Shown here: positions 1-64,000 of the stretch, one piece after another | How positions within the stretch are numbered: the stretch's first letter is position 1 | Layout of the letters: each line of letters starts with the position of its first letter | NCBI GenBank assembly: GCA_003612585.1 | Contig: RAZH01000011.1 | Span: 1-64,000 of the forward strand | Origin: a bacterium 1XD42-54 | GTDB lineage: Bacteria > Bacillota > Clostridia > Lachnospirales > Lachnospiraceae | Reading direction: 5' to 3' | Length of the DNA: 64,000 nt | The notes under the pieces: generated by a model | Seen by the model: only the letters and a program-made list of their open reading frames with translations | Databases searched by the model: none | What the model was told of the DNA's origin: nothing | Made by a program: the position numbers and the translations under genes

Positions 1-1
1 T

Positions 2-61
2 GGGCTTCCTCCTATGGTCAAGCGGCAGAGATATTATGAAGCTCTGGATACTGCTGCTTAG
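2..61 (+). CDS. C-terminal tail of a gene entering from the left (partial)
   Basis: An open frame enters from the window edge and ends with TAG at 59-61. The 19 visible codons read GLPPMVKRQRYYEALDTAA. The family is not recognisable from so little. It is the only plus-strand frame here with a protein-like tail, and a promoter follows it before the next gene. It could still be chance. Confidence 0.35.
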   Translation, partial: GLPPMVKRQRYYEALDTAA

Positions 62-97
62 GCATTGATATCCTTGCAAAAAAAGTGTCAACCAATA

Positions 98-127
98 TTG
101 ACAATATCATTTTGATATTTGTATAAA
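98..127 (+). promoter_or_regulatory. sigma-A-type promoter for the GNAT gene
   Basis: A perfect -35 TTGACA lies at 98-103 and a TATAAA -10 at 122-127, with an 18 bp spacer. An AAGGA ribosome binding site follows shortly before the ATG at 151. Position and strand fit transcription of the acetyltransferase gene. Confidence 0.7.
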
Positions 128-150
128 AACACAATTTAAGGACAATTTAT

Positions 151-966
151 ATGAATCATACCGCTTATATTAAATTAATAGAAGAACTTTCACTGAACGC
201 TTGGCCTTCTCACAAAATAGAACTGTATGACGGATGGCTTATTCGCTTTTCTCATAACTATTCTCACCGTACAAACAGTGTGGAACAAGTCGGAGTATCC
301 TTGTTACCCGTGCAAGAAAAGATTGTCTACTGTGAACAGATTTATAAAAATTATCATACACCTTCTATTTTCAAGATCAGTCCATTGCTGGAATCATCTT
401 TTGATCATCTGCTTGCATCAGCTGGTTACGAAATACAACATACTACAGAAGTGATGACCATGGATTATTCCCAACTCCGTGCATGGCCTCCCTCCTCTGC
501 TGAATATGGACACCCTGGAGAAAACTGTGCTCCTGCATCCTTTATCACTTTTCCAGGTGACATTACTGTTCAGCTTCAAGATCAAATTACCGATGAATGG
601 ATCTCTTCGTTTTTTAGTCTGAATGGAACCACAAATTCAATCCATCGCCGGATTGTTCCTTCTATGTTCAAGGCAATTCCAAAGCAAACGATTGTTGCAA
701 GCATCCGGATGGATGGTCGTATGGTTGCCTCAGGTCTTGGCATTTTAGACCGTAGCCACGTCGGACTCTATGCAATCTATGTCGATGCTTGTTTTCGCCG
801 TAAAAATTTTGCCAAAGCTATCTGTTCTTCCATACTTCACGAAGCCCGAAAAAAAGGAATGACACATGCGTATCTTCAGGTAGTCCAGGGAAATATTCCT
901 GCAAAACAGTTGTACCATGCGCTCGGTTTCCATGACCTATATACATACTGGTTTCGAGTAAAATGA
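151..966 (+). CDS. GNAT-family N-acetyltransferase
   Basis: This 271 aa protein ends in a typical GNAT fold. From about residue 195 it reads ASGLGIL, then GLYAIYVD, then RRKNFAKAICSSIL, an acetyl-CoA-binding R-x-x-x-x-A/G-type loop. It continues with AYLQVVQGNIPAKQLYHALGF, the usual last strand and helix. The first half is a poorly conserved N-terminal region seen in two-domain GNATs. The substrate cannot be told. The gene has its own promoter and AAGGA site and is convergent with the Tad operon, so it belongs to the host flank rather than to the mobile element. Confidence 0.85.
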   Translation: MNHTAYIKLIEELSLNAWPSHKIELYDGWLIRFSHNYSHRTNSVEQVGVSLLPVQEKIVYCEQIYKNYHTPSIFKISPLLESSFDHLLASAGYEIQHTTEVMTMDYSQLRAWPPSSAEYGHPGENCAPASFITFPGDITVQLQDQITDEWISSFFSLNGTTNSIHRRIVPSMFKAIPKQTIVASIRMDGRMVASGLGILDRSHVGLYAIYVDACFRRKNFAKAICSSILHEARKKGMTHAYLQVVQGNIPAKQLYHALGFHDLYTYWFRVK

Positions 967-993
967 TATATGATACTGCCATAGGATTTATAC

Positions 994-2364
994 TCAGGAA
1001 AAGGATGAAACCCTTCGATATTCGATTTCTGCAAATGCAATAATATCTCCTTCCTGAATCGTTCTTTGTTCCTGCGGGCGGAGACGCTCGCCGTTACAAA
1101 ACGTCCCGTTTCGGCTGTTTAAATCTTTCACGCTACAGCCCTGATCATTTTGTATTATCATCGCATGCATTCTGCTAACCGTAGGCGAATTCAAAAATAT
1201 ATCAGATTCTCCTTTCATTTTTCCTATGTAAACCGGCTCTTTCCCTATCACAATATCAGGATATTGTGTAGCTTTGTTTCCTGATTGCACACAAACAAAG
1301 CGTATACGTCTTTCGTAATCATCCCGTACAAGACAACAGGTCTCTTCTATCTGATCCGCTTCTTTTTCTACTGTTTTTTCATACATTTCCTCCTGCAAAA
1401 AGCGATACATTTCCTCATCTCTGTCTTCTTCCCAACGGTTCTCTGCTTTCTTTTTCTTGTCTTTTATCGCATGCCAATATTTATTCAACAATGCCTCCAC
1501 AGAAATGATCAAAAAAAAGATGCCTCCTGCTTCCGTTACATCCAACAACCCGAAATAATATACCGCTTCAAGCATCACGGTTAAAAGTAAGCCGGAAAGA
1601 AGCACTGCCGGATGAATTGCAGAAAACACCTTATCTGAAAACTTCTCTGTACATCCGGCTTGATCTTTACGCTTTTTATGCACCACTTCATACTCATTTT
1701 CTGCTTCCTGTTCTGCCCTTGTTCTTTCTATGTGATACTCCTCCATGTTCTTATGCGTTGCTATATTACTACATACTTCCGTAAAATCTCCTGATTTTTC
1801 TGTATTGTTCTTATCGCCACTATCCTTTGGCGATAATAAAATACCTTTTAACAACTCCTGCAAACTAAAGTTTTCTTTTAATGACTCCTGATAAAAACCA
1901 TATCCAATTTTTACTGCCTCACCATCATCATGTTCCAGTCTTTTTAACACAAATTCTGCTAACAGGACTATTGATGTCTCGTGATAGACGCCCGGTATAT
2001 AACATAAGTTTACACTGCTTCGATCAGGACGCAGAAAAATATACGAAGGAGCAAACAGAACCTGTGCAGGATTCAGCAAATACTTCTGTAATTCTTCCAG
2101 AATATTTCTTATTCCCGATAGTAGAAAGACAATGTCCTGATATCCCATCTTCTTTTTCTCGAACATACTTTCCAATGGCTGTAATGATGTAATTTCATAA
2201 TTAAGCTGCAACAAACCGTCTTTTCTGCAACTATGAAACGGTAAAAGACCCTGAATTTTATTTTGTTCCAGCATACGCATCTGATAACTGTCTTCTTCTA
2301 TTTCTGCTGAAATCTCCAGTATCAGATAATTATTTTGGAGATCTCTTTTATATTCTGATTTCAA
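994..2364 (-). CDS. FHA-domain protein with DUF6382 N-terminus (Tad locus)
   Basis: The N-terminal part matches the DUF6382 family as I remember it. A hydrophobic hairpin follows in the middle (two membrane segments near VLLSGLLLTVML and GGIFFLIISVEAL). A clear C-terminal forkhead-associated domain has the motifs VYIGK, SPTVSRMHA and DLNSRNGTFCNG, which bind phosphothreonine. I chose a TTG start at 2364: AGGAGG sits six bases upstream and the TTG overlaps the stop of the preceding tadE gene. The ATG at 2445 would put an unlikely 27 residue extension inside tadE. It is the last gene of the Tad operon and probably a regulatory or scaffold protein. Confidence 0.85.
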   Translation of the reverse strand: MKSEYKRDLQNNYLILEISAEIEEDSYQMRMLEQNKIQGLLPFHSCRKDGLLQLNYEITSLQPLESMFEKKKMGYQDIVFLLSGIRNILEELQKYLLNPAQVLFAPSYIFLRPDRSSVNLCYIPGVYHETSIVLLAEFVLKRLEHDDGEAVKIGYGFYQESLKENFSLQELLKGILLSPKDSGDKNNTEKSGDFTEVCSNIATHKNMEEYHIERTRAEQEAENEYEVVHKKRKDQAGCTEKFSDKVFSAIHPAVLLSGLLLTVMLEAVYYFGLLDVTEAGGIFFLIISVEALLNKYWHAIKDKKKKAENRWEEDRDEEMYRFLQEEMYEKTVEKEADQIEETCCLVRDDYERRIRFVCVQSGNKATQYPDIVIGKEPVYIGKMKGESDIFLNSPTVSRMHAMIIQNDQGCSVKDLNSRNGTFCNGERLRPQEQRTIQEGDIIAFAEIEYRRVSSFS

Positions 2365-2822
2365 TCGTTGCCTCCTGTCAGGACATCCCCGATTCCTTTT
2401 ATTTTTCGAATCATATCCGCCGGGTCCAAAACTTTTACACTCCATGCTCCCCTGACTGAGAATTTGTTTCCGAACAGATACCCCGTACTAAAACCAGGCA
2501 TTGGATACGTTCCCTGCCATACCGCATTTACATCTTTTGTCCCAACAGCTATTCTTTGCTTTACATTCCGGCTCCCCATAAATCGTCTTCCATCCACCAG
2601 ATCTTTCACAATTTCTGCTGCTTTCTTTCTCTCGTCACTTTTTATAAAATTAGTTCCAACTGACGCTGCCTCACACGCTGCACTTTGAGCAACTGCACAG
2701 TCATGTATGTAAAATATACAGAAAATAAGCGTTGCCAATATAAAAAACATAACTGAAAATATAACCGCAGCTTCCAAGGTATAACTTCCCTTTAAATATT
2801 TATGTTTCATGCGATCCTCCAC
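2361..2822 (-). CDS. TadE-like pseudopilin
   Basis: This small 153 aa protein carries the TadE signature near the N-terminus: a Gly-Ser-x-Thr-Leu-Glu-Ala-Ala prepilin-like motif followed by a hydrophobic helix (about residues 12-38). A short soluble tail follows. It would be cleaved by the A24 peptidase encoded just upstream and assembled with the Tad pilus. A second methionine at codon 5 is an alternative start. The stop overlaps the TTG start of the FHA gene, so the two are translationally coupled. Confidence 0.8.
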   Translation of the reverse strand: MEDRMKHKYLKGSYTLEAAVIFSVMFFILATLIFCIFYIHDCAVAQSAACEAASVGTNFIKSDERKKAAEIVKDLVDGRRFMGSRNVKQRIAVGTKDVNAVWQGTYPMPGFSTGYLFGNKFSVRGAWSVKVLDPADMIRKIKGIGDVLTGGND

Positions 2823-2832
2823 CCATAATTAA

Positions 2833-3315
2833 TCATACTCCCACTGTTATAAGCAGTACACCCAGAAATAAGTATGGTACAAAGGCCATTTCATATTTAC
2901 GGCCTTTTTTCATTACTATAGACAAAACCAGCGCGCTCAATCCTGAAAAAAGGAATGCAAAAAGCAGAACCTGTATCACAGTCATAAACCCCAGAGCCAA
3001 ACCGCAGACTATAATCAGAAAGCTATCACCATATCCGAATGCTTGTTTACTGATGCACGAAAACAAAAGGCATACACACCCTGGCAATGCACTTAAAAAA
3101 CCTTCCTGCACCACTTTGTCGATATCACTTATTCCATTCGTTATCCCATAGATCAATGCATCCGTCACCCTTCCGCCAAGAAGTAAGCCCCCATACAAAA
3201 GTAATGCTTTCATGTATATTTTCCGATACCGGATATCTGTATAAGAACAAAATCCTAGCATCAGCAGACTCAATATTTTAAAATACATCCTGCTCCCTTT
3301 TTTACTCCTGAACAT
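2833..3315 (-). CDS. A24-type prepilin peptidase (TadV/CpaA-like)
   Basis: This 160 aa integral membrane protein has about five hydrophobic helices. The two aspartates of the A24 family are visible: Asp-Ile-Arg-x-x-Lys-Ile near residue 28 and Gly-Tyr-Gly-Asp near residue 97. It would remove the leader peptide from the Flp pilin and the TadE-type pseudopilins. It lies between the two TadE genes. A later start (Met10 at 3288) has a better placed GGGAG site and may be the true one. Confidence 0.85.
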   Translation of the reverse strand: MFRSKKGSRMYFKILSLLMLGFCSYTDIRYRKIYMKALLLYGGLLLGGRVTDALIYGITNGISDIDKVVQEGFLSALPGCVCLLFSCISKQAFGYGDSFLIIVCGLALGFMTVIQVLLFAFLFSGLSALVLSIVMKKGRKYEMAFVPYLFLGVLLITVGV

Positions 3316-3332
3316 TTTTGCCTATCTACTGT

Positions 3333-4286
3333 TTACGCGCTACCACATTTGGAACAAGCCCTTTTCGCGCTCAGATCATTTTTCCGTACCTGACGTACCG
3401 TTCGTTTCAAGCCACTGCACGAAAGAGAACTGTGGTATTTCTCCCCCTCTCCCGTAATATAGACACGACCTTCCTGCGCAAGCCCTCCGCATTTTTCACA
3501 GCTATGATAAATACCGCCATTGTTGTTTCGCAGCATCCCCAGTGCACTGGAATCGACCTCCCGAATGGACAATTTCAAATGTGTACACTCTGGGTCCTCA
3601 TGATATACGCTGCCTGTCTGCGTCATGTACACATATTCTCCTTCAGCCTCTTCGTCCTCCTTTTTCTCCCCGTATTCCGGTGGTATCCTCCCAGTCCAAG
3701 CTCTTACTCTCGCACGCTGTATAAAAAAATTACCTGGTAATTTAACAACTGACAAAGGAGAACGCAGCTGATACGTCATAATCAAATCAATTGTTTCATC
3801 CTCCTGTAAAAAAGATGATAAGGCCAGATTGGTATTTTTTACTGCTGGTGAATTGCCTGCCTGTGAGAGAACTCTTCCGTGAGCAAATGCTGCTGATAGC
3901 GCTCCCGCTGCAAACTCTGAAACTCCGTCTGTATCTCCGCCATATCTGGACACATAAGCAGACGCCGCGATAATCTTACTTGTCTCAGCAAGAGAATTTC
4001 CAAATCTCACTGCCGTTCCCATCACATTACCAAACTGCATTATACTAATCATTACAAACAGAAAAAATGGAACTATAATTGCAGCCTCAACTGTAAGTGT
4101 CCCGGGAAGCGAAGCAAAAAAGAATGCACTTGTACTCTGTTTTATTTTTTTAAGATAACATAAACAAAGGGGAGAGACTTTTTCCTTTCTGATTATTATT
4201 TTAATTGAATTTATATATGTCTTGAACTGAACTGGCATAAAATCTTGCTTGCTTCTATCAAACTGCATACCAGAATACAAATACAT
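3333..4286 (-). CDS. TadE/TadF-like pseudopilin with cysteine-rich C-terminus
   Basis: Around residues 61-85 lies a TadE-type segment, Gly-Thr-Leu-Thr-Val-Glu-Ala-Ala followed by a long hydrophobic helix. The C-terminal 100 residues hold two related units of the form Val-Tyr-His-x(4-5)-Cys-x-x-Leu followed by Cys-x-x-Cys (CEKCG, CSKCG). These are probably metal-binding or disulfide modules on the extracellular part. The N-terminal 60 residues before the prepilin motif are unusually long, and a later start is possible. The gene is closely spaced with the peptidase and DUF5702 genes. Confidence 0.75.
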   Translation of the reverse strand: MYLYSGMQFDRSKQDFMPVQFKTYINSIKIIIRKEKVSPLCLCYLKKIKQSTSAFFFASLPGTLTVEAAIIVPFFLFVMISIMQFGNVMGTAVRFGNSLAETSKIIAASAYVSRYGGDTDGVSEFAAGALSAAFAHGRVLSQAGNSPAVKNTNLALSSFLQEDETIDLIMTYQLRSPLSVVKLPGNFFIQRARVRAWTGRIPPEYGEKKEDEEAEGEYVYMTQTGSVYHEDPECTHLKLSIREVDSSALGMLRNNNGGIYHSCEKCGGLAQEGRVYITGEGEKYHSSLSCSGLKRTVRQVRKNDLSAKRACSKCGSA

Positions 4287-4314
4287 TCTTTTTCACCCCG
4301 CTTCCTGGTATTTC

Positions 4315-5847
4315 TCAATACGTAATACTCCCTTTTTGCACAAAACCTGTCCTTTTTCCTGATACCCCCATCACCGCTTGCGGAAGACTCAAAAATACCG
4401 GACGGCAATTCCACACCGTATTTGTTTCAATCGCAACGATACAATTCTCTGCCTTAAAATGCGGACTTTGATCTGTTGCCCGAAGTTCTGCCTGAATCAT
4501 GTCCAGTGCGCGCATTTTCTGTGATGAGACTGAACCCATATGCAAAAGAATTCGCAGATATTCCTGATAGTTTAAACCCTTGCCTTTATCCCTGGCCCCC
4601 TCCCTGAGAATTTCCGTAATCCGGCCCAGATTTTCAATCGTAAGAGCCCATGTAGATGTATCCTTAAAAACGGGAACTTTACCTCCATCAAGCAGAATTC
4701 TCACATCAACAAGGCTTTCCCCATACGCCCATGCCAGCAGCAGCGCATGCTTTGTCGCCGCAGTAAGTGCAGGTATTCCCAGAAATCCCGTCAATGTAAT
4801 TGCCAGTCCTTCTGTCTTCATACTCATATTCTGATTCTGAAGACCATAAAGGTAATTCATTCCTTCCCGGATCAAGAGAAGTCGGTTCACAACGTATTTC
4901 AGATTTTGCTTGTCTGTATTTTTTCCACCTAATATATATTCTAACTGATAGTCAAGTGCCGTGCCTTCTCCATCGCTCAGATAGTCCGGAAAATGCATCA
5001 TAAGATATTCTCTGAACAATACATCTGAAATCAATCCGCTGTGCTCCTTCTCCAGTTTCAGAGTTCCTTTTCTGTTTCTGTTTTTAGATGGAAAATTTCT
5101 GATGTTTATCTTTTTTTCTGAGATTTCTTTGTCCCATGTCACGATTTCCAGCGTACTTTTTTTGCGCAGTTTTGCAATTTCTTTCAGAGGATTATTCTTC
5201 GGTTCCTCTGGCACAAGTACGATTTCTGTTCCATTTTCTTTTGCTTCCTGTGCTTCTGACTCCATTGCCTCAAGCTTTTCCTGTTTTTTATCTTCCAGCT
5301 GATAAATCTCGTCATCGCTGTTTTTTTGGCTTTTCTCATACTTTTCCTGCCAGTTTTTAATCTCTTTTGTCTCCTTCGTGTACTCCAACAATTTATCTAT
5401 TGCAAGCACTGCCGCATTTGCCTTCATATAAGAAACGGCCTGCTGATAAAATGCTTCTCCCTTTTCATCCGTTAAGAGCGCATATCCTGATACTTCACTA
5501 TCTGTCAGTTCCAGATTCCAGGGGTCAAAATGCCACGGAAAAAATACATCCTTTTTCGGGTCTGCATTATAAGAAAGATATTCCTCTAAGCGCTGTTTTA
5601 CTTTTTCAATACGAAAAGCTCCCTCACCATAAGAACCGTCAAGAGAAAATATACCGTATGATTCCAACAATCCATTTTCATATTCGCCAAGCAGAGAAAA
5701 ATTTCCCATGCCTATAATATTTGCCGCCTGTGCTTTTGCCCCCTGAACTCTGGCGGATTCCACCGTTGCACAGATCAGAGAAAGGAACAATAGGCAAACC
5801 ATACTGAAAAATACTGTTATTGATCCTTTGAATTCTTTTCTGCCCAT
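4315..5847 (-). CDS. DUF5702 protein, TadG-like component of the Tad locus
   Basis: The 510 aa protein starts MGRKEFKGSITVFFSMVCL, a TadG-like N-terminal membrane anchor with a Gly-Ser-Ile-Thr-Val motif. A long extracytoplasmic region follows, with a charged coiled-coil stretch (about residues 160-225). This architecture is what I know as DUF5702, found next to Flp and TadE genes in Lachnospiraceae. It starts 10 nt after the stop of the truncated Flp pilin and has a GGAGG site. Its native promoter may have been lost to the insertion, so expression may depend on reading out of the element. Confidence 0.8.
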   Translation of the reverse strand: MGRKEFKGSITVFFSMVCLLFLSLICATVESARVQGAKAQAANIIGMGNFSLLGEYENGLLESYGIFSLDGSYGEGAFRIEKVKQRLEEYLSYNADPKKDVFFPWHFDPWNLELTDSEVSGYALLTDEKGEAFYQQAVSYMKANAAVLAIDKLLEYTKETKEIKNWQEKYEKSQKNSDDEIYQLEDKKQEKLEAMESEAQEAKENGTEIVLVPEEPKNNPLKEIAKLRKKSTLEIVTWDKEISEKKINIRNFPSKNRNRKGTLKLEKEHSGLISDVLFREYLMMHFPDYLSDGEGTALDYQLEYILGGKNTDKQNLKYVVNRLLLIREGMNYLYGLQNQNMSMKTEGLAITLTGFLGIPALTAATKHALLLAWAYGESLVDVRILLDGGKVPVFKDTSTWALTIENLGRITEILREGARDKGKGLNYQEYLRILLHMGSVSSQKMRALDMIQAELRATDQSPHFKAENCIVAIETNTVWNCRPVFLSLPQAVMGVSGKRTGFVQKGSITY

Positions 5848-5856
5848 GCTTCCTCC

Positions 5857-5958
5857 TTATACGTTGTTACTCTGGCTTATTATTTTACTGAAAATATTTG
5901 CAACAAGACTTGTCAGTTGATTTTTAAAAATCAAAACGAGACTGATCAGGACCACCAT
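5857..5958 (-). pseudogene. 3' remnant of a Flp-type (type IVb) pilin gene
   Basis: Thirty-three codons in frame before TAA read VVLISLVLIFKNQLTSLVAN and then a short Ile/Ser/Gln/Asn-rich tail. This matches the second half of the Flp1 pilin family: a hydrophobic helix, the Phe-Lys-x-Gln turn and an amphipathic tail. The expected leader peptide and the conserved Gly/Val-Glu-Ile part of the helix are missing. Upstream the frame reads non-pilin residues and then a stop. The gene sits exactly where a pilin is expected, just before DUF5702, and the break coincides with the start of the recombinase module. Confidence 0.7.
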
Positions 5959-6182
5959 AAAATTAGCCCCCTGTCTGGTAGCCCGCATAAACACTGGCTC
6001 TATCATCAGCGTCACTGTGTAGCTTCTGTCTTTTTTCTAACCATTTTCCGTGAAAACTGTGTACATCGTGCATTAGGTAGAACGTCCAAATTCATAACCT
6101 TAGCGACATCTATATAAAGCAAAACAGCAGATATATGTTTTCCATACTATCCGCTGTCAGCTGTCTTTCTTAATTTAATTGT
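5959..6182. other. Terminal non-coding segment of the mobile element, left end
   Basis: About 220 nt with no convincing gene separate the pilin remnant from the first recombination gene. By position it should hold the element end and recombinase binding sites. Similar short words recur (cactg near 5992 and 6014), but I cannot define terminal repeats without the other end. The exact junction is probably within 5950-5975. Confidence 0.5.
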
Positions 6183-6566
6183 TTATTTCTTCTGATTGTT
6201 TAATTCTCTTGTTAGTTCCTCAATCTTTTTCTCTAACCTGCTATTCTCGTTCTCTAATTCTTTTATTCTTTTTTTCAGTTTCATATTTGCACTTTTCAAA
6301 TTGATATTTGTTTCTTCCAATGCCCTATCAAATATAACTTTCTTCGGATTGTAACATTCCCCCTGTTGAAGCTGGGCATCATCTAACGCTTTTCTAACTT
6401 CTGGATTTCTGTAGAAAAAACTTTTCGCAAATCCAGTGTTTTGAGCTAGCGCAGTTACCGAAATACGCTCTTTCCTTTCGAGCATTTTCTCAATCTGTTT
6501 TATAGCAATATCCGCTTTCTGCTTACTCTTGGCTTGATTCATCGCAACTATTTTATCGTATTTCAT
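6183..6566 (-). CDS. TnpC-like DUF6262 protein, copy 2
   Basis: This 127 aa protein starts MKYDKIVAMNQAKSKQKADI. It has a helix-turn-helix-like centre (ISVTALAQNTGFAKSFFYRN) and a C-terminal coiled coil rich in Lys, Glu, Leu and Asn. It is the small accessory protein (TnpC, DUF6262) that accompanies Tn554-type recombinases. It is clearly paralogous to the next gene, with the same order of motifs and diverged sequence. It is the gene nearest the element end and last in the recombinase operon. Confidence 0.8.
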   Translation of the reverse strand: MKYDKIVAMNQAKSKQKADIAIKQIEKMLERKERISVTALAQNTGFAKSFFYRNPEVRKALDDAQLQQGECYNPKKVIFDRALEETNINLKSANMKLKKRIKELENENSRLEKKIEELTRELNNQKK

Positions 6567-6587
6567 ATCTATTTTCTCCCCTTTTAT

Positions 6588-6998
6588 TTACAATCGTTTC
6601 AGTAGAGAGATTTCTTTTCTTCCAAGCTGCTTCTGAAGCTTCTCCACCTGCTGGCGAAGCTGTTCATTACTCTTAGCAAGTTCCTCATTCTGCGTTTTAG
6701 CTCTTAGCAACTCAAGTTTCAAATCAACCATTGTATTTTCAAGTTCTTTGTCCATTATGACCGGATGCTGATTCTTAAAGATTGCTTCCTGCCTGTGGAT
6801 GGCATCATCCAGCTCACGCCTAACCATCTGGTTTTTATAAAAAAATCCTCTGGAAAGCCCCGTCCTCTTTACTAACTCTGCTACGGTAATTCTTTCCATA
6901 TTATCAAGCATACCAGATATAGCTTTTTTTGCAATCTCCATCTTCCTTTGGCTCTCGGCCTGCGTAATCTCTATCATTTTATCATATTTCATAATCAT
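6588..6998 (-). CDS. tnpC: TnpC-like DUF6262 protein, copy 1
   Basis: This 136 aa protein has the same layout as its neighbour: an N-terminal MKYDKMIEITQA segment, a central HTH-like stretch (ITVAELVKRTGLSRGFFYKN) and a C-terminal leucine/glutamate coiled coil. It overlaps the end of the third recombinase gene by 17 nt, so it is coupled to it. In Tn554 the single TnpC protein assists integration orientation and efficiency; the same is inferred here. Met3 (6992) is an alternative start. Confidence 0.8.
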   Translation of the reverse strand: MIMKYDKMIEITQAESQRKMEIAKKAISGMLDNMERITVAELVKRTGLSRGFFYKNQMVRRELDDAIHRQEAIFKNQHPVIMDKELENTMVDLKLELLRAKTQNEELAKSNEQLRQQVEKLQKQLGRKEISLLKRL

Positions 6999-8475
6999 CC
7001 CATCCTTCTATGATATCTAATAGGATCATATCCATTTTTTCTCTTGCGGTTCTTGTTTCATCTGCCATCAGCTTATTTCCTATTTTCCGGTAATAATGCA
7101 CCGATTGTATTGAGGTATGCCCCAGTAGCTTTGCTATCATCCAGTCATCCACATGCATTTCCGTCAGTTTTTTTCCATAGCAGTGCCGGAATATATGGGT
7201 ACCAAACTGCAACAATTCACCGTTGTCATCCCGGATATCTTCCTGGCGTATCATCTTCATAATCTGGTTTTGGATCATGTTATACTGGTAAGGTTTTGTC
7301 GGATCATTTTTCTTTACAAAAATGTATGTTGTTTCTCCATACCGCTCTTTCGTATAATCGATTGCTTTCATGATAAGCCGCGCCACTTCTTCGCTGATGG
7401 CTTTTTCATACGTTACGGATTTCACCTGGTCGATCCTTATAAAATATCGTCCTTCCCTCATGCTCAGGCAATCCGGCTTTAAGGTCAGTGTATCCGATAT
7501 CCGTGTTCCCAATAACTGGTGGATAATCAATGCCCTGCAAACCTGCTCATCCATCTTGAAAATGTGTTCGTTTAATCTCTTGATCTCCGCATCCGTGTAA
7601 AACTTGAATATATGCCTTGGAGTGCTTGGAAAATCATTGCTTAAGAACAGTTCGCTCATGCTCTGCCGTTCATATAAATTTCCAACATCCTCTATCACCC
7701 TCCGCAGAGCATAAAGATCCGATCTGTAATTTTTCCGTTCATGCGCTTCCGTTTGAAGGTAAATCAGGTACTGCTCGATATGCATCCGTTCAAGTTCCTG
7801 TAGGGATTTAATATCCGGACACCGCTTTTCAAGAAACCTGGCAAACCGCTTTATGGCAGTCATCTCACTTTGAATCGTTCCTAATGGGGAATACTTCAGA
7901 TGCATGAAGACCGCTTTTTTCACTTCCTCACGGATATCCGGCTGCGTGATCTTCGTAAAGTTGATGGTTTCCATATTCAGGATCGGATTCGACTGGATAG
8001 GAAAGTCAAAATTTTTCAGGTTCCAGATATCCTTTTCTTGCTCATCCCGGTCATCATCCTCTTTCGCAAACTTCAGGATCTTCTTCATGTGTCTTACAAT
8101 GCCGGGAGTCTCAATCCCTATCTTGTCATATAATGCCCGGTACTTTTTACTCGATAAAGCATATCCATTCTCCATCATCCAGCCTTTCAACATGCGGATT
8201 GTTTTTTCCTCTGTCTTTGCATCCAGACTGCGTATATTCCGGTCGATGAGAAACTCCCTGATATTATTGTAATAGAGCAGCTCACTTGACAGGCTGGAGG
8301 GAGCAAGTTTCTTTCCTCTGTCCCATATAAAATCTTCTAACAGCCTGCTGACATCCTCTGAGGGAAGCCCTTCCAGATCAAAATACCGATCCGAGCGGAT
8401 ATGCATTTTTTCAATCTGCTCCTCAGATGCCTGCTTATAACAGTCCATCTCATACACATAAATTCTCTTTCTCAT
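6982..8475 (-). CDS. Tyrosine recombinase/integrase (third of three)
   Basis: This 497 aa protein has a long N-terminal arm/core-binding part and a C-terminal catalytic domain. The catalytic Arg lies in LLGTRISD, and the His-x-x-Arg box reads THIFRHCYG. A conserved His follows in LLGHTSIQS, and the nucleophile Tyr in VHYYRKIG. It overlaps the preceding tnpB-like gene by 4 nt. Its size and position suit the extra recombinase found in Tn554-related elements that use three recombinases. It acts with its neighbours on element excision and integration. Confidence 0.9.
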   Translation of the reverse strand: MRKRIYVYEMDCYKQASEEQIEKMHIRSDRYFDLEGLPSEDVSRLLEDFIWDRGKKLAPSSLSSELLYYNNIREFLIDRNIRSLDAKTEEKTIRMLKGWMMENGYALSSKKYRALYDKIGIETPGIVRHMKKILKFAKEDDDRDEQEKDIWNLKNFDFPIQSNPILNMETINFTKITQPDIREEVKKAVFMHLKYSPLGTIQSEMTAIKRFARFLEKRCPDIKSLQELERMHIEQYLIYLQTEAHERKNYRSDLYALRRVIEDVGNLYERQSMSELFLSNDFPSTPRHIFKFYTDAEIKRLNEHIFKMDEQVCRALIIHQLLGTRISDTLTLKPDCLSMREGRYFIRIDQVKSVTYEKAISEEVARLIMKAIDYTKERYGETTYIFVKKNDPTKPYQYNMIQNQIMKMIRQEDIRDDNGELLQFGTHIFRHCYGKKLTEMHVDDWMIAKLLGHTSIQSVHYYRKIGNKLMADETRTAREKMDMILLDIIEGWDDYEI

Positions 8476-10448
8476 TTCTTACCACCACGCTTCTTCACTG
8501 TGATTGCTGATGCCAGGTCATTTCCCGGTTTCTTAAAATAGGCATCATTCGCTTTGGCAATCCTCTTTGGCATGAAGTCTACATACTGTTTTGTCATGTC
8601 CTCCGAGAAGTGTCCGAGATAATCCCGGATTGTCTGTATGGAAACGCCATCGTCATAAAAATGGGTAGCCAGCGTATGCCTGTAATCATGGGTTTTGAAA
8701 ATATATTCTCCGTCTGCAATCTGGTTCTTTATGCAGTGCTGCTGAAATTCCTGGCGGAAGGTTCCCACCCGGTATGCCCCTCCATTTTTCCCTTTAAATA
8801 TGTAATCTTTCGGACGGATATGATTCTTCTCTATATATTTCCGCATGACTCTGTACAGCACTAGCGGTATAGGTATCATTTTATCCGCCTTCATCTTAAT
8901 CTGGTAAACTTTCAGCCATGCATCTTCCCCATCCCAATAATAGGCGTCTCCTTTTAATGTGCATACTTCGCTGATCCTGAGTCCGGTACACCACAAATGT
9001 AAAAATATCAGCCTGGGAACCTGCGGAAATAAGTAGAGCTTATGCAGGATCTCCATATAAACTTTTTCTTCCACCGTTCTGTCATGATGCTCCGGGTATG
9101 TCTTTTTCAGATAAAACTCCGGTTGGAATGGAATTTCCTTGATGTATCCACGCACATTCAAAAACTGATAAAACTTCAAATAACACACAATTCTTTTATT
9201 AAACGTGTCATCCTTTGTATCCTTTTCTTCCAGCTCCCTGAAATAGCCATCCAGTTGATTTTCATCCACCTGGCAGATGGATATTTCTTCATTAAAATAT
9301 TCCAGCAGTTTCTTAACCTCATATAACTGTCCCCGGATGTTGGCTATGGTAAGCCCTCCGATTCCGACATGGTATTTTGCGTATTCCTGTAAAAGCTCCC
9401 GGTTCTTTCGGTTGGTAACTTCTATAAAGCTCAGCCGCTGCACCGGGCTGCTCGGATTCAGCCTGTCCTCCGCCAAGTGGAACCGTTCCATATACCACAC
9501 ATTGGCATGCCAGTGGATCTCCGGTGCTGTCAAAAATAAAATTTTCCGGCTGTTATCAATGATCTGCATGGAATTTTTCACATTGACCACTTTCTGCTCT
9601 ACGATTTTTTCAAATCGACAAATCTGGCTCAATTCCAGGCATTCCAAATCTTCGATACCTTCATCCACACAGAAATCATACAGCCAGTGCAGGGGCAGTA
9701 AGTACCGTACCCGCCTTTCCTTTGGATTGTCCCGGTATAGATTTTCCAATATATAGTTTAACAGCAGGAACACCTGCCTTTTCAATTTATCAGCCGCTCT
9801 CCTTGCAAAATCCCATACCAGTTCCTGCTTATCCTGGACGTATTCAAAATCCTTAACCAGTTCCGGATCCGGCAGGTAAGGCAGGAATATAATCTGCGCT
9901 TTATACTGCATCCGGTGCCTTGCCATTCCCGGCAGGCTGCTTATCTGATTTCGGATACTGTACTGTTTGATATGGTCGAATACCTTCAGATATTTCATCA
10001 CACGCTGCTCATTCCCAGTTTTTTGCAGTTCTGCTTCATATCGGCTCCGCACCGTGTAGTCAATATCCCTGATGTGATGGATCTCCTGCCGGATGAGGAA
10101 CCTCTTAATGTTTCCCTTCAATGCTACATCCGGCACCTGACATTCCCGGATCTCTGAGAGCAGCTCCCCGTATTCCGTTTCTACCCAATACTGCTGGATC
10201 TTCCGCAGTGCGGACGACCGCTCCACTACCTGCTTCTTCGTATAACTGCCGCTATCCGACAAACATTTTTTATATTCCTGAAGATCTTTTTCCTCTGCCA
10301 GAATAACATCATAAATCTCTTTTTTAATAAGGAAACTTTCCGCTTCTTCCCATAGTTCCTTCTGCAATATCCCGCCTGACATAAGCTGCCTGTGAAGATG
10401 CCGTATATCCTCCTGCCGTCCAGCTTGCAGTAATCTGATTGCAGACAC
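8472..10448 (-). CDS. tnpB: Tyrosine recombinase, TnpB-like
   Basis: This 658 aa protein has a long N-terminal half of unknown fold and a C-terminal tyrosine recombinase domain. The catalytic residues sit in WCTGLRISEVC, KTHDYRHTLATHF, DYLGHFSEDMT and the nucleophile motif KQYVDFMPKR. The length fits TnpB of Tn554 (about 630 aa). Translation starts at GTG 10448, with GGAGG seven bases upstream. It is separated from tnpA by only 15 nt, so the recombinases form one operon. Confidence 0.9.
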   Translation of the reverse strand: MSAIRLLQAGRQEDIRHLHRQLMSGGILQKELWEEAESFLIKKEIYDVILAEEKDLQEYKKCLSDSGSYTKKQVVERSSALRKIQQYWVETEYGELLSEIRECQVPDVALKGNIKRFLIRQEIHHIRDIDYTVRSRYEAELQKTGNEQRVMKYLKVFDHIKQYSIRNQISSLPGMARHRMQYKAQIIFLPYLPDPELVKDFEYVQDKQELVWDFARRAADKLKRQVFLLLNYILENLYRDNPKERRVRYLLPLHWLYDFCVDEGIEDLECLELSQICRFEKIVEQKVVNVKNSMQIIDNSRKILFLTAPEIHWHANVWYMERFHLAEDRLNPSSPVQRLSFIEVTNRKNRELLQEYAKYHVGIGGLTIANIRGQLYEVKKLLEYFNEEISICQVDENQLDGYFRELEEKDTKDDTFNKRIVCYLKFYQFLNVRGYIKEIPFQPEFYLKKTYPEHHDRTVEEKVYMEILHKLYLFPQVPRLIFLHLWCTGLRISEVCTLKGDAYYWDGEDAWLKVYQIKMKADKMIPIPLVLYRVMRKYIEKNHIRPKDYIFKGKNGGAYRVGTFRQEFQQHCIKNQIADGEYIFKTHDYRHTLATHFYDDGVSIQTIRDYLGHFSEDMTKQYVDFMPKRIAKANDAYFKKPGNDLASAITVKKRGGKK

Positions 10449-10463
10449 TTGACCGCCTCCTTC

Positions 10464-11582
10464 CTATAACAGATCCTGAATGCCATACATGGCCTGATGC
10501 TTACTGTAAAATGCATCACTGACTTCTATCAGTTCCTCATCTGTTATATTCAGATATTTCATGGTGGTCTCGATATTCCGATGTCCGAGTGCCTGGCTGA
10601 TAAGTTCCAGCTTCCAGCCATCTTTCCGCCTCGCATTTGCGAAGTAATGTCTCAGCATATGTGGGGATGACTTGATACCAGTCTTTTCCTCCAGCCTGCG
10701 TAACATTGCATACACCCCGCTTACTTTAAATGGTTTCCCTGCGTAATCACCGGAGACATTGATAAACAGGTATTCCTGTTTCAGAATCAGTTCCTTATAA
10801 TCTTCAATATAAAATGTTAGGATATCAAATGTCGCATCGCTGACCTTTGCCCTGCGGAATTCTGCATTCTTCGCCCTTGCACTATTCTCATTATCCTCCC
10901 GGAAATTCACATAGATCATGTGGTTCTCATAATCAATGTCCTCTCCATACCGGACACCTAAGAGTTCCCCGATACGAAACCCTGTCTCGGCCAATAATAA
11001 AAGCAGAACCTGATCGCGGCAGTTTGCACATTCCTGCAGCAAACTTACGATCTTGTCCTGCTCAATGGTTTTTCCCTGATGTCCTTTTTCTTTCAGATAA
11101 CCCCGAAAGCTCTTTCGGTTCAGTACCCTTCTTACGCCTATCGAATTTCGCACAATCGTCTGTGCATCTGACAGAACCTTCAGGCTTTCTGACTGGTCGT
11201 TTTCCCGTTCCATAAAAGTATAGAACCGGAACACTTCTTTCAAATACGCATTGCAAGTTTCGTTATTCGGAAGCTTTGAATAATCCTCCCGGCTATGCTC
11301 ACCTGCTTTTAACCATATCAGAAAGTCTGTAAAGTGTTCATGCTGTTCGGCATATTTCATTTGGTAAACATCGTCCAGGTGCAGTTGGTTCTCATCCATA
11401 AAGTTCAGATAATAGGATAATGCAAATGCGCTTCTCCGGATCGTATTCGGTGATATCTTCGACCGTTTCTTGTGCATCAGATATTTGGAAGGTAAAAGTA
11501 CAATATCCATGCTTTCTTTCTCCCGGATAAAATAGAATTTTTCCTGTTTCTCCGTCTGCATGTCTACAACATATTGTGCCAT
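10464..11582 (-). CDS. tnpA: Tyrosine recombinase, TnpA-like
   Basis: This 372 aa integrase has a SAM-like core-binding region. Its catalytic residues are in ETGFRIGELLG, SSPHMLRHYFANA, ISQALGHRNIET and the nucleophile motif MKYLNITDEEL. I chose Met24 of the open frame (MAQYVVDMQTE, 11582) because an AGGAAG site precedes it; the longer form overlaps nothing useful. It is the first gene of the recombinase operon, as in Tn554, although here the operon reads towards the element end rather than away from it. Confidence 0.9.
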   Translation of the reverse strand: MAQYVVDMQTEKQEKFYFIREKESMDIVLLPSKYLMHKKRSKISPNTIRRSAFALSYYLNFMDENQLHLDDVYQMKYAEQHEHFTDFLIWLKAGEHSREDYSKLPNNETCNAYLKEVFRFYTFMERENDQSESLKVLSDAQTIVRNSIGVRRVLNRKSFRGYLKEKGHQGKTIEQDKIVSLLQECANCRDQVLLLLLAETGFRIGELLGVRYGEDIDYENHMIYVNFREDNENSARAKNAEFRRAKVSDATFDILTFYIEDYKELILKQEYLFINVSGDYAGKPFKVSGVYAMLRRLEEKTGIKSSPHMLRHYFANARRKDGWKLELISQALGHRNIETTMKYLNITDEELIEVSDAFYSKHQAMYGIQDLL

Positions 11583-11741
11583 TTTACTCACTTCCTTCCT
11601 TTCTAACGCTATACACAGTATACCCACTCCGGGGCAACAAAGCAATTCCAAACTCCCCTGAAAACGTCTGAAATACCACTGAACTTTTTTCGCAAAGCGG
11701 TTCCTGATCTGGTCAGAACCAACAACGCCACGAACCTGTTT

Positions 11742-13709
11742 CTACATATAATATCCTTCCTGTTTCTGCCTGCGGATAAAGGCTTCCACATCCTCAATTG
11801 ACTCCGCCATCTGACAGGCTGGAAGCGCACACAGGACATCCTCATGATACCTGCCCCCGGCTACTGCCCGGTGATCCAGGATAGACACTACGCAGGTATC
11901 GCTCTCCGTCCGGATCGCCCTTCCAAAACCCTGACGCAGCTTTTTCTGCATATCTGGCACAATGATATCCCGGATATATTCCGGCAGGGTAGCATACCGC
12001 TCTTTTTCCGCCTCCCTTAATGGATCCGGGACAGCAAAGGGCAGCCTTACGATAATCAGCGATGATACGATGTCTCCCGGAAAATCAACACCTTCCCAAC
12101 AGGAGCCGGCTGCGAACAGCACCGCATTCTCCAATGTTTTAAACCGCATGATCTCCTCCTGGGCATTGCGCCATACTTCCACCATCGGGAAAGGCAGGCT
12201 GTCCCGCAAAATCTGGTAAACGCTGCCCATTAAAGAATAAGAGGTGAACAGCACCAGCGTATGTCCGTAAGTCGAACAGATCAGCCGTTGGATATGCTGT
12301 GCCAGCATGACGGCTTCCTCCCGGCTGCCATGCTTTGTCCTTTGCAGCGTCTGCGGCAGATACAATAAACAGTTCTTATCATAGGCAAATGGAGATTCCG
12401 CCACATATTCCGTTACCCGGACTTCCTTTCCCAGCCCGTTTTCCTGCCGGGTGCGGGAAAAGCCATTCCCGGCCTTTAAGGTGCCGCTGGTCAGGATGGC
12501 CGGGAATCCCCTGCTCCACAACACGCCGGAGAGAATGTCCGGGATCTTCCTGCTTGTGGCACACAGCTGCGGCAGTTTTCCTTTATCCTGCTCCAAATGC
12601 AGAATGTAGCGTTTGCCGGAGCCTGCAAAAATAGATAACACCTCTCCTGCTTCTTCCAGCTGGTTCCGTATCCATCCCGGAGCGATTCCCCTTAGTTTTC
12701 CTGTCAGTTCCTTTAAAAGTGCCTTTCCTTCTTCCAGCACGATGGCACATTCCTCCGTCATATGGAAAGCCGATGCTGGTCCATCCTTTGCTATGGAATT
12801 TTCTCTGACTACGTGGAACAGGTTATGGAAAACACTTTTTAACTTCTTGGCAGCCATCCCCTGATGCTCCCGTTCAAGAAAATAGCAGATTTCCAGAATA
12901 TCTTCATAACAGAGTGATTTTCCATACATCTGCCTTGCCGCCTCCGGAAGTTTATGGGCTTCGTCCACAATAAGCGCCCGGTAATCCGTCAAAAGCGGTT
13001 TATAATCCTTAGCCCGGTGGGAGGAATCCGCAAGCAGATAATTATGGTTACAGATCTGGAAAAAGATATCCGGATCCCGTGCCTGTTTCAGATACATCTG
13101 GTAACGGCAGCTTGTCCTTCCCGGACACTCTTTCGGGCAGAACTTCGGGACACAGACCAGCCTGCGGTCAAAACTGCTCAGATTAGGCACCTCATCCATG
13201 TCGTAGATCTGCTTTAAAGAAAACAGCGCTTTTTTCTGCAGCTCATTCTTAGGTTTTTCCCGGACAGCCTCTAACCGCACTCCCAGGCGTTCATCACAGA
13301 CAAAATGCTCCTTTCCCTTCCGCACGATTGCTTTTAGTGGGGAACCGATCAATCCGGCTGACAAAAAGACATCGGATAAAAAAGGAATATACTCTTGTAT
13401 GATCGCCTCCTGCAGCGCAATGCTGGATGTGGAGATGACGATTGGCCGCTTATCGCACAGCCACCCATTTCCCGTTGCTGCCACATATTTCCTCATTAAG
13501 ATGCAGGCCACCAGATATGCATAGGTTTTCCCGATTCCCACACCTGCGTCACAAAGTGCAATATTTCCTTCCAGCAGGGCGTCCAACATCTGATGGCTTA
13601 ATTTTACCTGTTCTTCCCTGACGCTTAGGCCAGCCTGCGGCAAAAGCGTCAAAAAAATAAAGTCAACCTCCCGATGTGCTTTTCTTTGATATTGATTCTT
13701 ATAATTCAT
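11742..13709 (-). CDS. DinG/XPD-type ATP-dependent DNA helicase
   Basis: This 655 aa superfamily 2 helicase has Walker A DAGVGIGKTYAYL near residue 53 and a DEAH box in LIVDEAHKLP. A four-cysteine cluster of the iron-sulfur type (C-x5-C-x3-C-x5-C) lies between them. The C-terminal motifs are CWEGVDFPGD and QGFGRAIRTESD. DinG-family enzymes unwind R-loops and forked DNA 5' to 3'. It sits just upstream of tnpA and in the same direction, so a role in element processing or replication is plausible but inferred. Confidence 0.88.
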   Translation of the reverse strand: MNYKNQYQRKAHREVDFIFLTLLPQAGLSVREEQVKLSHQMLDALLEGNIALCDAGVGIGKTYAYLVACILMRKYVAATGNGWLCDKRPIVISTSSIALQEAIIQEYIPFLSDVFLSAGLIGSPLKAIVRKGKEHFVCDERLGVRLEAVREKPKNELQKKALFSLKQIYDMDEVPNLSSFDRRLVCVPKFCPKECPGRTSCRYQMYLKQARDPDIFFQICNHNYLLADSSHRAKDYKPLLTDYRALIVDEAHKLPEAARQMYGKSLCYEDILEICYFLEREHQGMAAKKLKSVFHNLFHVVRENSIAKDGPASAFHMTEECAIVLEEGKALLKELTGKLRGIAPGWIRNQLEEAGEVLSIFAGSGKRYILHLEQDKGKLPQLCATSRKIPDILSGVLWSRGFPAILTSGTLKAGNGFSRTRQENGLGKEVRVTEYVAESPFAYDKNCLLYLPQTLQRTKHGSREEAVMLAQHIQRLICSTYGHTLVLFTSYSLMGSVYQILRDSLPFPMVEVWRNAQEEIMRFKTLENAVLFAAGSCWEGVDFPGDIVSSLIIVRLPFAVPDPLREAEKERYATLPEYIRDIIVPDMQKKLRQGFGRAIRTESDTCVVSILDHRAVAGGRYHEDVLCALPACQMAESIEDVEAFIRRQKQEGYYM

Positions 13710-14301
13710 TTCATAGCCTGCCTTTCACGCATGACGTCAATACCAAAGAAAAACACATCCTTTTAAAACACGGCTGTGAGTTTCCCCACAGCCGCATATA
13801 TCTGATATCAACGACACACTTCCATTGATTTCTAAATTGTTGTTCATTGTCGGCGTCATATTTGACCTCGCACCCCTGACAGCCTGTGCCACTTCTTTCA
13901 TAGCATATATGGGAACATTACTGGCAGGCATCTGGCGGATGCCATTCGCAAATGTTCTGAGGGTCTTGCTGATTACAACCCGGAGTCCATCTTCTGCTCG
14001 CTGGCAGGAAACGTATCATTATCCCCCATGGATGCTCATGGCGGAGAGCCAGCCGCGGCTCCCTGACAGGTCTGATGGATCGCTCGGAGAAAACCGGAAC
14101 AGCTACTAGATAGGAGCCTGTACAACAAATTATACAACGGCTCGCCACTGGCATCTGTTTCCGGTTTTCCCGTCATGGCGCTCATCCTGCAACGCTACCA
14201 TCCATAGGAACGTACCAGTAATGCTGGTATAAAATTTTCAATGTGCGTAAAAAGGGACACTATCCCCCTTTCTACTTACTAGCCGATGGGATAGCCCGTT
14301 T
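13710..14301. other. Gene-poor interval with hairpins and unproven short frames
   Basis: No gene is well supported here. An inverted repeat (CGGCTGTG with CACAGCCG, about 13770-13793) followed on the minus strand by TGTTTT could end a transcript. A 46 codon minus-strand frame (14036-14176, starting MTGKPETDASGEPLYNLLY) looks protein-like but has only a weak ribosome binding site, and two further overlapping frames follow it. It may be a decayed gene of the element backbone. Confidence 0.4.
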
Positions 14302-14742
14302 TTATTCAGCTTTCACAATTTTTTTTATTTTTTCCCGTAACCGCCTTAGTTTCGTATAAACCGTCTGCTCCGGCATGCCAATATGAGAACCAATCTCCTT
14401 TGGGGCATATCCCATCATCTTAAGGACAACGATCTGCAGTGTTTTCCTGTCTGCTTCCAGCAAGATATGTAGTAACCGTTCATCACCTATGGCATCCAGC
14501 AGTTCTTCCACACTCTGAATCTGATCTTCACAGATCTCCGTTTCTGCCAATAATAACTCCATATAGTCCAGCAACGGGATCTGATGCTCCTGGTAACGCC
14601 TTTCAGAATTAAAATCCGCCCAGTCGCTTTCACGCAGTGCCTGGATGGACGCTTCATCCATGCCCAGCTCCCGGAGTTTATCTTCCTCACGTTCTTTCCA
14701 GTTCTTCCATTTTTGTTCTTCTCTTGCTTTGTTATAAGCCAC
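14302..14742 (-). CDS. Sigma-70 region 4-like protein
   Basis: This 146 aa protein has a charged N-terminal half and a C-terminal helix-turn-helix of the sigma-70 region 4 type (ILLEADRKTLQIVVLKMMGY then APKEIGSHIGMPEQTVYTKL). There is no visible region 2, so it is not a complete sigma factor. ICEs of this group often carry such truncated sigma-like regulators. Translation starts at GTG 14742 behind a GGAGG site. Probably it regulates element genes; the target is unknown. Confidence 0.75.
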   Translation of the reverse strand: MAYNKAREEQKWKNWKEREEDKLRELGMDEASIQALRESDWADFNSERRYQEHQIPLLDYMELLLAETEICEDQIQSVEELLDAIGDERLLHILLEADRKTLQIVVLKMMGYAPKEIGSHIGMPEQTVYTKLRRLREKIKKIVKAE

Positions 14743-15040
14743 CTTTCTTTACCTCCGATCTGAAATTTTTTAGAAATCAAATCGAAGTGGCGGCGGTGAG
14801 CGGCATCTTAATTCCCCATGACAGGGAGCATCAAAACTGTATCTTTGGATACCCGCATATCCGGTATCTCTTTTTCCAAAAGCATATAAAATATATTGGA
14901 AGCCCCAGGGCTTGGCAGCTATTTGCCCTCTCCGGATTACCAACTTTCGTGATGCCTCGTAATGGTTTCATAAAGCTTCCATTGGAAGATACAGTTCATA
15001 TTCTGATGCCAGACGCCAATATTTGCGAAAAATCGACAAA

Positions 15041-15081
15041 CAAAAACGCCAGATAGCTTCACCTGCTTTCTGGCGTTTTTG
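15041..15081. terminator. Bidirectional rho-independent terminator
   Basis: Two 13 nt arms (CAAAAACGCCAGA and TCTGGCGTTTTTG) form a perfect inverted repeat around a 15 nt loop. An A-run lies on one side and a T-run on the other, so the structure can stop transcription in both directions. Confidence 0.8.
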
Positions 15082-15434
15082 TTTCGTCTTGCATTATATG
15101 TGTTATTGTGCGTATCTAACACGCAGTATAGTGCATGTTCATGGGTATAAGGTACTCTTTTGTAGTCTAAGATTTTTTTCGCTGGTCACCTGACCGGAAT
15201 CTATATCCTTTCGTAAAAATAATGCCATCCATGATTTTCTCCTGACGGCTTATCACAGATGGCATAACACAAATAAACCCTGCTGCAAGAAGCCGTTTTT
15301 TTTATTGGCTCCCCAACAGGGCTTTCCATTCTTACATTCAGGAACTACTATGCTCTTTTTTTACACAGTATTTCCCTGATCCTTATTCTGTTTTTCAAAA
15401 CCGGCACTATAACACCTATTTTATACATACTTAA

Positions 15435-15452
15435 AGGGAATGTATTTTCCCT
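15435..15452. promoter_or_regulatory. Probable operator of the XRE repressor
   Basis: AGGGAA and TTCCCT flank a 6 nt spacer, giving an 18 bp dyad 37 nt before the XRE start codon. TATACAT lies just upstream and could be a -10. Such dyads are typical autoregulatory sites; binding is inferred. Confidence 0.5.
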
Positions 15453-15488
15453 AATCGGTACGGTAGAATGTATTTGAGGTGAGCTATC

Positions 15489-15854
15489 ATGCCGAAAGAC
15501 AAACTTATCTATTTGGGAGATTGTATCCGTTCCAAGAGGAAAGATTGCAATCTTACCCAACAGGAGCTGGCCGATCAGTGTGGTTTGGCTGTCAAGACCA
15601 TTCAGGATATTGAGAAAGGCAGGAAAAATCCTTCTTACATAACCTTATCTCTTTTAATTGAACGGTTGGGAATTTCCCCAAATTCCCTTTTCCCAGCCAA
15701 ATCCACCGTAAAAAACGAACTGGCAGAACACGTTATTGGTAAACTCCAGGTATGCAGCGAAGAAAATCAGGCAATTCTTCTTCATACAATGGATTTTTTA
15801 TCGGAGCAGTTACTGACCAGCCAGCACAAACCGGAATCAAAAGATTCCGATTGA
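15489..15854 (+). CDS. XRE-family helix-turn-helix regulator
   Basis: This 121 aa protein has a Cro/CI-type HTH in residues 9-63: IRSKRKDCNLTQQELADQ, then GLAVKTIQDIEKGRKNPS, then LIERLGISPNSLF. The C-terminal half has no recognised domain and may mediate dimerisation. It is one of the very few plus-strand genes in the element and has a dyad operator upstream. It is a candidate switch for the divergent minus-strand functions. Confidence 0.85.
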   Translation: MPKDKLIYLGDCIRSKRKDCNLTQQELADQCGLAVKTIQDIEKGRKNPSYITLSLLIERLGISPNSLFPAKSTVKNELAEHVIGKLQVCSEENQAILLHTMDFLSEQLLTSQHKPESKDSD

Positions 15855-16007
15855 AACCAGTAGTACAAGACTTCCTTGTTGCTGCTGGTTTCTTTTTTCT
15901 GCCATTATAAACTACCGGGTTATGAATGACCTATGAACGAGTTATGAACCGTCTATAATTTTAAAAAGTTTTCGACAAAATATGGCAGAACATGTTGTAA
16001 CGTAATA

Positions 16008-16052
16008 GAGCCGACAACCTGAGAATGTAATCTCTCCATAGGTTATCGGCTC
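16008..16052 (-). terminator. Terminator of the decayed KTR gene copy
   Basis: GAGCCGACAACCT and AGGTTATCGGCTC form a nearly perfect 13 bp stem. The same structure recurs at about 17343-17387 after the second KTR gene, showing that both come from the same gene type. Confidence 0.65.
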
Positions 16053-16144
16053 TGCATCTTAGCGTCTGGCTCTTTGATAACAAACATATTTATTTCCTTT
16101 ACATCGATTAAAGTCTCCTGTTTACACTTAGGGCAAAATAGCGG
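16043..16144 (-). pseudogene. 3' remnant of a cysteine-rich KTR protein gene
   Basis: Thirty-three codons before TAA read PLFCPKCKQETLIDVKE and end with IKEPDAKMQSR. This is the normal C-terminus of the small cysteine-rich KTR proteins common on Tn916/Tn1549-type elements. The N-terminal half, with the first CxxC pair and the Lys-Thr-Arg motif, is missing. Upstream sequence is unrelated, so the gene has been cut by a deletion or insertion. Confidence 0.75.
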
Positions 16145-16233
16145 AAAAACAACCAGCGCCTAGTACTTATCCCCCTAGTTCCTTCCAGACTACTTTTTAA
16201 ATCGCAGACTGTTTGAATGACTAGCTTGAATTA

Positions 16234-16524
16234 TCATTCATTAGCGCTCTCCATGAACTTTTCATAAATTTCCTCGGCCTGCTCCTTCCATTCATCCGAT
16301 ACATTGATTCCTGTATCTGATATTTCTCTATACGGAATTTTAATTTCATTTAAAGCAGAAGCAAATTCCCGCAACTCTGATTGCTCTGAAAAATGATAGT
16401 TGTTTCCTCGCATCTTCTGTACAACCAAAGGCATCTTTATTGCTCCTATAAGCAACACTGCTAACAAAACACCCGATCCAGCGCACATAATTTTTGTTAA
16501 TCCACTTCCATATCTTCTACGCAC
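16234..16524 (-). CDS. Small membrane-anchored protein of unknown function (96 aa)
   Basis: It starts at GTG 16524 with GGGAGG seven bases upstream. An N-terminal hydrophobic helix covers about residues 13-35, followed by a soluble acidic tail ending in MESANE. I do not recognise the family. Its start overlaps the stop of the 52 aa gene before it by 8 nt, so the two are probably translated together and may form a two-component membrane unit. Confidence 0.6.
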   Translation of the reverse strand: MRRRYGSGLTKIMCAGSGVLLAVLLIGAIKMPLVVQKMRGNNYHFSEQSELREFASALNEIKIPYREISDTGINVSDEWKEQAEEIYEKFMESANE

Positions 16525-16675
16525 GTCTTTTCCTCCCTATCTTCCCTGGTAAATATATACTGGTAGGTTTATCCGCACCTCCGATAATTCTAACGGAAAC
16601 TAGTTCCTTTCTTGTTATCCACATGGCGGCGCCAATAGCTACGCCAGTCAACAGTAAAATTATGTATTTCTTCAT
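16517..16675 (-). CDS. 52 aa membrane peptide with an IGGADxPTSI motif
   Basis: It starts MKKYIILLLTGVAIGAAMWI, a single membrane helix, then reads VRIIGGADKPTSIYLPGKIG and a basic end. The Ile-Gly-Gly-Ala-Asp-x-Pro-Thr-Ser-Ile segment resembles a conserved segment of the beta subunit of sodium-pumping decarboxylases. It also recurs in small clostridial membrane peptides, as I remember them. A full decarboxylase is excluded by size. The ATG at 16675 has only a distant GGGTG site. The function is unknown; it precedes and overlaps the 96 aa gene. Confidence 0.6.
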   Translation of the reverse strand: MKKYIILLLTGVAIGAAMWITRKELVSVRIIGGADKPTSIYLPGKIGRKRRA

Positions 16676-16955
16676 AAATTTAAATCACCCTTATGCTCCC
16701 CTAAATTTCCACTCCATCAACAGTTTCCATTATAACATACCTGCCTGCAAAAGAAAAAACGGCAGCCACATCCGTTTTCAGTTTCTTACTGCCAGCCATC
16801 CTCATACTTTAAATTCATAGCCGCTTCCGATAGGTGCCCTTATGTACTAATCTTCAATCTTTTGATCCGGCTTACCACGTTCGTCACCACTACCTCGCCA
16901 TCTCCGGATTCATTCCACACGGTTTCATAATATATCAACCAGAACAGTTTTCTCT

Positions 16956-17240
16956 TTACTCTGTTCCAGGCGTTACCTCTTCTTCCACAAACCGATACCC
17001 TTTCCAAACCATCGTCTGAATTAAATCTGAGTTCTTTAGCTTTCTCCTGAGTTGGCAGATCACGTTGTAGATTGCATGCTCACACCCTGCCACGCTTTGC
17101 TTCCACACAGTTTCATAGATCTGTTCCGGTGAAAACACCCATCCTGGGTACTTCATCAATAGTCAAAGAGCCTCAAATTCTTTCTGGTAAAAAACTATTT
17201 TATCTCCGGCTAATGTAACCGTATAGCATTGTAGAGCAAT
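16956..17240 (-). pseudogene. Decayed OmpR/PhoB-type winged-helix gene
   Basis: The frame reads KIVFYQKEFEAL, then TGA (17163-17165), then the rest of a winged-helix domain: YPGWVFSPEQIYETVWKQ, HAIYNVICQLRRKL, VWKGYRFVEE. It aligns along its length with the intact orphan winged-helix genes at 19990 and 24186. The in-frame stop removes the N-terminal strands, so it is probably non-functional. A short product from TTG 17159 cannot be excluded. Confidence 0.7.
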
Positions 17241-17308
17241 AGTAAGACTACCTTGTTAGATGACGTGTTGTTGTTCTATATTCATGCATACTAACTTTGC
17301 CACTCTCC

Positions 17309-17557
17309 CTATACATTGGGTAATAAGTTTATAAAAACAATGGAGCCGACAACCTGCGAGTTTTGAACTCGATAGGTTATCGGCTCTGCGTCTGGCTCTT
17401 TGATAACTGTTACTTGCAAATTCTTTGCTTCAACCAATGTTTCCTGTTTACATTTCGGACAATAAAGAGGATAGTTTCTTAAAATTGTATCTTCTCTTAT
17501 TCTGTCACGGGTTTTATTACCACAAACAGGGCAACGTATCCAGTCTATATTTTGCAT
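17309..17557 (-). CDS. Cysteine-rich KTR-type protein with altered C-terminus
   Basis: From ATG 17557 (GGGAGG ten bases upstream) it reads MQNIDWIRCPVCGNKTRDRI, then YPLYCPKCKQETLVEAK. These two CxxC pairs form a zinc ribbon with the Lys-Thr-Arg motif. After IKEPDAE it departs from the family. Compared with the remnant at 16043, eight nucleotides are missing just before the usual stop, and the frame then runs through its own terminator hairpin for some 15 extra codons. The function of KTR proteins is unknown. They are typical ICE passengers. Confidence 0.8.
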   Translation of the reverse strand: MQNIDWIRCPVCGNKTRDRIREDTILRNYPLYCPKCKQETLVEAKNLQVTVIKEPDAEPITYRVQNSQVVGSIVFINLLPNV

Positions 17558-17564
17558 TACACTA

Positions 17565-17981
17565 TTACCTCCCTCTGTGTTTCGCTTTTTTCTTTTCTTG
17601 CCGCAAAGCAAATTGTCGTTCCTTTTCTGCGTCTTTTTGTTCACGGCTCTGGGTTTTTCTCTCAATTTTAGCTTGTTCATGTTGGAGCTTCAATGCCTGC
17701 TGTGCTTTCGTGCCAATGCCTTTATTTTCTAATTGGCTGCTAATTTCCCGTTGCATACGCTTAGGATTAATTTTATATTCTTCAATCCTATCCGCTTTAA
17801 TAGGTGGACTAAATTTTAACTTATACCAATTTTTAAGCAGGAAATCATAAACTTCATAATCCTTTGGCTCTGCACCAAAAGTGATTTTGCAGACTTCATA
17901 CTTATCACCATCTGTGCGCTCATATAATCCTATCCAAAACGGATTTTCAAACAAAATGGTAAGGCTGCTTTTTATAGGCAT
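17565..17981 (-). CDS. yjdF: YjdF-family protein (DUF2992)
   Basis: From Met14 of the open frame (17981, AGGGGAAG site) the protein reads SSLTILFENPFWIGLYER, then ITFGAEPKDYEVYDFLLKN, then KRMQREISSQLENKGIGTKA. These are the diagnostic motifs of YjdF. The C-terminal third is a Lys/Glu/Gln-rich helix. In Bacillus subtilis YjdF expression responds to azaaromatic compounds; its biochemical role is not established. Here it lies directly after, and 4 nt from, a PadR regulator. Confidence 0.88.
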   Translation of the reverse strand: MPIKSSLTILFENPFWIGLYERTDGDKYEVCKITFGAEPKDYEVYDFLLKNWYKLKFSPPIKADRIEEYKINPKRMQREISSQLENKGIGTKAQQALKLQHEQAKIERKTQSREQKDAEKERQFALRQEKKKAKHRGR

Positions 17982-17985
17982 AATA

Positions 17986-18510
17986 TCAACTTCCCCTGTA
18001 CTGACTTTCAAATGTATCAAGCCATTCTAAGAGGGAATGGTAAAGAAGCCGTTGCTGCTCAAAAATCGTTCTTCCGACAAGAGGAATATCGGCATAATTA
18101 GCAGCATATTCATCATTGGATTTTGCCGAAGCAACAATATTGTTCCTCAATTTAGCAACCAATTCCAATGCTTTTTCCTTATCCATTTTATTTAGATTTG
18201 TAATGACAACATTAAAGTCAAATAGTAACGGGACTGGCTCACTCGCATAAGTATCCATTAACTTTTCGAAATAAGCGCATCCCTTTTCTGTAATCGAATA
18301 GACAGCTTTATCAGCAAACTTATCCCCTTTAACAATGTCGCTTTTAAGATAGCCTTTTTCGTTAAGTTGAATAACTTTCCGATAAACAGATGGCACACTT
18401 ATTTTAGTCCACCGTGAAAAATGATGATAGTCTACATCCTTTTGAATGTCGTATGCACTTTGCGGTTTTTCCAACACGATACCGAGTATTACTAAATCTA
18501 TTGATGACAT
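17986..18510 (-). CDS. PadR-family transcriptional regulator
   Basis: This 174 aa protein from ATG 18510 (GGAGG site) reads MSSIDLVILGIVLEKPQSAY, a typical PadR N-terminus. A winged helix (VPSVYRKVIQLNEKGYLKSD) and a C-terminal helical dimerisation domain ending LEWLDTFESQYRGS follow. PadR proteins repress efflux or detoxification genes and release DNA on binding small aromatic ligands. Its own promoter is overlapped by repeats, so autorepression of the padR-yjdF unit is likely. Confidence 0.85.
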   Translation of the reverse strand: MSSIDLVILGIVLEKPQSAYDIQKDVDYHHFSRWTKISVPSVYRKVIQLNEKGYLKSDIVKGDKFADKAVYSITEKGCAYFEKLMDTYASEPVPLLFDFNVVITNLNKMDKEKALELVAKLRNNIVASAKSNDEYAANYADIPLVGRTIFEQQRLLYHSLLEWLDTFESQYRGS

Positions 18511-18538
18511 AACAACACCTCCGCTTTTGCTATCATTA

Positions 18539-18567
18539 ATATTACTATCATTAATAGTAAAAGTCAA
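18539..18567 (-). promoter_or_regulatory. Promoter with overlapping PadR operator repeats
   Basis: On the minus strand TTGACT (18567-18562) and TAATAT (18544-18539) are exactly 17 bp apart. Two direct copies of CTATCATTAATA (18530-18541 and 18545-18556) and a dyad TACTAT/ATAGTA (18543-18559) overlap the core promoter. This is the expected geometry for an autorepressor. Confidence 0.7.
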
Positions 18568-18579
18568 GAAATTTCTACT

Positions 18580-18711
18580 TCAATTATCTTTCCTTTCTCC
18601 CATTTTCTTTATCACTAATACTTTTTTGAGCCATCTTCTCATAACGTCTGATTGTTCCTCGGTGTGAAACCAATGCTCACCATTCTTCATTACCTCTAAA
18701 TCGGCATTTCT
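18580..18711 (-). pseudogene. 3' remnant of an alpha/beta-hydrolase gene
   Basis: A minus-strand frame directly after the acetyltransferase stop reads NADLEVMKNGEHWFHTEEQS and then a basic tail before TGA. The Glu-His-Trp-Phe-His-Thr segment matches the C-terminal catalytic-histidine region of small alpha/beta hydrolases. The other 80 percent of the gene is missing. It looks like scar sequence left when the acetyltransferase segment joined the PadR segment. Confidence 0.55.
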
Positions 18712-18718
18712 GAACACC

Positions 18719-19348
18719 TCAATATCTTAATTGCTCAACATAACCAGATTTAATTGCATGGATGTTCTGGGCTATTTTTTCTTCTGGCCAATCCCACCAT
18801 TGCAGTTCCATAAGCATCCCAATTGTATCCTCGGAAAACCACTTCCTAATCGTTTTCGCAGGCACACCGCCTACGGTTGTATAGGGCGGTACATCTTTTG
18901 TAACGACTGCGCGGGTCCCTATGATTGCACCGTCTCCAATGGTAACACCAGCCATGATGACTGCCTCATATCCAATCCAAACATCATTACCGATTACAAT
19001 ATCTCCTTTGTTGTCCCATGCTAAAGCAACATCTTTGATATCCAGCCCCCATTCTTCAAAAAATATCGGAAATGGATATGTCGAGAGTGAAGATAAGGTA
19101 TGGTTTGCGCTGTTAAAAATAAACTTCGCACCACAGGCAATCGAGCAGAACTTCCCGATTTTCAGTTTATCATGGTTAATTGGATACTGATACAGCACAT
19201 TATTCTTTTCAAACAGTTTTGGATCATTCACAAAGTCATTATACATAGTATATTCACCAACCGATATATTGGGATTTGAAATAACCGGTTTTAGGTAAAC
19301 AGTTTCTTTATCCCCTGAACGGGGATATATTTTTTCAGCATTCGCCAT
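18719..19348 (-). CDS. Vat/CatB-type hexapeptide-repeat acetyltransferase
   Basis: This 209 aa left-handed beta-helix acetyltransferase of the xenobiotic type has motifs [41 protein letters not shown] (with the catalytic His), [20 protein letters not shown] and [13 protein letters not shown]. The family contains chloramphenicol (CatB) and streptogramin A (Vat) acetyltransferases, and also sugar or unknown-substrate members. The sequence does not decide which. It lies in a cluster of resistance-type genes, so drug inactivation is plausible but unproven. Confidence 0.85.
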
Positions 19349-19472
19349 TTAATACACCTCTTTCTGTTGTTTGCTTATATTTTACCCGTCTATATGCTTT
19401 ACAGCAATCCACAGAACGCTTCGGCAATATTTTGTATAAAGCAAAGAGGCTGCACGGAGCAGCCCCTTTCTA

Positions 19473-19736
19473 CTATTTTTGATAAATTATTCTCCGAATA
19501 CCTGAAACAGAAAGACTGTATTTTTCAGCAAGATGTTCAATAGAAAAGCCTTTGTTATATGCTTCGACTATCTTCTCATTTCTTAGCTGTAATTCTCCTC
19601 TATATCCGGATACTTCTCCCCAACGCCGATGCTGGTTTTCATTCGCAGGTATATAGATATAGCCTCCCTGTATGTATCCCTGCAATTCCTTAACCAACAG
19701 CGCTGGAAGAATATCTTTTGCATTCAAATATTTCAT
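19473..19736 (-). CDS. Mor/CD3324-type small HTH protein
   Basis: This 87 aa protein starts MKYLNAKDILPALLVKELQG, then reads GGYIYIPANENQHRRWGE. It ends with a helix-turn-helix (VEAYNKGFSIEHLAEKYSLS, then VSGIRRIIY). It matches the small Mor-like activators known as the CD3324 family. An AGGAGG site precedes the ATG. Probably it is a local activator; the target is unknown. Confidence 0.85.
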   Translation of the reverse strand: MKYLNAKDILPALLVKELQGYIQGGYIYIPANENQHRRWGEVSGYRGELQLRNEKIVEAYNKGFSIEHLAEKYSLSVSGIRRIIYQK

Positions 19737-19800
19737 GCTGGCTTCCTCCTTGATTATAAATAGTCAAGTCACAAAACCAGTATATATTGGGCGACCGTCG

Positions 19801-19878
19801 TTACTCCATGCAAATGTCGCTATTTACCGGTTTTGCATGGAGCCAAGCTTCATTTTGACCTTTTTTATCGGTACGCAT
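19801..19878 (-). CDS. Possible 25 aa peptide
   Basis: An ATG behind GAGGTGAGCTT opens 25 codons (MRTDKKGQNEAWLHAKPVNS, then DICME). There is no recognisable family. The good ribosome binding site and its place just before the CD3324-type gene are the only support. It may be a leader peptide or a remnant. Confidence 0.3.
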   Translation of the reverse strand: MRTDKKGQNEAWLHAKPVNSDICME

Positions 19879-19989
19879 AAGCTCACCTCTTTCATTCTGT
19901 AAAATCAGTGCCATTATAGCATTCTACCGCCAGAAATTCAACGCCTCCTTCAATTTAAAATACTCTGAATCACTACTCTGAAACCCTTT

Positions 19990-20391
19990 CTATCCCACAA
20001 ACCGATACCCGCTACCAACAACAGTCTCTATATACCCATCCCCTATCTTCCTCCGTATTTGGCTCACTACATTCGTCACGGCACTACCACAATTCATACC
20101 ATGCTCTTTCCATACTGCCTCATAGATCTGCTCTTTACTGAACACCCAGAATGGATGGGATGCCAAATATGTAAGAGTAAAGAACTCACGATGTGTCAGT
20201 GGGATGAGCGTATCGTTATGGTAGACCGTCTGTTCGTGTATGTGGATTTTCAGGCTAGGGAAGGTGAGGACGGAGGGAGATTGGATGATTTCTGGTGAAC
20301 TCGTACTCGGCAGTGAAACAAGAACGGTTTCTGATACACTCCCCCACTCCTCAATCTTCCGCATTACAATTTCTATCGTTTCAACCACCAA
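19990..20391 (-). CDS. Orphan winged-helix (OmpR/PhoB C-terminal type) protein
   Basis: The last 95 residues of this 133 aa protein form a PhoB-type winged helix: LIPLTHREFFTLTYLASHPF, VFSKEQIYEAVWKEHG, SAVTNVVSQIRRKIGDGYIE, VGSGYRFVG. No receiver domain is present; the short N-terminus is unrelated. The gene is a near copy of 24186-24572 over about 290 bp, differing at only a few percent of positions. It lies downstream of the esterase gene and may regulate it. Confidence 0.8.
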   Translation of the reverse strand: MVVETIEIVMRKIEEWGSVSETVLVSLPSTSSPEIIQSPSVLTFPSLKIHIHEQTVYHNDTLIPLTHREFFTLTYLASHPFWVFSKEQIYEAVWKEHGMNCGSAVTNVVSQIRRKIGDGYIETVVGSGYRFVG

Positions 20392-20413
20392 TCACCACCT
20401 AACACACCAAAGA

Positions 20414-21664
20414 TTACTCTATTATTGATGTTGGTGAAACTCTTGAGAAAATAATCATTCCATCAAATGTCTTTTCAGGAATAATAGTTGTTGTATAAGC
20501 AGATCTCATCCTTTTCTGCATCCCGGACAGGGTGACATTCAATGTTGTAATCGTCTGTTCACTGTTCAAAATTTGTCCCCATGTCTCATCAGCAGCGGCA
20601 CTTGCAAAGTCAATAAAATACTGGTTATTATCGGAATGTTCAAATTGACCATTCAAATCATTTACATTGCTGACTTCAACAACCTTAAATTCTCCGTTTT
20701 CCTTTTGAGAATTAAACTGTGTTTTTTGCGCATCTGTTCCAATCGAATAGTAGCCATTACCCAGATTTTCAGTCAGCAGTTCACCCAAACAGGTATATCC
20801 GGCGACTGATGTCTTTCCAATATGACCATTATGCCCGTTTATGAAAAGTACGCTGCCATCACCATGCTTTAAAAACCATTCTACTTTTTCAAACATATAT
20901 TGGTCGCGTGTAGTATTATAGTCATCACATGACTGTATATCGCAGCATGCATAAATCGTATACAGGCATTCTCTTGCGTAATCAAAAGCGGGTTGGCCGG
21001 AAATATCCACAATGTCCGCTTCAACAGTATCCAATTCCTTGAGAAGTTCCATAGCGGCTTCTTTTCCTTTGTTCAGCATATCCGTCTCTAAAGACGTTCT
21101 GTTTGCATCTGTCAATTCTGAAAATGTTATTTTATATCTTTCACTTAATTCCGGAGCTGCCTGATCAAGTATAGAAAATAGATATTCCTTGTTGTTATCG
21201 AATCGCTGCGTATCCATTCCGTAGAAGTGCAATGCTTCTTTCTCAGGAACATTTTCGTTATAGGAACGCATCCAATTCACTAAATCGACCATTTCCTGTG
21301 TACGATAGATAGCAAATCCAATTTCACCAACTGCTTCTTCAGCAGTGCCATCGCCGCCATGGATATATTCATCCACTTTGAGTGCTCCGCCAAAATCCCC
21401 TTCAATGATAAAGGTATGGCAACCATTGTTTTGTACCATATTTTTAAATACTTCGGCTTTCATTTCATGATATTGTTTTACACCATGACTTGCTTCTCCA
21501 AGTCCCACCACCCGAACATTGGATGGCACTGAAATAGAACTCATATCCGTTTCTGTATAAGATAAATCTGCCGGCATAGTAGTTGTTGAATTGCTGCATC
21601 CTGTAAATAATGCCAGACAACCTATTGTCACAAATCCAGTATTCAAAAACTGTTTCCATTTCAT
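20414..21664 (-). CDS. Erythromycin-esterase-family lipoprotein
   Basis: This 416 aa protein has a lipoprotein signal (LALFTGC lipobox, Cys23). The Ere fold follows: VRVVGLGEASHGVKQYHEMK with the conserved Glu-Ala-Ser-His, TFIIEGDFGGA, YGMDTQRFDN and VLFINGHNGHIG. Ere enzymes hydrolyse the macrolide lactone using the conserved His and Glu. Surface lipoproteins of this family are more distant from EreA/B and may have other substrates. It is last in a row with an Agr-like two-component system, a TM peptide and a zinc ribbon protein. Confidence 0.85.
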   Translation of the reverse strand: MKWKQFLNTGFVTIGCLALFTGCSNSTTTMPADLSYTETDMSSISVPSNVRVVGLGEASHGVKQYHEMKAEVFKNMVQNNGCHTFIIEGDFGGALKVDEYIHGGDGTAEEAVGEIGFAIYRTQEMVDLVNWMRSYNENVPEKEALHFYGMDTQRFDNNKEYLFSILDQAAPELSERYKITFSELTDANRTSLETDMLNKGKEAAMELLKELDTVEADIVDISGQPAFDYARECLYTIYACCDIQSCDDYNTTRDQYMFEKVEWFLKHGDGSVLFINGHNGHIGKTSVAGYTCLGELLTENLGNGYYSIGTDAQKTQFNSQKENGEFKVVEVSNVNDLNGQFEHSDNNQYFIDFASAAADETWGQILNSEQTITTLNVTLSGMQKRMRSAYTTTIIPEKTFDGMIIFSRVSPTSIIE

Positions 21665-21677
21665 GGGAAATCACCTC

Positions 21678-21863
21678 CTATTCTTTCTTGCCATTACGCA
21701 ATTTTTCCGGCCTTTTCACATAAGACCGCACAATCGTGCCACAATTTACGCAGATTTCGTGATATACCGCTCTGCTTTTCAAAACTGACACCGTAATTCC
21801 AGCATACGCTGCACCCTGTTTTCCTGTTACGAATTTCTCTTTACCGCAATAAGGACATTTCAT
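21678..21863 (-). CDS. Small zinc-ribbon protein
   Basis: This 61 aa protein has two CxxC pairs (MKCPYCGKEKF and EICVNCGTIV) separated by a hydrophobic-to-basic linker, a classic small zinc ribbon. It lies 13 nt upstream of the esterase lipoprotein gene and just after the 26 aa membrane peptide, all with strong ribosome binding sites. The function is unknown; it may act in nucleic acid or membrane-protein assembly. Confidence 0.75.
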   Translation of the reverse strand: MKCPYCGKEKFVTGKQGAAYAGITVSVLKSRAVYHEICVNCGTIVRSYVKRPEKLRNGKKE

Positions 21864-21878
21864 TTTACATACCTCCGT

Positions 21879-21959
21879 TTATCTTTGTTTGAAATAAATT
21901 ACAAGAGCAAATATAGCAAGTGCAACCAATATAAGAACAGCAACTATAAGTTTCCACAT
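21879..21959 (-). CDS. 26 aa single-membrane-helix peptide
   Basis: ATG 21959 follows GGAGGGAGGCAG. The peptide is MWKLIVAVLILVALAIFALV followed by IYFKQR: one membrane helix with a basic end. It is too short for most gene finders. Its excellent ribosome binding site and tight packing in front of the zinc-ribbon gene argue that it is translated. The type resembles small regulatory membrane peptides or type I toxins, but no antisense RNA is evident. Confidence 0.6.
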   Translation of the reverse strand: MWKLIVAVLILVALAIFALVIYFKQR

Positions 21960-22046
21960 CTGCCTCCCTCCTTGAGCATATATTAGCATAAAAAAAGACA
22001 GCTACCGCAACTGTCCTCAAAACACCGGGTAACTGTCCCTCAAACC

Positions 22047-23354
22047 TTATGAATAAAAAAGCATAACACTGACCGTAAACATAAGATCTGTATAACTATA
22101 TTCAACTGTGCCATTATATTTTTCAGCCGCTGATCTTACACTTTTCATTCCCCATCCATGATACTCTCTGTTTCGCTTTGTCGTAATAAGCCGGCCGTTG
22201 CGCAGTACTGGCGGTTCTATGGCGCTGTTAGATATACGGATCAAAATAAACTGATGAATACGGCGGATTGTAATGCTTATTTTTCTCCTGGTATATTCCG
22301 GGCTTTTTACTGCTCCTTCAATTGCATTGTCTAATAGATTTGTAAGAATGGTACATAAGTCTACAGGCTCTATTTTGCAATCTTTTGGATATTCAACGTT
22401 GATGGCTACTTTTATCTGCTGCTTCTCTGCAATAGAAATTTTCTGGCTCAGAACATAATCAACCGCTTCAATCCCCGTCCAATGTTCTACATTTTGTAAT
22501 GCTTTACTTCCGCTTAAAACTTCCAAATAGTTTTGTGCTTCAGCAACTTTACCGTCAGCCAGATAGTTTTGTAATATAGCAAAATGATTTCTCATATCAT
22601 GATATAGCTTTGCATTAGCTTCATAAGATGCCTGTACCATCTGGTAATTCTTTTCCAAAAGATCATTTTGCCGGGAAGTAAATTCCTTTTCTTTTTGTAA
22701 CGATTTCAAACGAAAACACAAATAGGCAAAATATAATGTGAAGACGCAGGCAATCATTAAAAACGTCTGGATTCGATCCAGATGCAAATTATAAAATACA
22801 TTTGAAATATTCAGCAGATAAAGAGCTGAGAAAAATGCAAAGACAGAACCAATCAATGCCAACCTTGTCTTTTTCATCTTTATGGTTATTCTCTTAATCA
22901 GTGTACCTAATAATAATGCAACCGATATTTCAACAATTTTAATTATGATCAATATACAAATCCGCAGCAGACTAAAACCTTCCTGTATTCGCAAAACCAC
23001 TTCAGGTGACCAAATCCAGGCAATAGCGTTAAATATAGCTCCTTCAATAAGAACAAGCCCTGTCACAAAAGTGATTGTTATAAACAGAAAATCCACAAAA
23101 CTACCCCTATATAAAATACATCCCCCAAGGGCTAAGGCCACTATACCGTAAAAGAGTGTAGCCATACTATAAGAAAGCTCCACTAAGTTAAGTAAAATGA
23201 TTCCAGTGGTTATAACAGCTGTAACCGCAAAAAACATACCCCTTTGTTTTTTCCGTGTGAACTGGACTTCTGCTAAATTATACATAAAGTAATTGCATAA
23301 TGTGACCTCAATGAATGAAGCAATCCATTCTACACAAATTCCAATCGCTGTCAT
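22047..23354 (-). CDS. Agr-type sensor histidine kinase (GHKL)
   Basis: This 435 aa protein starts at ATG 23354 (GGGAGAG site). It has six or seven hydrophobic helices up to about residue 210, then a coiled dimerisation helix with the phosphoacceptor in LYHDMRNHFAIL. The GHKL ATPase follows, with N box LTNLLDNAIEGA and G box HGWGMKSV. It overlaps the response regulator gene by 4 nt. AgrC-like kinases sense peptides. No AgrB or AgrD gene is visible nearby, so the signal must come from elsewhere. Confidence 0.88.
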   Translation of the reverse strand: MTAIGICVEWIASFIEVTLCNYFMYNLAEVQFTRKKQRGMFFAVTAVITTGIILLNLVELSYSMATLFYGIVALALGGCILYRGSFVDFLFITITFVTGLVLIEGAIFNAIAWIWSPEVVLRIQEGFSLLRICILIIIKIVEISVALLLGTLIKRITIKMKKTRLALIGSVFAFFSALYLLNISNVFYNLHLDRIQTFLMIACVFTLYFAYLCFRLKSLQKEKEFTSRQNDLLEKNYQMVQASYEANAKLYHDMRNHFAILQNYLADGKVAEAQNYLEVLSGSKALQNVEHWTGIEAVDYVLSQKISIAEKQQIKVAINVEYPKDCKIEPVDLCTILTNLLDNAIEGAVKSPEYTRRKISITIRRIHQFILIRISNSAIEPPVLRNGRLITTKRNREYHGWGMKSVRSAAEKYNGTVEYSYTDLMFTVSVMLFYS

Positions 23355-24070
23355 ATCTGTCTCTCCCAAAACCGAAGCAATGTAGACTTAAATTCAGCAA
23401 CACTTCCTTTACTGACTGTCACATGCTGCCCATCTGACATAATCACATCCGCTTCATCCATACCAGTTACATTTGCCAGATTTATGATACACCCTCTATC
23501 AACAAAATAAAAATATTCCTGACCTATTTCCTCTGAAACTTGAGACAGTGTCTTTCGGACCGAAGCTGTATCCCTATTTCTCATATGAAAAACGGCATAC
23601 TTCCCGTCTTTCAGAATATAAAGAATATCCCGGTAAAGAAGCTGATTTACATGGTTTTTTACTTTTATCACATAATATTCACTTCGTTCCAGTCCATACA
23701 GTTTATAGAAATCTTCCAGTGCTACTGGCAATTTATCATCTAATGCTGTCTTAGGAATATAACGGAATACAGAAAACTCATAGGCAGTAATCGCATACTC
23801 CAAATGGGATGTGATAAAAATGATTCTCGCTGCCGGCATATTGTCATGAATATTCTTTGCCAGCCCCATCCCGTCTATTCCCGGCATTTCGATATCCAAA
23901 AGAAGGAGATCATAATAAACTCCATCCTGCAGGTCATACATTAAGTTTTCACTGGACTGGTATGACTGAACTTTTATATCAACACAATGCGTCCGAAAGA
24001 ATATCTTTGCCAGCGCCTCCACTTTGGAAGCCATCCACGCATCGTCATCACATATTGCTATATGTAGCAT
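23351..24070 (-). CDS. LytTR-type response regulator (AgrA-like)
   Basis: From ATG 24070 (GAGGTG site) the protein reads MLHIAICDDDAWMASKVEAL, a receiver with acidic pocket CDDD and phosphoacceptor Asp in LLLLDIEMPGIDG. A C-terminal LytTR DNA-binding domain follows (NQLLYRDILYILKDGKYAVF, then YFVDRGCIINL). The kinase gene overlaps its stop. LytTR regulators bind paired direct repeats, which I did not locate. It probably controls the downstream peptide, zinc-ribbon and esterase unit. Confidence 0.88.
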   Translation of the reverse strand: MLHIAICDDDAWMASKVEALAKIFFRTHCVDIKVQSYQSSENLMYDLQDGVYYDLLLLDIEMPGIDGMGLAKNIHDNMPAARIIFITSHLEYAITAYEFSVFRYIPKTALDDKLPVALEDFYKLYGLERSEYYVIKVKNHVNQLLYRDILYILKDGKYAVFHMRNRDTASVRKTLSQVSEEIGQEYFYFVDRGCIINLANVTGMDEADVIMSDGQHVTVSKGSVAEFKSTLLRFWERQI

Positions 24071-24185
24071 TGTTGTCACCTCAAACATAAATCTCACATC
24101 CCGTATTATACCGTAACCTTGCGATTTTCTCAACTAACATAAAAGGCAGAGACAGCCCAATTTCAAGCTGCCCCTGCCTCTATTC

Positions 24186-24572
24186 TCACCCCACAAACCG
24201 ATACCCGCTGCCAACCACAGTCTCTATATACCCATCCCCTATCTTCCTCCGTATTTGGCTCACTACATTTGTCACGGCACTCCCACAATTCGTGCCATGC
24301 TCTTTCCATACTGCCTCATAGATCTGCTCTTTACTAAACACCCAGAATGGATGGGATGCCAAATATGTAAGAGTAAAGAACTCACGATGTGTCAGTGGGA
24401 TGAGCGTATCGTTATGGTAGACGGTCTGTTCCTTTATGTGGATTTCCAGGCCGGGGAAAGTAAGCACAGAAAGATGCGACCCATAGGTGACCTCTAATAC
24501 AGATTCATCGTTCAAAGCCGCCACCACTTTGTTAAATATATGTTCTTCTCTGTCGGATAAGGTCAGAATCAT
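24186..24572 (-). CDS. Orphan winged-helix protein, near copy of 19990-20391
   Basis: The C-terminal 90 residues of this 128 aa protein equal those of the gene at 19990 except for a few changes (for example HGTNCG against HGMNCG). The N-terminal 30 residues (MILTLSDREEHIFNKVVAAL) differ. PhoB-type winged helix, no receiver. It lies just upstream of the response regulator gene. The two copies enclose the kinase/regulator/esterase genes as direct repeats of about 290 bp. Confidence 0.8.
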   Translation of the reverse strand: MILTLSDREEHIFNKVVAALNDESVLEVTYGSHLSVLTFPGLEIHIKEQTVYHNDTLIPLTHREFFTLTYLASHPFWVFSKEQIYEAVWKEHGTNCGSAVTNVVSQIRRKIGDGYIETVVGSGYRFVG

Positions 24573-24667
24573 AACTTTCCCATATAAATCACCGCCTCAC
24601 TGTATTAGATCTTAAACACTATTCTCCAATCACTTTGTCAAAAATCGTTCCTTCTCCTGACACAAAG

Positions 24668-24741
24668 GCAAACCGGGCGGGGCTGTCAACGGCGGGCGAA
24701 GCCCGTTCATCTTGACCGTTGACTGGCTCGGCCGGGTTTGC
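24668..24741. repeat. Long imperfect hairpin
   Basis: Two arms of about 25 nt (24668-24691 starting GCAAACCGGGCGGGGC, and 24716-24741 ending GGCCGGGTTTGC) are complementary with few mismatches. The loop contains a second hairpin CGGGC-GAA-GCCCG. It lies between the methyltransferase gene and the winged-helix gene. There is no T-run on the minus strand, so it is not a simple terminator. It may be a recombination or RNA structure. Confidence 0.6.
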
Positions 24742-24763
24742 TATTTACCTGACAAACTTGAAT

Positions 24764-25531
24764 TTATTTTAAGCTATCACGTTTTACCTTTTTAAGTCTT
24801 ACTATCATTACCATAGGAATTTCTTTGTTGGTTTTGAAACATTCTTCATAAAATCCATCAATGACAAATCCAGCTCTAAAACAAAGGTTAAAAATATCTT
24901 GTATGGAACGATGATAATAAATCTGCTCCTCTGGCTGCCCTTCGATCGCTATATCATAGTAACTGTGCGGTGTCATATATTTTTCAGTCAATGTGATAAA
25001 ACAAGGGTGTTGCGTTGCAAAGACAAAAATTCCGTTTTCCTCCAACAGTTCATAAACAGCCATAAAAAGCGGTTCAATATCCGTAATATCCATAATTGCC
25101 ATATTAGAAACTGCTTTCGTAAAGGCTCGATTTCTTTTTAATCCTAATAAGCTTTCTCTATTGGTCGCATCCGCTACGCAAAACTCAATTTGTTTTGCAT
25201 ATTGTGATCGCCGTCTTTTAGCCAATTCTATCATTTTTTTGCTGTAATCAAAAGCGACGACCGAAGCGCCTCTTTGTGCAAGATACGAAGAATAATTTCC
25301 ATTGCCGCACGCAATATCCAAAATGTAATCCGAAGGATCAGGAGATAGAAGTTCCGTTACTTTGGGACGCACTACCTCTCTGTGAAATTCATTAGATTCG
25401 TCACCCATTGCATCATCCCAAAATTGTGCGTTTTTCTCCCAGATCTTTTTGCTTTCCTCTGTTCCCATGTTCTCTCCCACTCCCAAAATTTGCCTTTTTG
25501 CTTCCATTAAATCTTCCTTACTATATTCCAT
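24764..25531 (-). CDS. Class I SAM-dependent methyltransferase
   Basis: The Rossmann-type core of this 255 aa protein is seen in YILDIACGNGNYSSYLAQRG (motif I), VVAFDYSKKMIELAKRR (acidic strand-2 end) and AVSNMAIMDITDIEPLF. The C-terminal part reads HYHRSIQDIFNLCFRAGF-like, as in ubiquinone/SAM small-molecule methylases. The substrate is unknown. Its place beside resistance-type cargo suggests a detoxifying or drug-related role, but nothing in the sequence proves it. Confidence 0.82.
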   Translation of the reverse strand: MEYSKEDLMEAKRQILGVGENMGTEESKKIWEKNAQFWDDAMGDESNEFHREVVRPKVTELLSPDPSDYILDIACGNGNYSSYLAQRGASVVAFDYSKKMIELAKRRRSQYAKQIEFCVADATNRESLLGLKRNRAFTKAVSNMAIMDITDIEPLFMAVYELLEENGIFVFATQHPCFITLTEKYMTPHSYYDIAIEGQPEEQIYYHRSIQDIFNLCFRAGFVIDGFYEECFKTNKEIPMVMIVRLKKVKRDSLK

Positions 25532-25681
25532 TGTTACCCTCCATAACTTCTGATTGTTGCCGTCTTGACTATTATGTATCTTTTCTTTCCAAAATGGTAT
25601 CGGCTTTTATTTTTATAATGCTGCAAAACTATTCTTCTGTAAGGTATTCAAAGGATATTTCCCTTTGCCGCCGCTTGCATT

Positions 25682-25722
25682 AAGCCACCGCTATTGGAAA
25701 GCCAAAAGCAGCGGCTTTTTTA
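25682..25722 (+). terminator. Rho-independent terminator, plus strand orientation
   Basis: AAGCCaCCGCT pairs with AGCaGCGGCTT and is followed by a T-run on the plus strand. No plus-strand gene precedes it here, so it may be left from a lost gene or protect the minus-strand genes from readthrough. Confidence 0.5.
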
Positions 25723-25761
25723 CGCGATATGACCGAAAAGTCTAGAAAGCAGGATATGTCA

Positions 25762-26217
25762 TCATTTGTCATTTCTTCTCAATGTAATAACTGCATGGCA
25801 TATCAAGCCAAATACAAGAGAAAAACAGCCACCGCCAAATAGTGATGCTCCCCACCCTGCACCCGACATTGTCATAAAACCGCCAACAAAGAAAATACCA
25901 ATGCCAAGAAATATCCCGACACCATAAAAAAGTCCAATTGCCATATCATACTTATTAAATTGTCGTTTCTCTTTTTTTTCACATGTTTCCATTTTTGTTA
26001 TTACCTCCTTCGCAAAATCGTCCATGTGGACTCCAAAAAGAAAACAAATTTTTTTCAACGTATTTAAATCGGGTTCATTAACATCTCTCTCCCAATTCGA
26101 TAGCGCCTGCCGGGTAACATTCAATTCCCCAGCCAGTTCTTCCTGTGTCATTCCCGATTGTGTTCGCAGATAACGTATTTGCTTTCCTGTTGTAATATCC
26201 GTCTGTTTCTGGTTCAA
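25762..26217 (-). CDS. XRE regulator with C-terminal membrane segments
   Basis: This 151 aa protein has an N-terminal Cro/CI HTH (IRYLRTQSGMTQEELAGEL, then NVTRQALSNWERDVNEPD, then LKKICFLFGVHMDDF). About two hydrophobic helices follow in the second half (GLFYGVGIFLGIGIFFVGGF and GGGCFSLVFGLICHAVITL). Membrane-tethered XRE proteins of this type are common in Bacillota and are usually regulators of neighbouring transport or stress genes. It lies about 80 nt downstream of the tet gene. Confidence 0.85.
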   Translation of the reverse strand: MNQKQTDITTGKQIRYLRTQSGMTQEELAGELNVTRQALSNWERDVNEPDLNTLKKICFLFGVHMDDFAKEVITKMETCEKKEKRQFNKYDMAIGLFYGVGIFLGIGIFFVGGFMTMSGAGWGASLFGGGCFSLVFGLICHAVITLRRNDK

Positions 26218-26298
26218 AATGGTTCCTCCTCTCTGATGCTGATTTTATCAATGATATTTCGCAATAGCCAGCAATGAACGCTTGCATTGCGCAAGACG

Positions 26299-28218
26299 TT
26301 ACATTATCTTCTGAAACATATGCCGGATCTTGTCTAAACGGCTGTTCGGGCGGCGTGGCTGAAACACAGGCTCGCCGGAAGTTTCCTGATACCCTTTTAA
26401 TTCTGTAATGCAGACACTTCTTCCATTTGTATAAAAATTCAAATCATTCCTATATTCACCGATACAACGGGCAGGGATTTCCCCCTTAAAAATAACTTCA
26501 TCTTTTTCAAGTCTGGTTGATTCAATGATTGCGCAATACTTTGGTGCGTCATTATAAGCCCGTGAAAGATATTCCTGCGGTGCAAAAAGGGTAAAGGAAA
26601 GGTATGGTTCCAACAGTTGTGTCCCTGCTTTTTTCAATGCCTGCTCCAACACGACAGGCGCAAGAAAACGAAAATCAGCGGGGGTGCTGACCGGGCTGTA
26701 ATAAACTCCATAATCAAAACAAATTTGGCAGTCTGTCACTCCCCAGCCATATAAGCCCTGCTCCATTCCATAACGCACACCCTCCATGACGGCATTTTGA
26801 AAACTTTGGTTCAAATAGCCGAGAGATACCTCGCTTTTATATTGTGTTCCGCTTCCAACAGGAAGCGGTGTTACAGTCAAACCAATAGATGCCCAAAACG
26901 GATTCGGCGGCACTTCAATATGGATCGTGCAGCTCGCTTTTTTTTGCGGTCTTTCCAGATAAATAACCGAAGGCTCTTTCATAGCCACGCCCACATGATA
27001 TTTTTCTTCTAATAGCGAACAAATAACTTCTAACTGTACTTTTCCCAAAAAAGATAACATAATCTCATGTGTAACAGTATCAATGTCAAAATGCAAAAGA
27101 GGGTCTGTATCAGCAATCTCTGCGAGGGCATTTAACAGGGCTTCCCTTTGCTCCGGCTTTTGCGGCTCTACCGTTGTCCGAAGTAATGGCATGGGATTAT
27201 CAATCCATGTTTTGTGAGGCAGGAGTTTTTCATTTCCCAGAATGTCGTTCAGTTTCAAAGTATCATCAGCTAAAATAACAATTTCTCCCGGACAGGCATG
27301 GTCAGCCGGGACGATTTCACCATTTGACGGAATACACATTTCTGTAATCTTTATTTTTTTCTTTTTTGACAGCAGCAGGGTATCCCGTAAATGGAGCGTC
27401 CCATGATACAGGCGTAAATAAGAAAGCCGTTTTTTCCGCTCTGTATACTCAACCTTAAAAACATATCCACATAATTCAGACTGAATATCGTCTGTTTCTG
27501 TAATGAAAGTTTCTGTAACCGCTTCAATCAGTTTTTCTGTTCCTAAATTGTCTTTTGCACTCCCATGATAAACAGGAAACAAAGAGCAGCATCTGGTTCT
27601 TTTGCACTTTTCATATTGTAATTCCTGTATATCCAAAGAATCCTCTGCAACATATCGTTCTAATAGTTCATCGCTTCCGGAAATAATCATATCCCATTTG
27701 TCCAAATCAGAAATATCGGTCATGGATATTTGGGGCGACAGGGAAACCTCCTGCATGACAATCATATCACTGGTAAGTTTGTCTTTAATGCTTTGGTAAA
27801 CACGCTGTAGGTCGATTCCATTTTGGTCTATCTTATTTATAAAGATAATTGTCGGAATGTTCATTTTCTGAAGCGCATGGAATAATATACGCGTCTGTGC
27901 CTGTACGCCGTCTTTTGCCGAAATGACTAAAACAGCTCCGTCAAGGACAGATAAAGCACGGTATGCTTCGGTTAAAAAATCCATATGACCGGGAGTGTCC
28001 ACAATATTGATTTTATAATCATTCCAGCAAAAAGAAGTAACTGCTGTCTGAATGGTAATTCCCCGCTGCTGTTCCAAAATCATAGTGTCTGTTCTTGTAG
28101 TCCCTTTATCCACGTTTCCCTGTTCCGCAATCGCTCCACTGGTGTATAGCAGACTTTCCGTCAATGTTGTTTTTCCTGCGTCTACGTGGGCAAGAATGCC
28201 AATATTGATTATTTTCAT
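26299..28218 (-). CDS. tet: Ribosomal protection tetracycline resistance GTPase, Tet(W/32/O) group
   Basis: This 639 aa protein has exactly the length of Tet(M)/Tet(W). The EF-G-like GTPase motifs are [12 protein letters not shown] (G1), VDTPGHMDF (G3) and INKID (G4). The C-terminus reads [20 protein letters not shown] and [20 protein letters not shown]. It binds the ribosome and removes tetracycline. Different stretches resemble Tet(W), Tet(32) and Tet(O) in turn, so it may be a mosaic or an undescribed allele. The complete frame, leader attenuator and strong GGAGG site suggest it is functional. Confidence 0.95.
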
Positions 28219-28251
28219 GTGATTGTCCTCCTTTTACAGCCCGAAAGGGCA

Positions 28252-28290
28252 CAAAAATCCCCAGCAGTAAAATACTTTTACCACTGGGGA
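28252..28290 (-). terminator. Attenuator hairpin of the tet leader
   Basis: On the minus strand CCCCAG-TGGTAAAA and TTTTACTGCTGGGG pair and are followed by ATTTTTGTG. The hairpin lies between the leader peptide and the tet start codon and overlaps the leader stop codon, as in the known tet(M) attenuation system. Slow translation of the leader under tetracycline is thought to favour readthrough. Confidence 0.85.
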
Positions 28291-28322
28291 TTATAATTTG
28301 CGGACATACACATATACAGCAT
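28278..28322 (-). CDS. Leader peptide of the tet attenuator (14 aa)
   Basis: The ATG at 28322 opens MLYMCMSANYNPQW followed by TAA. This closely resembles the short leader peptides upstream of tet(M)-type genes, and the end of its frame runs into the first arm of the attenuator hairpin. A weak AGGTG precedes the ATG. The TATAAT on the minus strand at 28456-28451 may be its promoter -10. Confidence 0.75.
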   Translation of the reverse strand: MLYMCMSANYNPQW

Positions 28323-28580
28323 ACACCTATTTGTGACTGCTGTTTTTTTGGATATGTCAAAATTGATAAGGCAAAAGTATTCTTAAATTGGGTACAAAAA
28401 ATCAAGCCCCCACAAAAGGAACTATCATAATCCTTTGTTCCCACTATTTGATTATAGTTTTATTTAAGAATACCTTGCCGCATATTTTTTACTCCTTTTC
28501 TGGAATGAAGCTATTATATCACATCAGTTTTAGGAAAGAAAGTACCTAAAAGAAATTTTTCTTCCCCTTATATGTAACAA

Positions 28581-29102
28581 TCATACCGGCTTCCTGGCGT
28601 TCAGAATGGTTTCTGCTGTCTGCTGTGGTGTTTGGTTGGAATTGTCCAGCCAAAAGCCGATCCGTGGTGTTGTCTGCATAAATGTATCGTATAAGGTTTC
28701 AACCGTAAAGCCGGAATAGCCTGTTTTCTCCCTGTATCGTTCCCTTTCTTTTATTGTTTCCACATCTGGACAAAGAACGACAACCTCAACAGGGTATTTA
28801 TGCAGATAATTTATCATTCGATTTAATTCATCACCGTAGTAGTTATCTTGGATCACTACAGAAAAGCCGTTGTCAAAGTATGACTTTGCCGCATCAGCAG
28901 TCAATTTGTATCGAAGGTACAGCTGGCGGACTGCTTCCGCTGATGGGGTAGCTGACATATTTTCTCTGCCTGTAATAATCATTTTTCGGAACACATCACC
29001 ACGAAGATGGACGCATTTTTCTATTGATTTTGCCAGTAAATCGGAAACTGTAGATTTTCCAGAAGCCATTAAGCCTGTAATGAGATAAATTTTTGGATTC
29101 AT
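28581..29102 (-). CDS. P-loop kinase-like ATPase
   Basis: This 173 aa protein starts MNPKIYLITGLMASGKSTVS, a Walker A motif of the small kinase/zeta/chloramphenicol phosphotransferase type. LRGDVFRKMI and VVIQDNYYGDEL follow, with an Arg-rich lid (IKERERYREKTGY). It probably phosphorylates a small molecule or nucleotide. The nearby tet gene and other resistance-type genes make a drug kinase possible, but the family is broad. Confidence 0.75.
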   Translation of the reverse strand: MNPKIYLITGLMASGKSTVSDLLAKSIEKCVHLRGDVFRKMIITGRENMSATPSAEAVRQLYLRYKLTADAAKSYFDNGFSVVIQDNYYGDELNRMINYLHKYPVEVVVLCPDVETIKERERYREKTGYSGFTVETLYDTFMQTTPRIGFWLDNSNQTPQQTAETILNARKPV

Positions 29103-29688
29103 TTCACTTCCTCCGGTACAAAAAATATGTACATGTAACTAATTCAACACATTTATAATTTGAATAGGGACATTATAGCATTTACTAAATACAAATTCAA
29201 TGTATACGGAAAGAAAGATATAAGGAGTGGGAGGGATTCCGCCGTAGTCGGCATTGTAGGAGAATCCAAAAGTTTAGATTTTCCCACAATGCTTATCTTT
29301 TGGTCTTTGGTTCGGAATAGTGTAGTGCTGGCGGTCTATCTCTTGTTTTCGGTTGCTTGCTTCCTTACCGTACATGAGCATTCTCAATCGGATTATCACA
29401 TCGTACCCTAAAAAACTCTGATATCTATGCCAAACGCTTAATTCCGGGGCATCTGCCCTTCCCATCAAAATGCACCCAATCGTTTTTTGAGTAGGGTAAT
29501 CGTTAAATTTGCACCCTCCAGGCATCAGAGGGTGCATTGTATCAATTTATGGTACGCAAGCCAGTAAGCGTGTATGCCAATGAATATCTATATAATTGTT
29601 CAGAATCAATTACGAAGATATGGTATCCTGCTATTCCTGCAAGATACCATATCCCTCTTGATTTCCGTTTTTATCCATGCACCATTTC
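29103..29688. other. Intergenic segment between cargo and transfer module
   Basis: About 590 nt. One 87 codon minus-strand frame (29274-29537) has no ribosome binding site and no recognisable motif; I do not call it. Two inverted repeats are present: GCACCCTC/GAGGGTGC at 29511-29535 and the 11 bp repeat listed next. This seems to be the seam between the accessory cargo and the conjugation genes. Confidence 0.45.
29617..29653. repeat. 11 bp perfect inverted repeat after the hydrolase gene
   Basis: GATATGGTATC and GATACCATATC flank a 15 nt spacer, 36 nt beyond the stop of the cell wall hydrolase gene. No T-run follows on the minus strand, so it may be a weak terminator, an RNA-stabilising hairpin or a protein site. 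Confidence 0.55.
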
Positions 29689-31512
29689 CTAATATGACAC
29701 CACCCCATATCCCATAATACAGGAATAATTAAGATCATAATTGTTCTGCTTTACCGCATTTCCAGAATTGCCTTCCACTGTATAGACTCTGCCACCCTCA
29801 CTTTTTTCCACAATGCCTACATGGTCTGACTTTCCATCTCCATTCCAGTCAAAAAAGATAATCATTCCAGCGGTCGGTGTACTTCCACGTGCCTGCCATT
29901 TCCCTTTCCCCTGAAACCAGTCTACGCCGTCTGTACAAAGGGAAAATCTCGGCACTGCTCCGCTCTCAATGAGTCCGCACTGGTCTGCGCACCATGAAAC
30001 AAAGCAGGCGCACCATAATACATGGCCGTCAAATCCATACCACGACCAGAACTTGTCCCCGCCTACATTCCCTAACTGCGTCAGTGCCACAGATACGATC
30101 TGTTCGTTTCCGAACAGGGCTGCAAACGGATTCCCTCCGGAATAATACCGGAGCACATGGGGAACGTACTCCGGGTCCCCATACCTGGCCCATCCATGGG
30201 AAGCTGCCTGCTGCTGTGAAAACAGCAGGGCATTAGCTTCACTATATCCGCCATAATTTCTCACCGCCCATGATATGTACCCATTTCCATAGTTATAGCC
30301 CTGCAGCGACAGTTTCAGCTTGTCCATGTCCTGCGGGCTGGTACATCCGGCCTCCCGAACACAGTCTGCATAATACTGCACACCTACCTCTATGGAATAT
30401 TCCGGATCTGTAATCGCTCCGGGGCTGTTTGGATACCTGGTGTTGTAAGGACATTCACTGGACTGCATCGGATCCGTCCCGGCACCGCCGGATTCCTGCA
30501 TCATGATCGCCTGGATCACAGGGACATATTCCGGAATCCCATACTGGCTGGCATACTTTTGGATCGTTGCCGTATATGCCAGTACCTGCTCACTTAAAGA
30601 AGCACTGCTCTGTGAAGAACTGTAGGCAAAAACGCCGCCAATGACACCAACAATTAAGATCAGTACAATGAACATGGAACCAGCCCCGGCCAGCAGTGCA
30701 GCGATCCCGTTCCGGATGGCTTTAGCTGCCGCCTCCACCGCACGTTTGAACCGCACCACGGCAGATGCCGCCCGCTCTGCCCGCCTTGCGCCCCGCTGCA
30801 TATTATGGATGGCTGCCCTCTTTGCAGCCTTGGCCGCCTGCAGCTTTCCCGGTGGAAACGATATCTTTCCTGCTTTGCCTCCCACCAAAGCCTGGGACTT
30901 TATGATCCGGGGGCCTTTCTTCACAACCAGCCTGTCGGCTGTCTTTAATTTGGGCGGCTGTCTGGATACATGCTCCTTCACGGTACGGCTGGCATTTTCC
31001 CTGGTACGGATAAACTGGCTCTTTCCTGTTTTCCCCGTATCCTGAGCCACAGCACTTTTTTCTGCCTGATGCTCTAATGACCGTTTCTGTGCATTTTTCT
31101 TTACCGCATCTTTTCCGGCTCTCTCTTTTGCGAGAGCCCGTCCCCTTTCCATGGCATCTTCAGGCGACTGGCCAGAGGAGGAATCCATCTCTTTCTTCCC
31201 TCTTTCTGCCCCGGTACGCTTCTGCAGTTTCTGATAAGTCTTTTTGGCAGTCTCCTTCCCGGCTGCATAAGAAACCTTTACGGCTGCCCGCCCACTTTCC
31301 TCGGCGCCTCTTTTCAGTACACGCTCTGCTTTGTCACCAGCATATCCAACTGGAGAATCCGGATGGTCTGCCGTATCGGATACTCTGGATCCCTGGAGAG
31401 ATTTTTCCTTTGCTGCAAGCCCTGCCTCCCTTGCCAGCTCTTTTGGCATACGGGAAGCTTTCTCCAAAATCTTCGGCCCTCGGTCATGCTCCCTTGTTTT
31501 GATATCCTTCAT
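29689..31512 (-). CDS. CwlT-like bifunctional cell wall hydrolase of the conjugation system
   Basis: The first 240 residues of this 607 aa protein are a very basic, Ala/Lys/Arg-rich cytoplasmic region. A membrane helix follows (AALLAGAGSMFIVLILIVGV), then a lysozyme-like domain (VPVIQAIMMQESGGAGTDPM with catalytic Glu; IEVGVQYYADCV; LQGYNYGNGY). Last comes a CHAP peptidase domain (HVLWCACFVSWCADQCG with catalytic Cys; KSDHVGIVEK with His). It opens the peptidoglycan for the mating channel, like Tn916 Orf14/CwlT. It is the last gene of the transfer operon. Confidence 0.92.
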   Translation of the reverse strand: MKDIKTREHDRGPKILEKASRMPKELAREAGLAAKEKSLQGSRVSDTADHPDSPVGYAGDKAERVLKRGAEESGRAAVKVSYAAGKETAKKTYQKLQKRTGAERGKKEMDSSSGQSPEDAMERGRALAKERAGKDAVKKNAQKRSLEHQAEKSAVAQDTGKTGKSQFIRTRENASRTVKEHVSRQPPKLKTADRLVVKKGPRIIKSQALVGGKAGKISFPPGKLQAAKAAKRAAIHNMQRGARRAERAASAVVRFKRAVEAAAKAIRNGIAALLAGAGSMFIVLILIVGVIGGVFAYSSSQSSASLSEQVLAYTATIQKYASQYGIPEYVPVIQAIMMQESGGAGTDPMQSSECPYNTRYPNSPGAITDPEYSIEVGVQYYADCVREAGCTSPQDMDKLKLSLQGYNYGNGYISWAVRNYGGYSEANALLFSQQQAASHGWARYGDPEYVPHVLRYYSGGNPFAALFGNEQIVSVALTQLGNVGGDKFWSWYGFDGHVLWCACFVSWCADQCGLIESGAVPRFSLCTDGVDWFQGKGKWQARGSTPTAGMIIFFDWNGDGKSDHVGIVEKSEGGRVYTVEGNSGNAVKQNNYDLNYSCIMGYGVVSY

Positions 31513-31545
31513 ATCTCACCTCCCATCCGTATATTTCAAAACCAT

Positions 31546-31908
31546 TCACCGCTCCGGAGTGTTCCTGTGCTTTGCACCTTTCTGGAGCTTCGGCAGATAG
31601 CCCTCCAATTCCTGTACCGCCTTTTGCACCAACGGATGCTTTGCGTAAGCCGGGATCATTTCGATGGATTCCCGGTCGATCTGGTCCGCCACTAAAAGCG
31701 GCCAGTGGATTCCCGAATAATCCGGGATGGCGGGATCCTGCAGCTCAAACCCGATGCCTGGAATGTTGCAGGCATTCCGTTTCCGTATTTTCTTATAAAT
31801 GTCCACTGCCTGTGCCAGTGTCAGGTCCTCATAACACTCTGAAAAATTTTCAAATTCCATACATCCGGCTGTATAAAACCGGATGCTGGCTGTTTCCTGC
31901 TGTTCCAT
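31546..31908 (-). CDS. Small YodL-type ICE protein
   Basis: This 120 aa protein reads MEQQETASIRFYTAGCMEFE, then LTLAQAVDIYKKIRKRNACN and PGIGFELQDPAIPDYSGI. The pattern of an Asp-Ile-Tyr helix followed by Gly-Ile-Gly-Phe-Glu-Leu is that of the YodL domain found in ICE and antirestriction-type proteins. It lies between virB4 and the hydrolase gene with a GGAGG site. The role is unknown. Confidence 0.65.
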   Translation of the reverse strand: MEQQETASIRFYTAGCMEFENFSECYEDLTLAQAVDIYKKIRKRNACNIPGIGFELQDPAIPDYSGIHWPLLVADQIDRESIEMIPAYAKHPLVQKAVQELEGYLPKLQKGAKHRNTPER

Positions 31909-31945
31909 ACTTCCTCCTTCCTGGCATGAATGCCTTGAATCTCTT

Positions 31946-34297
31946 TTACTGGATCAAGCCCTGGGCCTCCCCTGGCTTGGTCGTCATTAAACGGTATAAT
32001 GCCGTATTTTTCGGGAAACTGTTCTCAAATGGCACGATATTGCCGGAACAGCGGATCAGGCCATGCCCAGCACCTACGTTTGTGATATACGACAACTGGT
32101 TATCTGAGATATTCAAAAGGTTCGCCAGCTCATCCCTGTCGGTCGTTGCCTGATTTAAAAGGATCAAAAACTCACTGTTTGCCAGCATGAGCCTTGCTGT
32201 ATCTGATTTCAGAAGTTCCTCCACGTTCTGCGTCAGGCCGGTCACAAACCCTGAATATTTCCGGATCCTCTTATACAGACGGTAGAAAAAGTCCGCACTG
32301 TACTGGTACCGGAAAAGCAGGTAAAACTCATCCGCAAAGATCCAGGTCGTCTTTCCCATCTTCCAGTTCTGGATCACACGGTTAAAGATGGAATCCAGGG
32401 TGACCAGCATGCCAAGGGGCATCAGCTGTTCCCCAAGCTCCCGGATGTCATAGGCGATGATCCGGCTTTTCGTATTGACATTGGTAGGCTGTGCAAAGGT
32501 ATTTAAACTTCCGTTGATGAATAATTCCGAGGACAGGGCCAGCCCCCTGGCTTCTTCTTCCGGCTGGAGCATCAGCTGGCGGTACAGATCCTTCAGTGTC
32601 GGCACCTGCCCCTGATACCCGCTGCGGATATAATCCCGGTAAACATCCGCCGTACAGCGGTCGAGGATGGATTTCTCCTTGGCAGACAGATTGCCTGCCC
32701 CTACCAGCTGTTCGAACAGGGACAGGATGAATTCTGATTTCTCGATCAGCGGATTCTTGTCATTACCATACGCTGAATCCATATCCATGGCATTCAGATG
32801 GGTATCCGAGGTAGCCGAGATTTTAATGACTTCACCGTTTAACGCTTCCACGAGGGAACCAAACTCAGACTCCGGATCCAGGATCAGGATATCGTCCTCC
32901 GTAGACAGGGCCAGGTCCACAATTTCTTCCTTTGCGGAGAAGCTCTTACCGGATCCACTGACGCCAAGGCGGAATGAGTTGCCATTCAGAAGCCTCCTGC
33001 GGTCTGCCACCAGCATATTTTTGCTGACCGCATTCTGCCCGTAATAGATGCCCCCAGGCTGCATGATCTCCTGTGTATGGAATGGGATCAGCACCGCAGT
33101 GGACTCTGTTGTCAGGGTACGCAGGGCATTGATCTTCCGAAGCCCATATGGAAGCACGGTATCCAAACCGTCTGCCTGCTGCCACTTCAGGGTGGAGAGC
33201 TGGCAGAGGTGTTTCCTTGCCACAGAAAAAAGAGTCTCCGTATCTGAATCCAGCTGCTCTTTGGTCTCTGCCATGTGTACCATCGTCAGAAGCCCAAACA
33301 TCATCCGCTGGTCCCTGGTCGTTAAATCCTCCAGCATTTCTTTTGTCTCTTTCCTCTGAAGCTCCATGTCATAAGGAACCACCGCAGAGAAGTTATTGTT
33401 GGCATTCTGCCGCCTCTGCCAGTTCGTCACGTTGGTCTCCACACCAAGCAGCTTGTTCTGGATCTCCCTCACCGCTTCATCGGTCGGCACTGGCAGAATG
33501 TCAATAGACAGCATCAGGTCCCGGCTCAGGTCACACAGTTCTGATACCATATCGTCTTTTACATAGCTGGCATAATCCTGCATATAAAGCACACGCCCGT
33601 ACCTTCCATTGATCCGGAAGTGGTCGCTGTGAAATTCCATGCTCTCCGGGCAGATCCAATCCTTAAAACTATGCCCTTTCTTTGCAAATGCTTTTAAATC
33701 GAAAGGAAAAGCAGACGGCTCATCCGTTTTAAAGAAATCACGGAACAGCTGGAGCCTTTCCCCTGCATCCAGTTCCTCCGCTACCGATGACAGCTTTGCC
33801 AGATGGGTGACGATATCCGTTCCCACACGCGCAAAGTACGTCCTCGCTTCATCCACGTTCTTTTTATGGATGCTGACCGTAAGATACCGTTCCTGATAGA
33901 TGCTGTTGCTGGTGCCGCTGACTTTCGACAGCAGCATGTCATTGTACTCCTGGCGGTAATGGTCCAGGCCATCCCCTTTCATCGGGATCAGCAGGGAATG
34001 TTCAAATTCCTCTTTATTGATCCTCCGGTTATTCAGCGTAATCTTGGCAGACGAGCCGGAATCCAGCGCATTCAGAAGTTCTGAATAATCGAGGAACATC
34101 TCCGTCTTATCCGCCTTGCTCGCAATGGCATAATTGATATCCGTAAAACGGAATGACTTTGAATATTTATTTCCTACCTGGAAGATGCCGTCCGGCCAGA
34201 TCCTGCGGATCGGAACCGCCTGCTGGACGGATTTTGGAACCTGGAACCGTTCCTTATCCATTTTTAATGCCTGGCTCAGTGTTTTAATCAAAGGCAT
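31946..34297 (-). CDS. virB4: VirB4/TraE-type conjugation ATPase
   Basis: From Met24 of the open frame (34297; GGAGGG adjacent, AAGGA seven bases away) it is a 783 aa protein. Walker A is RLGVSGSGKSFSAKEE and the Walker B region KTTWIFADEFYLLFRYQYSA. The conserved C-terminal motif GLTQNVEELLKSDTARLMLA is present, then LILLNQATTDRDELANLLNI. VirB4 powers pilus or channel assembly at the inner membrane face. The start overlaps the end of the PrgI gene by 10 nt. Confidence 0.95.
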   Translation of the reverse strand: MPLIKTLSQALKMDKERFQVPKSVQQAVPIRRIWPDGIFQVGNKYSKSFRFTDINYAIASKADKTEMFLDYSELLNALDSGSSAKITLNNRRINKEEFEHSLLIPMKGDGLDHYRQEYNDMLLSKVSGTSNSIYQERYLTVSIHKKNVDEARTYFARVGTDIVTHLAKLSSVAEELDAGERLQLFRDFFKTDEPSAFPFDLKAFAKKGHSFKDWICPESMEFHSDHFRINGRYGRVLYMQDYASYVKDDMVSELCDLSRDLMLSIDILPVPTDEAVREIQNKLLGVETNVTNWQRRQNANNNFSAVVPYDMELQRKETKEMLEDLTTRDQRMMFGLLTMVHMAETKEQLDSDTETLFSVARKHLCQLSTLKWQQADGLDTVLPYGLRKINALRTLTTESTAVLIPFHTQEIMQPGGIYYGQNAVSKNMLVADRRRLLNGNSFRLGVSGSGKSFSAKEEIVDLALSTEDDILILDPESEFGSLVEALNGEVIKISATSDTHLNAMDMDSAYGNDKNPLIEKSEFILSLFEQLVGAGNLSAKEKSILDRCTADVYRDYIRSGYQGQVPTLKDLYRQLMLQPEEEARGLALSSELFINGSLNTFAQPTNVNTKSRIIAYDIRELGEQLMPLGMLVTLDSIFNRVIQNWKMGKTTWIFADEFYLLFRYQYSADFFYRLYKRIRKYSGFVTGLTQNVEELLKSDTARLMLANSEFLILLNQATTDRDELANLLNISDNQLSYITNVGAGHGLIRCSGNIVPFENSFPKNTALYRLMTTKPGEAQGLIQ

Positions 34298-34725
34298 CCC
34301 TCCTTCCTTTTTTTCTTCTTCACTGTTTTTTTCTTTGCCACATTTTCTTTCTTCCGGGTGACGCATGTCCCGTCACCTCCGATACGTTCCCCCGCAAGGA
34401 TGCTTTCCTCCATACAGGAGTAGTAAAGGTTTTCCGGCCTGAAGCTCAGCTTTTTCGGGTACAGGATCTCTGATTTTATAAACGCCCACAAAAACTGCTC
34501 TGCCGTCATACCGTGATATTTAAAAAATCCGCAGGCTGCGAACGGTGCCGCTCCAAGCATGCAAAGCCATCCCTGGACATCATCGGGCAGGCGCCCCTTC
34601 GTCCCAAAATAAATGGCTACCGCTGCAAGGATCGCCAGCACGGAAAACGCGCACTGCCGGAAATTCAATCCAAAAAACATGGATTCCTGATAATCCCGGA
34701 TCTCCTTATTCATCTTCACTTCCAT
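34288..34725 (-). CDS. prgI: PrgI-family membrane protein (VirB3-like)
   Basis: This 145 aa protein reads NKEIRDYQESMFFGLNFRQC, then two membrane helices (FSVLAILAAVAIYFGTKG and WLCMLGAAPFAACGFFKYHG), then AEQFLWAFIKSEILYPKKLS. This is the PrgI pattern. It partners with VirB4 as VirB3 does in other type IV systems. The C-terminus is strongly basic. It overlaps virB4. Confidence 0.9.
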   Translation of the reverse strand: MEVKMNKEIRDYQESMFFGLNFRQCAFSVLAILAAVAIYFGTKGRLPDDVQGWLCMLGAAPFAACGFFKYHGMTAEQFLWAFIKSEILYPKKLSFRPENLYYSCMEESILAGERIGGDGTCVTRKKENVAKKKTVKKKKRKEGCL

Positions 34726-34733
34726 ATCCGTCC

Positions 34734-35171
34734 CTACCTTTCTTTCTGTTCATGCTTTCTTTTCTTTCCTTCTTTCTCCGGCGGTTCCTGCGCATTCCTG
34801 CCGTGCAGGTATTCCTCCATGCCCTTGGGATCAAACTCCTTAAGGCGCTCCATATCAAAGGCCACCTTTGCATAAGTACAGTAACCGGAAAATCCTACTT
34901 CCGGCAGGAAGACGCCTAATTTATGCTTTTTTATAAATTTCAGTTTTTCACGGCTGAAAGAACCGCTGATATATGCTTCATTTAATTCCGGCGGGAGCAT
35001 GCTGCTCATCGGCAAGTTAACGGTCAGATCCCCAAATGGTTCAAATCCTTCTTCACCATTCTTATAAAGCCCGACATAGAGACATCCGTTGTTTGCATAG
35101 GAGGATATCTGAAGCGCCAGTTCCTCATGCCCGAATTCCCAATCAAATCCTAAAGTTTTTATTTCATTCAT
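34734..35171 (-). CDS. DUF4313-type ICE protein
   Basis: From ATG 35171 (AGGAGG eight bases upstream; the earlier GTG is too close to it) this is a 145 aa protein: FDWEFGHEELALQISSYANN, then LYVGLYKNGEEGFEPFGDLT and YAKVAFDMERLKEFDPKGME. The layout matches DUF4313, a small protein usual in Tn1549-like transfer operons between TrbL and PrgI. No biochemical role is known to me. Confidence 0.8.
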   Translation of the reverse strand: MNEIKTLGFDWEFGHEELALQISSYANNGCLYVGLYKNGEEGFEPFGDLTVNLPMSSMLPPELNEAYISGSFSREKLKFIKKHKLGVFLPEVGFSGYCTYAKVAFDMERLKEFDPKGMEEYLHGRNAQEPPEKEGKKRKHEQKER

Positions 35172-35183
35172 TTCCACGTCCTC

Positions 35184-36026
35184 CTATAATCCCATGATCT
35201 CCTTAACGATCCGGTCAGAAGCTTTGACCGCCCCTACAAGGATCAGTAAATTAAACACCAGCTCTCCCACGTAATTCCATACGATTGTTACTGCTGACAG
35301 GCTGATATCCGACACGGCCGGCATGCTGGATGTAAACACCGAAAATATGATACAGGCCAGTGCGATGATTGCCCCTTCCAGACACACTCCCGCATAAGAC
35401 CGGATAAAATTCTTCCCTACCGATTGGGACGGCTCCCCCGCAAAAGTTGAAAGGGGGATGGGTGCAATGGCAGTGTACATATACAGCTTGAACATCCGCC
35501 CATAAACGGTCAGGATCATAATAAAAGACAATACCGTGATGAGCAGGCTGCCAAGCAGGGTTACGATCCACAGGGGGATGGAATCCAGCATGCCTACGGA
35601 TTCCACCTTTTCCACGATCTCTGCCGGGAGCTGTGATACCGTCCCTCCAGACAGGTTTGCATTGGCTAAGATTGTTGTAACAATGCCCTGTATGATGGAA
35701 AACAGTGCTTTCATCAGGTCCATGCCATACACTACCGCTCCCTGTGCCAGTGCAAAACGGATGAATGCTTTCAGCACATGCTCCGGCTTTTTCATATCCG
35801 TAAAGCTCGAACAGGTCTTAATGATCCCCATGGCAAAGAACAGGACTAATAGCCCCAATGCGATCGCCTTTAACGCGCCATTGATACTTGTCATCACGCT
35901 CCAGATCGAACCGCCTTTAAAGGTTGCCGGATCCTGCGTCAGCAGCGTCCAGATTTCATTTAACTTGTCATTCCAGGTATTTAATGCAGATTGGAGGTTC
36001 TGCACAATCCAGTTATCGCTTTCCAT
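35184..36026 (-). CDS. TrbL/VirB6-like polytopic conjugation protein
   Basis: This 280 aa protein has about six membrane helices (residues 50-70, 85-120, 150-180, 205-230, 250-270). There is an N-terminal amphipathic segment NWIVQNLQSALNTWNDKLNE and a loop YGRMFKLYMYTAIAPIPLST. This is the pattern of the VirB6/TrbL-like channel proteins of CTn elements. A GGAGG site precedes the ATG. Confidence 0.88.
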   Translation of the reverse strand: MESDNWIVQNLQSALNTWNDKLNEIWTLLTQDPATFKGGSIWSVMTSINGALKAIALGLLVLFFAMGIIKTCSSFTDMKKPEHVLKAFIRFALAQGAVVYGMDLMKALFSIIQGIVTTILANANLSGGTVSQLPAEIVEKVESVGMLDSIPLWIVTLLGSLLITVLSFIMILTVYGRMFKLYMYTAIAPIPLSTFAGEPSQSVGKNFIRSYAGVCLEGAIIALACIIFSVFTSSMPAVSDISLSAVTIVWNYVGELVFNLLILVGAVKASDRIVKEIMGL

Positions 36027-36091
36027 TTCCTATCTCACCTCCTTCGTGTGATAACAGGGCGGACAGTGTCCCTGCCCGCCCCTCGGACTCC

Positions 36092-36490
36092 TTACGCCAT
36101 GATCAGGTCAAGGATCTCTTTTGCAAAGGTGATGATGATACCTCCAGCCAGCGTTAAAAACCCGTTAGCCCTCTGGCTCGGATCATGGCTTTTCAGGCTG
36201 AGGCCCACCTGCACGATACCAAAGCCTAACAGGATCAGGCCGATTGCCCGGATCAGCGAGAAAATAAAAGTCGACAGGTTGTTGACAACAGACAGGGGAT
36301 CCCCCGCTGCATAAGCGTAGGTCGTACATACATTTCCGACAAATACCAGCACGGAATAAACCGCAAACAGCTTTTTCTGCACCCTGCTCATCGGCATGGA
36401 TGCGGTCTCTTTCTTTTTTTCTCCCTGGCTGCCTGTTTCCTCTGCGCAGCCTTTCTTCAGTTTCCAGTCTTTCAATAAATTACCTTTCAT
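36092..36490 (-). CDS. Small VirB2/pilin-like or Maff2-like membrane protein
   Basis: From ATG 36490 (GGAGGG six bases upstream) the 132 aa protein has a Lys/Glu-rich first 35 residues. A signal-like helix follows (LFAVYSVLVFVGNVCTTYAY-AA), then two helices separated by a short loop (LSTFIFSLIRAIGLILLGFG and GFLTLAGGIIITFAKEILDL). Cleavage after Ala-Tyr-Ala would leave a two-helix, pilin-sized product of about 68 aa. This looks like VirB2. The unusually long cytoplasmic leader is odd. Confidence 0.75.
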   Translation of the reverse strand: MKGNLLKDWKLKKGCAEETGSQGEKKKETASMPMSRVQKKLFAVYSVLVFVGNVCTTYAYAAGDPLSVVNNLSTFIFSLIRAIGLILLGFGIVQVGLSLKSHDPSQRANGFLTLAGGIIITFAKEILDLIMA

Positions 36491-36506
36491 CGGCATCCCT
36501 CCATTC

Positions 36507-38228
36507 CTAAATAGCAAACTGCCCTCTGATGATATCCTCGTCAGAGAGCAGCTCATAATCTTCATATCTTCCCGCATCAAACGCAAAGGTGTCATGGGCC
36601 AGCGGCGTTTTTGCATAGTTATACGCTTCTGCCCCTCCATCCTCTGTCATCTTAATATTCGGGTGTTTCATCAAGTCATATTTCCTGTCCATCATGGCAC
36701 GTTCCCCACGGACAAACAATAAGGCATACTGGTTATCCAGCATACGCACCTCATCCGGCATGAGAAGCTCCCTTCCGCTTTGCTGGAAGTTTGTGGAATA
36801 ACTTCCCGAACGTCCTTTGGTCTGCCCATACGTGTTGGTATCAATGGTTTCCTTCCCAAGCAGTTCCGAGATGTATTTATGCGTCTCCTTTTCATTGCCG
36901 CCCAGGTATAGCAGCTCGTCACAATTACCTACCAGGCTTTCCCATGAATCTTTAAACAGCGCCTTGATCTGGCTCATGTTCTGCACGATAATACTGCAGA
37001 AAATAGAACGTGACCGACAGGTACTTAAAATTTTCTCAAAATCATCGGGCAGGGCAACATTGGGCCACTCATCCATAATGCAGTTTACCGGGACCCGCAG
37101 CCTGCCCCCGTATTTACGGTCGGCCACATAATAAAGTGTCTGGAAAAGCTGGGTATAGATCATGCCCACAAGATAATTCAGGGATGTATCTGCATCCGGG
37201 ATACAGCAGAAAAGCGCCACCTTTTTTTCTCCCATGCTGGCAAGATCCAGTTCATCATGGCAGGTCAGATTTGCAATCTGCGGCAGGTTAAAAGCTGCCA
37301 GCCGGACGCCTACGGAAATCAGGATAGATTTTGCAGTCTTTCCCGCAGCCTGTTTGTAAATATGATATTGCTTGACTGCGATATTTTCCGGATCCCGCAT
37401 TTCCAGCCGTTCAAACAGGATGTCAAGCGGTGACTCGTAGTCCTCATCATCTTCCTTTACCTGGGCAGAAGCCAGCATTTCCATGATCATGGCAAAGTTC
37501 TGTTCCTCCGGCGGTGCTTCATGCAGCAGATACAGCATGAGTGCCTGTAAAAGCGCAGTCTCGCTTTTTTCCCAAAAGGGATCCGAGGACTGCGCTCCCT
37601 TGGGTGTCGTGTTCCGGATCAGGTTCGTGATGAGCTTCAGCACGTCCTTGTCATCCGTCACATATTCAAACGGATTATAGCCAAAGGATGTATCCGGATG
37701 GATCAGGTCAAATACCCGTACCTCATACCCTTTCTTTTCCAGCAGGCCGCCTGTCTTTCGCAAAAGCTCTGCCTTTGGATCGGTCACCACCATGGAACAG
37801 TTGCACTGCATGATATTCGGGATCGCATAGCTTCTGGATTTCCCTGCACCGCTGCCGCCTACTACTAATACATTTAAATTCCGCTTATGCCGGAAACAGT
37901 CAAACCCCATGCGGAAGTTCTGTGTCAGCAGGATATTGTCCGCATAAGGTTTCTGCTGGTATTTCTTACATAACTGTGCCGCATCACCCCATTTGGCGGA
38001 ACCATGTTCCTCTCCCCTGCGGTAGTTCTTCTGGTTTGCATAGTAAATGCCGATGCCAAAGGCATAGAGCAGGGTACAGACCAGGATGGCTTTTAACGTA
38101 TATTGTGTATAATGCAGGGATAACGGATGCTCCAGCTTTTCTGTAAGCGCCTCCATGATCTCCATCAGGTTCTGTCCTGGTGATATGGCATCCGCAAGAA
38201 GCGCCCCCGCCCACCACACAACAGGCAA
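36507..38228 (-). CDS. virD4: VirD4/TraG type IV coupling protein
   Basis: This 573 aa protein from TTG 38228 has Walker A LVVGGSGAGKSRSYAIPN, SMVVTDPKAELLRKTGGLLE, Walker B NCIMDEWPNVALPDDFEKIL and the C-terminal LLMPDEVRMLDNQYALLFVR. It links the relaxosome to the channel. The start is uncertain: the same frame is open for at least 150 nt upstream and encodes GGRSEWIIWLAALPVVWWAG, which would complete the first membrane helix. No ATG, GTG or TTG occurs there. The frame overlaps the DUF4314 gene. Confidence 0.93.
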   Translation of the reverse strand: MPVVWWAGALLADAISPGQNLMEIMEALTEKLEHPLSLHYTQYTLKAILVCTLLYAFGIGIYYANQKNYRRGEEHGSAKWGDAAQLCKKYQQKPYADNILLTQNFRMGFDCFRHKRNLNVLVVGGSGAGKSRSYAIPNIMQCNCSMVVTDPKAELLRKTGGLLEKKGYEVRVFDLIHPDTSFGYNPFEYVTDDKDVLKLITNLIRNTTPKGAQSSDPFWEKSETALLQALMLYLLHEAPPEEQNFAMIMEMLASAQVKEDDEDYESPLDILFERLEMRDPENIAVKQYHIYKQAAGKTAKSILISVGVRLAAFNLPQIANLTCHDELDLASMGEKKVALFCCIPDADTSLNYLVGMIYTQLFQTLYYVADRKYGGRLRVPVNCIMDEWPNVALPDDFEKILSTCRSRSIFCSIIVQNMSQIKALFKDSWESLVGNCDELLYLGGNEKETHKYISELLGKETIDTNTYGQTKGRSGSYSTNFQQSGRELLMPDEVRMLDNQYALLFVRGERAMMDRKYDLMKHPNIKMTEDGGAEAYNYAKTPLAHDTFAFDAGRYEDYELLSDEDIIRGQFAI

Positions 38229-38269
38229 AGCGGCAAGCCAGATGATCCACTCTGACCTGCCGCCTTTAC

Positions 38270-38536
38270 TTACCGGGAAAATCCATCCCTCTCTTTCTTT
38301 GGCCTGCTTACCACTTGGAAGCTGTCCACTTCCGTGTTTAACGGTAATGACCTCCCATTCTCCCAGCTTACAAAAATCTGCCCAATATCATCCACAAATG
38401 ACACTGTGCCTTTTAAGCCGGATGGCATATCGTTTTCTCCCTCCATATGCCCAAGGCAGACCTGTGTGCCTTTTGGATATCTCTGTTTGATAACCTTTGC
38501 CTGCCTGCCAAGCCTTTCCCATTCATTCACGGGCAT
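38270..38536 (-). CDS. DUF4314 protein
   Basis: From Met11 (38536, directly after AAAGGGGGA) the 88 aa protein reads VNEWERLGRQAKVIKQRYPK, GTQVCLGHMEGE, GLKGTVSFVDDIGQIFVSWE and NGRSLPLNTEVDSFQVV. The Gly-Thr-Val-x-Phe-Val-Asp-Asp-Ile-Gly core is diagnostic of DUF4314, a small beta-barrel-like protein common in ICEs. Its 3' end overlaps the open frame that precedes virD4. Confidence 0.85.
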   Translation of the reverse strand: MPVNEWERLGRQAKVIKQRYPKGTQVCLGHMEGENDMPSGLKGTVSFVDDIGQIFVSWENGRSLPLNTEVDSFQVVSRPKKERDGFSR

Positions 38537-38578
38537 TCCCCCTTTCCGATCAAAAAAGACAGGCATCCCGCCTGTCCG

Positions 38579-38887
38579 TTACCGTGTCCGATAGGTCCTG
38601 TACCTTGCATTCATGATACGCATTAAAACCGTATCGATCCCATCGGTATATCTTCCGTTTTCAATGTAAGTATCCCGGAGCCCATTTAAAGCCTGTACTG
38701 CTTTTTTATGCTCCCCATCCGTCAGATAGAGCTTCTTATCCCTGTGGCCGGCCAGCCGCAGGATAAGGTCCCCCGTTTCTTTTGTGGATGCGCCCGCATC
38801 CTTTTCTTCCCGGAATACATCCCGCAGGGCATGCACCAGCATATTGACGGTGATCTCATCTGTTTTTACGCATCGTCTTTTTTCCAT
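38579..38887 (-). CDS. ICE-associated protein of unknown function (102 aa)
   Basis: From Met35 of the open frame (38887, AGGAGG seven bases upstream) it reads MEKRRCVKTDEITVNMLVHA, LRDVFREEKDAGASTKETGD, then LYLTDGEHKKAVQALNGLRD and a basic end. It is probably all helical. I do not recognise the family. It sits between DUF4314 and the ArdC/LtrC-like gene in a compact transfer operon. Confidence 0.65.
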   Translation of the reverse strand: MEKRRCVKTDEITVNMLVHALRDVFREEKDAGASTKETGDLILRLAGHRDKKLYLTDGEHKKAVQALNGLRDTYIENGRYTDGIDTVLMRIMNARYRTYRTR

Positions 38888-39014
38888 CCTCCGGCCTCCT
38901 TTCCTTCTTTTCCTGACCACAACATACCACACCTGCTGGCAGAAAGCTACTGGATCTTCCGGAAAAAAAGCACCTTTTTTATGCTCCATTTTTTATTGCA
39001 GAGAGCCCTTTTTA

Positions 39015-39971
39015 TCAGCGTTCCGGCTGTTTTTCCGGCTGCTTTTTCCCTTTTCCGGATTTTGCTGATCCCTCAGATATGGAAAACTCATCTGCGACAA
39101 ATTCCTGTTCCTGCTCTCCAAGGTTCCGGTTCAAGTGGTTGCTGATGCCATAGGCGGCATTGCGGATATCCCCGATAAACGCACGGAGTTCCTTGGGATC
39201 CTTATCACCGTTGCCCTGCATCTCACACACTTTGTCAAACCGGAAGCCGGAAGTATCCACGCCGTATTTCTGCGCTACTACATAAGCGGCACAGAATGCT
39301 TTGGGTGATACCTTCTGACGGGCGTAACTGCCATCATGGGCATCCAGCGCGGCACAGGCCAGCTCCCGGTTGATGGCATGGAATGTAGTAACCTCATTCA
39401 TCCCGTTCCTCACATAAATCGTGCGCTGTCTTGGGATATACTGTGCCTGCACCCCTTCCGGCAGATTGTCTGCGATCCGTACCGCCACATCCGGATTGGT
39501 CAGGAGCGCCCCCATGAGCGTTTCCATATCTTTTGGCTCTGGCGGAACTGGAGGCTTCATGCGGATCTGGCTGATATCATACGCCTTTCCGATGTTCGTT
39601 CCCTGCATGATGACACCGTCTTTTTCATAATCCTGTGTAATAAGGAATCGGTAGCCATGCACTCCTGCCCGCAGGGAATAGCCTTCCTCCTTCACTTTTT
39701 CAAATGTCATCACCTGCCGGATCTCCGGATTCTGGCCATAAAGCAGGAGCAGGTTCGGTGTTTTCTGAGGCTTGCACTGTGCCATGAAATCAAGGAACCC
39801 TTTCAGGGAATCCCCATCTTTGAACACATCCTGGGCCTTGGCGTCGATCTCCGCCCACACTTCCTCACGCTCCTGTTTCTTTAAAGCGGCATATTCCTCT
39901 TTGCTCATACGGGGCTGCTGTTCCTCTACAGCAGGCTCATCCCCTGACGATAAATACTTTGATAAATCCAT
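39015..39971 (-). CDS. LtrC/ArdC-like single-strand DNA-binding or antirestriction protein
   Basis: The 318 aa protein has an N-terminal ArdC/LtrC-type domain. KDGDSLKGFLDFMAQCKPQK is followed by NLLLLYGQNPEIRQVMTFEK, then GVHGYRFLITQDYEKDG and GKAYDISQIR. The C-terminal half reads YIPRQRTIYVRNGMNEVTTF, then HAINRELACAAL and AAYVVAQKYGVDT, a metallopeptidase-like stretch as in ArdC. The HAINRE segment may be the degenerate zinc site. ArdC-type proteins protect incoming single-stranded DNA from restriction. Confidence 0.8.
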   Translation of the reverse strand: MDLSKYLSSGDEPAVEEQQPRMSKEEYAALKKQEREEVWAEIDAKAQDVFKDGDSLKGFLDFMAQCKPQKTPNLLLLYGQNPEIRQVMTFEKVKEEGYSLRAGVHGYRFLITQDYEKDGVIMQGTNIGKAYDISQIRMKPPVPPEPKDMETLMGALLTNPDVAVRIADNLPEGVQAQYIPRQRTIYVRNGMNEVTTFHAINRELACAALDAHDGSYARQKVSPKAFCAAYVVAQKYGVDTSGFRFDKVCEMQGNGDKDPKELRAFIGDIRNAAYGISNHLNRNLGEQEQEFVADEFSISEGSAKSGKGKKQPEKQPER

Positions 39972-39976
39972 CTACA

Positions 39977-40783
39977 TCACCTTCCCTTTGCCTTTGATTT
40001 TTTTCTCTTTTTTCTGCCAGCCGAACGATTTTTGCTGCGACTCCTGTTTTGTTCTTTCTGTTTGGCAGATTCCTGTTTCTCCTGCCTGATCTTGTCCAGC
40101 TCCGCACGGACGGACGGCTTTTCCTGCCCTTCTGTGCGTTCCGGTTTCTCCATCTGCTCAGACTTTTCCCGCCCGGTAGAAGTATCTTTGCTGCGCGAGG
40201 AAGGTTCGGACGGATTCCTTTCCTCCTGCGCCTGCATAAAATTTTCCGGATCCTGCTCTGGCTCCTCAAAGCCAAAATCCTGTTCCATATCCCCAAGTTC
40301 AAACTGGATCTCGCCCTCCGGCATCTCCACTGTTTCGGTCGGGGCCTCCGTCACATTCTGGCTCTGTTCTGCTTCCATCGCAACCTCCTGGACAGCCTCT
40401 CCGCTTTCCGATCTCAGGAAATCAAGGTTCATTTTATCCATGACCCGGTTGACCTTGGCAGCGTCATCCGCAAACACCATGATCTCACACTGGCCCGGAT
40501 TCTTTCTGTCACGGATGACAACATACAAAAGCCCCCGTTTTTTCCCTTCACGGGCAAATTCCTTCAGACGGTCGGACGGCACAGTAAAAAATTTCAATGG
40601 ACGGTTCTCCTTCAGCATCCGCACCATGCGTGTCTTTCCATAAGTCCGCTTCTGGTCTTTTAATACCGCTGCAAAAAATATAGCAAGGTTTTTCGCAACC
40701 GTACCGGACAAACGCAGGCTGTAATCAATCCCTTCCAGTGAATACCGGACGATCTGGTCTGCCGCATCTCCACCATAATTCAT
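39977..40783 (-). CDS. PcfB/DUF3801-family conjugation protein
   Basis: From ATG 40783 (GGGAGG eight bases upstream) this 268 aa protein begins MNYGGDAADQIVRYSLEGID. A folded domain follows up to about residue 130 (AVLKDQKRTYGKTRMVRMLK; VIRDRKNPGQCEIMVFADDA). The rest is a low-complexity, Glu then Lys/Arg-rich tail. This is the DUF3801/PcfB layout. PcfB-type proteins belong to the coupling or relaxosome complex. It starts inside the relaxase stop region. Confidence 0.85.
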   Translation of the reverse strand: MNYGGDAADQIVRYSLEGIDYSLRLSGTVAKNLAIFFAAVLKDQKRTYGKTRMVRMLKENRPLKFFTVPSDRLKEFAREGKKRGLLYVVIRDRKNPGQCEIMVFADDAAKVNRVMDKMNLDFLRSESGEAVQEVAMEAEQSQNVTEAPTETVEMPEGEIQFELGDMEQDFGFEEPEQDPENFMQAQEERNPSEPSSRSKDTSTGREKSEQMEKPERTEGQEKPSVRAELDKIRQEKQESAKQKEQNRSRSKNRSAGRKKRKKSKAKGR

Positions 40784-40788
40784 CGCTC

Positions 40789-42084
40789 TCACCTCCCCTC
40801 TTTCTGTTCCTGATGTTCTTTTTCCTTATGCCCGCAGGCATTTTGTTTTTCCTGTTCCAATTGCTGTTCCCTCAGCCTCTGCTCAATCTCCAGCGAATGC
40901 TGTTCAATCTTTACGCACATCCGGATCTCTTTACGCATAGGCTTCAGCATATCCGTGATCTCCCGGATTCTTGCGGACTCCGGTTCTGCCCGGTACAGGC
41001 GGTGGCGTTCTTTTGTGAGGGAAAGTACCTGTCCTTCCAACGGTTTCCGGTAGCTCTCCAGTTCTTCTCTGGTGGTAATGCCATGCTTCTGCAGAAACTC
41101 CATCTGAGCGATCCGCTCATCCAGCCGCCGGATGTCCTGCCGAAGCGCATAAGATACACGCTTTGGTTTCCGCTTGAGGACTCCCATCTGGTACAGGTAT
41201 GAATAATAGAGGGCCTGCAGCCCATGAAGTTTTTTCCGCTTTACGGGATTTCCTTTCCCAGCCTGTTGCCCTTTAAAATCCCTGGGCTGTAAGATCCATC
41301 CCCGGATGGCTTCTTCCGTGTAATTTTTCCCAAGGCTTTTCAGCCTCACATACCGCTCCATGCCCGGAGCCCGCAGGGCAATATATTTCCGGTTCAGTTT
41401 AAAGGCATATCCCTTCTTTTCCATCACGCCGATAAACTGGCGCCAGCTGAAGCTTTCCTCCACGGCCTCTTTAATATCCATACGGATGGCGGTCCTCCAG
41501 GTTGGTTTTCCCTCCCTTTCTGCCTGCCACTCTGCATAAGATCTCCCTTTGCCTCCCTCCGGCTGGATAATGGAAAGGCCGTATTTTTTACACAGGCTGT
41601 CGGATATCCTGCGCACATCCTCATAATAGCTCCTGCTGTTGCTGTGGTATTTCTTCCCATCTTCCATGCTGACGGAATTGAACACCAGATGGTTATGGTA
41701 ATGGCTGGTATTCAAATGGGTAGTCACCACAACTTCATATTTCCCTTTCAGTAACTGCTCCGCAAGTTCCAGCCCGATCAGATGTGCAAGCTCCGGCGAT
41801 ACCTCCCCTGCCGCAAAACTCTGCACCAGATGATACCCCTGGACGCCGTCCATTTTATGGAACCTCTGCTTGGTAGAACGCATATCCGCAAACGCACCCT
41901 CACAGGTACATCCAATGGCATCTTCAAATACCACGGTTTCCGTTTTATCCCGGTTCAGTGCATAATCGATAGCTTCCTCCAGCGATCCGGCCGAAGACGC
42001 AGGTTTTGTGGTCTTTTCCTTATCCTTAATATAATCGATCGAATTATCCAGACGGTGGACAGGTATGATACTGGTATATGCCAT
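40789..42084 (-). CDS. Relaxase (MobA/VirD2-type mobilisation nuclease)
   Basis: The relaxase domain of this 431 aa protein reads TSIIPVHRLDNSIDYIKDKE (candidate catalytic Tyr in the first residues or Tyr18). The three-histidine metal motif follows in VVVTTHLNTSHYHNHLVFNS, then YYEDVRRISDSLCKKYGLSI. The C-terminal 200 residues are helical and charged. It nicks oriT and pilots the strand through VirD4. MobC lies just upstream. The candidate oriT lies 2.5 kb away at 44573-44611. Confidence 0.93.
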   Translation of the reverse strand: MAYTSIIPVHRLDNSIDYIKDKEKTTKPASSAGSLEEAIDYALNRDKTETVVFEDAIGCTCEGAFADMRSTKQRFHKMDGVQGYHLVQSFAAGEVSPELAHLIGLELAEQLLKGKYEVVVTTHLNTSHYHNHLVFNSVSMEDGKKYHSNSRSYYEDVRRISDSLCKKYGLSIIQPEGGKGRSYAEWQAEREGKPTWRTAIRMDIKEAVEESFSWRQFIGVMEKKGYAFKLNRKYIALRAPGMERYVRLKSLGKNYTEEAIRGWILQPRDFKGQQAGKGNPVKRKKLHGLQALYYSYLYQMGVLKRKPKRVSYALRQDIRRLDERIAQMEFLQKHGITTREELESYRKPLEGQVLSLTKERHRLYRAEPESARIREITDMLKPMRKEIRMCVKIEQHSLEIEQRLREQQLEQEKQNACGHKEKEHQEQKEGR

Positions 42085-42090
42085 AGGCCA

Positions 42091-42399
42091 TTACCAGTCC
42101 TCTTTTACGATCTGCCATACTTCCTTTGATACCCGCAGCATTTCCCTGACGCTTTCTGTCTCTGCCCGGCCAGTGGCATTTGCCACATGGGCCAGCTGGT
42201 TGGCATTGTTGCAGAGCCCCGCTATCTTCCGAAGCAGGTCGGCATGATGCTCACAGGGCTTGGCATGCACTTCTGCCCCTACGATCAATGACCGTAAGAA
42301 TTCTTCCCTCGCAAGGCCGCTTTTTTGCACCTGCTCATCTAAGAACCGCAGCTCTTTGGCGTTCAGCCGGACAGGTACCACATGATTCCGTTTCCGCAT
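42091..42399 (-). CDS. mobC: MobC-like relaxosome protein
   Basis: From Met10 (42399) it is 102 aa, starting MRKRNHVVPVRLNAKELRFL with a ribbon-helix-helix N-terminus. The MobC core follows (SLIVGAEVHAKPCEHHADLL, then KIAGLCNNANQLAHVANATG). It binds oriT and helps the relaxase melt the nick region. It overlaps the gene before it and abuts the relaxase gene. Confidence 0.85.
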   Translation of the reverse strand: MRKRNHVVPVRLNAKELRFLDEQVQKSGLAREEFLRSLIVGAEVHAKPCEHHADLLRKIAGLCNNANQLAHVANATGRAETESVREMLRVSKEVWQIVKEDW

Positions 42400-42403
42400 C
42401 CTT

Positions 42404-42841
42404 TCACCTGCCTTCCGTTCTTTCATTTTTCTTTTTCACTTCGGCCTCCCGCCAATACTCCATTGGCAGATTTGGAGACAGGTCTGCCTGCGCCAGCACT
42501 TCTTTTCCTTCAAGATCGATCTTCCGGCAGTCCGGCATAAATGCAGCATATCTCGGATATGCATATCCTTCCGCTTCTATCAGGATGCCTTCCCTGTACC
42601 CGGAGGTTGTTACAAGGATGCAGTGCATCCTCCTGTCTCCCGGATCCATATACATGGCGTCACGATTGTCATATAGGAACCGATAATACCCATACAGTTC
42701 ACCGGAAAACTTTTCGAACTGCTCTCTGGAAAGCTCTGCGATTTTTTCCACTTCAAAACCACAGCGGAAACTCCCATAGTAGTGTTCTTTTAAATCCTTC
42801 ATGTTGATAGGTTTCCTTACAAATTCGGCGCTGTCTGCCAT
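42404..42841 (-). CDS. ICE protein of unknown function (145 aa)
   Basis: From ATG 42841 (GGAAG site; the upstream GTG is possible) it reads EFVRKPINMKDLKEHYYGSF, RCGFEVEKIAELSREQFEKF, MHCILVTTSGYREGILIEAE and ADLSPNLPMEYWREAEVKKK. I know this type only as a conserved hypothetical of Lachnospiraceae ICEs. It follows the small membrane peptide gene and precedes mobC. Confidence 0.65.
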   Translation of the reverse strand: MADSAEFVRKPINMKDLKEHYYGSFRCGFEVEKIAELSREQFEKFSGELYGYYRFLYDNRDAMYMDPGDRRMHCILVTTSGYREGILIEAEGYAYPRYAAFMPDCRKIDLEGKEVLAQADLSPNLPMEYWREAEVKKKNERTEGR

Positions 42842-42856
42842 ATTGATATCTTCCAC

Positions 42857-42940
42857 CTACATATCCCCTTTCTTCTTCAGAATCATAAGGGCAGCAAGCA
42901 GCGATACAACGACAGCCCCTGCAATTACTTTCTTTTTCAT
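42857..42940 (-). CDS. 27 aa membrane peptide
   Basis: ATG 42940 opens MKKKVIAGAVVVSLLAALMI, then LKKKGDM and TAG. One hydrophobic helix is flanked by lysines at both ends. GAAGGTGTGCCG precedes the ATG. A second, similar Lys-flanked peptide occurs at 44055-44141, each just upstream of a larger ICE gene. Function unknown. Confidence 0.55.
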   Translation of the reverse strand: MKKKVIAGAVVVSLLAALMILKKKGDM

Positions 42941-42968
42941 CGGCACACCTTCTTTCATCATTTAAATT

Positions 42969-43011
42969 CCGGGCGGAATGAAAATAACTTCGTTTCCCAT
43001 GAACCGCCCGG
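42969..43011. repeat. Inverted repeat between transfer genes
   Basis: CCGGGCGG and CCGCCCGG are separated by 27 nt. On the minus strand the structure is followed by AATTTAAA only, so it is at best a weak terminator. It lies 29 nt before the 27 aa peptide gene. Confidence 0.5.
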
Positions 43012-43071
43012 TCTGTCTCTTATTTGAATTCATTTCTAATACTCACCCCATTCTCATCTTTGTCTGCTGTA

Positions 43072-44061
43072 TTACCGCACCGTTTCATCCCTGCCCGGAT
43101 TCTGTTTCACTTTCGGCTGCAGGTCACGGGGATGCTCTCCTGAGATCGGCCTGATAAAATCAATCCTGCCAGCGGCCAAGATTGCCTGATGGTTAAGCTG
43201 TCTCTGCCATGCGCTGACACTTGGCGCCCACTTAAACCCATTTTGGCGGAGTATCTGGCGTTCCTGGGCAGACGGCTTTTCTTCAAAGAAAAGCTGCAGA
43301 CGGTTCATCTCCTGGTTTGCCACAGCCTTTCCTTTGGCAAATTCCCATCCCTGAAAGCCGACTTCCGCATACTGCTTTAATTCCGCAATCCGTGCTTTGA
43401 TACGCCGGATCTCCGCACTGTTATTTGACAATGTAGCAGAATGAAAGGGCTTATCTCCCAAGTGCCACGGCTGTTCCATGGATACCTTGAGCTTTTCGAT
43501 CTCCATCGTGCCAAGTGCAGTACAGCCATCCAGCGTCTGATGTTTCCGGTAATATGCATTTACCTCCTTCATCGTCTGCTGGGACTGTTCCAGCCGCTCC
43601 AGCTTCTTCTCCAGCTGCTCCACTGCATGGGGATTGTCTGCACGGATCCCACCCGTGCCCGTACTCTTGATCTTGTCCAGGATGCCCTGCACCTGCCGCC
43701 ATTCTTCCATGTTATGGGCCCTGGCAGCATTCTGCTTTTCCTTCTTCCCGGTTGGGAAATTCGCTGGCCCGGCAATCATTACCGATGGCACACGGGCATC
43801 GATCTCGAAGCTCCGGTTCATGTTATCCGCCAGTTTCCGGGCATAGGTATCCACAAGTGCATCAATCTTTCCATGATAGATGGGATCCACTTTTTCTTTC
43901 TGGTGTTTTGCAATCTCCACTGCTTGGTCCACACACCGCCTGTATTCTGCGGTAGCGCTCCCCTCTTTATAATCAGAAAAACTGTTCATCTCCTTTGCCC
44001 TGCGTGCCGCATCCTCACGGATCGGATAATAGAGCACGCTGCTTTCCTGTTTTTCTACCAA
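43072..44061 (-). CDS. Large ICE protein of unknown function (329 aa)
   Basis: It starts at TTG 44061, with GGAGG seven bases upstream. It reads YYPIREDAARRAKEMNSFSD, YKEGSATAEYRRCVDQAVEI, then helical coiled-coil regions (about residues 130-165). A C-terminal domain follows: MNRLQLFFEEKPSAQERQIL, then RQNGFKWAPSVSAWQRQLNH and AAGRIDFI. This arrangement recurs in many Bacteroidetes and clostridial mobile elements. The C-terminal FKWAPS-WQRQL module is shared with other ICE/phage proteins. The function is unknown. Confidence 0.75.
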   Translation of the reverse strand: MVEKQESSVLYYPIREDAARRAKEMNSFSDYKEGSATAEYRRCVDQAVEIAKHQKEKVDPIYHGKIDALVDTYARKLADNMNRSFEIDARVPSVMIAGPANFPTGKKEKQNAARAHNMEEWRQVQGILDKIKSTGTGGIRADNPHAVEQLEKKLERLEQSQQTMKEVNAYYRKHQTLDGCTALGTMEIEKLKVSMEQPWHLGDKPFHSATLSNNSAEIRRIKARIAELKQYAEVGFQGWEFAKGKAVANQEMNRLQLFFEEKPSAQERQILRQNGFKWAPSVSAWQRQLNHQAILAAGRIDFIRPISGEHPRDLQPKVKQNPGRDETVR

Positions 44062-44141
44062 TCATGTGCCTCCTTCTTCCAAAAAATAAAACCAGCCACA
44101 AGGCCGGTTACGATCAACGCTGTAATTATCTTTTTCTTCAT
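44055..44141 (-). CDS. 28 aa membrane peptide
   Basis: ATG 44141 opens MKKKIITALIVTGLVAGFIF, then WKKEAHDW and TAG. A single helix with a basic N-terminus. GAAGGTGTGCC precedes it, nearly the same ribosome binding region as the 42940 peptide. Its end holds the ribosome binding site of the 329 aa gene and overlaps its TTG start, so translational coupling is likely. Confidence 0.55.
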   Translation of the reverse strand: MKKKIITALIVTGLVAGFIFWKKEAHDW

Positions 44142-44159
44142 GGCACACCTTCTTTCTGC

Positions 44160-44543
44160 TCATTCAATCATAGACGGTGAAAACAGGATCCCCCTTATCT
44201 GCATCTGGAGGGCAAATTCTGTCATCTGCCACCTCATGCCATTGATCTCGGCATGGTCCTGATCCAGATAGTGGCAGATTCCCGCCACCCTTTCCCCGTC
44301 ACCATACATCAGATCCACGCAAGCCCCATCGGGAATGGTAAACAGCAGGACGCCGTTTGGATCCGTAAAACGGATGATCCGTTCACCAGATACTGGCGGA
44401 GCCGGTTCCGGCACACACCTCTTTTCTATTTCATAAACACCATTCTGCTCATCTGCTCTTTTTGCGGCAACTGCAAGGCTCGTGATAATAACTCCAAAAC
44501 AGCCGCCCACCATAGCTCCTACAAATACACTCATCATTCCCAT
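44160..44543 (-). CDS. DUF3789-like membrane segment with LPD28-like domain
   Basis: The first 35 residues of this 127 aa protein (MGMMSVFVGAMVGGCFGVII) form a membrane helix with a Gly-Gly-x-Phe-Gly pattern as in DUF3789 peptides. The second half reads YGDGERVAGICHYLDQDHAE and INGMRWQMTEFALQMQ, similar to the LPD28 polyvalent-protein domain. Such fusions are usual in ICEs and their role is unknown. AAAGGAG precedes the start. Confidence 0.65.
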   Translation of the reverse strand: MGMMSVFVGAMVGGCFGVIITSLAVAAKRADEQNGVYEIEKRCVPEPAPPVSGERIIRFTDPNGVLLFTIPDGACVDLMYGDGERVAGICHYLDQDHAEINGMRWQMTEFALQMQIRGILFSPSMIE

Positions 44544-44572
44544 TTCTTTATTCTCCTTTCATTCACGGGGGG

Positions 44573-44611
44573 TTGGGGTTCTCCCCAAAGTGCGTTTGGA
44601 TATCCAAACGC
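44573..44611. other. oriT: Candidate origin of transfer (oriT)
   Basis: In the 151 nt gap between two genes lies TTGGGG-TTCT-CCCCAA (44573-44588), immediately followed by AGTGCG (44589-44594). The perfect 20 bp palindrome GCGTTTGGATATCCAAACGC spans 44592-44611. An inverted repeat directly before (T)AAGTGCG is the layout of nick sites for the RSF1010/MOB-Q-like family of relaxases. It lies in the transfer module near relaxase and MobC genes. The exact nick position is inferred. Confidence 0.6.
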
Positions 44612-44694
44612 TATGCTTGCCAAACCAGTCGCACCGCCTGATTCGGTCACTCAGTCAGAGTCAGTGATTCTGATCTGCTGTATCGGTTCAAAAT

Positions 44695-44991
44695 TCACCG
44701 TGCCATCTGACGGTGCTGACTCCGGCGCTGTATCGATACCATCCTGGCATAATCCACCGCTATATCGATCAGCACCGCTTTCTCATCCTCACCGCCCTTC
44801 ATTCTGTCCAGATAGGTTTCCAGACTCATGACTGGCATATGTTTCATTCCTTCCTTTTCCATGACCAGCAAGGCCTTCTTCTCTCCGCTGATCTCTGCTT
44901 CTTTGATATGAACCTGATACTCCTGATAGCCCATTGGCAGATATCTCCGTATTCCTGTCCCTATCATCTGATAAAACTTTTCCCGGTTCAT
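44695..44991 (-). CDS. DUF5688-type N-terminal domain protein
   Basis: This 98 aa protein reads MNREKFYQMIGTGIRRYLPM, YQEYQVHIKEAEISGEKKAL, MPVMSLETYLDRMKGGEDEK and AVLIDIAVDYARM. This equals the N-terminal part of DUF5688 proteins, whose full length is normally much larger, so it is a short form. AGGAGG precedes the ATG. The ATG-TGA junction overlaps the preceding gene by 4 nt. Confidence 0.7.
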   Translation of the reverse strand: MNREKFYQMIGTGIRRYLPMGYQEYQVHIKEAEISGEKKALLVMEKEGMKHMPVMSLETYLDRMKGGEDEKAVLIDIAVDYARMVSIQRRSQHRQMAR

Positions 44992-45311
44992 TCTGCCTCC
45001 TTGATCTTAATCAGCCCATCCAGTGTCGTGCAGATGATATGGAGCCTGTCTGCCATGCTGATCTCGCTGTTCATGGTACCGGACACCTCTTTCCCGCAGA
45101 CCACCACCATCCGGCACCTCTTTAAGATCAGATGGGACATCTTGGTTTTATCCTGCTGTTCCTCTGCTACGCCATCATCCAAAAATGGCGCAAATGCATA
45201 CTGAGGACAGATAGGGACATAGCCCAATTCATAAATCTTCCGGCAGTATTTCTGTACTTTCGCCCTGCTCTCATCCGCAGGGCAGCACACATAAGCCAAC
45301 GCCTGTTCCAT
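44988..45311 (-). CDS. DUF7768/DUF4406-like protein
   Basis: From Met10 (45311, AGGAGG six bases upstream) it is 107 aa: LAYVCCPADESRAKVQKYCR, YELGYVPICPQYAFAPFLDD, LKRCRMVVVCGKEVSGTMNS and EISMADRLHI. This resembles nucleoside 2-deoxyribosyltransferase-like proteins of phages and ICEs. The pattern VYVCSPL is replaced by AYVCCPA. A nucleotide-related role is possible. Confidence 0.7.
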   Translation of the reverse strand: MEQALAYVCCPADESRAKVQKYCRKIYELGYVPICPQYAFAPFLDDGVAEEQQDKTKMSHLILKRCRMVVVCGKEVSGTMNSEISMADRLHIICTTLDGLIKIKEAE

Positions 45312-45327
45312 TGTGCGCCTCCTTTCC

Positions 45328-45386
45328 GGCATCCACATGGATGCCTATCTTTTTTATCAGAGGGAACGGTCATCCATGTGGATGCC
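45328..45386. repeat. 16 bp inverted repeat made of two palindromes
   Basis: The arm at 45328-45343 (GGCATCCACATGGATG) is the exact reverse complement of 45371-45386. Each arm is itself almost palindromic. The structure lies in the 100 nt gap between the methyltransferase gene and the DUF7768-like gene, 17 nt before the latter's start codon. No T-run follows, so it is more likely a protein site or regulatory RNA hairpin than a terminator. Confidence 0.7.
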
Positions 45387-45411
45387 TACCGCTCCTGCCC
45401 AGGTTCCATCA

Positions 45412-46233
45412 TTACGCATTCTGTCCGCTATCCTCTCCGGCTGCCGCACTCAAGGCAAACTGTACACGGTCAGTGCCGAGCTTATAATAAGCGTCCGTCA
45501 CTTCAATGCCTACTGCCTCATATCCTTCCTCCACTGCAGCGAGGATCGTTGTTCCTGCCCCGGCAAACGGATCCAGGATACGGCCTCCCGGCTCACAGAT
45601 CTGGATGATATCCTTCATTAACTGCAAGGGCTTCTCCGTCACATGGATGCGGTTCTGCGGATTCCCATAACGGAAAACACCGGGGAGGCATGACACTGGC
45701 CGGTTCACAGGCATCGGGCCATTACTTCCCCAAACGATATATTCAGCCTGCTGACGAAAGCGCCCTTTCTGCGGACGGGAATTTCCCTTATCCCACACAG
45801 CGGTTCCCCTCCAGATCCAGCCTGCCCACTGCAAGGCATCGGTGATGGACGGATACTGCCGCCAGTCAATAAACAGGCAGATGGGCGCTCCTTTTTTACA
45901 GGCTTTTCTCGCATCATACAGCCACTCTGCCATCCAATGGGTCCAGGAACGCTGGTCTTTGTTATCCCCATCAAAATCGGGCAGGGCATTCTCCGCCCTC
46001 ATGCTGCTGTACTTCTGATTGGTGGTACGGTTGCGCTCATTCTGCTTCGTACCACCGGAAGCATATGGCGGATCTGTGATCAGGGCATCAAAAATTCCCG
46101 GACGGAACGCCTGTACAAGCTGCAGCGTATCTCCATGCAGGATACGCCACCTGTCACCGCCGACAGACTCCACCGGGAATGTCCCTTCTTTCATCAGGTT
46201 ATCAAGTTGCAGGTTATTCTCCATAGGCATCAT
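45412..46233 (-). CDS. DNA methyltransferase, beta-class N4/N6 type
   Basis: The catalytic motif DALITDPPYASGG of this 273 aa protein lies near residue 45. The SAM-binding motif comes at the C-terminus (GGRILDPFAGAGTTILAAVE, then EGYEAVGIEVTDAYYKLG). That order defines beta-class amino-methyltransferases. A target-recognition stretch lies between (WTHWMAEWLYDARKACKKGA; FIDWRQYPSITDALQWAGW). No restriction endonuclease is next to it, so it is probably a protective orphan methylase. Two ATGs within nine bases could serve as start. Confidence 0.9.
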   Translation of the reverse strand: MMPMENNLQLDNLMKEGTFPVESVGGDRWRILHGDTLQLVQAFRPGIFDALITDPPYASGGTKQNERNRTTNQKYSSMRAENALPDFDGDNKDQRSWTHWMAEWLYDARKACKKGAPICLFIDWRQYPSITDALQWAGWIWRGTAVWDKGNSRPQKGRFRQQAEYIVWGSNGPMPVNRPVSCLPGVFRYGNPQNRIHVTEKPLQLMKDIIQICEPGGRILDPFAGAGTTILAAVEEGYEAVGIEVTDAYYKLGTDRVQFALSAAAGEDSGQNA

Positions 46234-46241
46234 CCTTTCCT

Positions 46242-46841
46242 TTATCGTTCTCTATCTTTTCTTTTATTCTTTTCTTTCCGGTATTCCTCCGGCGGCTCCA
46301 GTTTCCGCTGTTTTACCAATACTTCCCGTTTTCCATTCTCCAGAATGAACATATCTTCCGTGCGGTTTAAGTAATGTTCTCCCTCAAAGACATTGTCATT
46401 AACAACAAACCAGCCGCAGACGGTTCCATAAACATTGCTCTTTCTCCCAATCAGCGGGGACTGACCATTGTCTGATTGCTTGACTACCGCATTTCCGGCG
46501 AGCCTTGCATCTTCCTTCATTTCGCCACTGAAAAAGCTGCTGTTCCCCTCTGCCATTGCCCGCTCATACATTCTGGCATTGCCGCCTACCAATGCGCTCC
46601 CCCGTGCCACAGCACCATCAAACATCCGTCCGTCATCTGCAACCACAGCTTCTTCACAGCAGACCGCCTGATCATAAATCCAGCAGGTTCCCTCCTGGGA
46701 CAGATTATCTTCCGTCTGAACATATCCTCCAAGCATTCCAGGACTGACCTGCTCATTTACCTGGCATAAAGCACGGATACGGTGCAGCCATGGATACTTC
46801 GGGTGCGCATCCTCTGTAATTTCATATTTCTTCCGGCTCAT
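46242..46841 (-). CDS. Repeat-containing beta-helix-like protein
   Basis: The N-terminus of this 199 aa protein reads ITEDAHPKYPWLHRIRALCQ, then GMLGGYVQTEDNLSQEGTCW, followed by short repeats in which a Gly/Asp turn precedes Ala-x-V/M (DGAVARGSALVGGNARMYER and KEDARLAGNAVV). This is the pattern of polymer-forming left-handed helix repeats found in ICE and phage hypotheticals. The tail is basic. The function is unknown. Confidence 0.7.
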   Translation of the reverse strand: MSRKKYEITEDAHPKYPWLHRIRALCQVNEQVSPGMLGGYVQTEDNLSQEGTCWIYDQAVCCEEAVVADDGRMFDGAVARGSALVGGNARMYERAMAEGNSSFFSGEMKEDARLAGNAVVKQSDNGQSPLIGRKSNVYGTVCGWFVVNDNVFEGEHYLNRTEDMFILENGKREVLVKQRKLEPPEEYRKEKNKRKDRER

Positions 46842-47653
46842 CGGCTGGTTCCCCCTTTCTCCGGCTTCCGATGCGGCTTTTCCTTCTCCTGTCTCGGCAC
46901 ACTCAATTCCGTTTCCACATACTCGCTGATAATCCCAAGGGCCTGATAATAGTTGTCACAATTCTGCACCCTCTGAAACATCTCATCCGCTTCCTTGCTT
47001 TGCCCGTTTCTCACAAGCAGCCTTCTGGCATCTCCCATAATGGAAAAAATATTACCATCATGCCCAAGCAGTTTCATTTTCGGCCAGCGCACCGCTTTTT
47101 CCCCCTTGCCTTCCTGCTTTTGGCTTTCTATCTCCGATGCCTGCCGGAAGCAGAAATTTCTGTTGCACTGCCAGAAATGAACATTTATATTCCCGCCATC
47201 CACACGAATGTCTCTCTGCTCAAATCCTTCTCCCCACCCGTCACTGTACTGGCCGGTAATGTATTCACACAGTTTCGTCAGCTCATGGGACTCCAAATAA
47301 TCATTTAACCGGAGTGTCGTACAACCATACAAAACATGGTCTACTTCTTTTACAGACACTATCGCACTTTCCACCTTTTCTTTTATGTCCGGGCTGCCGC
47401 CAAAATACTGCATCAGGTTACATGGTTTTCCATCCACACTGCCAAATGTATTTTCTTCATCCACCATTTTCTGAATGGCATCCTTGTACTGCACAAGATC
47501 GGCTCCATCTAATGGCATTCTGCCAGAATCCCGACCCCACACGCCATCATCTTCCTCCAGATCGTCCCAATCATTTTCATCCGGAATAAATTCTGCTGTC
47601 AAAGGTGTCAGCAATTCTATCTGCATGTTTTCTTCCTGTTCCACCAGCATCAC
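46838..47653 (-). CDS. ICE protein of unknown function (271 aa)
   Basis: It has an acidic N-terminus (DENDWDDLEEDDGVWGRDSG), a central domain with HELTKLCEYITGQYSDGWGE and NVHFWQCNRNFCFRQAS, and a C-terminal helical module (LLGHDGNIFSIMGDARRLLV, then YYQALGIISEYVETE). The last module recurs in many Lachnospiraceae ICE proteins, as I remember. Met10 (47626) is an alternative start. It overlaps the following gene by 4 nt. Confidence 0.65.
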   Translation of the reverse strand: MMLVEQEENMQIELLTPLTAEFIPDENDWDDLEEDDGVWGRDSGRMPLDGADLVQYKDAIQKMVDEENTFGSVDGKPCNLMQYFGGSPDIKEKVESAIVSVKEVDHVLYGCTTLRLNDYLESHELTKLCEYITGQYSDGWGEGFEQRDIRVDGGNINVHFWQCNRNFCFRQASEIESQKQEGKGEKAVRWPKMKLLGHDGNIFSIMGDARRLLVRNGQSKEADEMFQRVQNCDNYYQALGIISEYVETELSVPRQEKEKPHRKPEKGGTSR

Positions 47654-48619
47654 CTACCTCTCCGGTGCTGTACGCACCTTTTTCTTTTCTTCCTTTTTCA
47701 TCTTTGCCAGATCCGCATAGTCCGCCCCTTCGATCTGCGGCAGGTTCTCTATGATCCGATAGGCAGCTCCGTAGGCTTTTTTTAGATTGGCACATGCCCA
47801 TCGCCCTGCAAAATCGTTATCCGTGCAGATCTCGATTTCTTCAATCTCCGGGTGCTTTGATAGAAAATACTCCAGCGCAGGCGGATTCTTCATCTCCCGG
47901 TATGTTTCCCCTTCTTTTGGCGCACTGATCCCGCCAAGCTCCAGACGGTATTTATCCAGACTGCCGCCCTCCAGCGTCAGATGGGCCAGTGCGTCAATGC
48001 AAGCTTCGTAAACCGCTACCCGCTTGGAATCCTTTTGAGGCGGCACACAAAACGCGTACGCCTTTTCACTTCCTGACTGCTCGATCTTAAAGGAATTTTT
48101 TCCATTATCATAAATCCCACGAAGAAAAGCATACCGGGCTTTCCCGTTTTCATCCCGTCCAACGAACACAGCGTTATGGTATGGTCTGCTCTCATAGAGG
48201 ATTCCCAATCTCAGGCAGTACCGGATAGCGGCCTCGCTGATGCCTCTCCCGGACAGGTATTGCAGGATCCTGCGGTTGTTCATGTTCCTTTCCGGCAGCA
48301 CAAACGGTTTCCTTTCCGGTGCCGGAATCTCCTGCGGGATATAGATAAAATTTCCTTCCTGCAGCAGACTGACCGCTTCCATAAAACTGTACCCATCTAC
48401 CTGTGTCAGAAACCGCAGAGCACTGATGCCACCGATGTCCCTCGATTTCCAGTGCCATTTGCTGGTTACCTCGTTGATCTTGAAACTGTCATGATCCGTC
48501 AGTTCCCATTCATTGATTGTCCTTGTTTTCTTAAGGCGGTAAGGCTGGTTCTCCCTCAGATACTCATACGCCCGGATTTTCTTCAGTTCCCGGATCTGTT
48601 CTTCACTGACCCATGGCAT
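47654..48619 (-). CDS. DUF3991/toprim primase-like protein
   Basis: The N-terminal DUF3991 part of this 321 aa protein reads IRAYEYLRENQPYRLKKTRT, HWKSRDIGGISALRFLTQVD, GYSFMEAV. A toprim domain follows: VAVYEACIDALAHLTLEGG (Glu motif) and IEEIEICTDNDFAGRWACAN (Asp-x-Asp motif). It is probably the element's primase for complementary strand synthesis after transfer. A zinc-binding N-terminus typical of DnaG is absent. Its ATG overlaps the metK stop (TAATG). Confidence 0.85.
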   Translation of the reverse strand: MPWVSEEQIRELKKIRAYEYLRENQPYRLKKTRTINEWELTDHDSFKINEVTSKWHWKSRDIGGISALRFLTQVDGYSFMEAVSLLQEGNFIYIPQEIPAPERKPFVLPERNMNNRRILQYLSGRGISEAAIRYCLRLGILYESRPYHNAVFVGRDENGKARYAFLRGIYDNGKNSFKIEQSGSEKAYAFCVPPQKDSKRVAVYEACIDALAHLTLEGGSLDKYRLELGGISAPKEGETYREMKNPPALEYFLSKHPEIEEIEICTDNDFAGRWACANLKKAYGAAYRIIENLPQIEGADYADLAKMKKEEKKKVRTAPER

Positions 48620-49779
48620 TACATGACGGTATTCCGCAGCGCTTCCACCTTATCTGTCCGCTCCCACGGAAATTCCTTTCTTCCAAAATGCCCATATACT
48701 GCAGTCTGTTTAAAAATCGGCCGCTTTAAGCGCAGCGTATCTATGATCTGGTTCGGTGTCAGGGCGAACACCAGTGGGATCGCCGCCGCAAGGCAGTCAT
48801 CCGCACAGATTTTTCCCGTTCCAAAAGTATCCACCTGCACCATGACTGGCTGTGCCACACCGATAGCGTAAGCGAGGGACACCTGGCATCGGCTGGCAAG
48901 GCCGGCAGCTACCATGTTCTTCGCAATATACCTGGCCATATACGCACCGGAGCGGTCTACTTTCGAACAGTCTTTTCCAGAGAAAGCCCCGCCTCCATGC
49001 GGAACAATACTTCCGTAAGTATCCACCATCAGTTTCCGGCCGGTAAGCCCGGTATCTGCATCCAGCCCGCCGCAGACAAATCTCCCTGACGGGTTGATAT
49101 AAACAGCCGTATCCTCATCCGCAGGGAGCAGCCGTAAAGCTGGAGTCAGCACTTTGTTCCTGATCTCCTGCTCCAGCTTCTTCAGGTTCTTATCCTTTGT
49201 ATGCTGGCAGGACACGACCACGCTGTCCAGACGGACTGGCCTGCCATCCTCATATTCCACCGTCACCTGTGCCTTTCCATCCGGCAAAATCCCCTCAATA
49301 AAATGGCTCCGCCTGCTGGCAGCCAGTTCCCGGACAATCCGGTTCGCCAGTACCACTGGCATCGGCAGAAACTGCGGTGTCTCGTCACATGCATAGCCGA
49401 TCATCACGCCCTGGTCCCCAGCGCCATTCTCCCATCCCGGCTGGTTAGGTGGAAGACCGCAGCGTTTCTCCCTCGAACACTCCACAGCTTTTGCAATATC
49501 CGGACTCTGCTGGTGGATCAGCGCATCCATCTCAATATTGTCCGCATGGTATCCCACATCCGAAAGAATCTTTTTCATAATCCCAAACACATATGGCTCA
49601 TGGGTACTGGTAATCTCCCCGGCTGCCAGGATCATCCCTTTCGTTGCCAGCACTTCGCAGGCTACCCTTGATTCCGGATCAAACTTCAAACACTCATCCA
49701 GAATGCTGTCTGCGATCAGGTCGCACAGTTTATCCGGATGCCCTTCCGTAACAGATTCTGCTGTATATAATCGTTTCAT
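48619..49779 (-). CDS. metK: S-adenosylmethionine synthetase
   Basis: This 386 aa enzyme from ATG 49779 reads MKRLYTAESVTEGHPDKLCD (ATP/Mg motif), NGAGDQGVMIGYA, VDTYGSIVPHGGGAFSGKDC (P-loop-like motif), then DRSGAYMARYIAKNMVAAGL. All motifs of bacterial MetK are present, so it should make SAM from ATP and methionine. Its length is normal for MetK. It is a housekeeping gene in an unusual place, inside the transfer module between a sortase and a primase gene and close to two DNA methyltransferases. Confidence 0.95.
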   Translation of the reverse strand: MKRLYTAESVTEGHPDKLCDLIADSILDECLKFDPESRVACEVLATKGMILAAGEITSTHEPYVFGIMKKILSDVGYHADNIEMDALIHQQSPDIAKAVECSREKRCGLPPNQPGWENGAGDQGVMIGYACDETPQFLPMPVVLANRIVRELAASRRSHFIEGILPDGKAQVTVEYEDGRPVRLDSVVVSCQHTKDKNLKKLEQEIRNKVLTPALRLLPADEDTAVYINPSGRFVCGGLDADTGLTGRKLMVDTYGSIVPHGGGAFSGKDCSKVDRSGAYMARYIAKNMVAAGLASRCQVSLAYAIGVAQPVMVQVDTFGTGKICADDCLAAAIPLVFALTPNQIIDTLRLKRPIFKQTAVYGHFGRKEFPWERTDKVEALRNTVM

Positions 49780-49806
49780 AATCAAATCCCAACCTTTCTT
49801 TTAAAA

Positions 49807-49845
49807 AAGGCGGGATACATCCTGATCCCGGACATACCCCGCCTT
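49807..49845 (-). terminator. Intergenic terminator before metK
   Basis: On the minus strand AAGGCGGG and CCCGCCTT pair and run into TTTTTTAA. It lies after the sortase gene and only 28 nt before the metK start codon, so metK needs its own promoter in a very small space, readthrough, or antitermination. Confidence 0.75.
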
Positions 49846-49934
49846 ACTGACATTTTTATTTCTTATTTTCTTTATTTCCCGTCCATCAAACTCAGGACAG
49901 TAATACATCTCCCATAAAGAGATTCCTGCAGATA

Positions 49935-50759
49935 TTAAGAGCCGGATCCCCGAACAGCCACTACGATGTTCCTGGCACCATTCCATTCATACGAACACGT
50001 TACCAGAGTAAGCACCTGCTTTAAGTCATCCGCTGCAGGATTTTTCCCATTGTCGAACAGTTCCAGGGCTTTTGCCTGCGCAATATAGGAAAAAAGCCCG
50101 TCCGGTTCCTGAAAAGAAACCTGCTGGAATGGGAACATAGAGACATCTGCTTTCAGGACTGCCACGACAGTATAGACAGATACGCCATCCATAGTCTGGA
50201 AAAGAACAGCCGGGTGTTCCTTGCAGTAGTCGTAAGACGCATATCTGTCAAGGTTCCCGAACATTACACCGCTGTTCATGTTATGCCCGTATATGACAAG
50301 GTTCTCCCCCTCCCGGACATCGCAGTTCCATTGCAGAAACAGGCTCCCATTGATATCTGATCCGCCCTTATAATTCCGGCGCAGATAATATTCCGGCTCA
50401 TCCGCACTGCCCTGGAGGACAGGGTAATCGATGCCTGTGTCCGGGATTGCAAGCCACCCTTTCACAGCTGGGTATTGTTCCTGTAAGGCTGCGAGATCCA
50501 CGAGGGGCGGCACAGTGCTTTTTTCCCCAGCTGGCTGCCCTTCCCCGGAGGTTTCCTCCGGAAGACGTTCTCCCGGAAAATCATCCTTCAGTGTCTCTGC
50601 CAGTTCCCGGTTTTCTTCCGGCACAGCTACCATGTGATAATACAGGATCCCCGCACTGGTACAAAAAACCAGAAGCAGGAGCAGCTGCAACATCCAGCGG
50701 ATGAAAGCCTGATATCTGCATGGATCACCGTTCCCATCCCTTTTTCCTGCTTTTTGCAT
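49935..50759 (-). CDS. srtB: Class B sortase
   Basis: This 274 aa protein has an N-terminal membrane helix (WMLQLLLLLVFCTSAGILYY) and a Glu-rich stalk. The sortase domain has the catalytic residues His in NLVIYGHNMNSGVMFGNL, Cys in VLTLVTCSYEWNGA and Arg in ARNIVVAVRG. The domain begins YPAVKGWLAIPDTGIDYPVL, a class B pattern. It probably anchors the adjacent adhesin to peptidoglycan or assembles it. The start overlaps the end of the cyclotransferase gene by 35 nt. Confidence 0.92.
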   Translation of the reverse strand: MQKAGKRDGNGDPCRYQAFIRWMLQLLLLLVFCTSAGILYYHMVAVPEENRELAETLKDDFPGERLPEETSGEGQPAGEKSTVPPLVDLAALQEQYPAVKGWLAIPDTGIDYPVLQGSADEPEYYLRRNYKGGSDINGSLFLQWNCDVREGENLVIYGHNMNSGVMFGNLDRYASYDYCKEHPAVLFQTMDGVSVYTVVAVLKADVSMFPFQQVSFQEPDGLFSYIAQAKALELFDNGKNPAADDLKQVLTLVTCSYEWNGARNIVVAVRGSGS

Positions 50760-51222
50760 TCCTGGCTTTCACTTCCTTTTCTGTCCGGCATACGGCATCC
50801 ATGATCGGCTCCGTTGGGATCCCATTCTGTTTGCACCCCTCTATGATCCCATGCAGATAAAAATCCGATGGCCGGGCTGGGTAGTCTTTATGGGGCGCAT
50901 TCATGACATACACCATGCACTGATAGGCAGTTCCATCTCCTGCCCTGACATGGATGGTTTTCTTCCCATACAGGTATGGATATCCTTCATATCGGTTCAG
51001 GCTCTTTTCACACGCCCCGGTGATCCTCCATAAAACGCCATCCACATGACTGCCCTTTTCCGGCAGGATCGTTGCCACGCCGCTTTCCGGATTCTGGCTG
51101 CAGAAAGCAAGGCGGTAATCATCCAGCCGGACATTTCCCACTACCTCTGCGGCCGGACACCTAAAGTCCATCTGATCCAGGTTCATATTGCTGCCATAGG
51201 CAAAATACAGTGTCTCTGCCAA
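50725..51222 (-). CDS. Gamma-glutamylcyclotransferase/AIG2-like protein
   Basis: From TTG 51222 (AGAAGGTGG site four bases upstream) this 165 aa protein reads TLYFAYGSNMNLDQMDFRCP (the YGSN substrate loop), LDDYRLAFCSQNPESGVATI, HVDGVLWRITGACEKSLNRY (with the catalytic-acid-type Glu) and EGYPYLYGKK. The family cleaves gamma-glutamyl-amide bonds by cyclisation. The ATG at 51306 would start inside a terminator hairpin and is rejected. An amidoligase gene lies 5 kb away. Confidence 0.85.
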   Translation of the reverse strand: MAETLYFAYGSNMNLDQMDFRCPAAEVVGNVRLDDYRLAFCSQNPESGVATILPEKGSHVDGVLWRITGACEKSLNRYEGYPYLYGKKTIHVRAGDGTAYQCMVYVMNAPHKDYPARPSDFYLHGIIEGCKQNGIPTEPIMDAVCRTEKEVKARNAKSRKKGWER

Positions 51223-51258
51223 TCTGCCACCTTCTTTCTGATCTTGGTTTAAAATATA

Positions 51259-51282
51259 GGAGCCCGCATCATGGCAGGCTCC
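51259..51282 (-). terminator. Terminator after the adhesin gene
   Basis: GGAGCC and GGCTCC form a short stem with a 12 nt loop. On the minus strand it is followed by TATATTTTAA. It lies 17 nt after the adhesin stop and 37 nt before the cyclotransferase start. Confidence 0.6.
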
Positions 51283-51298
51283 CATCGGTTTATGGCTA

Positions 51299-54200
51299 TT
51301 AACCATTTTTACGCTTCTTCTTTCTTCTGCTTACCGCAAATCCGGCTAATCCGGCTGCGGACAACAGCATCAGGATGACCGGGATCCAGAGGTTCGTCTC
51401 ATCCCCTGTTTTCGGCACATCGGTCGGTTTTGCCTCATCCTTCATGATAACTTTCTGGATTTCAGAGGTATCTTTCACTTCAAAGGTAATATCCTCGGCT
51501 ACCAGATAACCGTCCGGTGCCTGTTCCTCGCGCAGAGTGTATGTGCCGATTGGCAGTTTTTCAATATAATGCGGCTTATCAGAAGATACCCAGCTCTCCA
51601 CTACCTTTCCCTCACTGTCAAGGATCGTCAGTTTCGCTCCCGGCAGTTCTTTCTTTCCGGTGATATCCGTCTTGCTGATCTCCACTTTGGTTACATCGTC
51701 CTCCATCTTGACTTTCTGGATCTCCACGGTATCCTCAATGGTAAATTCAACACGTTCTGCTGTCACATATCCATCCGCAGGTTTCGTTTCGACCAGCGTG
51801 TAAGTCTTGCCGACTGCCAGTTCTTTGATCACATGGGGTTCTTTTTCAGACACCCATTCATCCACGATTTTACCGGATTCGTCAACTACCTGAAGCTTTG
51901 CCCCCGGCAGTTCCTCCCCAGTGGTTAAATCCGATTTTGTGACCTCCACAGTGGTCGGCTCATCCTCAAAAGTAAATGCATAGGAAACTTCCGCAGTATC
52001 CCCGCCCTGATATTCAAACGTGAATTCTTTTACCTCATCTGTCGTTGCGAATCCAGCCGGAGCATAGAACTCTTTCACATAATATTTTCCATCCACCGGG
52101 AGATCTGCCACAAAGGTAATCTTCCCTTCTGCATCCGTAGACTTCAGTTCAATGACTGTATCTGCTTCGATCAGGACTTTCCCCGATGCAGACAGGATAT
52201 CTTCTTTCGTGTAAAGCCCGAAGATCGCTCCCTCCAGTACACGGTCGCTGTCCTTTTCTTTCTTTAATACGGACACGACCGCCCTCTGTCTGTTGTTCTG
52301 CCAGTCCTCATCATATACCACGACCGGGGTATCCTGGTCACGGTAAGTAAGGTCCACATATCTCGGTTCCCCATCCAGCACGTAGCCATAAGCTGTGCCG
52401 ACTTCAACCACATAGTATTTTCCGACAGGCAGGTTCTCCACTTTTGCGATACCCATTTCATCGGTTGTTACCGTCTCGACCAGCTCATCCTTTTTATAAT
52501 GATCTTCGCTGACGCCATCGGCTGCTTTGATATCCTCGGCTGCATAGATTTCAAAAGTAACATCCGTCAGGTTCCCGGTAATATAGTTAAAGATATGCTC
52601 TACAACCCCTTTTACCTGGCTGACTAATGTCACGCTGTCGAGGAATTCACCCTTTTTATTAACGATCAGCGTTGCCGTTGGCACCTCATCCTTCATCTCC
52701 ACTTTCTGGATCTCGGCTATATCTTCCACAGTAAAGGTGATATCCGTTGTTTTCAGGTAACCAAACGGTGCAAAAGATTCGCGCAGTGTATAGGTCTCTC
52801 CGACCGTCAGACGCTTCATGACATGCGGCTCATCTTTTACGGATACCCAGCTGTCAACCGTATTTCCGTCTTTATCGATGACAGATAGGGATGCGCCGGA
52901 AAGTTCCACGCCTGTGGTGATATCCGATTTCGTGATCTCGACCGTTGTCGGCTCATTCTTCTTTACGGATTCCAGTTTCACGACCGGGATATCCTGTCCC
53001 TGATAGGAAGCGTCAAAGTTGAGGATCTCATTCGAAGATACAAATCCGGCCGGCGCTGCCAGTTCTTTCACATAATACTTTCCGAGCGGCAGATCAAGCG
53101 TAAAGGCTGCCTGTCCTTTTTCATCACTGGTTACCGTTTCCAGAAGGGTGTCTGCTGTCACGAGGGTCTTGTCACCGGATACGATATCCTCTGCATTATA
53201 AAGGCCGAACTCGGCTCCCGCTACAACTGCTCCGTTTTCTGCGTCCTGCTTCTCTACCGTGATGCTGACTTTCTGCCTGTCATTGGTAAACTCTGCGGTT
53301 TCTGTAATGACCGGGGTGTCCTGCCCTTCATAGACAAACTCCACTTCCTCTGAAGAAACATTCAGGACATAACCTTCTGGCGCAGTCACTTCTTCGATCC
53401 GGTATTTTCCAAGCGGCAGGTCCTCTATCACTGCCTTACCTTCCCCGTCTGTTGTCACGGTCGCTACCAGAGCACCGGAAGCATACTCCAGATTACGGTT
53501 CCCGGACTCACCAGTCTGATGGTCTGCGGTGTAGATATCCTCTGCAGCGTATACCTTAAATACAGCGCCTGCAAGGTCTGCCGCCTCATAGTGGAAATCC
53601 TTATCAAATCCGGACAGCACTTCTCCATCCTTATGGATGACAAGTTCACCCTTTGCCGGATGGTTCTCATAAGCCACTTCAATAATGGCGTCTTTGCTCA
53701 CGCCATCCACCTGGTATGCGGTATTGGAATCCACTTTAATTTCTACACAGCCTGGATTTAACGTATACCCGTCCGGGGCTGTCACTTCCTCGATCCGGTA
53801 ATTTCCCGGCTGCAGGTTCTCCGGCAGGATCAGATACCCTTCCTCATTGGTAAAATAGGATTTGTGCACGGTGGTATGCGGATACGTTGTTACCTGTTCC
53901 ACATATTTCCCATTATCCAGATTATAAACCTTAAATTCCGTATCAGGAACCAGTACAGGCTGTTTGGTCTCATCGTCTTTCTTAATGATCTTTAACTTCG
54001 CTTCGAACTCATCGTCCAACAGTACCCGCCAGGTCTGCGGTTCGGTTTTATTCTCCGATATCGTCACCATAAAATCATCCACCGGGGTGAAGTTATGGGG
54101 GGTTGTTGTCTCACGCACGATATAAGTCCCATAAGGGATTGGGATCGAGCATGCATAGCCCTTTTCATCGGTAAACATCTCTGTTTTTCCATCTGCGGTC

Positions 54201-56572
54201 AGCACGATCGGCTCTGCGGATGCAAAATCATAGGAACCGTCCGCTTTGGTTTTCAGGCTGCTTACAAGGTATGCGGAAAATCCGGCGCCGGATAAAAGGT
54301 CCGCATCCGTCTTGCCATTATTCGCCGCTTTGATCACCTGGAACGGCTGCTTAACCACCTGTTCCGGTGATTCTGCGGTGCGCTCCACGGTTTTCACTTT
54401 GTCACCCTCATAGCTTACATCGATATCATGCTCTTTTTCATCCGCAAGGTATCCAACCGGAGGGGTAAGCTCTTTCACATAATATTTTCCCAGGTACAGG
54501 TCCTCCACGGATGCATTTCCCTTTGCGTCCACAGTCAGTGTGGTAACCTGGGTACCTGCTTTATAGAGGACGCCTGTCTTTCCATCCGGATGCACGATAT
54601 CCTCACGGGCAAACAGTCCATACACTGCACCCTCAAAGACCGCATCGCCCTGTGTCACTTCCCCTGTTTCTTTATCTTTCTTTACCAGATGGATCGTGCC
54701 TCTGACACGCTCATCCGTCACATTCTGTGTGACAGTTTTCCCAAGCACAAGTTTTACGCCATACGCCTTGGTATCGATCAGATACCCGGCCGGGACAGAA
54801 ATCTCTTTCAGATATACGGTATCCTGTGTCTTTGTGATCATCAGGCTGGAAGCGCCATTGCTGTCAGTGGCCGGCATTTGGGCGATCAGCTTCGTACAGT
54901 CTTTGTCACTGTAAATGCCATATACGGCACCTGCAAGCCCGTTTCCTGTCTGGCTGTCCTTTTTTATGATCTCAACGGTTGCCACCTTCACCCAGCTTAC
55001 TTTGAAATCCACATATTTTTCATCATCCACGCCCTCGCCAAATACAAGGGCCAGGTCCTGTGTACCGGATCCGGTGGTGATCTTATAAGCACTGAAATCC
55101 TTGGTGATGCTTCCCTTCATCGTAACGCTCCAGGCATCCTTTACATCCTCTGCCTGTGTCAGCGGTGCGGAAAGATAAAACTTTGTACCGCCGCTTACTT
55201 CCACACTTGCGCCTGCCGCACTGGTCTTTCCGGTCGTTACGTTATGGAATTTGACGCCATTTGGCAGTTTCATGGTGATCGTCTGCAGTTCATCCGCATT
55301 AAATGTGATCTCTTTTGTCCGCTGTGAGTTCCCGTCAATATATGCGGTCACATCCGCATCAGAAAAGGACATCGCTACATCCGGGATATCCGGCTGGCTC
55401 ACACAGTAATTGTAAAGTTCCATTGCCAGCGCCTGTCCGCTAGAATTCGTACCAGAAAAAGCGTCACCGCTTCCATTGGCATAAGCAGCCGCCAGATGGG
55501 TAATGATAAAGCGTTTTCCTGTGGAAAAATCCGGATGCTTTTCATCAAAGAACCCATTCTCACCACTGGCTTTCGTTCCGTAATAGCATACTTTTGCCAG
55601 CGTCTTTCCATCTGAGAGCTTGTTGATCGTGTACACGCCATCTCCCGGTCCCGGCTTGGATGGCTGCACGCAATAAGCAGTTGCAGTGATATTTCCAAAC
55701 TGAACCGTGTATGGGCAGGTCAGATAAGTTCCAAGGCCATAATCTGCATAATAATACCATGGGCCTTTTGTTACCGTTACACTTAAATTCCCGGTATTGG
55801 CTCTCGCAGAAGCCATAAAGGTAACGCTCTCCCCTGCTTCAAGCGCAAACAGCCCGACTTCTTCCTCCACGGCCTGCTCCATGACATCGGAAACAGACAG
55901 ACCGCTTTCCTCATCCACAGTATCCTGCGTTTCCGCTTCTTCAAGTGCTTCATCCAGCTCTGTCTCCGTTAATCCCTCTGTCTGCAAAGAACTATCCGGC
56001 TCACCGTCTGTCTGCGGTTCCGTCTGTGGCTCTGTCTGTTGTTCTGTCTCCTGGCTTTCCGTCTGCGAGGCATCCTCCCCGTCATCCTGGGATTCTTCTG
56101 TCTGCCCTGAGTCCTGGCTCTCAGACTCTGTTTCCACACTGCTGCGTAAGACGGCTCCTGTATCCTTTACTGACACGTTTCGGCTGATCTGGTAAACAGG
56201 ATGGTCCGTAGTCTGCGGCTCCACATAATAGACCGCCTTATAGGTATCGGCATGGTCTGTGGAAAAATCTTCCCCTTTTGTATTTTTCGCTTCTTCAAAT
56301 GTGACTTTTACTTTGTTGTCATCGATGATGTCGATGCCAGTAAAATCAAAAGTAATGTCAAAATCACTGCCAACCGCCACCTCATAGTCATGTGCGGTAA
56401 CCACTTCATCCTCATCCAGTTGGTCTTTGACTTCCTCATACACCGAGGGCTTCTTTTCCTCCTGGCCTGTTTCTGCAGCAGAGGCAGCCAAAGGTGATAA
56501 GGCTCCGGAGAGGATCGTTACCGCAGCCAGCAGGCCGGATACGATACGTTTCATATTTCTTTTCATTTTCAT
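51299..56572 (-). CDS. Giant LPXTG-type adhesin with Cna-B/SpaA repeats and possible thioester domain
   Basis: The 1757 aa protein has a signal peptide (residues 1-33, ending AASAAE) and an acidic Glu/Gln/Thr linker (about 150-225). A domain follows with TAYCVQPSKPG (Cys301) and SGQALAMELYNY (Gln380), which may form an internal thioester. Then come about ten Cna-B/SpaA-type modules with Lys/Asn/Glu isopeptide patterns (for example KKDSQTGNGLAGAVYGIY). At least three near-repeats of about 85 residues carry the form TKSDxTTGxELxGAxL-x-V. The C-terminus is VPKTG (1719-1723), a membrane helix and RRKKKRKNG. It is a wall-anchored adhesin, probably for mating-pair contact or host binding. Confidence 0.92.
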   Translation of the reverse strand: MKMKRNMKRIVSGLLAAVTILSGALSPLAASAAETGQEEKKPSVYEEVKDQLDEDEVVTAHDYEVAVGSDFDITFDFTGIDIIDDNKVKVTFEEAKNTKGEDFSTDHADTYKAVYYVEPQTTDHPVYQISRNVSVKDTGAVLRSSVETESESQDSGQTEESQDDGEDASQTESQETEQQTEPQTEPQTDGEPDSSLQTEGLTETELDEALEEAETQDTVDEESGLSVSDVMEQAVEEEVGLFALEAGESVTFMASARANTGNLSVTVTKGPWYYYADYGLGTYLTCPYTVQFGNITATAYCVQPSKPGPGDGVYTINKLSDGKTLAKVCYYGTKASGENGFFDEKHPDFSTGKRFIITHLAAAYANGSGDAFSGTNSSGQALAMELYNYCVSQPDIPDVAMSFSDADVTAYIDGNSQRTKEITFNADELQTITMKLPNGVKFHNVTTGKTSAAGASVEVSGGTKFYLSAPLTQAEDVKDAWSVTMKGSITKDFSAYKITTGSGTQDLALVFGEGVDDEKYVDFKVSWVKVATVEIIKKDSQTGNGLAGAVYGIYSDKDCTKLIAQMPATDSNGASSLMITKTQDTVYLKEISVPAGYLIDTKAYGVKLVLGKTVTQNVTDERVRGTIHLVKKDKETGEVTQGDAVFEGAVYGLFAREDIVHPDGKTGVLYKAGTQVTTLTVDAKGNASVEDLYLGKYYVKELTPPVGYLADEKEHDIDVSYEGDKVKTVERTAESPEQVVKQPFQVIKAANNGKTDADLLSGAGFSAYLVSSLKTKADGSYDFASAEPIVLTADGKTEMFTDEKGYACSIPIPYGTYIVRETTTPHNFTPVDDFMVTISENKTEPQTWRVLLDDEFEAKLKIIKKDDETKQPVLVPDTEFKVYNLDNGKYVEQVTTYPHTTVHKSYFTNEEGYLILPENLQPGNYRIEEVTAPDGYTLNPGCVEIKVDSNTAYQVDGVSKDAIIEVAYENHPAKGELVIHKDGEVLSGFDKDFHYEAADLAGAVFKVYAAEDIYTADHQTGESGNRNLEYASGALVATVTTDGEGKAVIEDLPLGKYRIEEVTAPEGYVLNVSSEEVEFVYEGQDTPVITETAEFTNDRQKVSITVEKQDAENGAVVAGAEFGLYNAEDIVSGDKTLVTADTLLETVTSDEKGQAAFTLDLPLGKYYVKELAAPAGFVSSNEILNFDASYQGQDIPVVKLESVKKNEPTTVEITKSDITTGVELSGASLSVIDKDGNTVDSWVSVKDEPHVMKRLTVGETYTLRESFAPFGYLKTTDITFTVEDIAEIQKVEMKDEVPTATLIVNKKGEFLDSVTLVSQVKGVVEHIFNYITGNLTDVTFEIYAAEDIKAADGVSEDHYKKDELVETVTTDEMGIAKVENLPVGKYYVVEVGTAYGYVLDGEPRYVDLTYRDQDTPVVVYDEDWQNNRQRAVVSVLKKEKDSDRVLEGAIFGLYTKEDILSASGKVLIEADTVIELKSTDAEGKITFVADLPVDGKYYVKEFYAPAGFATTDEVKEFTFEYQGGDTAEVSYAFTFEDEPTTVEVTKSDLTTGEELPGAKLQVVDESGKIVDEWVSEKEPHVIKELAVGKTYTLVETKPADGYVTAERVEFTIEDTVEIQKVKMEDDVTKVEISKTDITGKKELPGAKLTILDSEGKVVESWVSSDKPHYIEKLPIGTYTLREEQAPDGYLVAEDITFEVKDTSEIQKVIMKDEAKPTDVPKTGDETNLWIPVILMLLSAAGLAGFAVSRRKKKRKNG

Positions 56573-56590
56573 GGTCTGTTCTTCCTTTCA

Positions 56591-56625
56591 AAAAATAAGC
56601 CGGAAAGATGTTGCTCTATCCGGCT
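56591..56625 (-). terminator. Terminator between amidoligase and adhesin genes
   Basis: On the minus strand AGCCGGA and TCCGGCT pair and run into TTATTTTTTG. It lies 32 nt after the amidoligase stop and ends only about 20 nt before the adhesin ATG, leaving almost no room for a separate promoter. Confidence 0.75.
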
Positions 56626-56656
56626 GGTTTTATTTCTTTCCTATTCAATTGTCGTG

Positions 56657-57613
56657 TTACCGGGGTTCCTGCCCCCGGTTTCTTTGCTGTAAGCAGGCAT
56701 ACTGGCTCTTGTCATATCGCCACGCCCGGTCACCTTCCAGATTCTTCAAAAGGTGTTCCCGGACATTTTTATATTCCGGCCCGATCAGGCCAAGCCTTAA
56801 AAGAAATGTACGGAATGTAAATGCGGGATTTTCTGATATCTCCGTTTTCCGCATCTGTGTGCATTTCTGGTTGATGGCCTGTGCCGAGATCGCCAGTGCC
56901 AGCGTGATGTTCGCCCGCACCTGCCCTGCATGGAGCGTGCTTTCAAAACAGCGCCATTCCAGCGTCCCTTTCGAGAACACCGCATGCAGGTTCAAAGCAT
57001 AATAGCGGCTCCAATGGTAATGGCTGCCGCTTCCGTCACCGCCCTCATACCAAGCCTGTTTGAATTTCTCCATGGAGATCGTGCTGTTTGGCATCTTCCG
57101 GATCTTTTCCAGCACAGCAGGCCGAACCTTCTGGCAGTATTGATCTGCCCTTTCGCTTTGTACTTTTAGTGCTTTAAACAGGATATCCTCTTTGGAATAC
57201 ATGATCGTCATGGCATTCTTCAGGCTTCTTGGCGTGTGGTTAGATGCATCCACATGGACATGCTGGCCACAGGAACCATTGACAAACGCCCCATGATGGC
57301 GCAGGCACCGGACAACTTCCTGCAGCTTTCCCATTTCGGAATACTCCAGTTTCGGGCTCACCATCTCGGTTGAATAATCCTCATCAGCCATTGTCTTGCG
57401 GCCTCTCACTTTTCGTTCCGTCACAATGCTGGTGTCACGGGAAAATTTCCATTCCTTCCCCTGCTGGTCGCGCACACACCACGAATCATACGAAGATCTG
57501 TGGTAACAGTCCGTATCAAACATTTCTGCTACCACTTGAGCCGCACGTTCCCTGGTAATCCCTGTCATCTCGATCTCTGTGCCAAAATACTGGTCCCGAA
57601 GATCAATCGGCAT
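56657..57613 (-). CDS. Amidoligase (COOH-NH2 ligase, glutamine-synthetase fold)
   Basis: From Met4 (57613, GGAGG nine bases upstream) it is 318 aa. It reads YFGTEIEMTGITRERAAQVV (the first Glu pair of the amidoligase fold), EWKFSRDTSIV, STEMVSPKLEYSEMGKLQEV (metal/ATP Glu), GAFVNGSCGQHVHVDASNHT (His-x-His) and GTLEWRCFESTLHAGQVRAN (Arg/Glu motif). These match the amidoligase family. It would ligate an amino group to a carboxylate, for example a gamma-glutamyl bond on a peptide or wall. It overlaps the cytosine methyltransferase gene. Confidence 0.88.
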   Translation of the reverse strand: MPIDLRDQYFGTEIEMTGITRERAAQVVAEMFDTDCYHRSSYDSWCVRDQQGKEWKFSRDTSIVTERKVRGRKTMADEDYSTEMVSPKLEYSEMGKLQEVVRCLRHHGAFVNGSCGQHVHVDASNHTPRSLKNAMTIMYSKEDILFKALKVQSERADQYCQKVRPAVLEKIRKMPNSTISMEKFKQAWYEGGDGSGSHYHWSRYYALNLHAVFSKGTLEWRCFESTLHAGQVRANITLALAISAQAINQKCTQMRKTEISENPAFTFRTFLLRLGLIGPEYKNVREHLLKNLEGDRAWRYDKSQYACLQQRNRGQEPR

Positions 57614-58892
57614 AAACAGCATCCTCCAGTCTTAGTTCTTCATCCACTGCTTTCAGGTTCCTGCCAATGGCTTCGACAACCGTCACAGTCACACCATTCC
57701 CGGCTTGCTTGTAAAGCTGCCTGTCAGACATCCCCACGATCATCCGGTCGATCTGGCTGTCGTAATAGCCCTGCAGCCGCAGACATTCCCTGGGGATCAG
57801 CCTGCGGATCCGTCCATGATAAACAACGCCATGGCGGTCTGTAGCCGTGATCGTAAACATCGGTTCCTCCGGCTCTTTCATCCTCCGGCCATTCTGCCTT
57901 TTCTTAAGCCTGTCCGGTGTCAGGATCGCCCTCGGCCCTGTCTCAACAAGGACACCGGAACTCTCCCCCTTATGCTTATGGATACTGGAATCCTGCCTTG
58001 TATTCAGACAGCGGGCATGTTCCGTCACAAGCGGCGGAACAGACAAATCCACAAAGTGAACCGTTCCCTGCTGGCTCTCCGTTGTCAGTGTGTGGGCAAT
58101 CTCATGCCCGACTCTCCCCCTGCGGGTGTTTAAGTTCGCATATCCAAGATCAATGCTGTCACCGGGGTATGCCATCTTGTATCCTTTTTTCGTATTCTCC
58201 TTGATTGGGATCCCCACTTCATAGAGCCCGGTCTTACCTCCCATGCCCCCGGCCTGTGAAGTAAGCGTGCAGCTTACTCCGGCGGGATCGTAGACTCTTT
58301 CCCCCTGGCTTCCTGCAAGGATTTGTATAAGAGCTGCTCCGTTTGGTACTGGGACAGGTAATATTTTTCCGGCACATCTTCCATCAAGATATCCGATAAG
58401 ATACACCCGCTTTCTTGACTGCGGGACTCCGAAATCCTTGCTGTTAAGCACCTTCCATTCGACATGGTACCCCAGCTCAGAAAACGTACCGAGGATGGTG
58501 TGAAACGTCCTCCCTTTGTCATGCGATAAGAGTCCGGGAACATTCTCAAGGAGAAAATACGCAGGTCGTTTGTCTGCAACCAGTCTGGCAGCTTCAAAGA
58601 ACAGGGTTCCTCTGGCATCGCCAAAGCCTCCACGTTTTCCAGCGATGGAGAAAGCCTGGCAAGGAAATCCTGCGCATAAAAGATCAAAGTCCGGCATGGC
58701 TCCTGTTTCAATTTTTCTTGCATCGTCACAATACCACTCCCCTTCCGTATCGAACAGCCTTCGGTAGTTCGTATCCGCATAAGAGTCCATTTCGCAGTGT
58801 CCGACACATTCAAAGCCCCCGGCACGCTTAAGTCCTTCACGGAATCCACCGATTCCGCTGAATAAATCAAAAAATCGAATCGTTCCGGCTAT
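57603..58892 (-). CDS. DNA C5-cytosine methyltransferase with non-standard start
   Basis: The motifs are in canonical order: IRFFDLFSGIGGFREGLKRA (motif I), LLCAGFPCQAFSIAGKRGGF (motif IV Cys), YFLLENVPGLLSHDKGRTFH (ENV), VPQSRKRVYLIGYL (QRR) and the C-terminal LYKQAGNGVTVTVVEAIGRN. The first ATG in frame (58790) lies after motif I, so it cannot be the start. The frame upstream has no ATG, GTG or TTG. I propose ATA 58892, three bases after AGGAGG, though another weak codon is possible. It overlaps the amidoligase gene. No endonuclease partner is visible. Confidence 0.88.
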   Translation of the reverse strand: MAGTIRFFDLFSGIGGFREGLKRAGGFECVGHCEMDSYADTNYRRLFDTEGEWYCDDARKIETGAMPDFDLLCAGFPCQAFSIAGKRGGFGDARGTLFFEAARLVADKRPAYFLLENVPGLLSHDKGRTFHTILGTFSELGYHVEWKVLNSKDFGVPQSRKRVYLIGYLDGRCAGKILPVPVPNGAALIQILAGSQGERVYDPAGVSCTLTSQAGGMGGKTGLYEVGIPIKENTKKGYKMAYPGDSIDLGYANLNTRRGRVGHEIAHTLTTESQQGTVHFVDLSVPPLVTEHARCLNTRQDSSIHKHKGESSGVLVETGPRAILTPDRLKKRQNGRRMKEPEEPMFTITATDRHGVVYHGRIRRLIPRECLRLQGYYDSQIDRMIVGMSDRQLYKQAGNGVTVTVVEAIGRNLKAVDEELRLEDAVYAD

Positions 58893-58902
58893 CCGCCTCC
58901 TT

Positions 58903-58941
58903 TCCGAAAAAAAACGGCATGGCTTTTGGCCACACCGTTTT
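58903..58941 (-). terminator. Terminator just before the cytosine methyltransferase gene
   Basis: On the minus strand AAAACGG and CCGTTTT pair around GTGTGGCC-AAAA-GCCATG-like inner pairing and run into a T8 tract. It ends about 11 nt before the proposed methyltransferase start and follows the 59543 gene by only 9 nt. Confidence 0.8.
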
Positions 58942-58949
58942 CTCTGTTT

Positions 58950-59543
58950 TTAATCTGCTGTTTTCCATGTATCTGCTGCTAATGCTTCTATCGGTTCTTC
59001 ACCCTCATCTTTTCCTTCTGGCTCATCCAGCTCTGCTTTGGTATCCTCTGGTTTCCCGGCCGGCAGCACTGCTTCAGATTCTTCGGTCACCTCCGGTTCT
59101 TCGGATTCCGGCTCCCCCTCAGTTTCTTCCCCGGCACACTCCGATTCTTCTTCAGTTCCTTCTGGTTCTTCTTCAGCGCCCTCTGGTTCTTCCCCAGCCC
59201 CTTCTGCATCTTCCTGCTGGGACGCTGCAATTTCTTTTGCCCTTCTCGCATTCTCCTGCTCGTCCTCTATTTCCCTGACTGCTTTCTCGATGATGCTTAT
59301 AAGGAAATCCTTCTGTTTGCATCCCTTCCATGCGACTACTGCTTTGAGCCTTCCGAATAATTCCTCTGTTACTTGTACTGCGATTGTTCTTGCTGCCATC
59401 TGGTCCACTCCTTTTTCCATAAAATGTTCTTCGATTACCTGTTGCAGAAATTCTGGTGTGCTGATCCCACGCTGTTCGATCTCCCCTCTGACCTTCACAT
59501 GAAGCTCTACCGGGATCCTGCCGCATATGTTCTTCATTTCCAT
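58950..59543 (-). CDS. Tandem ribbon-helix-helix-like protein with acidic tail
   Basis: From Met18 (59543, AAAGGAG nine bases upstream) this 197 aa protein begins NICGRIPVELHVKVRGEIEQ, then ISTPEFLQQVIEEHF. A second similar unit follows: ARTIAVQVTEELFGRLKAVV, then KQKDFLISIIEKAVREIE. Each has the strand-helix-helix length of an Arc/MetJ unit. From about residue 115 it is an acidic Glu/Pro/Gly repeat (EEPEG, EEEPEGTEEE). A DNA-binding regulator or partition-type protein with a DNA-mimic-like tail is possible. Confidence 0.65.
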   Translation of the reverse strand: MEMKNICGRIPVELHVKVRGEIEQRGISTPEFLQQVIEEHFMEKGVDQMAARTIAVQVTEELFGRLKAVVAWKGCKQKDFLISIIEKAVREIEDEQENARRAKEIAASQQEDAEGAGEEPEGAEEEPEGTEEESECAGEETEGEPESEEPEVTEESEAVLPAGKPEDTKAELDEPEGKDEGEEPIEALAADTWKTAD

Positions 59544-59694
59544 CTGCGCTTTCTCCTTTCGTTTTGTTATACACACCATACCCCAAAGATGCATACAAAG
59601 CTATTCACAATACCCAACAAATATCGGCTCCAAGATCATTGCATAACCAACAATACATAGATGTATCTATACTTTCAAAACAGCACCACCTCCT

Positions 59695-59988
59695 TTACAT
59701 CCCATCCTCCATTGCAGAAAGGAAATCCAGCATCTGCGCCGGAATTTTATCCGCTTCTGCCTGCACCGGATCCCCAGACACAAAATGCGTATTCTGGAGT
59801 TCTTCCCGGATCACCTGGCGGATCATCCCCACCATTTTTTCACTGTCCTCAGACTGTAAGATTGCCTGAACCAGAAAAGCATTTTTTTGCCCATTAGGAA
59901 CACTCTGCAGGATTTCCCATGCCCGTTTATGCTCCGGATCATCCAGTGTCGGGCGGAACGAAAAAACGGGGCGGCTCACCTCGCGCAC
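59695..59988 (-). CDS. parR: ParR-like partner of the actin-like protein
   Basis: This 97 aa protein reads VFSFRPTLDDPEHKRAWEIL, VPNGQKNAFLVQAILQSE and DSEKMVGMIRQVIREELQ. Small size, an RHH-compatible first half, an extended C-terminal tail and a position directly after, and overlapping, a parM-like gene fit ParR adaptor proteins. These bind the centromere and the filament end. Sequence similarity alone is weak, so the call rests mostly on context. Confidence 0.65.
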   Translation of the reverse strand: MREVSRPVFSFRPTLDDPEHKRAWEILQSVPNGQKNAFLVQAILQSEDSEKMVGMIRQVIREELQNTHFVSGDPVQAEADKIPAQMLDFLSAMEDGM

Positions 59989-60884
59989 ATCTGCCCCACA
60001 ATCCGTTCATATCCGGCAGCGTTGGCTTTTACGTCTGTTAAGTAAAAAGCCCTGCAAAGCCCGTCCTGCGGTGTCACGTGGCGTCTTACGATGGTGGATC
60101 CGCCGCCCATAAAAACGGAGGGGATTGCCCGCAGGTCAAAGCCTGCCTCCATAATGGCAGACAGGATCCTCTCTGTATAACTGCGCCCATTCTTCTGGAT
60201 GATCTCTTTGGCTTTCGGATCCAGGCTGCAGCTGTTTCCATTCAGGACACGCTCGATCTGGATATCTGTCACAGACAGCCCGGTACTTCTGCGCACCTGT
60301 TCCATCGTTTCATCGATACAGCGGATAACGCCAAGCTCAAGGCTGCGGCAGGTAGCCGCATTAGGGACAGCATTATCCAGCCGCATCAGGTCCACAGTCC
60401 AGCCGCCAATGTCCACCAAAAGAACAGACGGCTCATCCCGGACATATTCCGGATGGAGAGCAAGCGCAGAATAGCCCTGGGGAAACAGTTTCACATCCTC
60501 AACCGTCAGTTCATATGCTTCATTTTCGTATCGGAAACAAAGCGGCTGCTCCTTCCGGAACAGATACTGCCGGAAAGCCGTCTTTTCCCTTCCGAAACCT
60601 GCAAGCGGCAATCCGGCTGCAAGGATGATCTTTCCTTTTCTCTCTGCCCGGCGGTATTCGATCTCCTGTGCCAATGCTGCCATAGTCAGCAGATAATAAT
60701 TATCATTGGCGGTCTTATCTTTCATAAGCGTCTGGCGTCCGGTACCGCAGACATAATAATTCCCCGCATACTGCAGCACGTTCTGCATCGTGTATGGCTC
60801 ATAGTCATACCGGGACAGTCCTGTTGGGAAACAGATATGCGGGGTTTTCATGGCATAATAGCCATGGTCGATTCCTATAATCAT
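59976..60884 (-). CDS. parM: ParM/StbA-type actin-like segregation ATPase
   Basis: This 302 aa actin-fold protein starts MIIGIDHGYYAMKTPHICFP (phosphate 1 motif), then YVCGTGRQTLMKDKTANDNY, GKIILAAGLPLAGFG, VLLVDIGGWTVDLMRL (phosphate 2) and IPSVFMGGGSTIVRRHV (adenosine motif). It polymerises to push apart DNA copies bound by ParR. On an ICE it could stabilise the replicating circular form. A 260 nt gene-free region upstream may hold the centromere. Confidence 0.88.
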   Translation of the reverse strand: MIIGIDHGYYAMKTPHICFPTGLSRYDYEPYTMQNVLQYAGNYYVCGTGRQTLMKDKTANDNYYLLTMAALAQEIEYRRAERKGKIILAAGLPLAGFGREKTAFRQYLFRKEQPLCFRYENEAYELTVEDVKLFPQGYSALALHPEYVRDEPSVLLVDIGGWTVDLMRLDNAVPNAATCRSLELGVIRCIDETMEQVRRSTGLSVTDIQIERVLNGNSCSLDPKAKEIIQKNGRSYTERILSAIMEAGFDLRAIPSVFMGGGSTIVRRHVTPQDGLCRAFYLTDVKANAAGYERIVGQMCAR

Positions 60885-61146
60885 AGGATCACATCCCTTC
60901 TATATTAATTTTTGAAACTGTGGGGGATCTTTGAACATCCGCTGTGGAAAACCTGCCGGGAAAGGGAGTACCTGCCGGCGGCGGGGATTTTTTTCCCAGC
61001 TGGTTAGGGTTTTCAAAAAAAAGCGGTAGACAGGACTTTTTGAAAAAGCCTGCCTGCCATCATTTAAAACTTTCCGTATCATGGTGCGGGACTGGATTAT
61101 GCTGGACTGGATTTTTATGGTTTCTCATCACTGCATTCTTTTCCCA
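60885..61146. other. Gene-free region upstream of parM (possible parC centromere or promoter)
   Basis: Short words repeat here: ggactgga occurs twice (about 61087 and 61101). A palindromic-looking tract, ccgggaaaggg...ccggcggcgggg, lies near 60955-60985. Type II partition loci usually have direct repeats just upstream of parM that serve as centromere and operator. The repeats here are few and imperfect, so this is only a positional call. Confidence 0.35.
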
Positions 61147-61770
61147 TCACAGCCCCTGCCTTTCTATCAGAAATGCCAGGATATCTTCCAGCGCATACTG
61201 GTAAATCAGATCAGCGTATCGGCTCCAGCAATCATTGATGGAGCAGGTAAGCAGGTCAACCTGATCCATGATATCCTTGGGTGGATTCATAGATTTTAGG
61301 ATTTTATCCTGCTGTAGCGATTTTTCCCGCCTTTTCTGATATTCTTCATCTTTCTTCAGGAATTCCATCTCTGCATCGCTGGTCCTTGCCTCTATCAGCA
61401 TATCCGCCAGTTTTTTCTTTCTTGCCACATCTCCATCCGGATTGATCTCCTTCTGGATGCTTCTTAACATCCGCCCGTAGGAGAATACATGAGACTGTCC
61501 ATAATAATAGTGGTATTCCTTTTCCAGACGCTCCATGTCATCCTGATTAGACAGGTATTCTTTTAAAGCATAGTGTTCTTTTTCGTTTAAAGTAACTGTA
61601 CCATCTCCATCCACCGCTTTCAACAGCATTGGATAATCTTTGATCAGTTTCTTCTGCCGTTTTTCTATATCCTGGTATTCCGCGTGTTCTTTTCTCAGAT
61701 AATTTACGATCTGCTCGCCCACTTTCATTTCTATGGCATCCATCCACAGTTCTTCTAATTGTACATGCAT
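61147..61770 (-). CDS. Helical ICE protein of unknown function (207 aa)
   Basis: From Met9 (61770, GGGAG eight bases upstream) it reads MHVQLEELWMDAIEMKVGEQ, YLRKEHAEYQDIEKRQKKLI, then YGQSHVFSYGRMLRSIQKEI, and ends YQYALEDILAFLIERQGL. It is nearly all helix with heptad-like charge patterns. I do not recognise the family with confidence. The gene precedes parM by about 260 nt. Confidence 0.6.
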   Translation of the reverse strand: MHVQLEELWMDAIEMKVGEQIVNYLRKEHAEYQDIEKRQKKLIKDYPMLLKAVDGDGTVTLNEKEHYALKEYLSNQDDMERLEKEYHYYYGQSHVFSYGRMLRSIQKEINPDGDVARKKKLADMLIEARTSDAEMEFLKKDEEYQKRREKSLQQDKILKSMNPPKDIMDQVDLLTCSINDCWSRYADLIYQYALEDILAFLIERQGL

Positions 61771-61894
61771 TCTGTCCGCTCCCTTCTTATTCATTGTGTT
61801 CTATCAAGCATTACACTATACCATTTTCGGCTGAGAAAGCTATTCACAGAATGCAACAAGATTTTCTTCCTCAGATCGTGCAAACTACCTATCA

Positions 61895-62620
61895 TCAGAT
61901 TCTGGACGGCTCATTTCGCTTTCGGGGCTTATCCCTATTTTTTTGTTTCGCCTTTTTAAGTTTCCGTACCTCAGCTGCCCCTTTTTCTACCATTGCTTTC
62001 AACTCCGGCAGTGAAGTATTCCAAATGGAAGAATCTTTGCTGAAAAAGCGGATGCCATGCGTTTTCATAATCATGTCACCTATTTCAGGATATACCGTAA
62101 CCACATCCGGCGGCTGCAATGGATACTCAATCAGGGGATGGTATTTGATCTCCCCGGATATTTTCTCCAGCACCCTTTCTTCCATTTCCGGTGTGCAATC
62201 TTCATAAGCACTCCGCCCGGTCAGTTCATGATAGGCTTCATCCCCAACATAATTAAGTGATTCAAATTCACAGTCTCCATACTTTTCTACCTTTGCTAAA
62301 GAATCCGGATTCTCCAGTGCTGCCATATAGATTTCTTTTCCCTGTGCGATCAGCCATGCCCTGAAATCCATAAATCCGTCATCCGAACAGCCATACTCTT
62401 TTATAAGTGTGGCTGCCGTCCAAAGCCTGTATTTATCGGCTGCATCCCGGTACCCGTGCATAATCGCATGAAATTGCAGAGATTGTTCCGGCGGCATACT
62501 AAGCAGTTCTTTTTTGATCCAGGAAATAGATGCGTCCATATCCTGTTCGCATTGATTTTTCGTTTCTTCCATGAGTTGCCAAAAAGTTCCTTTATTTATC
62601 TCAGTTATTTTACTACCCAT
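61895..62620 (-). CDS. DUF4240-domain protein
   Basis: From Met23 (62620, GGGAG seven bases upstream) this 241 aa protein reads KGTFWQLMEETKNQCEQDMD, AIMHGYRDAADKYRLWTAAT, CSDDGFMDFRAWLIAQGKEI, YMAALENPDSLAKVEKYGDC and LNYVGDEAYHEL. This is the DUF4240 pattern (Phe-Trp-x-Leu-Ile; Asp-Asp-Gly-Phe-x-Asp-Phe-Arg-x-Trp-Leu). The C-terminal tail is strongly basic. The function is unknown. It is often an accessory gene in mobile or polymorphic-toxin contexts. Confidence 0.8.
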   Translation of the reverse strand: MGSKITEINKGTFWQLMEETKNQCEQDMDASISWIKKELLSMPPEQSLQFHAIMHGYRDAADKYRLWTAATLIKEYGCSDDGFMDFRAWLIAQGKEIYMAALENPDSLAKVEKYGDCEFESLNYVGDEAYHELTGRSAYEDCTPEMEERVLEKISGEIKYHPLIEYPLQPPDVVTVYPEIGDMIMKTHGIRFFSKDSSIWNTSLPELKAMVEKGAAEVRKLKKAKQKNRDKPRKRNEPSRI

Positions 62621-62667
62621 ATCAAGTCTCCCTTGTTTATGAAATAATTTTGATATTTTGAACAAAC

Positions 62668-62708
62668 AAGAGACAGGAACTGTCAAATTGTAACAGTTCC
62701 TGTCTCTT
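62668..62708. terminator. Strong bidirectional terminator
   Basis: AAGAGACAGGAACTG and CAGTTCCTGTCTCTT form a perfect 15 bp stem with an 11 nt loop. T-runs lie on both strands (CTCTTTT on plus, CTCTTGTTTG on minus). It separates the 67 aa membrane protein gene from the DUF4240 gene and lies 48 nt before the latter's start. Confidence 0.85.
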
Positions 62709-62772
62709 TTACCCCTTTACATAACCATTCTGCAAAATCGTCTTATACTAATACCATCAAGGTTTATCTTTA

Positions 62773-62976
62773 TCAGATAATCTGCGGCATAAAACTTATA
62801 ACCACACAAACGAAAAGAATAATCAATACCCACTTTAAGACTGTACGCCTCTTGGTAATGAGTTCCTTGCCCAACCAGATAATAACCCCAGTCAAAAGCA
62901 AGATGGCAACGATGGCTCCGATAGCAGAAATAAGTATACTGGCAATATCTTGTGTAACTGATAACATAGCTGACAC
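62773..62976 (-). CDS. Small two-helix membrane protein (TcpD-like)
   Basis: This 67 aa protein reads MSAMLSVTQDIASILISAIG, AIVAILLLTGVIIWLGKELI, a basic turn TKRRTVLK and a second helix WVLIILFVCVVISFM. The size and topology resemble TcpD-type proteins of Gram-positive conjugation systems. It is the first minus-strand gene of the transfer region in this window. GGAAAGGAAG precedes the start. Confidence 0.65.
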   Translation of the reverse strand: MSAMLSVTQDIASILISAIGAIVAILLLTGVIIWLGKELITKRRTVLKWVLIILFVCVVISFMPQII

Positions 62977-63173
62977 TTCCTTTCCTGATTTGATAGTTGG
63001 TTTTTTGTTATATCCAGAATACTCTATTTACCTTAATTTGTACATGCGCACTTTAAATCCCTCTAGGCACGAATAAACTAAAAATCAGAAGATTTTTGTA
63101 ATAAATATACTATTTTGAAGCTCATTGGAAAGAATACTTAGCAATATGTTCCAAGGACAAGTTTTCCAGCATA

Positions 63174-63202
63174 TTGATAAGAAGAAACGTCCATTGTATA
63201 AT
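63174..63202 (+). promoter_or_regulatory. Near-consensus sigma-A promoter
   Basis: TTGATA (63174-63179) and a perfect TATAAT (63197-63202) are exactly 17 bp apart, and a TG lies directly before the -10. It drives the plus-strand gene at 63294, leaving a 5' leader of roughly 85 nt with no obvious hairpin. Confidence 0.8.
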
Positions 63203-63293
63203 AAATAATAGACTTTTCCATATTCATTTATAGAAATCGCATCAATTAATTATGACTAAATGGCCAAAGTAAATATAAAGGGGGCATCCACTT

Positions 63294-64000
63294 ATGGCGA
63301 ACAAAAGCACCAAACTTATGGTTGGCGTAAATGACCTATTAGATGAAATCCAAAATAATAGCCATAAAATTTTTTCTGGTAGTAACATAGCAATTTTATC
63401 CCTTATTGATCGTGAAAATGATAGTCGTTTACGGCTAATAATACCTGATAAATACTGGACAACGGAAACAGGGCAAAAAATTCATAATCGCCTTATGCTT
63501 AAATTAAATACTGATAATCCAGACATCAAGAATGGCAATAGAGGTGAACTCAGCAATCTATTAACTGGCAATGATGGACATACTGGTGTTAAAGCCACCC
63601 GTTTAGATCTTGCACGTGACCTTTCAGGAAATAATTTTTCTTATTTAGAAAATAGCAAATCCCAATTTAATGATTGGTTTTCAACATCACTTATTTCCGA
63701 AAGCTTTTCTATTCAATGCTTACCTAGCGTTTTTAAGTGTTTAACTCGAAACCTAAACAACATCAAAAAAGATAAGGGATCTTCGTATTCGAATAATGAC
63801 GCATTACGTTATGATATCAACTTGTTTCATAGAGCATTACAAAACTTATGTTCTGCCAAAAAATACTCTGACTTTTTTTGGTGGCTGTTTTTGTATGCAC
63901 TTTTTCAAGCAGAAATCACCAACTTTATTTCTTATTTTCCTCAAACACAGTATAAGCAGATTGCAGATTGTTTAAATACATCAAAAAGTAAATCTCTTTT
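63294..64000 (+). CDS. Unknown AT-rich gene, runs off the window (at least 235 aa)
   Basis: An open frame starts at ATG 63294 behind GGGGGCATCC and has no stop before the window end. It begins MANKSTKLMVGVNDLLDEIQ, then GSNIAILSLIDREND, LLTGNDGHTGVKATRLDLAR and YSDFFWWLFLYALFQAEITN. I recognise no family. It is rich in Asn, Ser, Lys and Leu, and more AT-rich than the transfer genes. It is divergent from them and has its own strong promoter. A separately acquired cargo gene, for example defence or regulation, is plausible. Confidence 0.75.
   Translation, partial: MANKSTKLMVGVNDLLDEIQNNSHKIFSGSNIAILSLIDRENDSRLRLIIPDKYWTTETGQKIHNRLMLKLNTDNPDIKNGNRGELSNLLTGNDGHTGVKATRLDLARDLSGNNFSYLENSKSQFNDWFSTSLISESFSIQCLPSVFKCLTRNLNNIKKDKGSSYSNNDALRYDINLFHRALQNLCSAKKYSDFFWWLFLYALFQAEITNFISYFPQTQYKQIADCLNTSKSKSL

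What the first reader, a model, noticed from the sequence alone, without database searches (positions are those of the whole stretch)
49935..57613. Amidoligase, gamma-glutamylcyclotransferase, sortase B and giant adhesin in one neighbourhood
Seen: the four genes are consecutive on one strand. Known, from memory: amidoligases and AIG2-like cyclotransferases have been noted together in bacterial genomes, one forming and one cleaving gamma-glutamyl-type amide bonds. Inference: the element encodes a cell-surface modification system. The amidoligase adds an amino acid to a peptide, wall stem or the adhesin, the cyclotransferase trims it, and the sortase anchors the adhesin. This could change mating-partner recognition, phage access or wall crosslinking. 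I see it as the best candidate for an undescribed system.
Basis: partly seen in the sequence, partly recalled or inferred. Interest (0 to 1): 0.8.

Follow-up and report, generated by a model that had tools for sequence, protein, structure and literature searches.

The report
Phage-type ligase pair beside mating adhesin
A mobile element of a gut bacterium carries two linked enzymes that probably add and remove a glutamate-type cap; the same pair occurs in many phages and in another kind of conjugative element, and here it has ended up beside a separate surface-adhesin and sortase module.

Summary
On the minus strand, amidoligase (57622-56657), a 1757-aa thioester adhesin (56572-51299), a GGACT/AIG2 cyclotransferase (ending at 50725) and a class-B-like sortase (50759-49935) are consecutive in a CD1110-type conjugative element.

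They are best read as two modules. Amidoligase and GGACT form a conserved pair: GGACT is in the same locus in 49/51 phage-type loci, 19/20 loci of a second element type and 29/30 of the window's type. In 200 family genomes, 22 of 28 GGACT genes lie within 8 kb of an amidoligase. In 120 phage loci GGACT follows the amidoligase (r 0.80) far better than terminase does (0.33). The phage loci show no recognised adhesin or sortase. The adhesin is separate: it occurs on elements without amidoligase (67-82% identical in the thioester domain), while several of the window's amidoligase kin carry a different one (33-40%).

Likely function (inferred): reversible gamma-glutamyl-type capping of a cytoplasmic acceptor, possibly a wall precursor; adhesin and sortase serve mating contact. 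The acceptor is unknown. The pair is in print for phages; the conjugative settings and a degenerate amidoligase partner look little described.

The parts
57603..58790 (-). C5-cytosine DNA methylase, directly upstream of amidoligase (20 bp overlap). Motif I (FFDLFSGIGGFREG) lies in frame upstream of the first ATG, so the true start is further up and uses another codon
   Evidence: PF00145 221 bits; TIGR00675 above its cut-off; frame translation; C5 methylase in 28/30 loci of this element type, within -20 to +34 bp of the amidoligase in those 28
56657..57622 (-). Amidoligase (Amidoligase_2), 321 aa, no export signal; conserved G14xE16xE18, H121xH123, R206Y207..LNLH, E222xR224, plus a conserved C-terminal tail (about 265-305)
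   Evidence: PF12224 E 2.6e-62; PHROG 2443; alignments; AlphaFold model mean pLDDT 92.8
51299..56572 (-). Giant surface adhesin, 1757 aa: signal peptide, thioester domain (residues about 265-397, Cys invariant), SpaA repeats, VPKTG sorting signal
   Evidence: PF20610, PF17802; TIGR01167 over its cut-off; hydropathy and TED alignment, Cys in 27/27 aligned domains
50725..51222 (-). GGACT/AIG2 gamma-glutamyl cyclotransferase, probable TTG start at 51222 (first ATG at 51306); YGSN loop and YEGYP with the catalytic-type Glu
   Evidence: PF06094; PHROG 2520; closest solved relative human gamma-glutamyl cyclotransferase, E 1e-13; alignment of 6; sequence
49935..50759 (-). Class-B-like sortase with N-terminal membrane segment, YGHN and TLVTC
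   Evidence: PF04203; TIGR03064 below its cut-off; PDB sortase B relatives; motifs
48619..49785 (-). S-adenosylmethionine synthetase (MetK), probably of a mobile-element lineage
   Evidence: TIGR01034 478.6 bits against 309.4; groups with 17 of 21 phage-locus MetK and apart from 28 copies of family genomes; own second copy 49% identical
58950..59594 (-). Uncharacterised acidic protein conserved upstream of the methylase in this element type
   Evidence: no Pfam hit; HMM hits in most type-C loci listed
59976..60884 (-). ParM-like actin/partition protein, start of the conserved block
   Evidence: PHROG 691; 28/30 loci of this element type
31946..34366 (-). VirB4, CD1110 family: names the conjugative element
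   Evidence: NF045971 1034 bits against 325

Best explanation
Two modules have come together in one lineage of conjugative elements. Module 1 (C5 DNA methylase, amidoligase, GGACT, in many copies MetK) is a mobile-element cassette shared with tailed phages. Inferred chemistry: the amidoligase uses ATP to activate a gamma-type carboxylate, most likely glutamate's, and joins it to an amine on a cytoplasmic acceptor; GGACT removes the cap again, releasing 5-oxoproline. It is thus a make-and-remove cap that a newly arrived element uses on its host. The acceptor is not shown; my first choice is a cell-wall precursor or muropeptide, to change access for competing phages or elements or to protect against the element's own wall hydrolase. 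Module 2 (thioester adhesin plus sortase) is displayed on the wall and most likely holds mating cells together. Shown: conservation, co-inheritance, module independence, conserved active-site-type motifs. Inferred: chemistry, acceptor, purpose.
For: Pair: GGACT in the same locus in 106 of 121 amidoligase loci (phage 49/51, type C 29/30, type B 19/20, other 9/13, distant GATase class 0/7) and in 75 of 80 viral contigs. Converse: 22/28 GGACT within 8 kb of an amidoligase, 22/24 strong amidoligases with GGACT. Co-inheritance r 0.80 against 0.33 for terminase in the same 120 phage loci; smallest bootstrap difference 0.31. Independence of the adhesin: 14 of 21 TED_2 adhesins within 40 kb of a CD1110 VirB4 have no amidoligase within 8 kb; the window's thioester domain is 67-82% identical to ten adhesins of elements without the pair, but 33% to type-C loci L017 and L112-L117 whose amidoligases are 80-83% identical, and 38-40% to L014-L016 (amidoligases 77%); the first-splitting type-C branch (L092, L093, L096) has the pair without a detected adhesin, though only L096 is a long stretch. 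Wall lead: in type B an NlpC/P60 wall hydrolase was detected in 18/20 loci, in the sampled maps mostly just after the pair, and a pair-less relative has VirB4 directly followed by that hydrolase (L259). [quoted passage not shown]).
Against: No experiment or sequence feature here names the acceptor. GGACT chemistry needs a free alpha-amine on the glutamyl residue (recalled), which the D-Glu of an intact wall stem lacks. The methylase and MetK links fit a DNA-side role as well as a wall role; within type C the methylase follows the amidoligase at r 0.92, as closely as GGACT does (0.81). Within the window's lineage the four genes stay clustered (26/30 type-C loci with adhesin, 20/30 with sortase). 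Type-C loci L019-L022, which share the window's gene order, have a similar adhesin (78%; amidoligases 77-79%), and adhesin and amidoligase distances still correlate (r 0.76, n 15), so some functional link cannot be excluded. Loci were chosen by the amidoligase, which favours finding its partners.
Confidence: 0.6

Rival explanations
1. One surface system: the amidoligase modifies the adhesin (or the wall at its anchor), GGACT trims it, the sortase anchors it.
For: Four genes clustered in many related elements, in two orders; GGACT sits between adhesin and sortase in the window's sublineage and in L019-L022, and these share a similar adhesin; adhesin and amidoligase distances correlate at r 0.76 in 15 loci.
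Against: No adhesin or sortase HMM hit at 51 phage-type loci and 80 viral contigs that carry the amidoligase; adhesins on elements without the pair; adhesin exchanged independently; no export signal on either enzyme.
Confidence: 0.08
2. DNA-side cassette: methylases, MetK, amidoligase and GGACT together make or protect a modified base, or a nucleotide-derived anti-restriction product.
For: ParB-type methylase in 49/51 phage-type loci, C5 methylase in 28/30 type-C loci; methylase and amidoligase genes abut or nearly abut in type C and co-vary there (r 0.92, n 23); MetK co-inherited with amidoligase (r 0.91 in 26 phage loci against 0.34 for terminase) and grouping with phage MetK; in phages the cassette sits upstream of terminase genes.
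Against: Phage methylases follow the amidoligase only weakly (r 0.41-0.46); only 6/20 type-B loci have a C5 methylase hit; no further base-modifying enzyme was recognised among the neighbours scanned, though whole phage genomes were not scanned.
Confidence: 0.2
3. Small-molecule chemistry: the pair makes and breaks gamma-glutamyl amines (polyamine-type compounds) for the benefit of the element, with no wall or DNA target.
For: Known enzymes of the two folds act on gamma-glutamyl amines (recalled: PuuA-type ligases, GGACT, BtrG); closest solved GGACT relative is human gamma-glutamyl cyclotransferase.
Against: No polyamine gene recognised among the neighbours scanned; it does not explain placement in a conjugation operon.
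Confidence: 0.2
4. Hitch-hiking cargo: the pair is a selfish or neutral metabolic gene set with no tie to transfer or infection.
For: Accessory in type B: L256 and L259 show the hydrolase without the pair in the stretch held; only 7 of 144 CD1110 VirB4 places have an amidoligase within 40 kb.
Against: Active-site-type motifs nearly invariant over 44 diverse sequences and long co-inheritance speak for sustained selection.
Confidence: 0.1

Closest known systems
RIO1/phiEco32/LUZ24-type phage 'peptidoglycan modification cassette' (PMC5498523 section 16 read; PMC3890496 passages)
   Same: Amidoligase and gamma-glutamyl cyclotransferase in one gene block of a mobile element; proposed (untested) role in changing the host wall against superinfection
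   Different: [quoted passage not shown] neither was found among the window neighbours scanned. Here the pair sits with DNA methylase and MetK in a conjugative element
Tn6164 phage-derived block of C. difficile (PMC3485107, one passage) and C. clostridioforme LM41 prophages (PMC11318856, passages)
   Same: Tn6164 lists SAM synthetase, DNA methylase, a hypothetical/virulence-related protein, amidoligase, AIG2; the LM41 prophage table lists amidoligase (two genes each in two prophages) and gamma-glutamyl cyclotransferase
   Different: No sortase in the Tn6164 paper's text (find); a phage terminase follows there. The window's block is in a conjugative element, with adhesin and sortase between
TIE adhesin of plasmid pLS20 (PMC8092201, outline and passages)
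   Same: Thioester-domain adhesin on a conjugative element; required there for efficient conjugation
   Different: The pLS20 protein has no sorting signal and needs no sortase; the window's has VPKTG and a sortase gene nearby. Whether the window's domain is class II was not tested
CD0386/CD3392, sortase substrates on C. difficile CTn1 and CTn7 (PMC5569036, passages)
   Same: Element-borne adhesin with a PKTG-type signal; CD3392 shown there to be anchored by SrtB
   Different: No amidoligase pair is mentioned in the passages read

Membership tests
Amidoligase_2 (PF12224) | Profile match above the curated cut-off | tested here: met
   211.3 bits against 22
Amidoligase_2 (PF12224) | Acidic and His/Arg active-site motifs conserved | tested here: met
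   GxExE, HxH, RY..LNLH, ExR invariant or at least 90% in 44 sequences; their catalytic meaning is recalled
Amidoligase_2 (PF12224) | ATP-dependent amide ligation | not testable with these tools
GGACT/AIG2 cyclotransferase | Profile match and YGSN loop plus catalytic-type Glu | tested here: met
   PF06094 55 bits; YGSN and E107 invariant in 6 sequences; catalytic role of that Glu recalled from GGCT
Class B sortase | Equivalog TIGR03064 cut-off | tested here: not met
   110.8 against 153.75 bits; hence 'class-B-like'
Class B sortase | Sortase domain, catalytic Cys and His, class B relatives | tested here: met
   PF04203, TLVTC and YGHN (motifs recalled), PDB relatives
TIE (thioester) adhesin | Thioester domain with its Cys, Ig-like stalk, wall signal | tested here: met
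   PF20610, SpaA, Cys in 27/27 aligned domains, LPXTG domain
TIE (thioester) adhesin | Cys-Gln thioester bond formed | not testable with these tools
   Partner Gln not located here
RIO1-type phage peptidoglycan cassette | Glutamine amidotransferase and ATP-grasp enzyme beside the pair | tested here: not met
   None among the window neighbours scanned; therefore not filed as a member, though it may work alike
CD1110-type conjugative element | VirB4 of NF045971, relaxase, coupling protein | tested here: met
   NF045971 1034 bits; PF03432 and PF02534

The most novel reading that the evidence does not exclude
Amidoligase, GGACT and in phages a degenerate amidoligase partner form an undescribed reversible gamma-glutamyl capping system that phages and conjugative elements use on newly entered cells as an exclusion or establishment device, probably on the cell wall. 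It is an exclusion chemistry shared by two kinds of mobile element, exchanged between them as a unit with its own SAM supply.
Probability: 0.25. Interest if true: 0.8.

Novelty: new variant of a known kind. Interest (0 to 1): 0.45.

Why it matters
Amidoligase/cyclotransferase pairs have been listed in phage genomes for years; the papers seen here give a hypothesis but no tested target. Finding the same co-inherited pair in two separate kinds of conjugative element, once inside the transfer operon next to a wall hydrolase and once beside a methylase, gives two independent settings in which to test it and points to a function of entering a new cell rather than of being a virus. It also shows that the neighbouring adhesin and sortase should be tested separately.

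Tried and rejected
One surface system with the adhesin as substrate: rejected as the main reading on module independence. GGACT-adhesin translational overlap: rejected as a probable start-codon artefact. A truncated methylase in the window: rejected, motif I is in frame upstream. A tail HMM was built from the wrong 321-aa protein by my mistake (its hits look like the DUF3991/primase-type proteins it was drawn from); its partner HMM drifted onto amidoligases; both were dropped and the relation was shown by hhalign instead. The first gene tables lost genes through an overlap filter and were replaced for counts. A known anti-phage defence system: amidoligase and GGACT have no PADLOC match. A solved relative of the amidoligase by sequence: none credible (best E 0.23). 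Literature: all ten searches used; amidoligase with gamma-glutamylcyclotransferase and sortase gave 0 papers, amidoligase with 'conjugative' 6 papers, of which passages of three were read. Iyer et al. 2009, cited by several of these papers as the source on these families, is not held and is known here only through papers that cite it.
Full report
What is there. The window is part of a conjugative element: a CD1110-family VirB4, a MobA-type relaxase and a coupling protein lie at 31-42 kb. On the minus strand a block runs ParM-like protein, small proteins, C5 DNA methylase, amidoligase, thioester adhesin, GGACT/AIG2, class-B-like sortase, MetK and a DUF3991 protein. Two corrections: the GGACT probably starts at TTG 51222, so it does not overlap the adhesin (relatives of 164-165 aa), and the methylase starts upstream of its first ATG. 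The own genome has one PF12224 gene.

How the survey was made. PF12224 was searched in three draws: family 22 of 200 genomes, class 55 of 391, phylum 24 of 299, with 0 of 14 control genomes. I fetched 100 places: most strong hits plus a hand-picked set of weak ones (for example L030 and L099-L106). With the window, two annotated phages (L002, L003) and 19 named loci found with the window's amidoligase, 122 loci were scored with HMMs built from window and phage proteins. Many stretches end at contig ends, so absences of outer genes (sortase, MetK) are upper bounds. All these loci were chosen by the amidoligase, so the converse was tested separately.

The pair. In one search the amidoligase was found in 121 of 122 loci, and GGACT in the same locus in 49/51 phage-type loci, 29/30 type-C loci (the window's kind; the miss, L111, ends inside the adhesin), 19/20 type-B loci, 9/13 others and 0/7 of a distant amidoligase class whose neighbour is a class II glutamine amidotransferase. 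Converse test on the same 200 family genomes: 22 of 28 GGACT matches lie within 8 kb of an amidoligase, and 22 of 24 strong amidoligases (E below 1e-46) have a GGACT within 8 kb. Protein distances of amidoligase and GGACT correlate at r 0.78 over 172 loci. In 120 phage loci that also have terminase, r is 0.80 for GGACT and 0.33 for terminase, with a smallest bootstrap difference of 0.31; in a subset of 76 loci with all markers terminase reaches 0.53 and GGACT 0.86. So the two enzymes travel together and are not just neighbours.

Settings. (A) Phages: ParB-type methylase, often a C5 methylase and MetK, then a ~250-aa protein, amidoligase, GGACT and the terminase genes. (B) A second conjugative type: VirB4, amidoligase, GGACT, then an NlpC/P60 wall hydrolase (hydrolase found in 18 of 20 loci; order). 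Of 8 among 196 class genomes with this VirB4, four have the amidoligase next to it; L259 has VirB4 directly followed by the hydrolase, L256 has the hydrolase without the pair in the stretch held, and L258 and L260 show neither in the short stretch held. The pair is therefore accessory there. (C) The window's type: C5 methylase abutting or nearly abutting the amidoligase (gap -20 to +34 bp in the 28 type-C loci with a methylase), then GGACT and adhesin-sortase in either order. On an amidoligase tree of 128 rows (15 named loci, the GATase class and short frames left out; every third viral locus used) type C is one clade (support 98) and 17 of 18 type-B rows form one clade (99), with phage and unassigned rows outside them. 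This fits a few transfers of the pair between phages and conjugative elements; the direction is not shown.

A degenerate partner. The ~250-aa phage protein next to the amidoligase has no Pfam hit in the copy scanned. It is a full-length homologue of the amidoligase (hhalign probability 100, E 5.6e-46 over 264 columns, sets of 29 each; also PHROG 2443). Its consensus lacks the ExE and HxH motifs but keeps the N-terminal region and the C-terminal tail. It was flagged in 44 of 51 phage-type loci and 50 of 80 viral contigs; some further copies were scored as amidoligase by my motif rule. Its predicted structure (mean pLDDT 88, pTM 0.62) has a similar order of elements with the central part reduced (compared by eye, since the fold search was off). 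A catalytically dead subunit or regulator of the ligase is my inference. The LM41 prophage table, which lists two amidoligase genes of one PHROG before the cyclotransferase (PMC11318856, passages), fits this arrangement.

The adhesin is another module. TED_2 adhesins were found in 33 of 200 family genomes (58 matches); 9 of 58 lie within 8 kb of an amidoligase. CD1110 VirB4 was found in 68 of 200 genomes (in most genomes only five candidates were scored, so the number of copies is a lower bound). Of 144 VirB4 places entered, 7 have an amidoligase within 40 kb; 21 of the 58 adhesins lie within 40 kb of a VirB4, 14 of them with no amidoligase within 8 kb. Twelve such places were fetched: 10 show a giant PKTG-type adhesin, none shows an amidoligase or GGACT hit, and in two the adhesin HMM gave no hit. 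The thioester domain of the window's adhesin is 67-82% identical to those ten (L218 82%, L215 80%). To type-C kin it is 86-98% (L108-L110), 78% (L019-L022, same gene order), 38-40% (L014-L016) and 33% (L017, L112, L113, L115, L117, L118), although the amidoligases of L017, L112, L113, L115 and L117 (80-83%) are nearer to the window's than those of L019-L021 (77-79%). In 15 type-C loci amidoligase-GGACT distances correlate at 0.92, amidoligase-adhesin at 0.76, so the adhesin is not free of the lineage either. In L119 adhesin and sortase lie upstream of the methylase, apart from the pair, and the first-splitting type-C branch (L092, L093, L096; only L096 is long) has the pair but no detected adhesin. 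The simplest reading is that the adhesin was added to, and swapped beside, an older pair.

MetK. The window MetK is 49% identical to the second, full-length copy of its own genome, 48-52% to the copies of other family genomes apart from one type-C copy and one partial copy, and 51-56% to 17 of 21 phage-locus copies, the other four being 41-46%: identity alone separates them little. On a tree of 65 rows (four near-duplicate loci left out) the 16 type-C and 17 of 21 phage rows form one side (support 99), and the 28 family copies, taken as chromosomal without checking, another; four long phage branches fall with the latter. Holding type C with those copies is disfavoured but not firmly rejected (p-AU 0.052), and other host groups were not sampled. 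In 26 phage loci MetK follows the amidoligase at r 0.91 against 0.34 for terminase. MetK seems to belong to the cassette more than to the surface genes.

Mechanism. Established knowledge (recalled): glutamine-synthetase-fold ligases activate the gamma-carboxylate of glutamate and join it to an amine, and GGCT/GGACT enzymes release such amides as 5-oxoproline. The window enzymes keep the matching motifs, and the GGACT's closest solved relative is human gamma-glutamyl cyclotransferase. That the amidoligase has this fold is family knowledge, not shown here. A make-and-remove gamma-glutamyl-type cap is thus the simplest chemistry; it is inference. Both enzymes look cytoplasmic, whereas adhesin and sortase carry export or membrane signals. 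For the acceptor I favour a wall precursor or muropeptide because of the type-B placement before a wall hydrolase and the printed wall hypothesis for phages (PMC5498523); a DNA-side or small-amine acceptor is nearly as likely. For the adhesin, the pLS20 thioester adhesin that is required for efficient conjugation (PMC8092201) is the best model.

Novelty and score. The pair is known in phages (PMC5498523 section 16; passages of PMC3890496, PMC5513430, PMC11318856) and in the phage-derived part of Tn6164 (PMC3485107, one passage). Apart from that table I found no paper in the held library that treats it as a module of conjugative elements; the searches were made, several hits were seen as listings only, and the library lacks most subscription journals and Iyer et al. 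2009. The parts that look new are the two conjugative settings, the co-inheritance measure, the degenerate partner and the demonstration that the adhesin is separate. A new variant of a known kind, interest 0.45.

Noticed in passing
L010:8514-9299 and other phage-type loci (44 of 51); 50 of 80 viral contigs: A ~250-aa phage protein upstream of the amidoligase is a full-length homologue that has lost the active-site motifs; the copy scanned has no Pfam hit.
   Followed up: yes
window 26299-28218 (-): Tetracycline resistance ribosomal protection protein of the TetM/W/O/S family, above its NCBIfam cut-off.
   Followed up: no
window 18719-19348 (-) and 20414-21664 (-): Vat-like acetyltransferase (below the cut-off) and a distant erythromycin-esterase-like protein: possible further resistance cargo.
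   Followed up: no
window 6982-11651 (-): Three consecutive tyrosine-recombinase-like proteins, all below the curated cut-offs, reminiscent of recombinase-trio elements (recalled).
   Followed up: no
L070:10733-11962 (+): GGACT frame of 409 aa that holds two GGACT-like stretches (two YGSN motifs) in tandem beside a divergent amidoligase.
   Followed up: no
L118 and G303:C35: Amidoligase broken in two frames in L118 and a short amidoligase match near a type-B VirB4 in G303: the gene may sometimes be lost.
   Followed up: partly
L099, L102-L106, L030: Distant amidoligase class with a class II glutamine amidotransferase in the locus and without GGACT: perhaps an ammonia-using variant of the same ligase family.
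   Followed up: partly
G000:C28:76643-78901 and G000:C4:51171-51554: The same genome has a second CD1110-type VirB4 and a second, weaker TED_2 match elsewhere.
   Followed up: no
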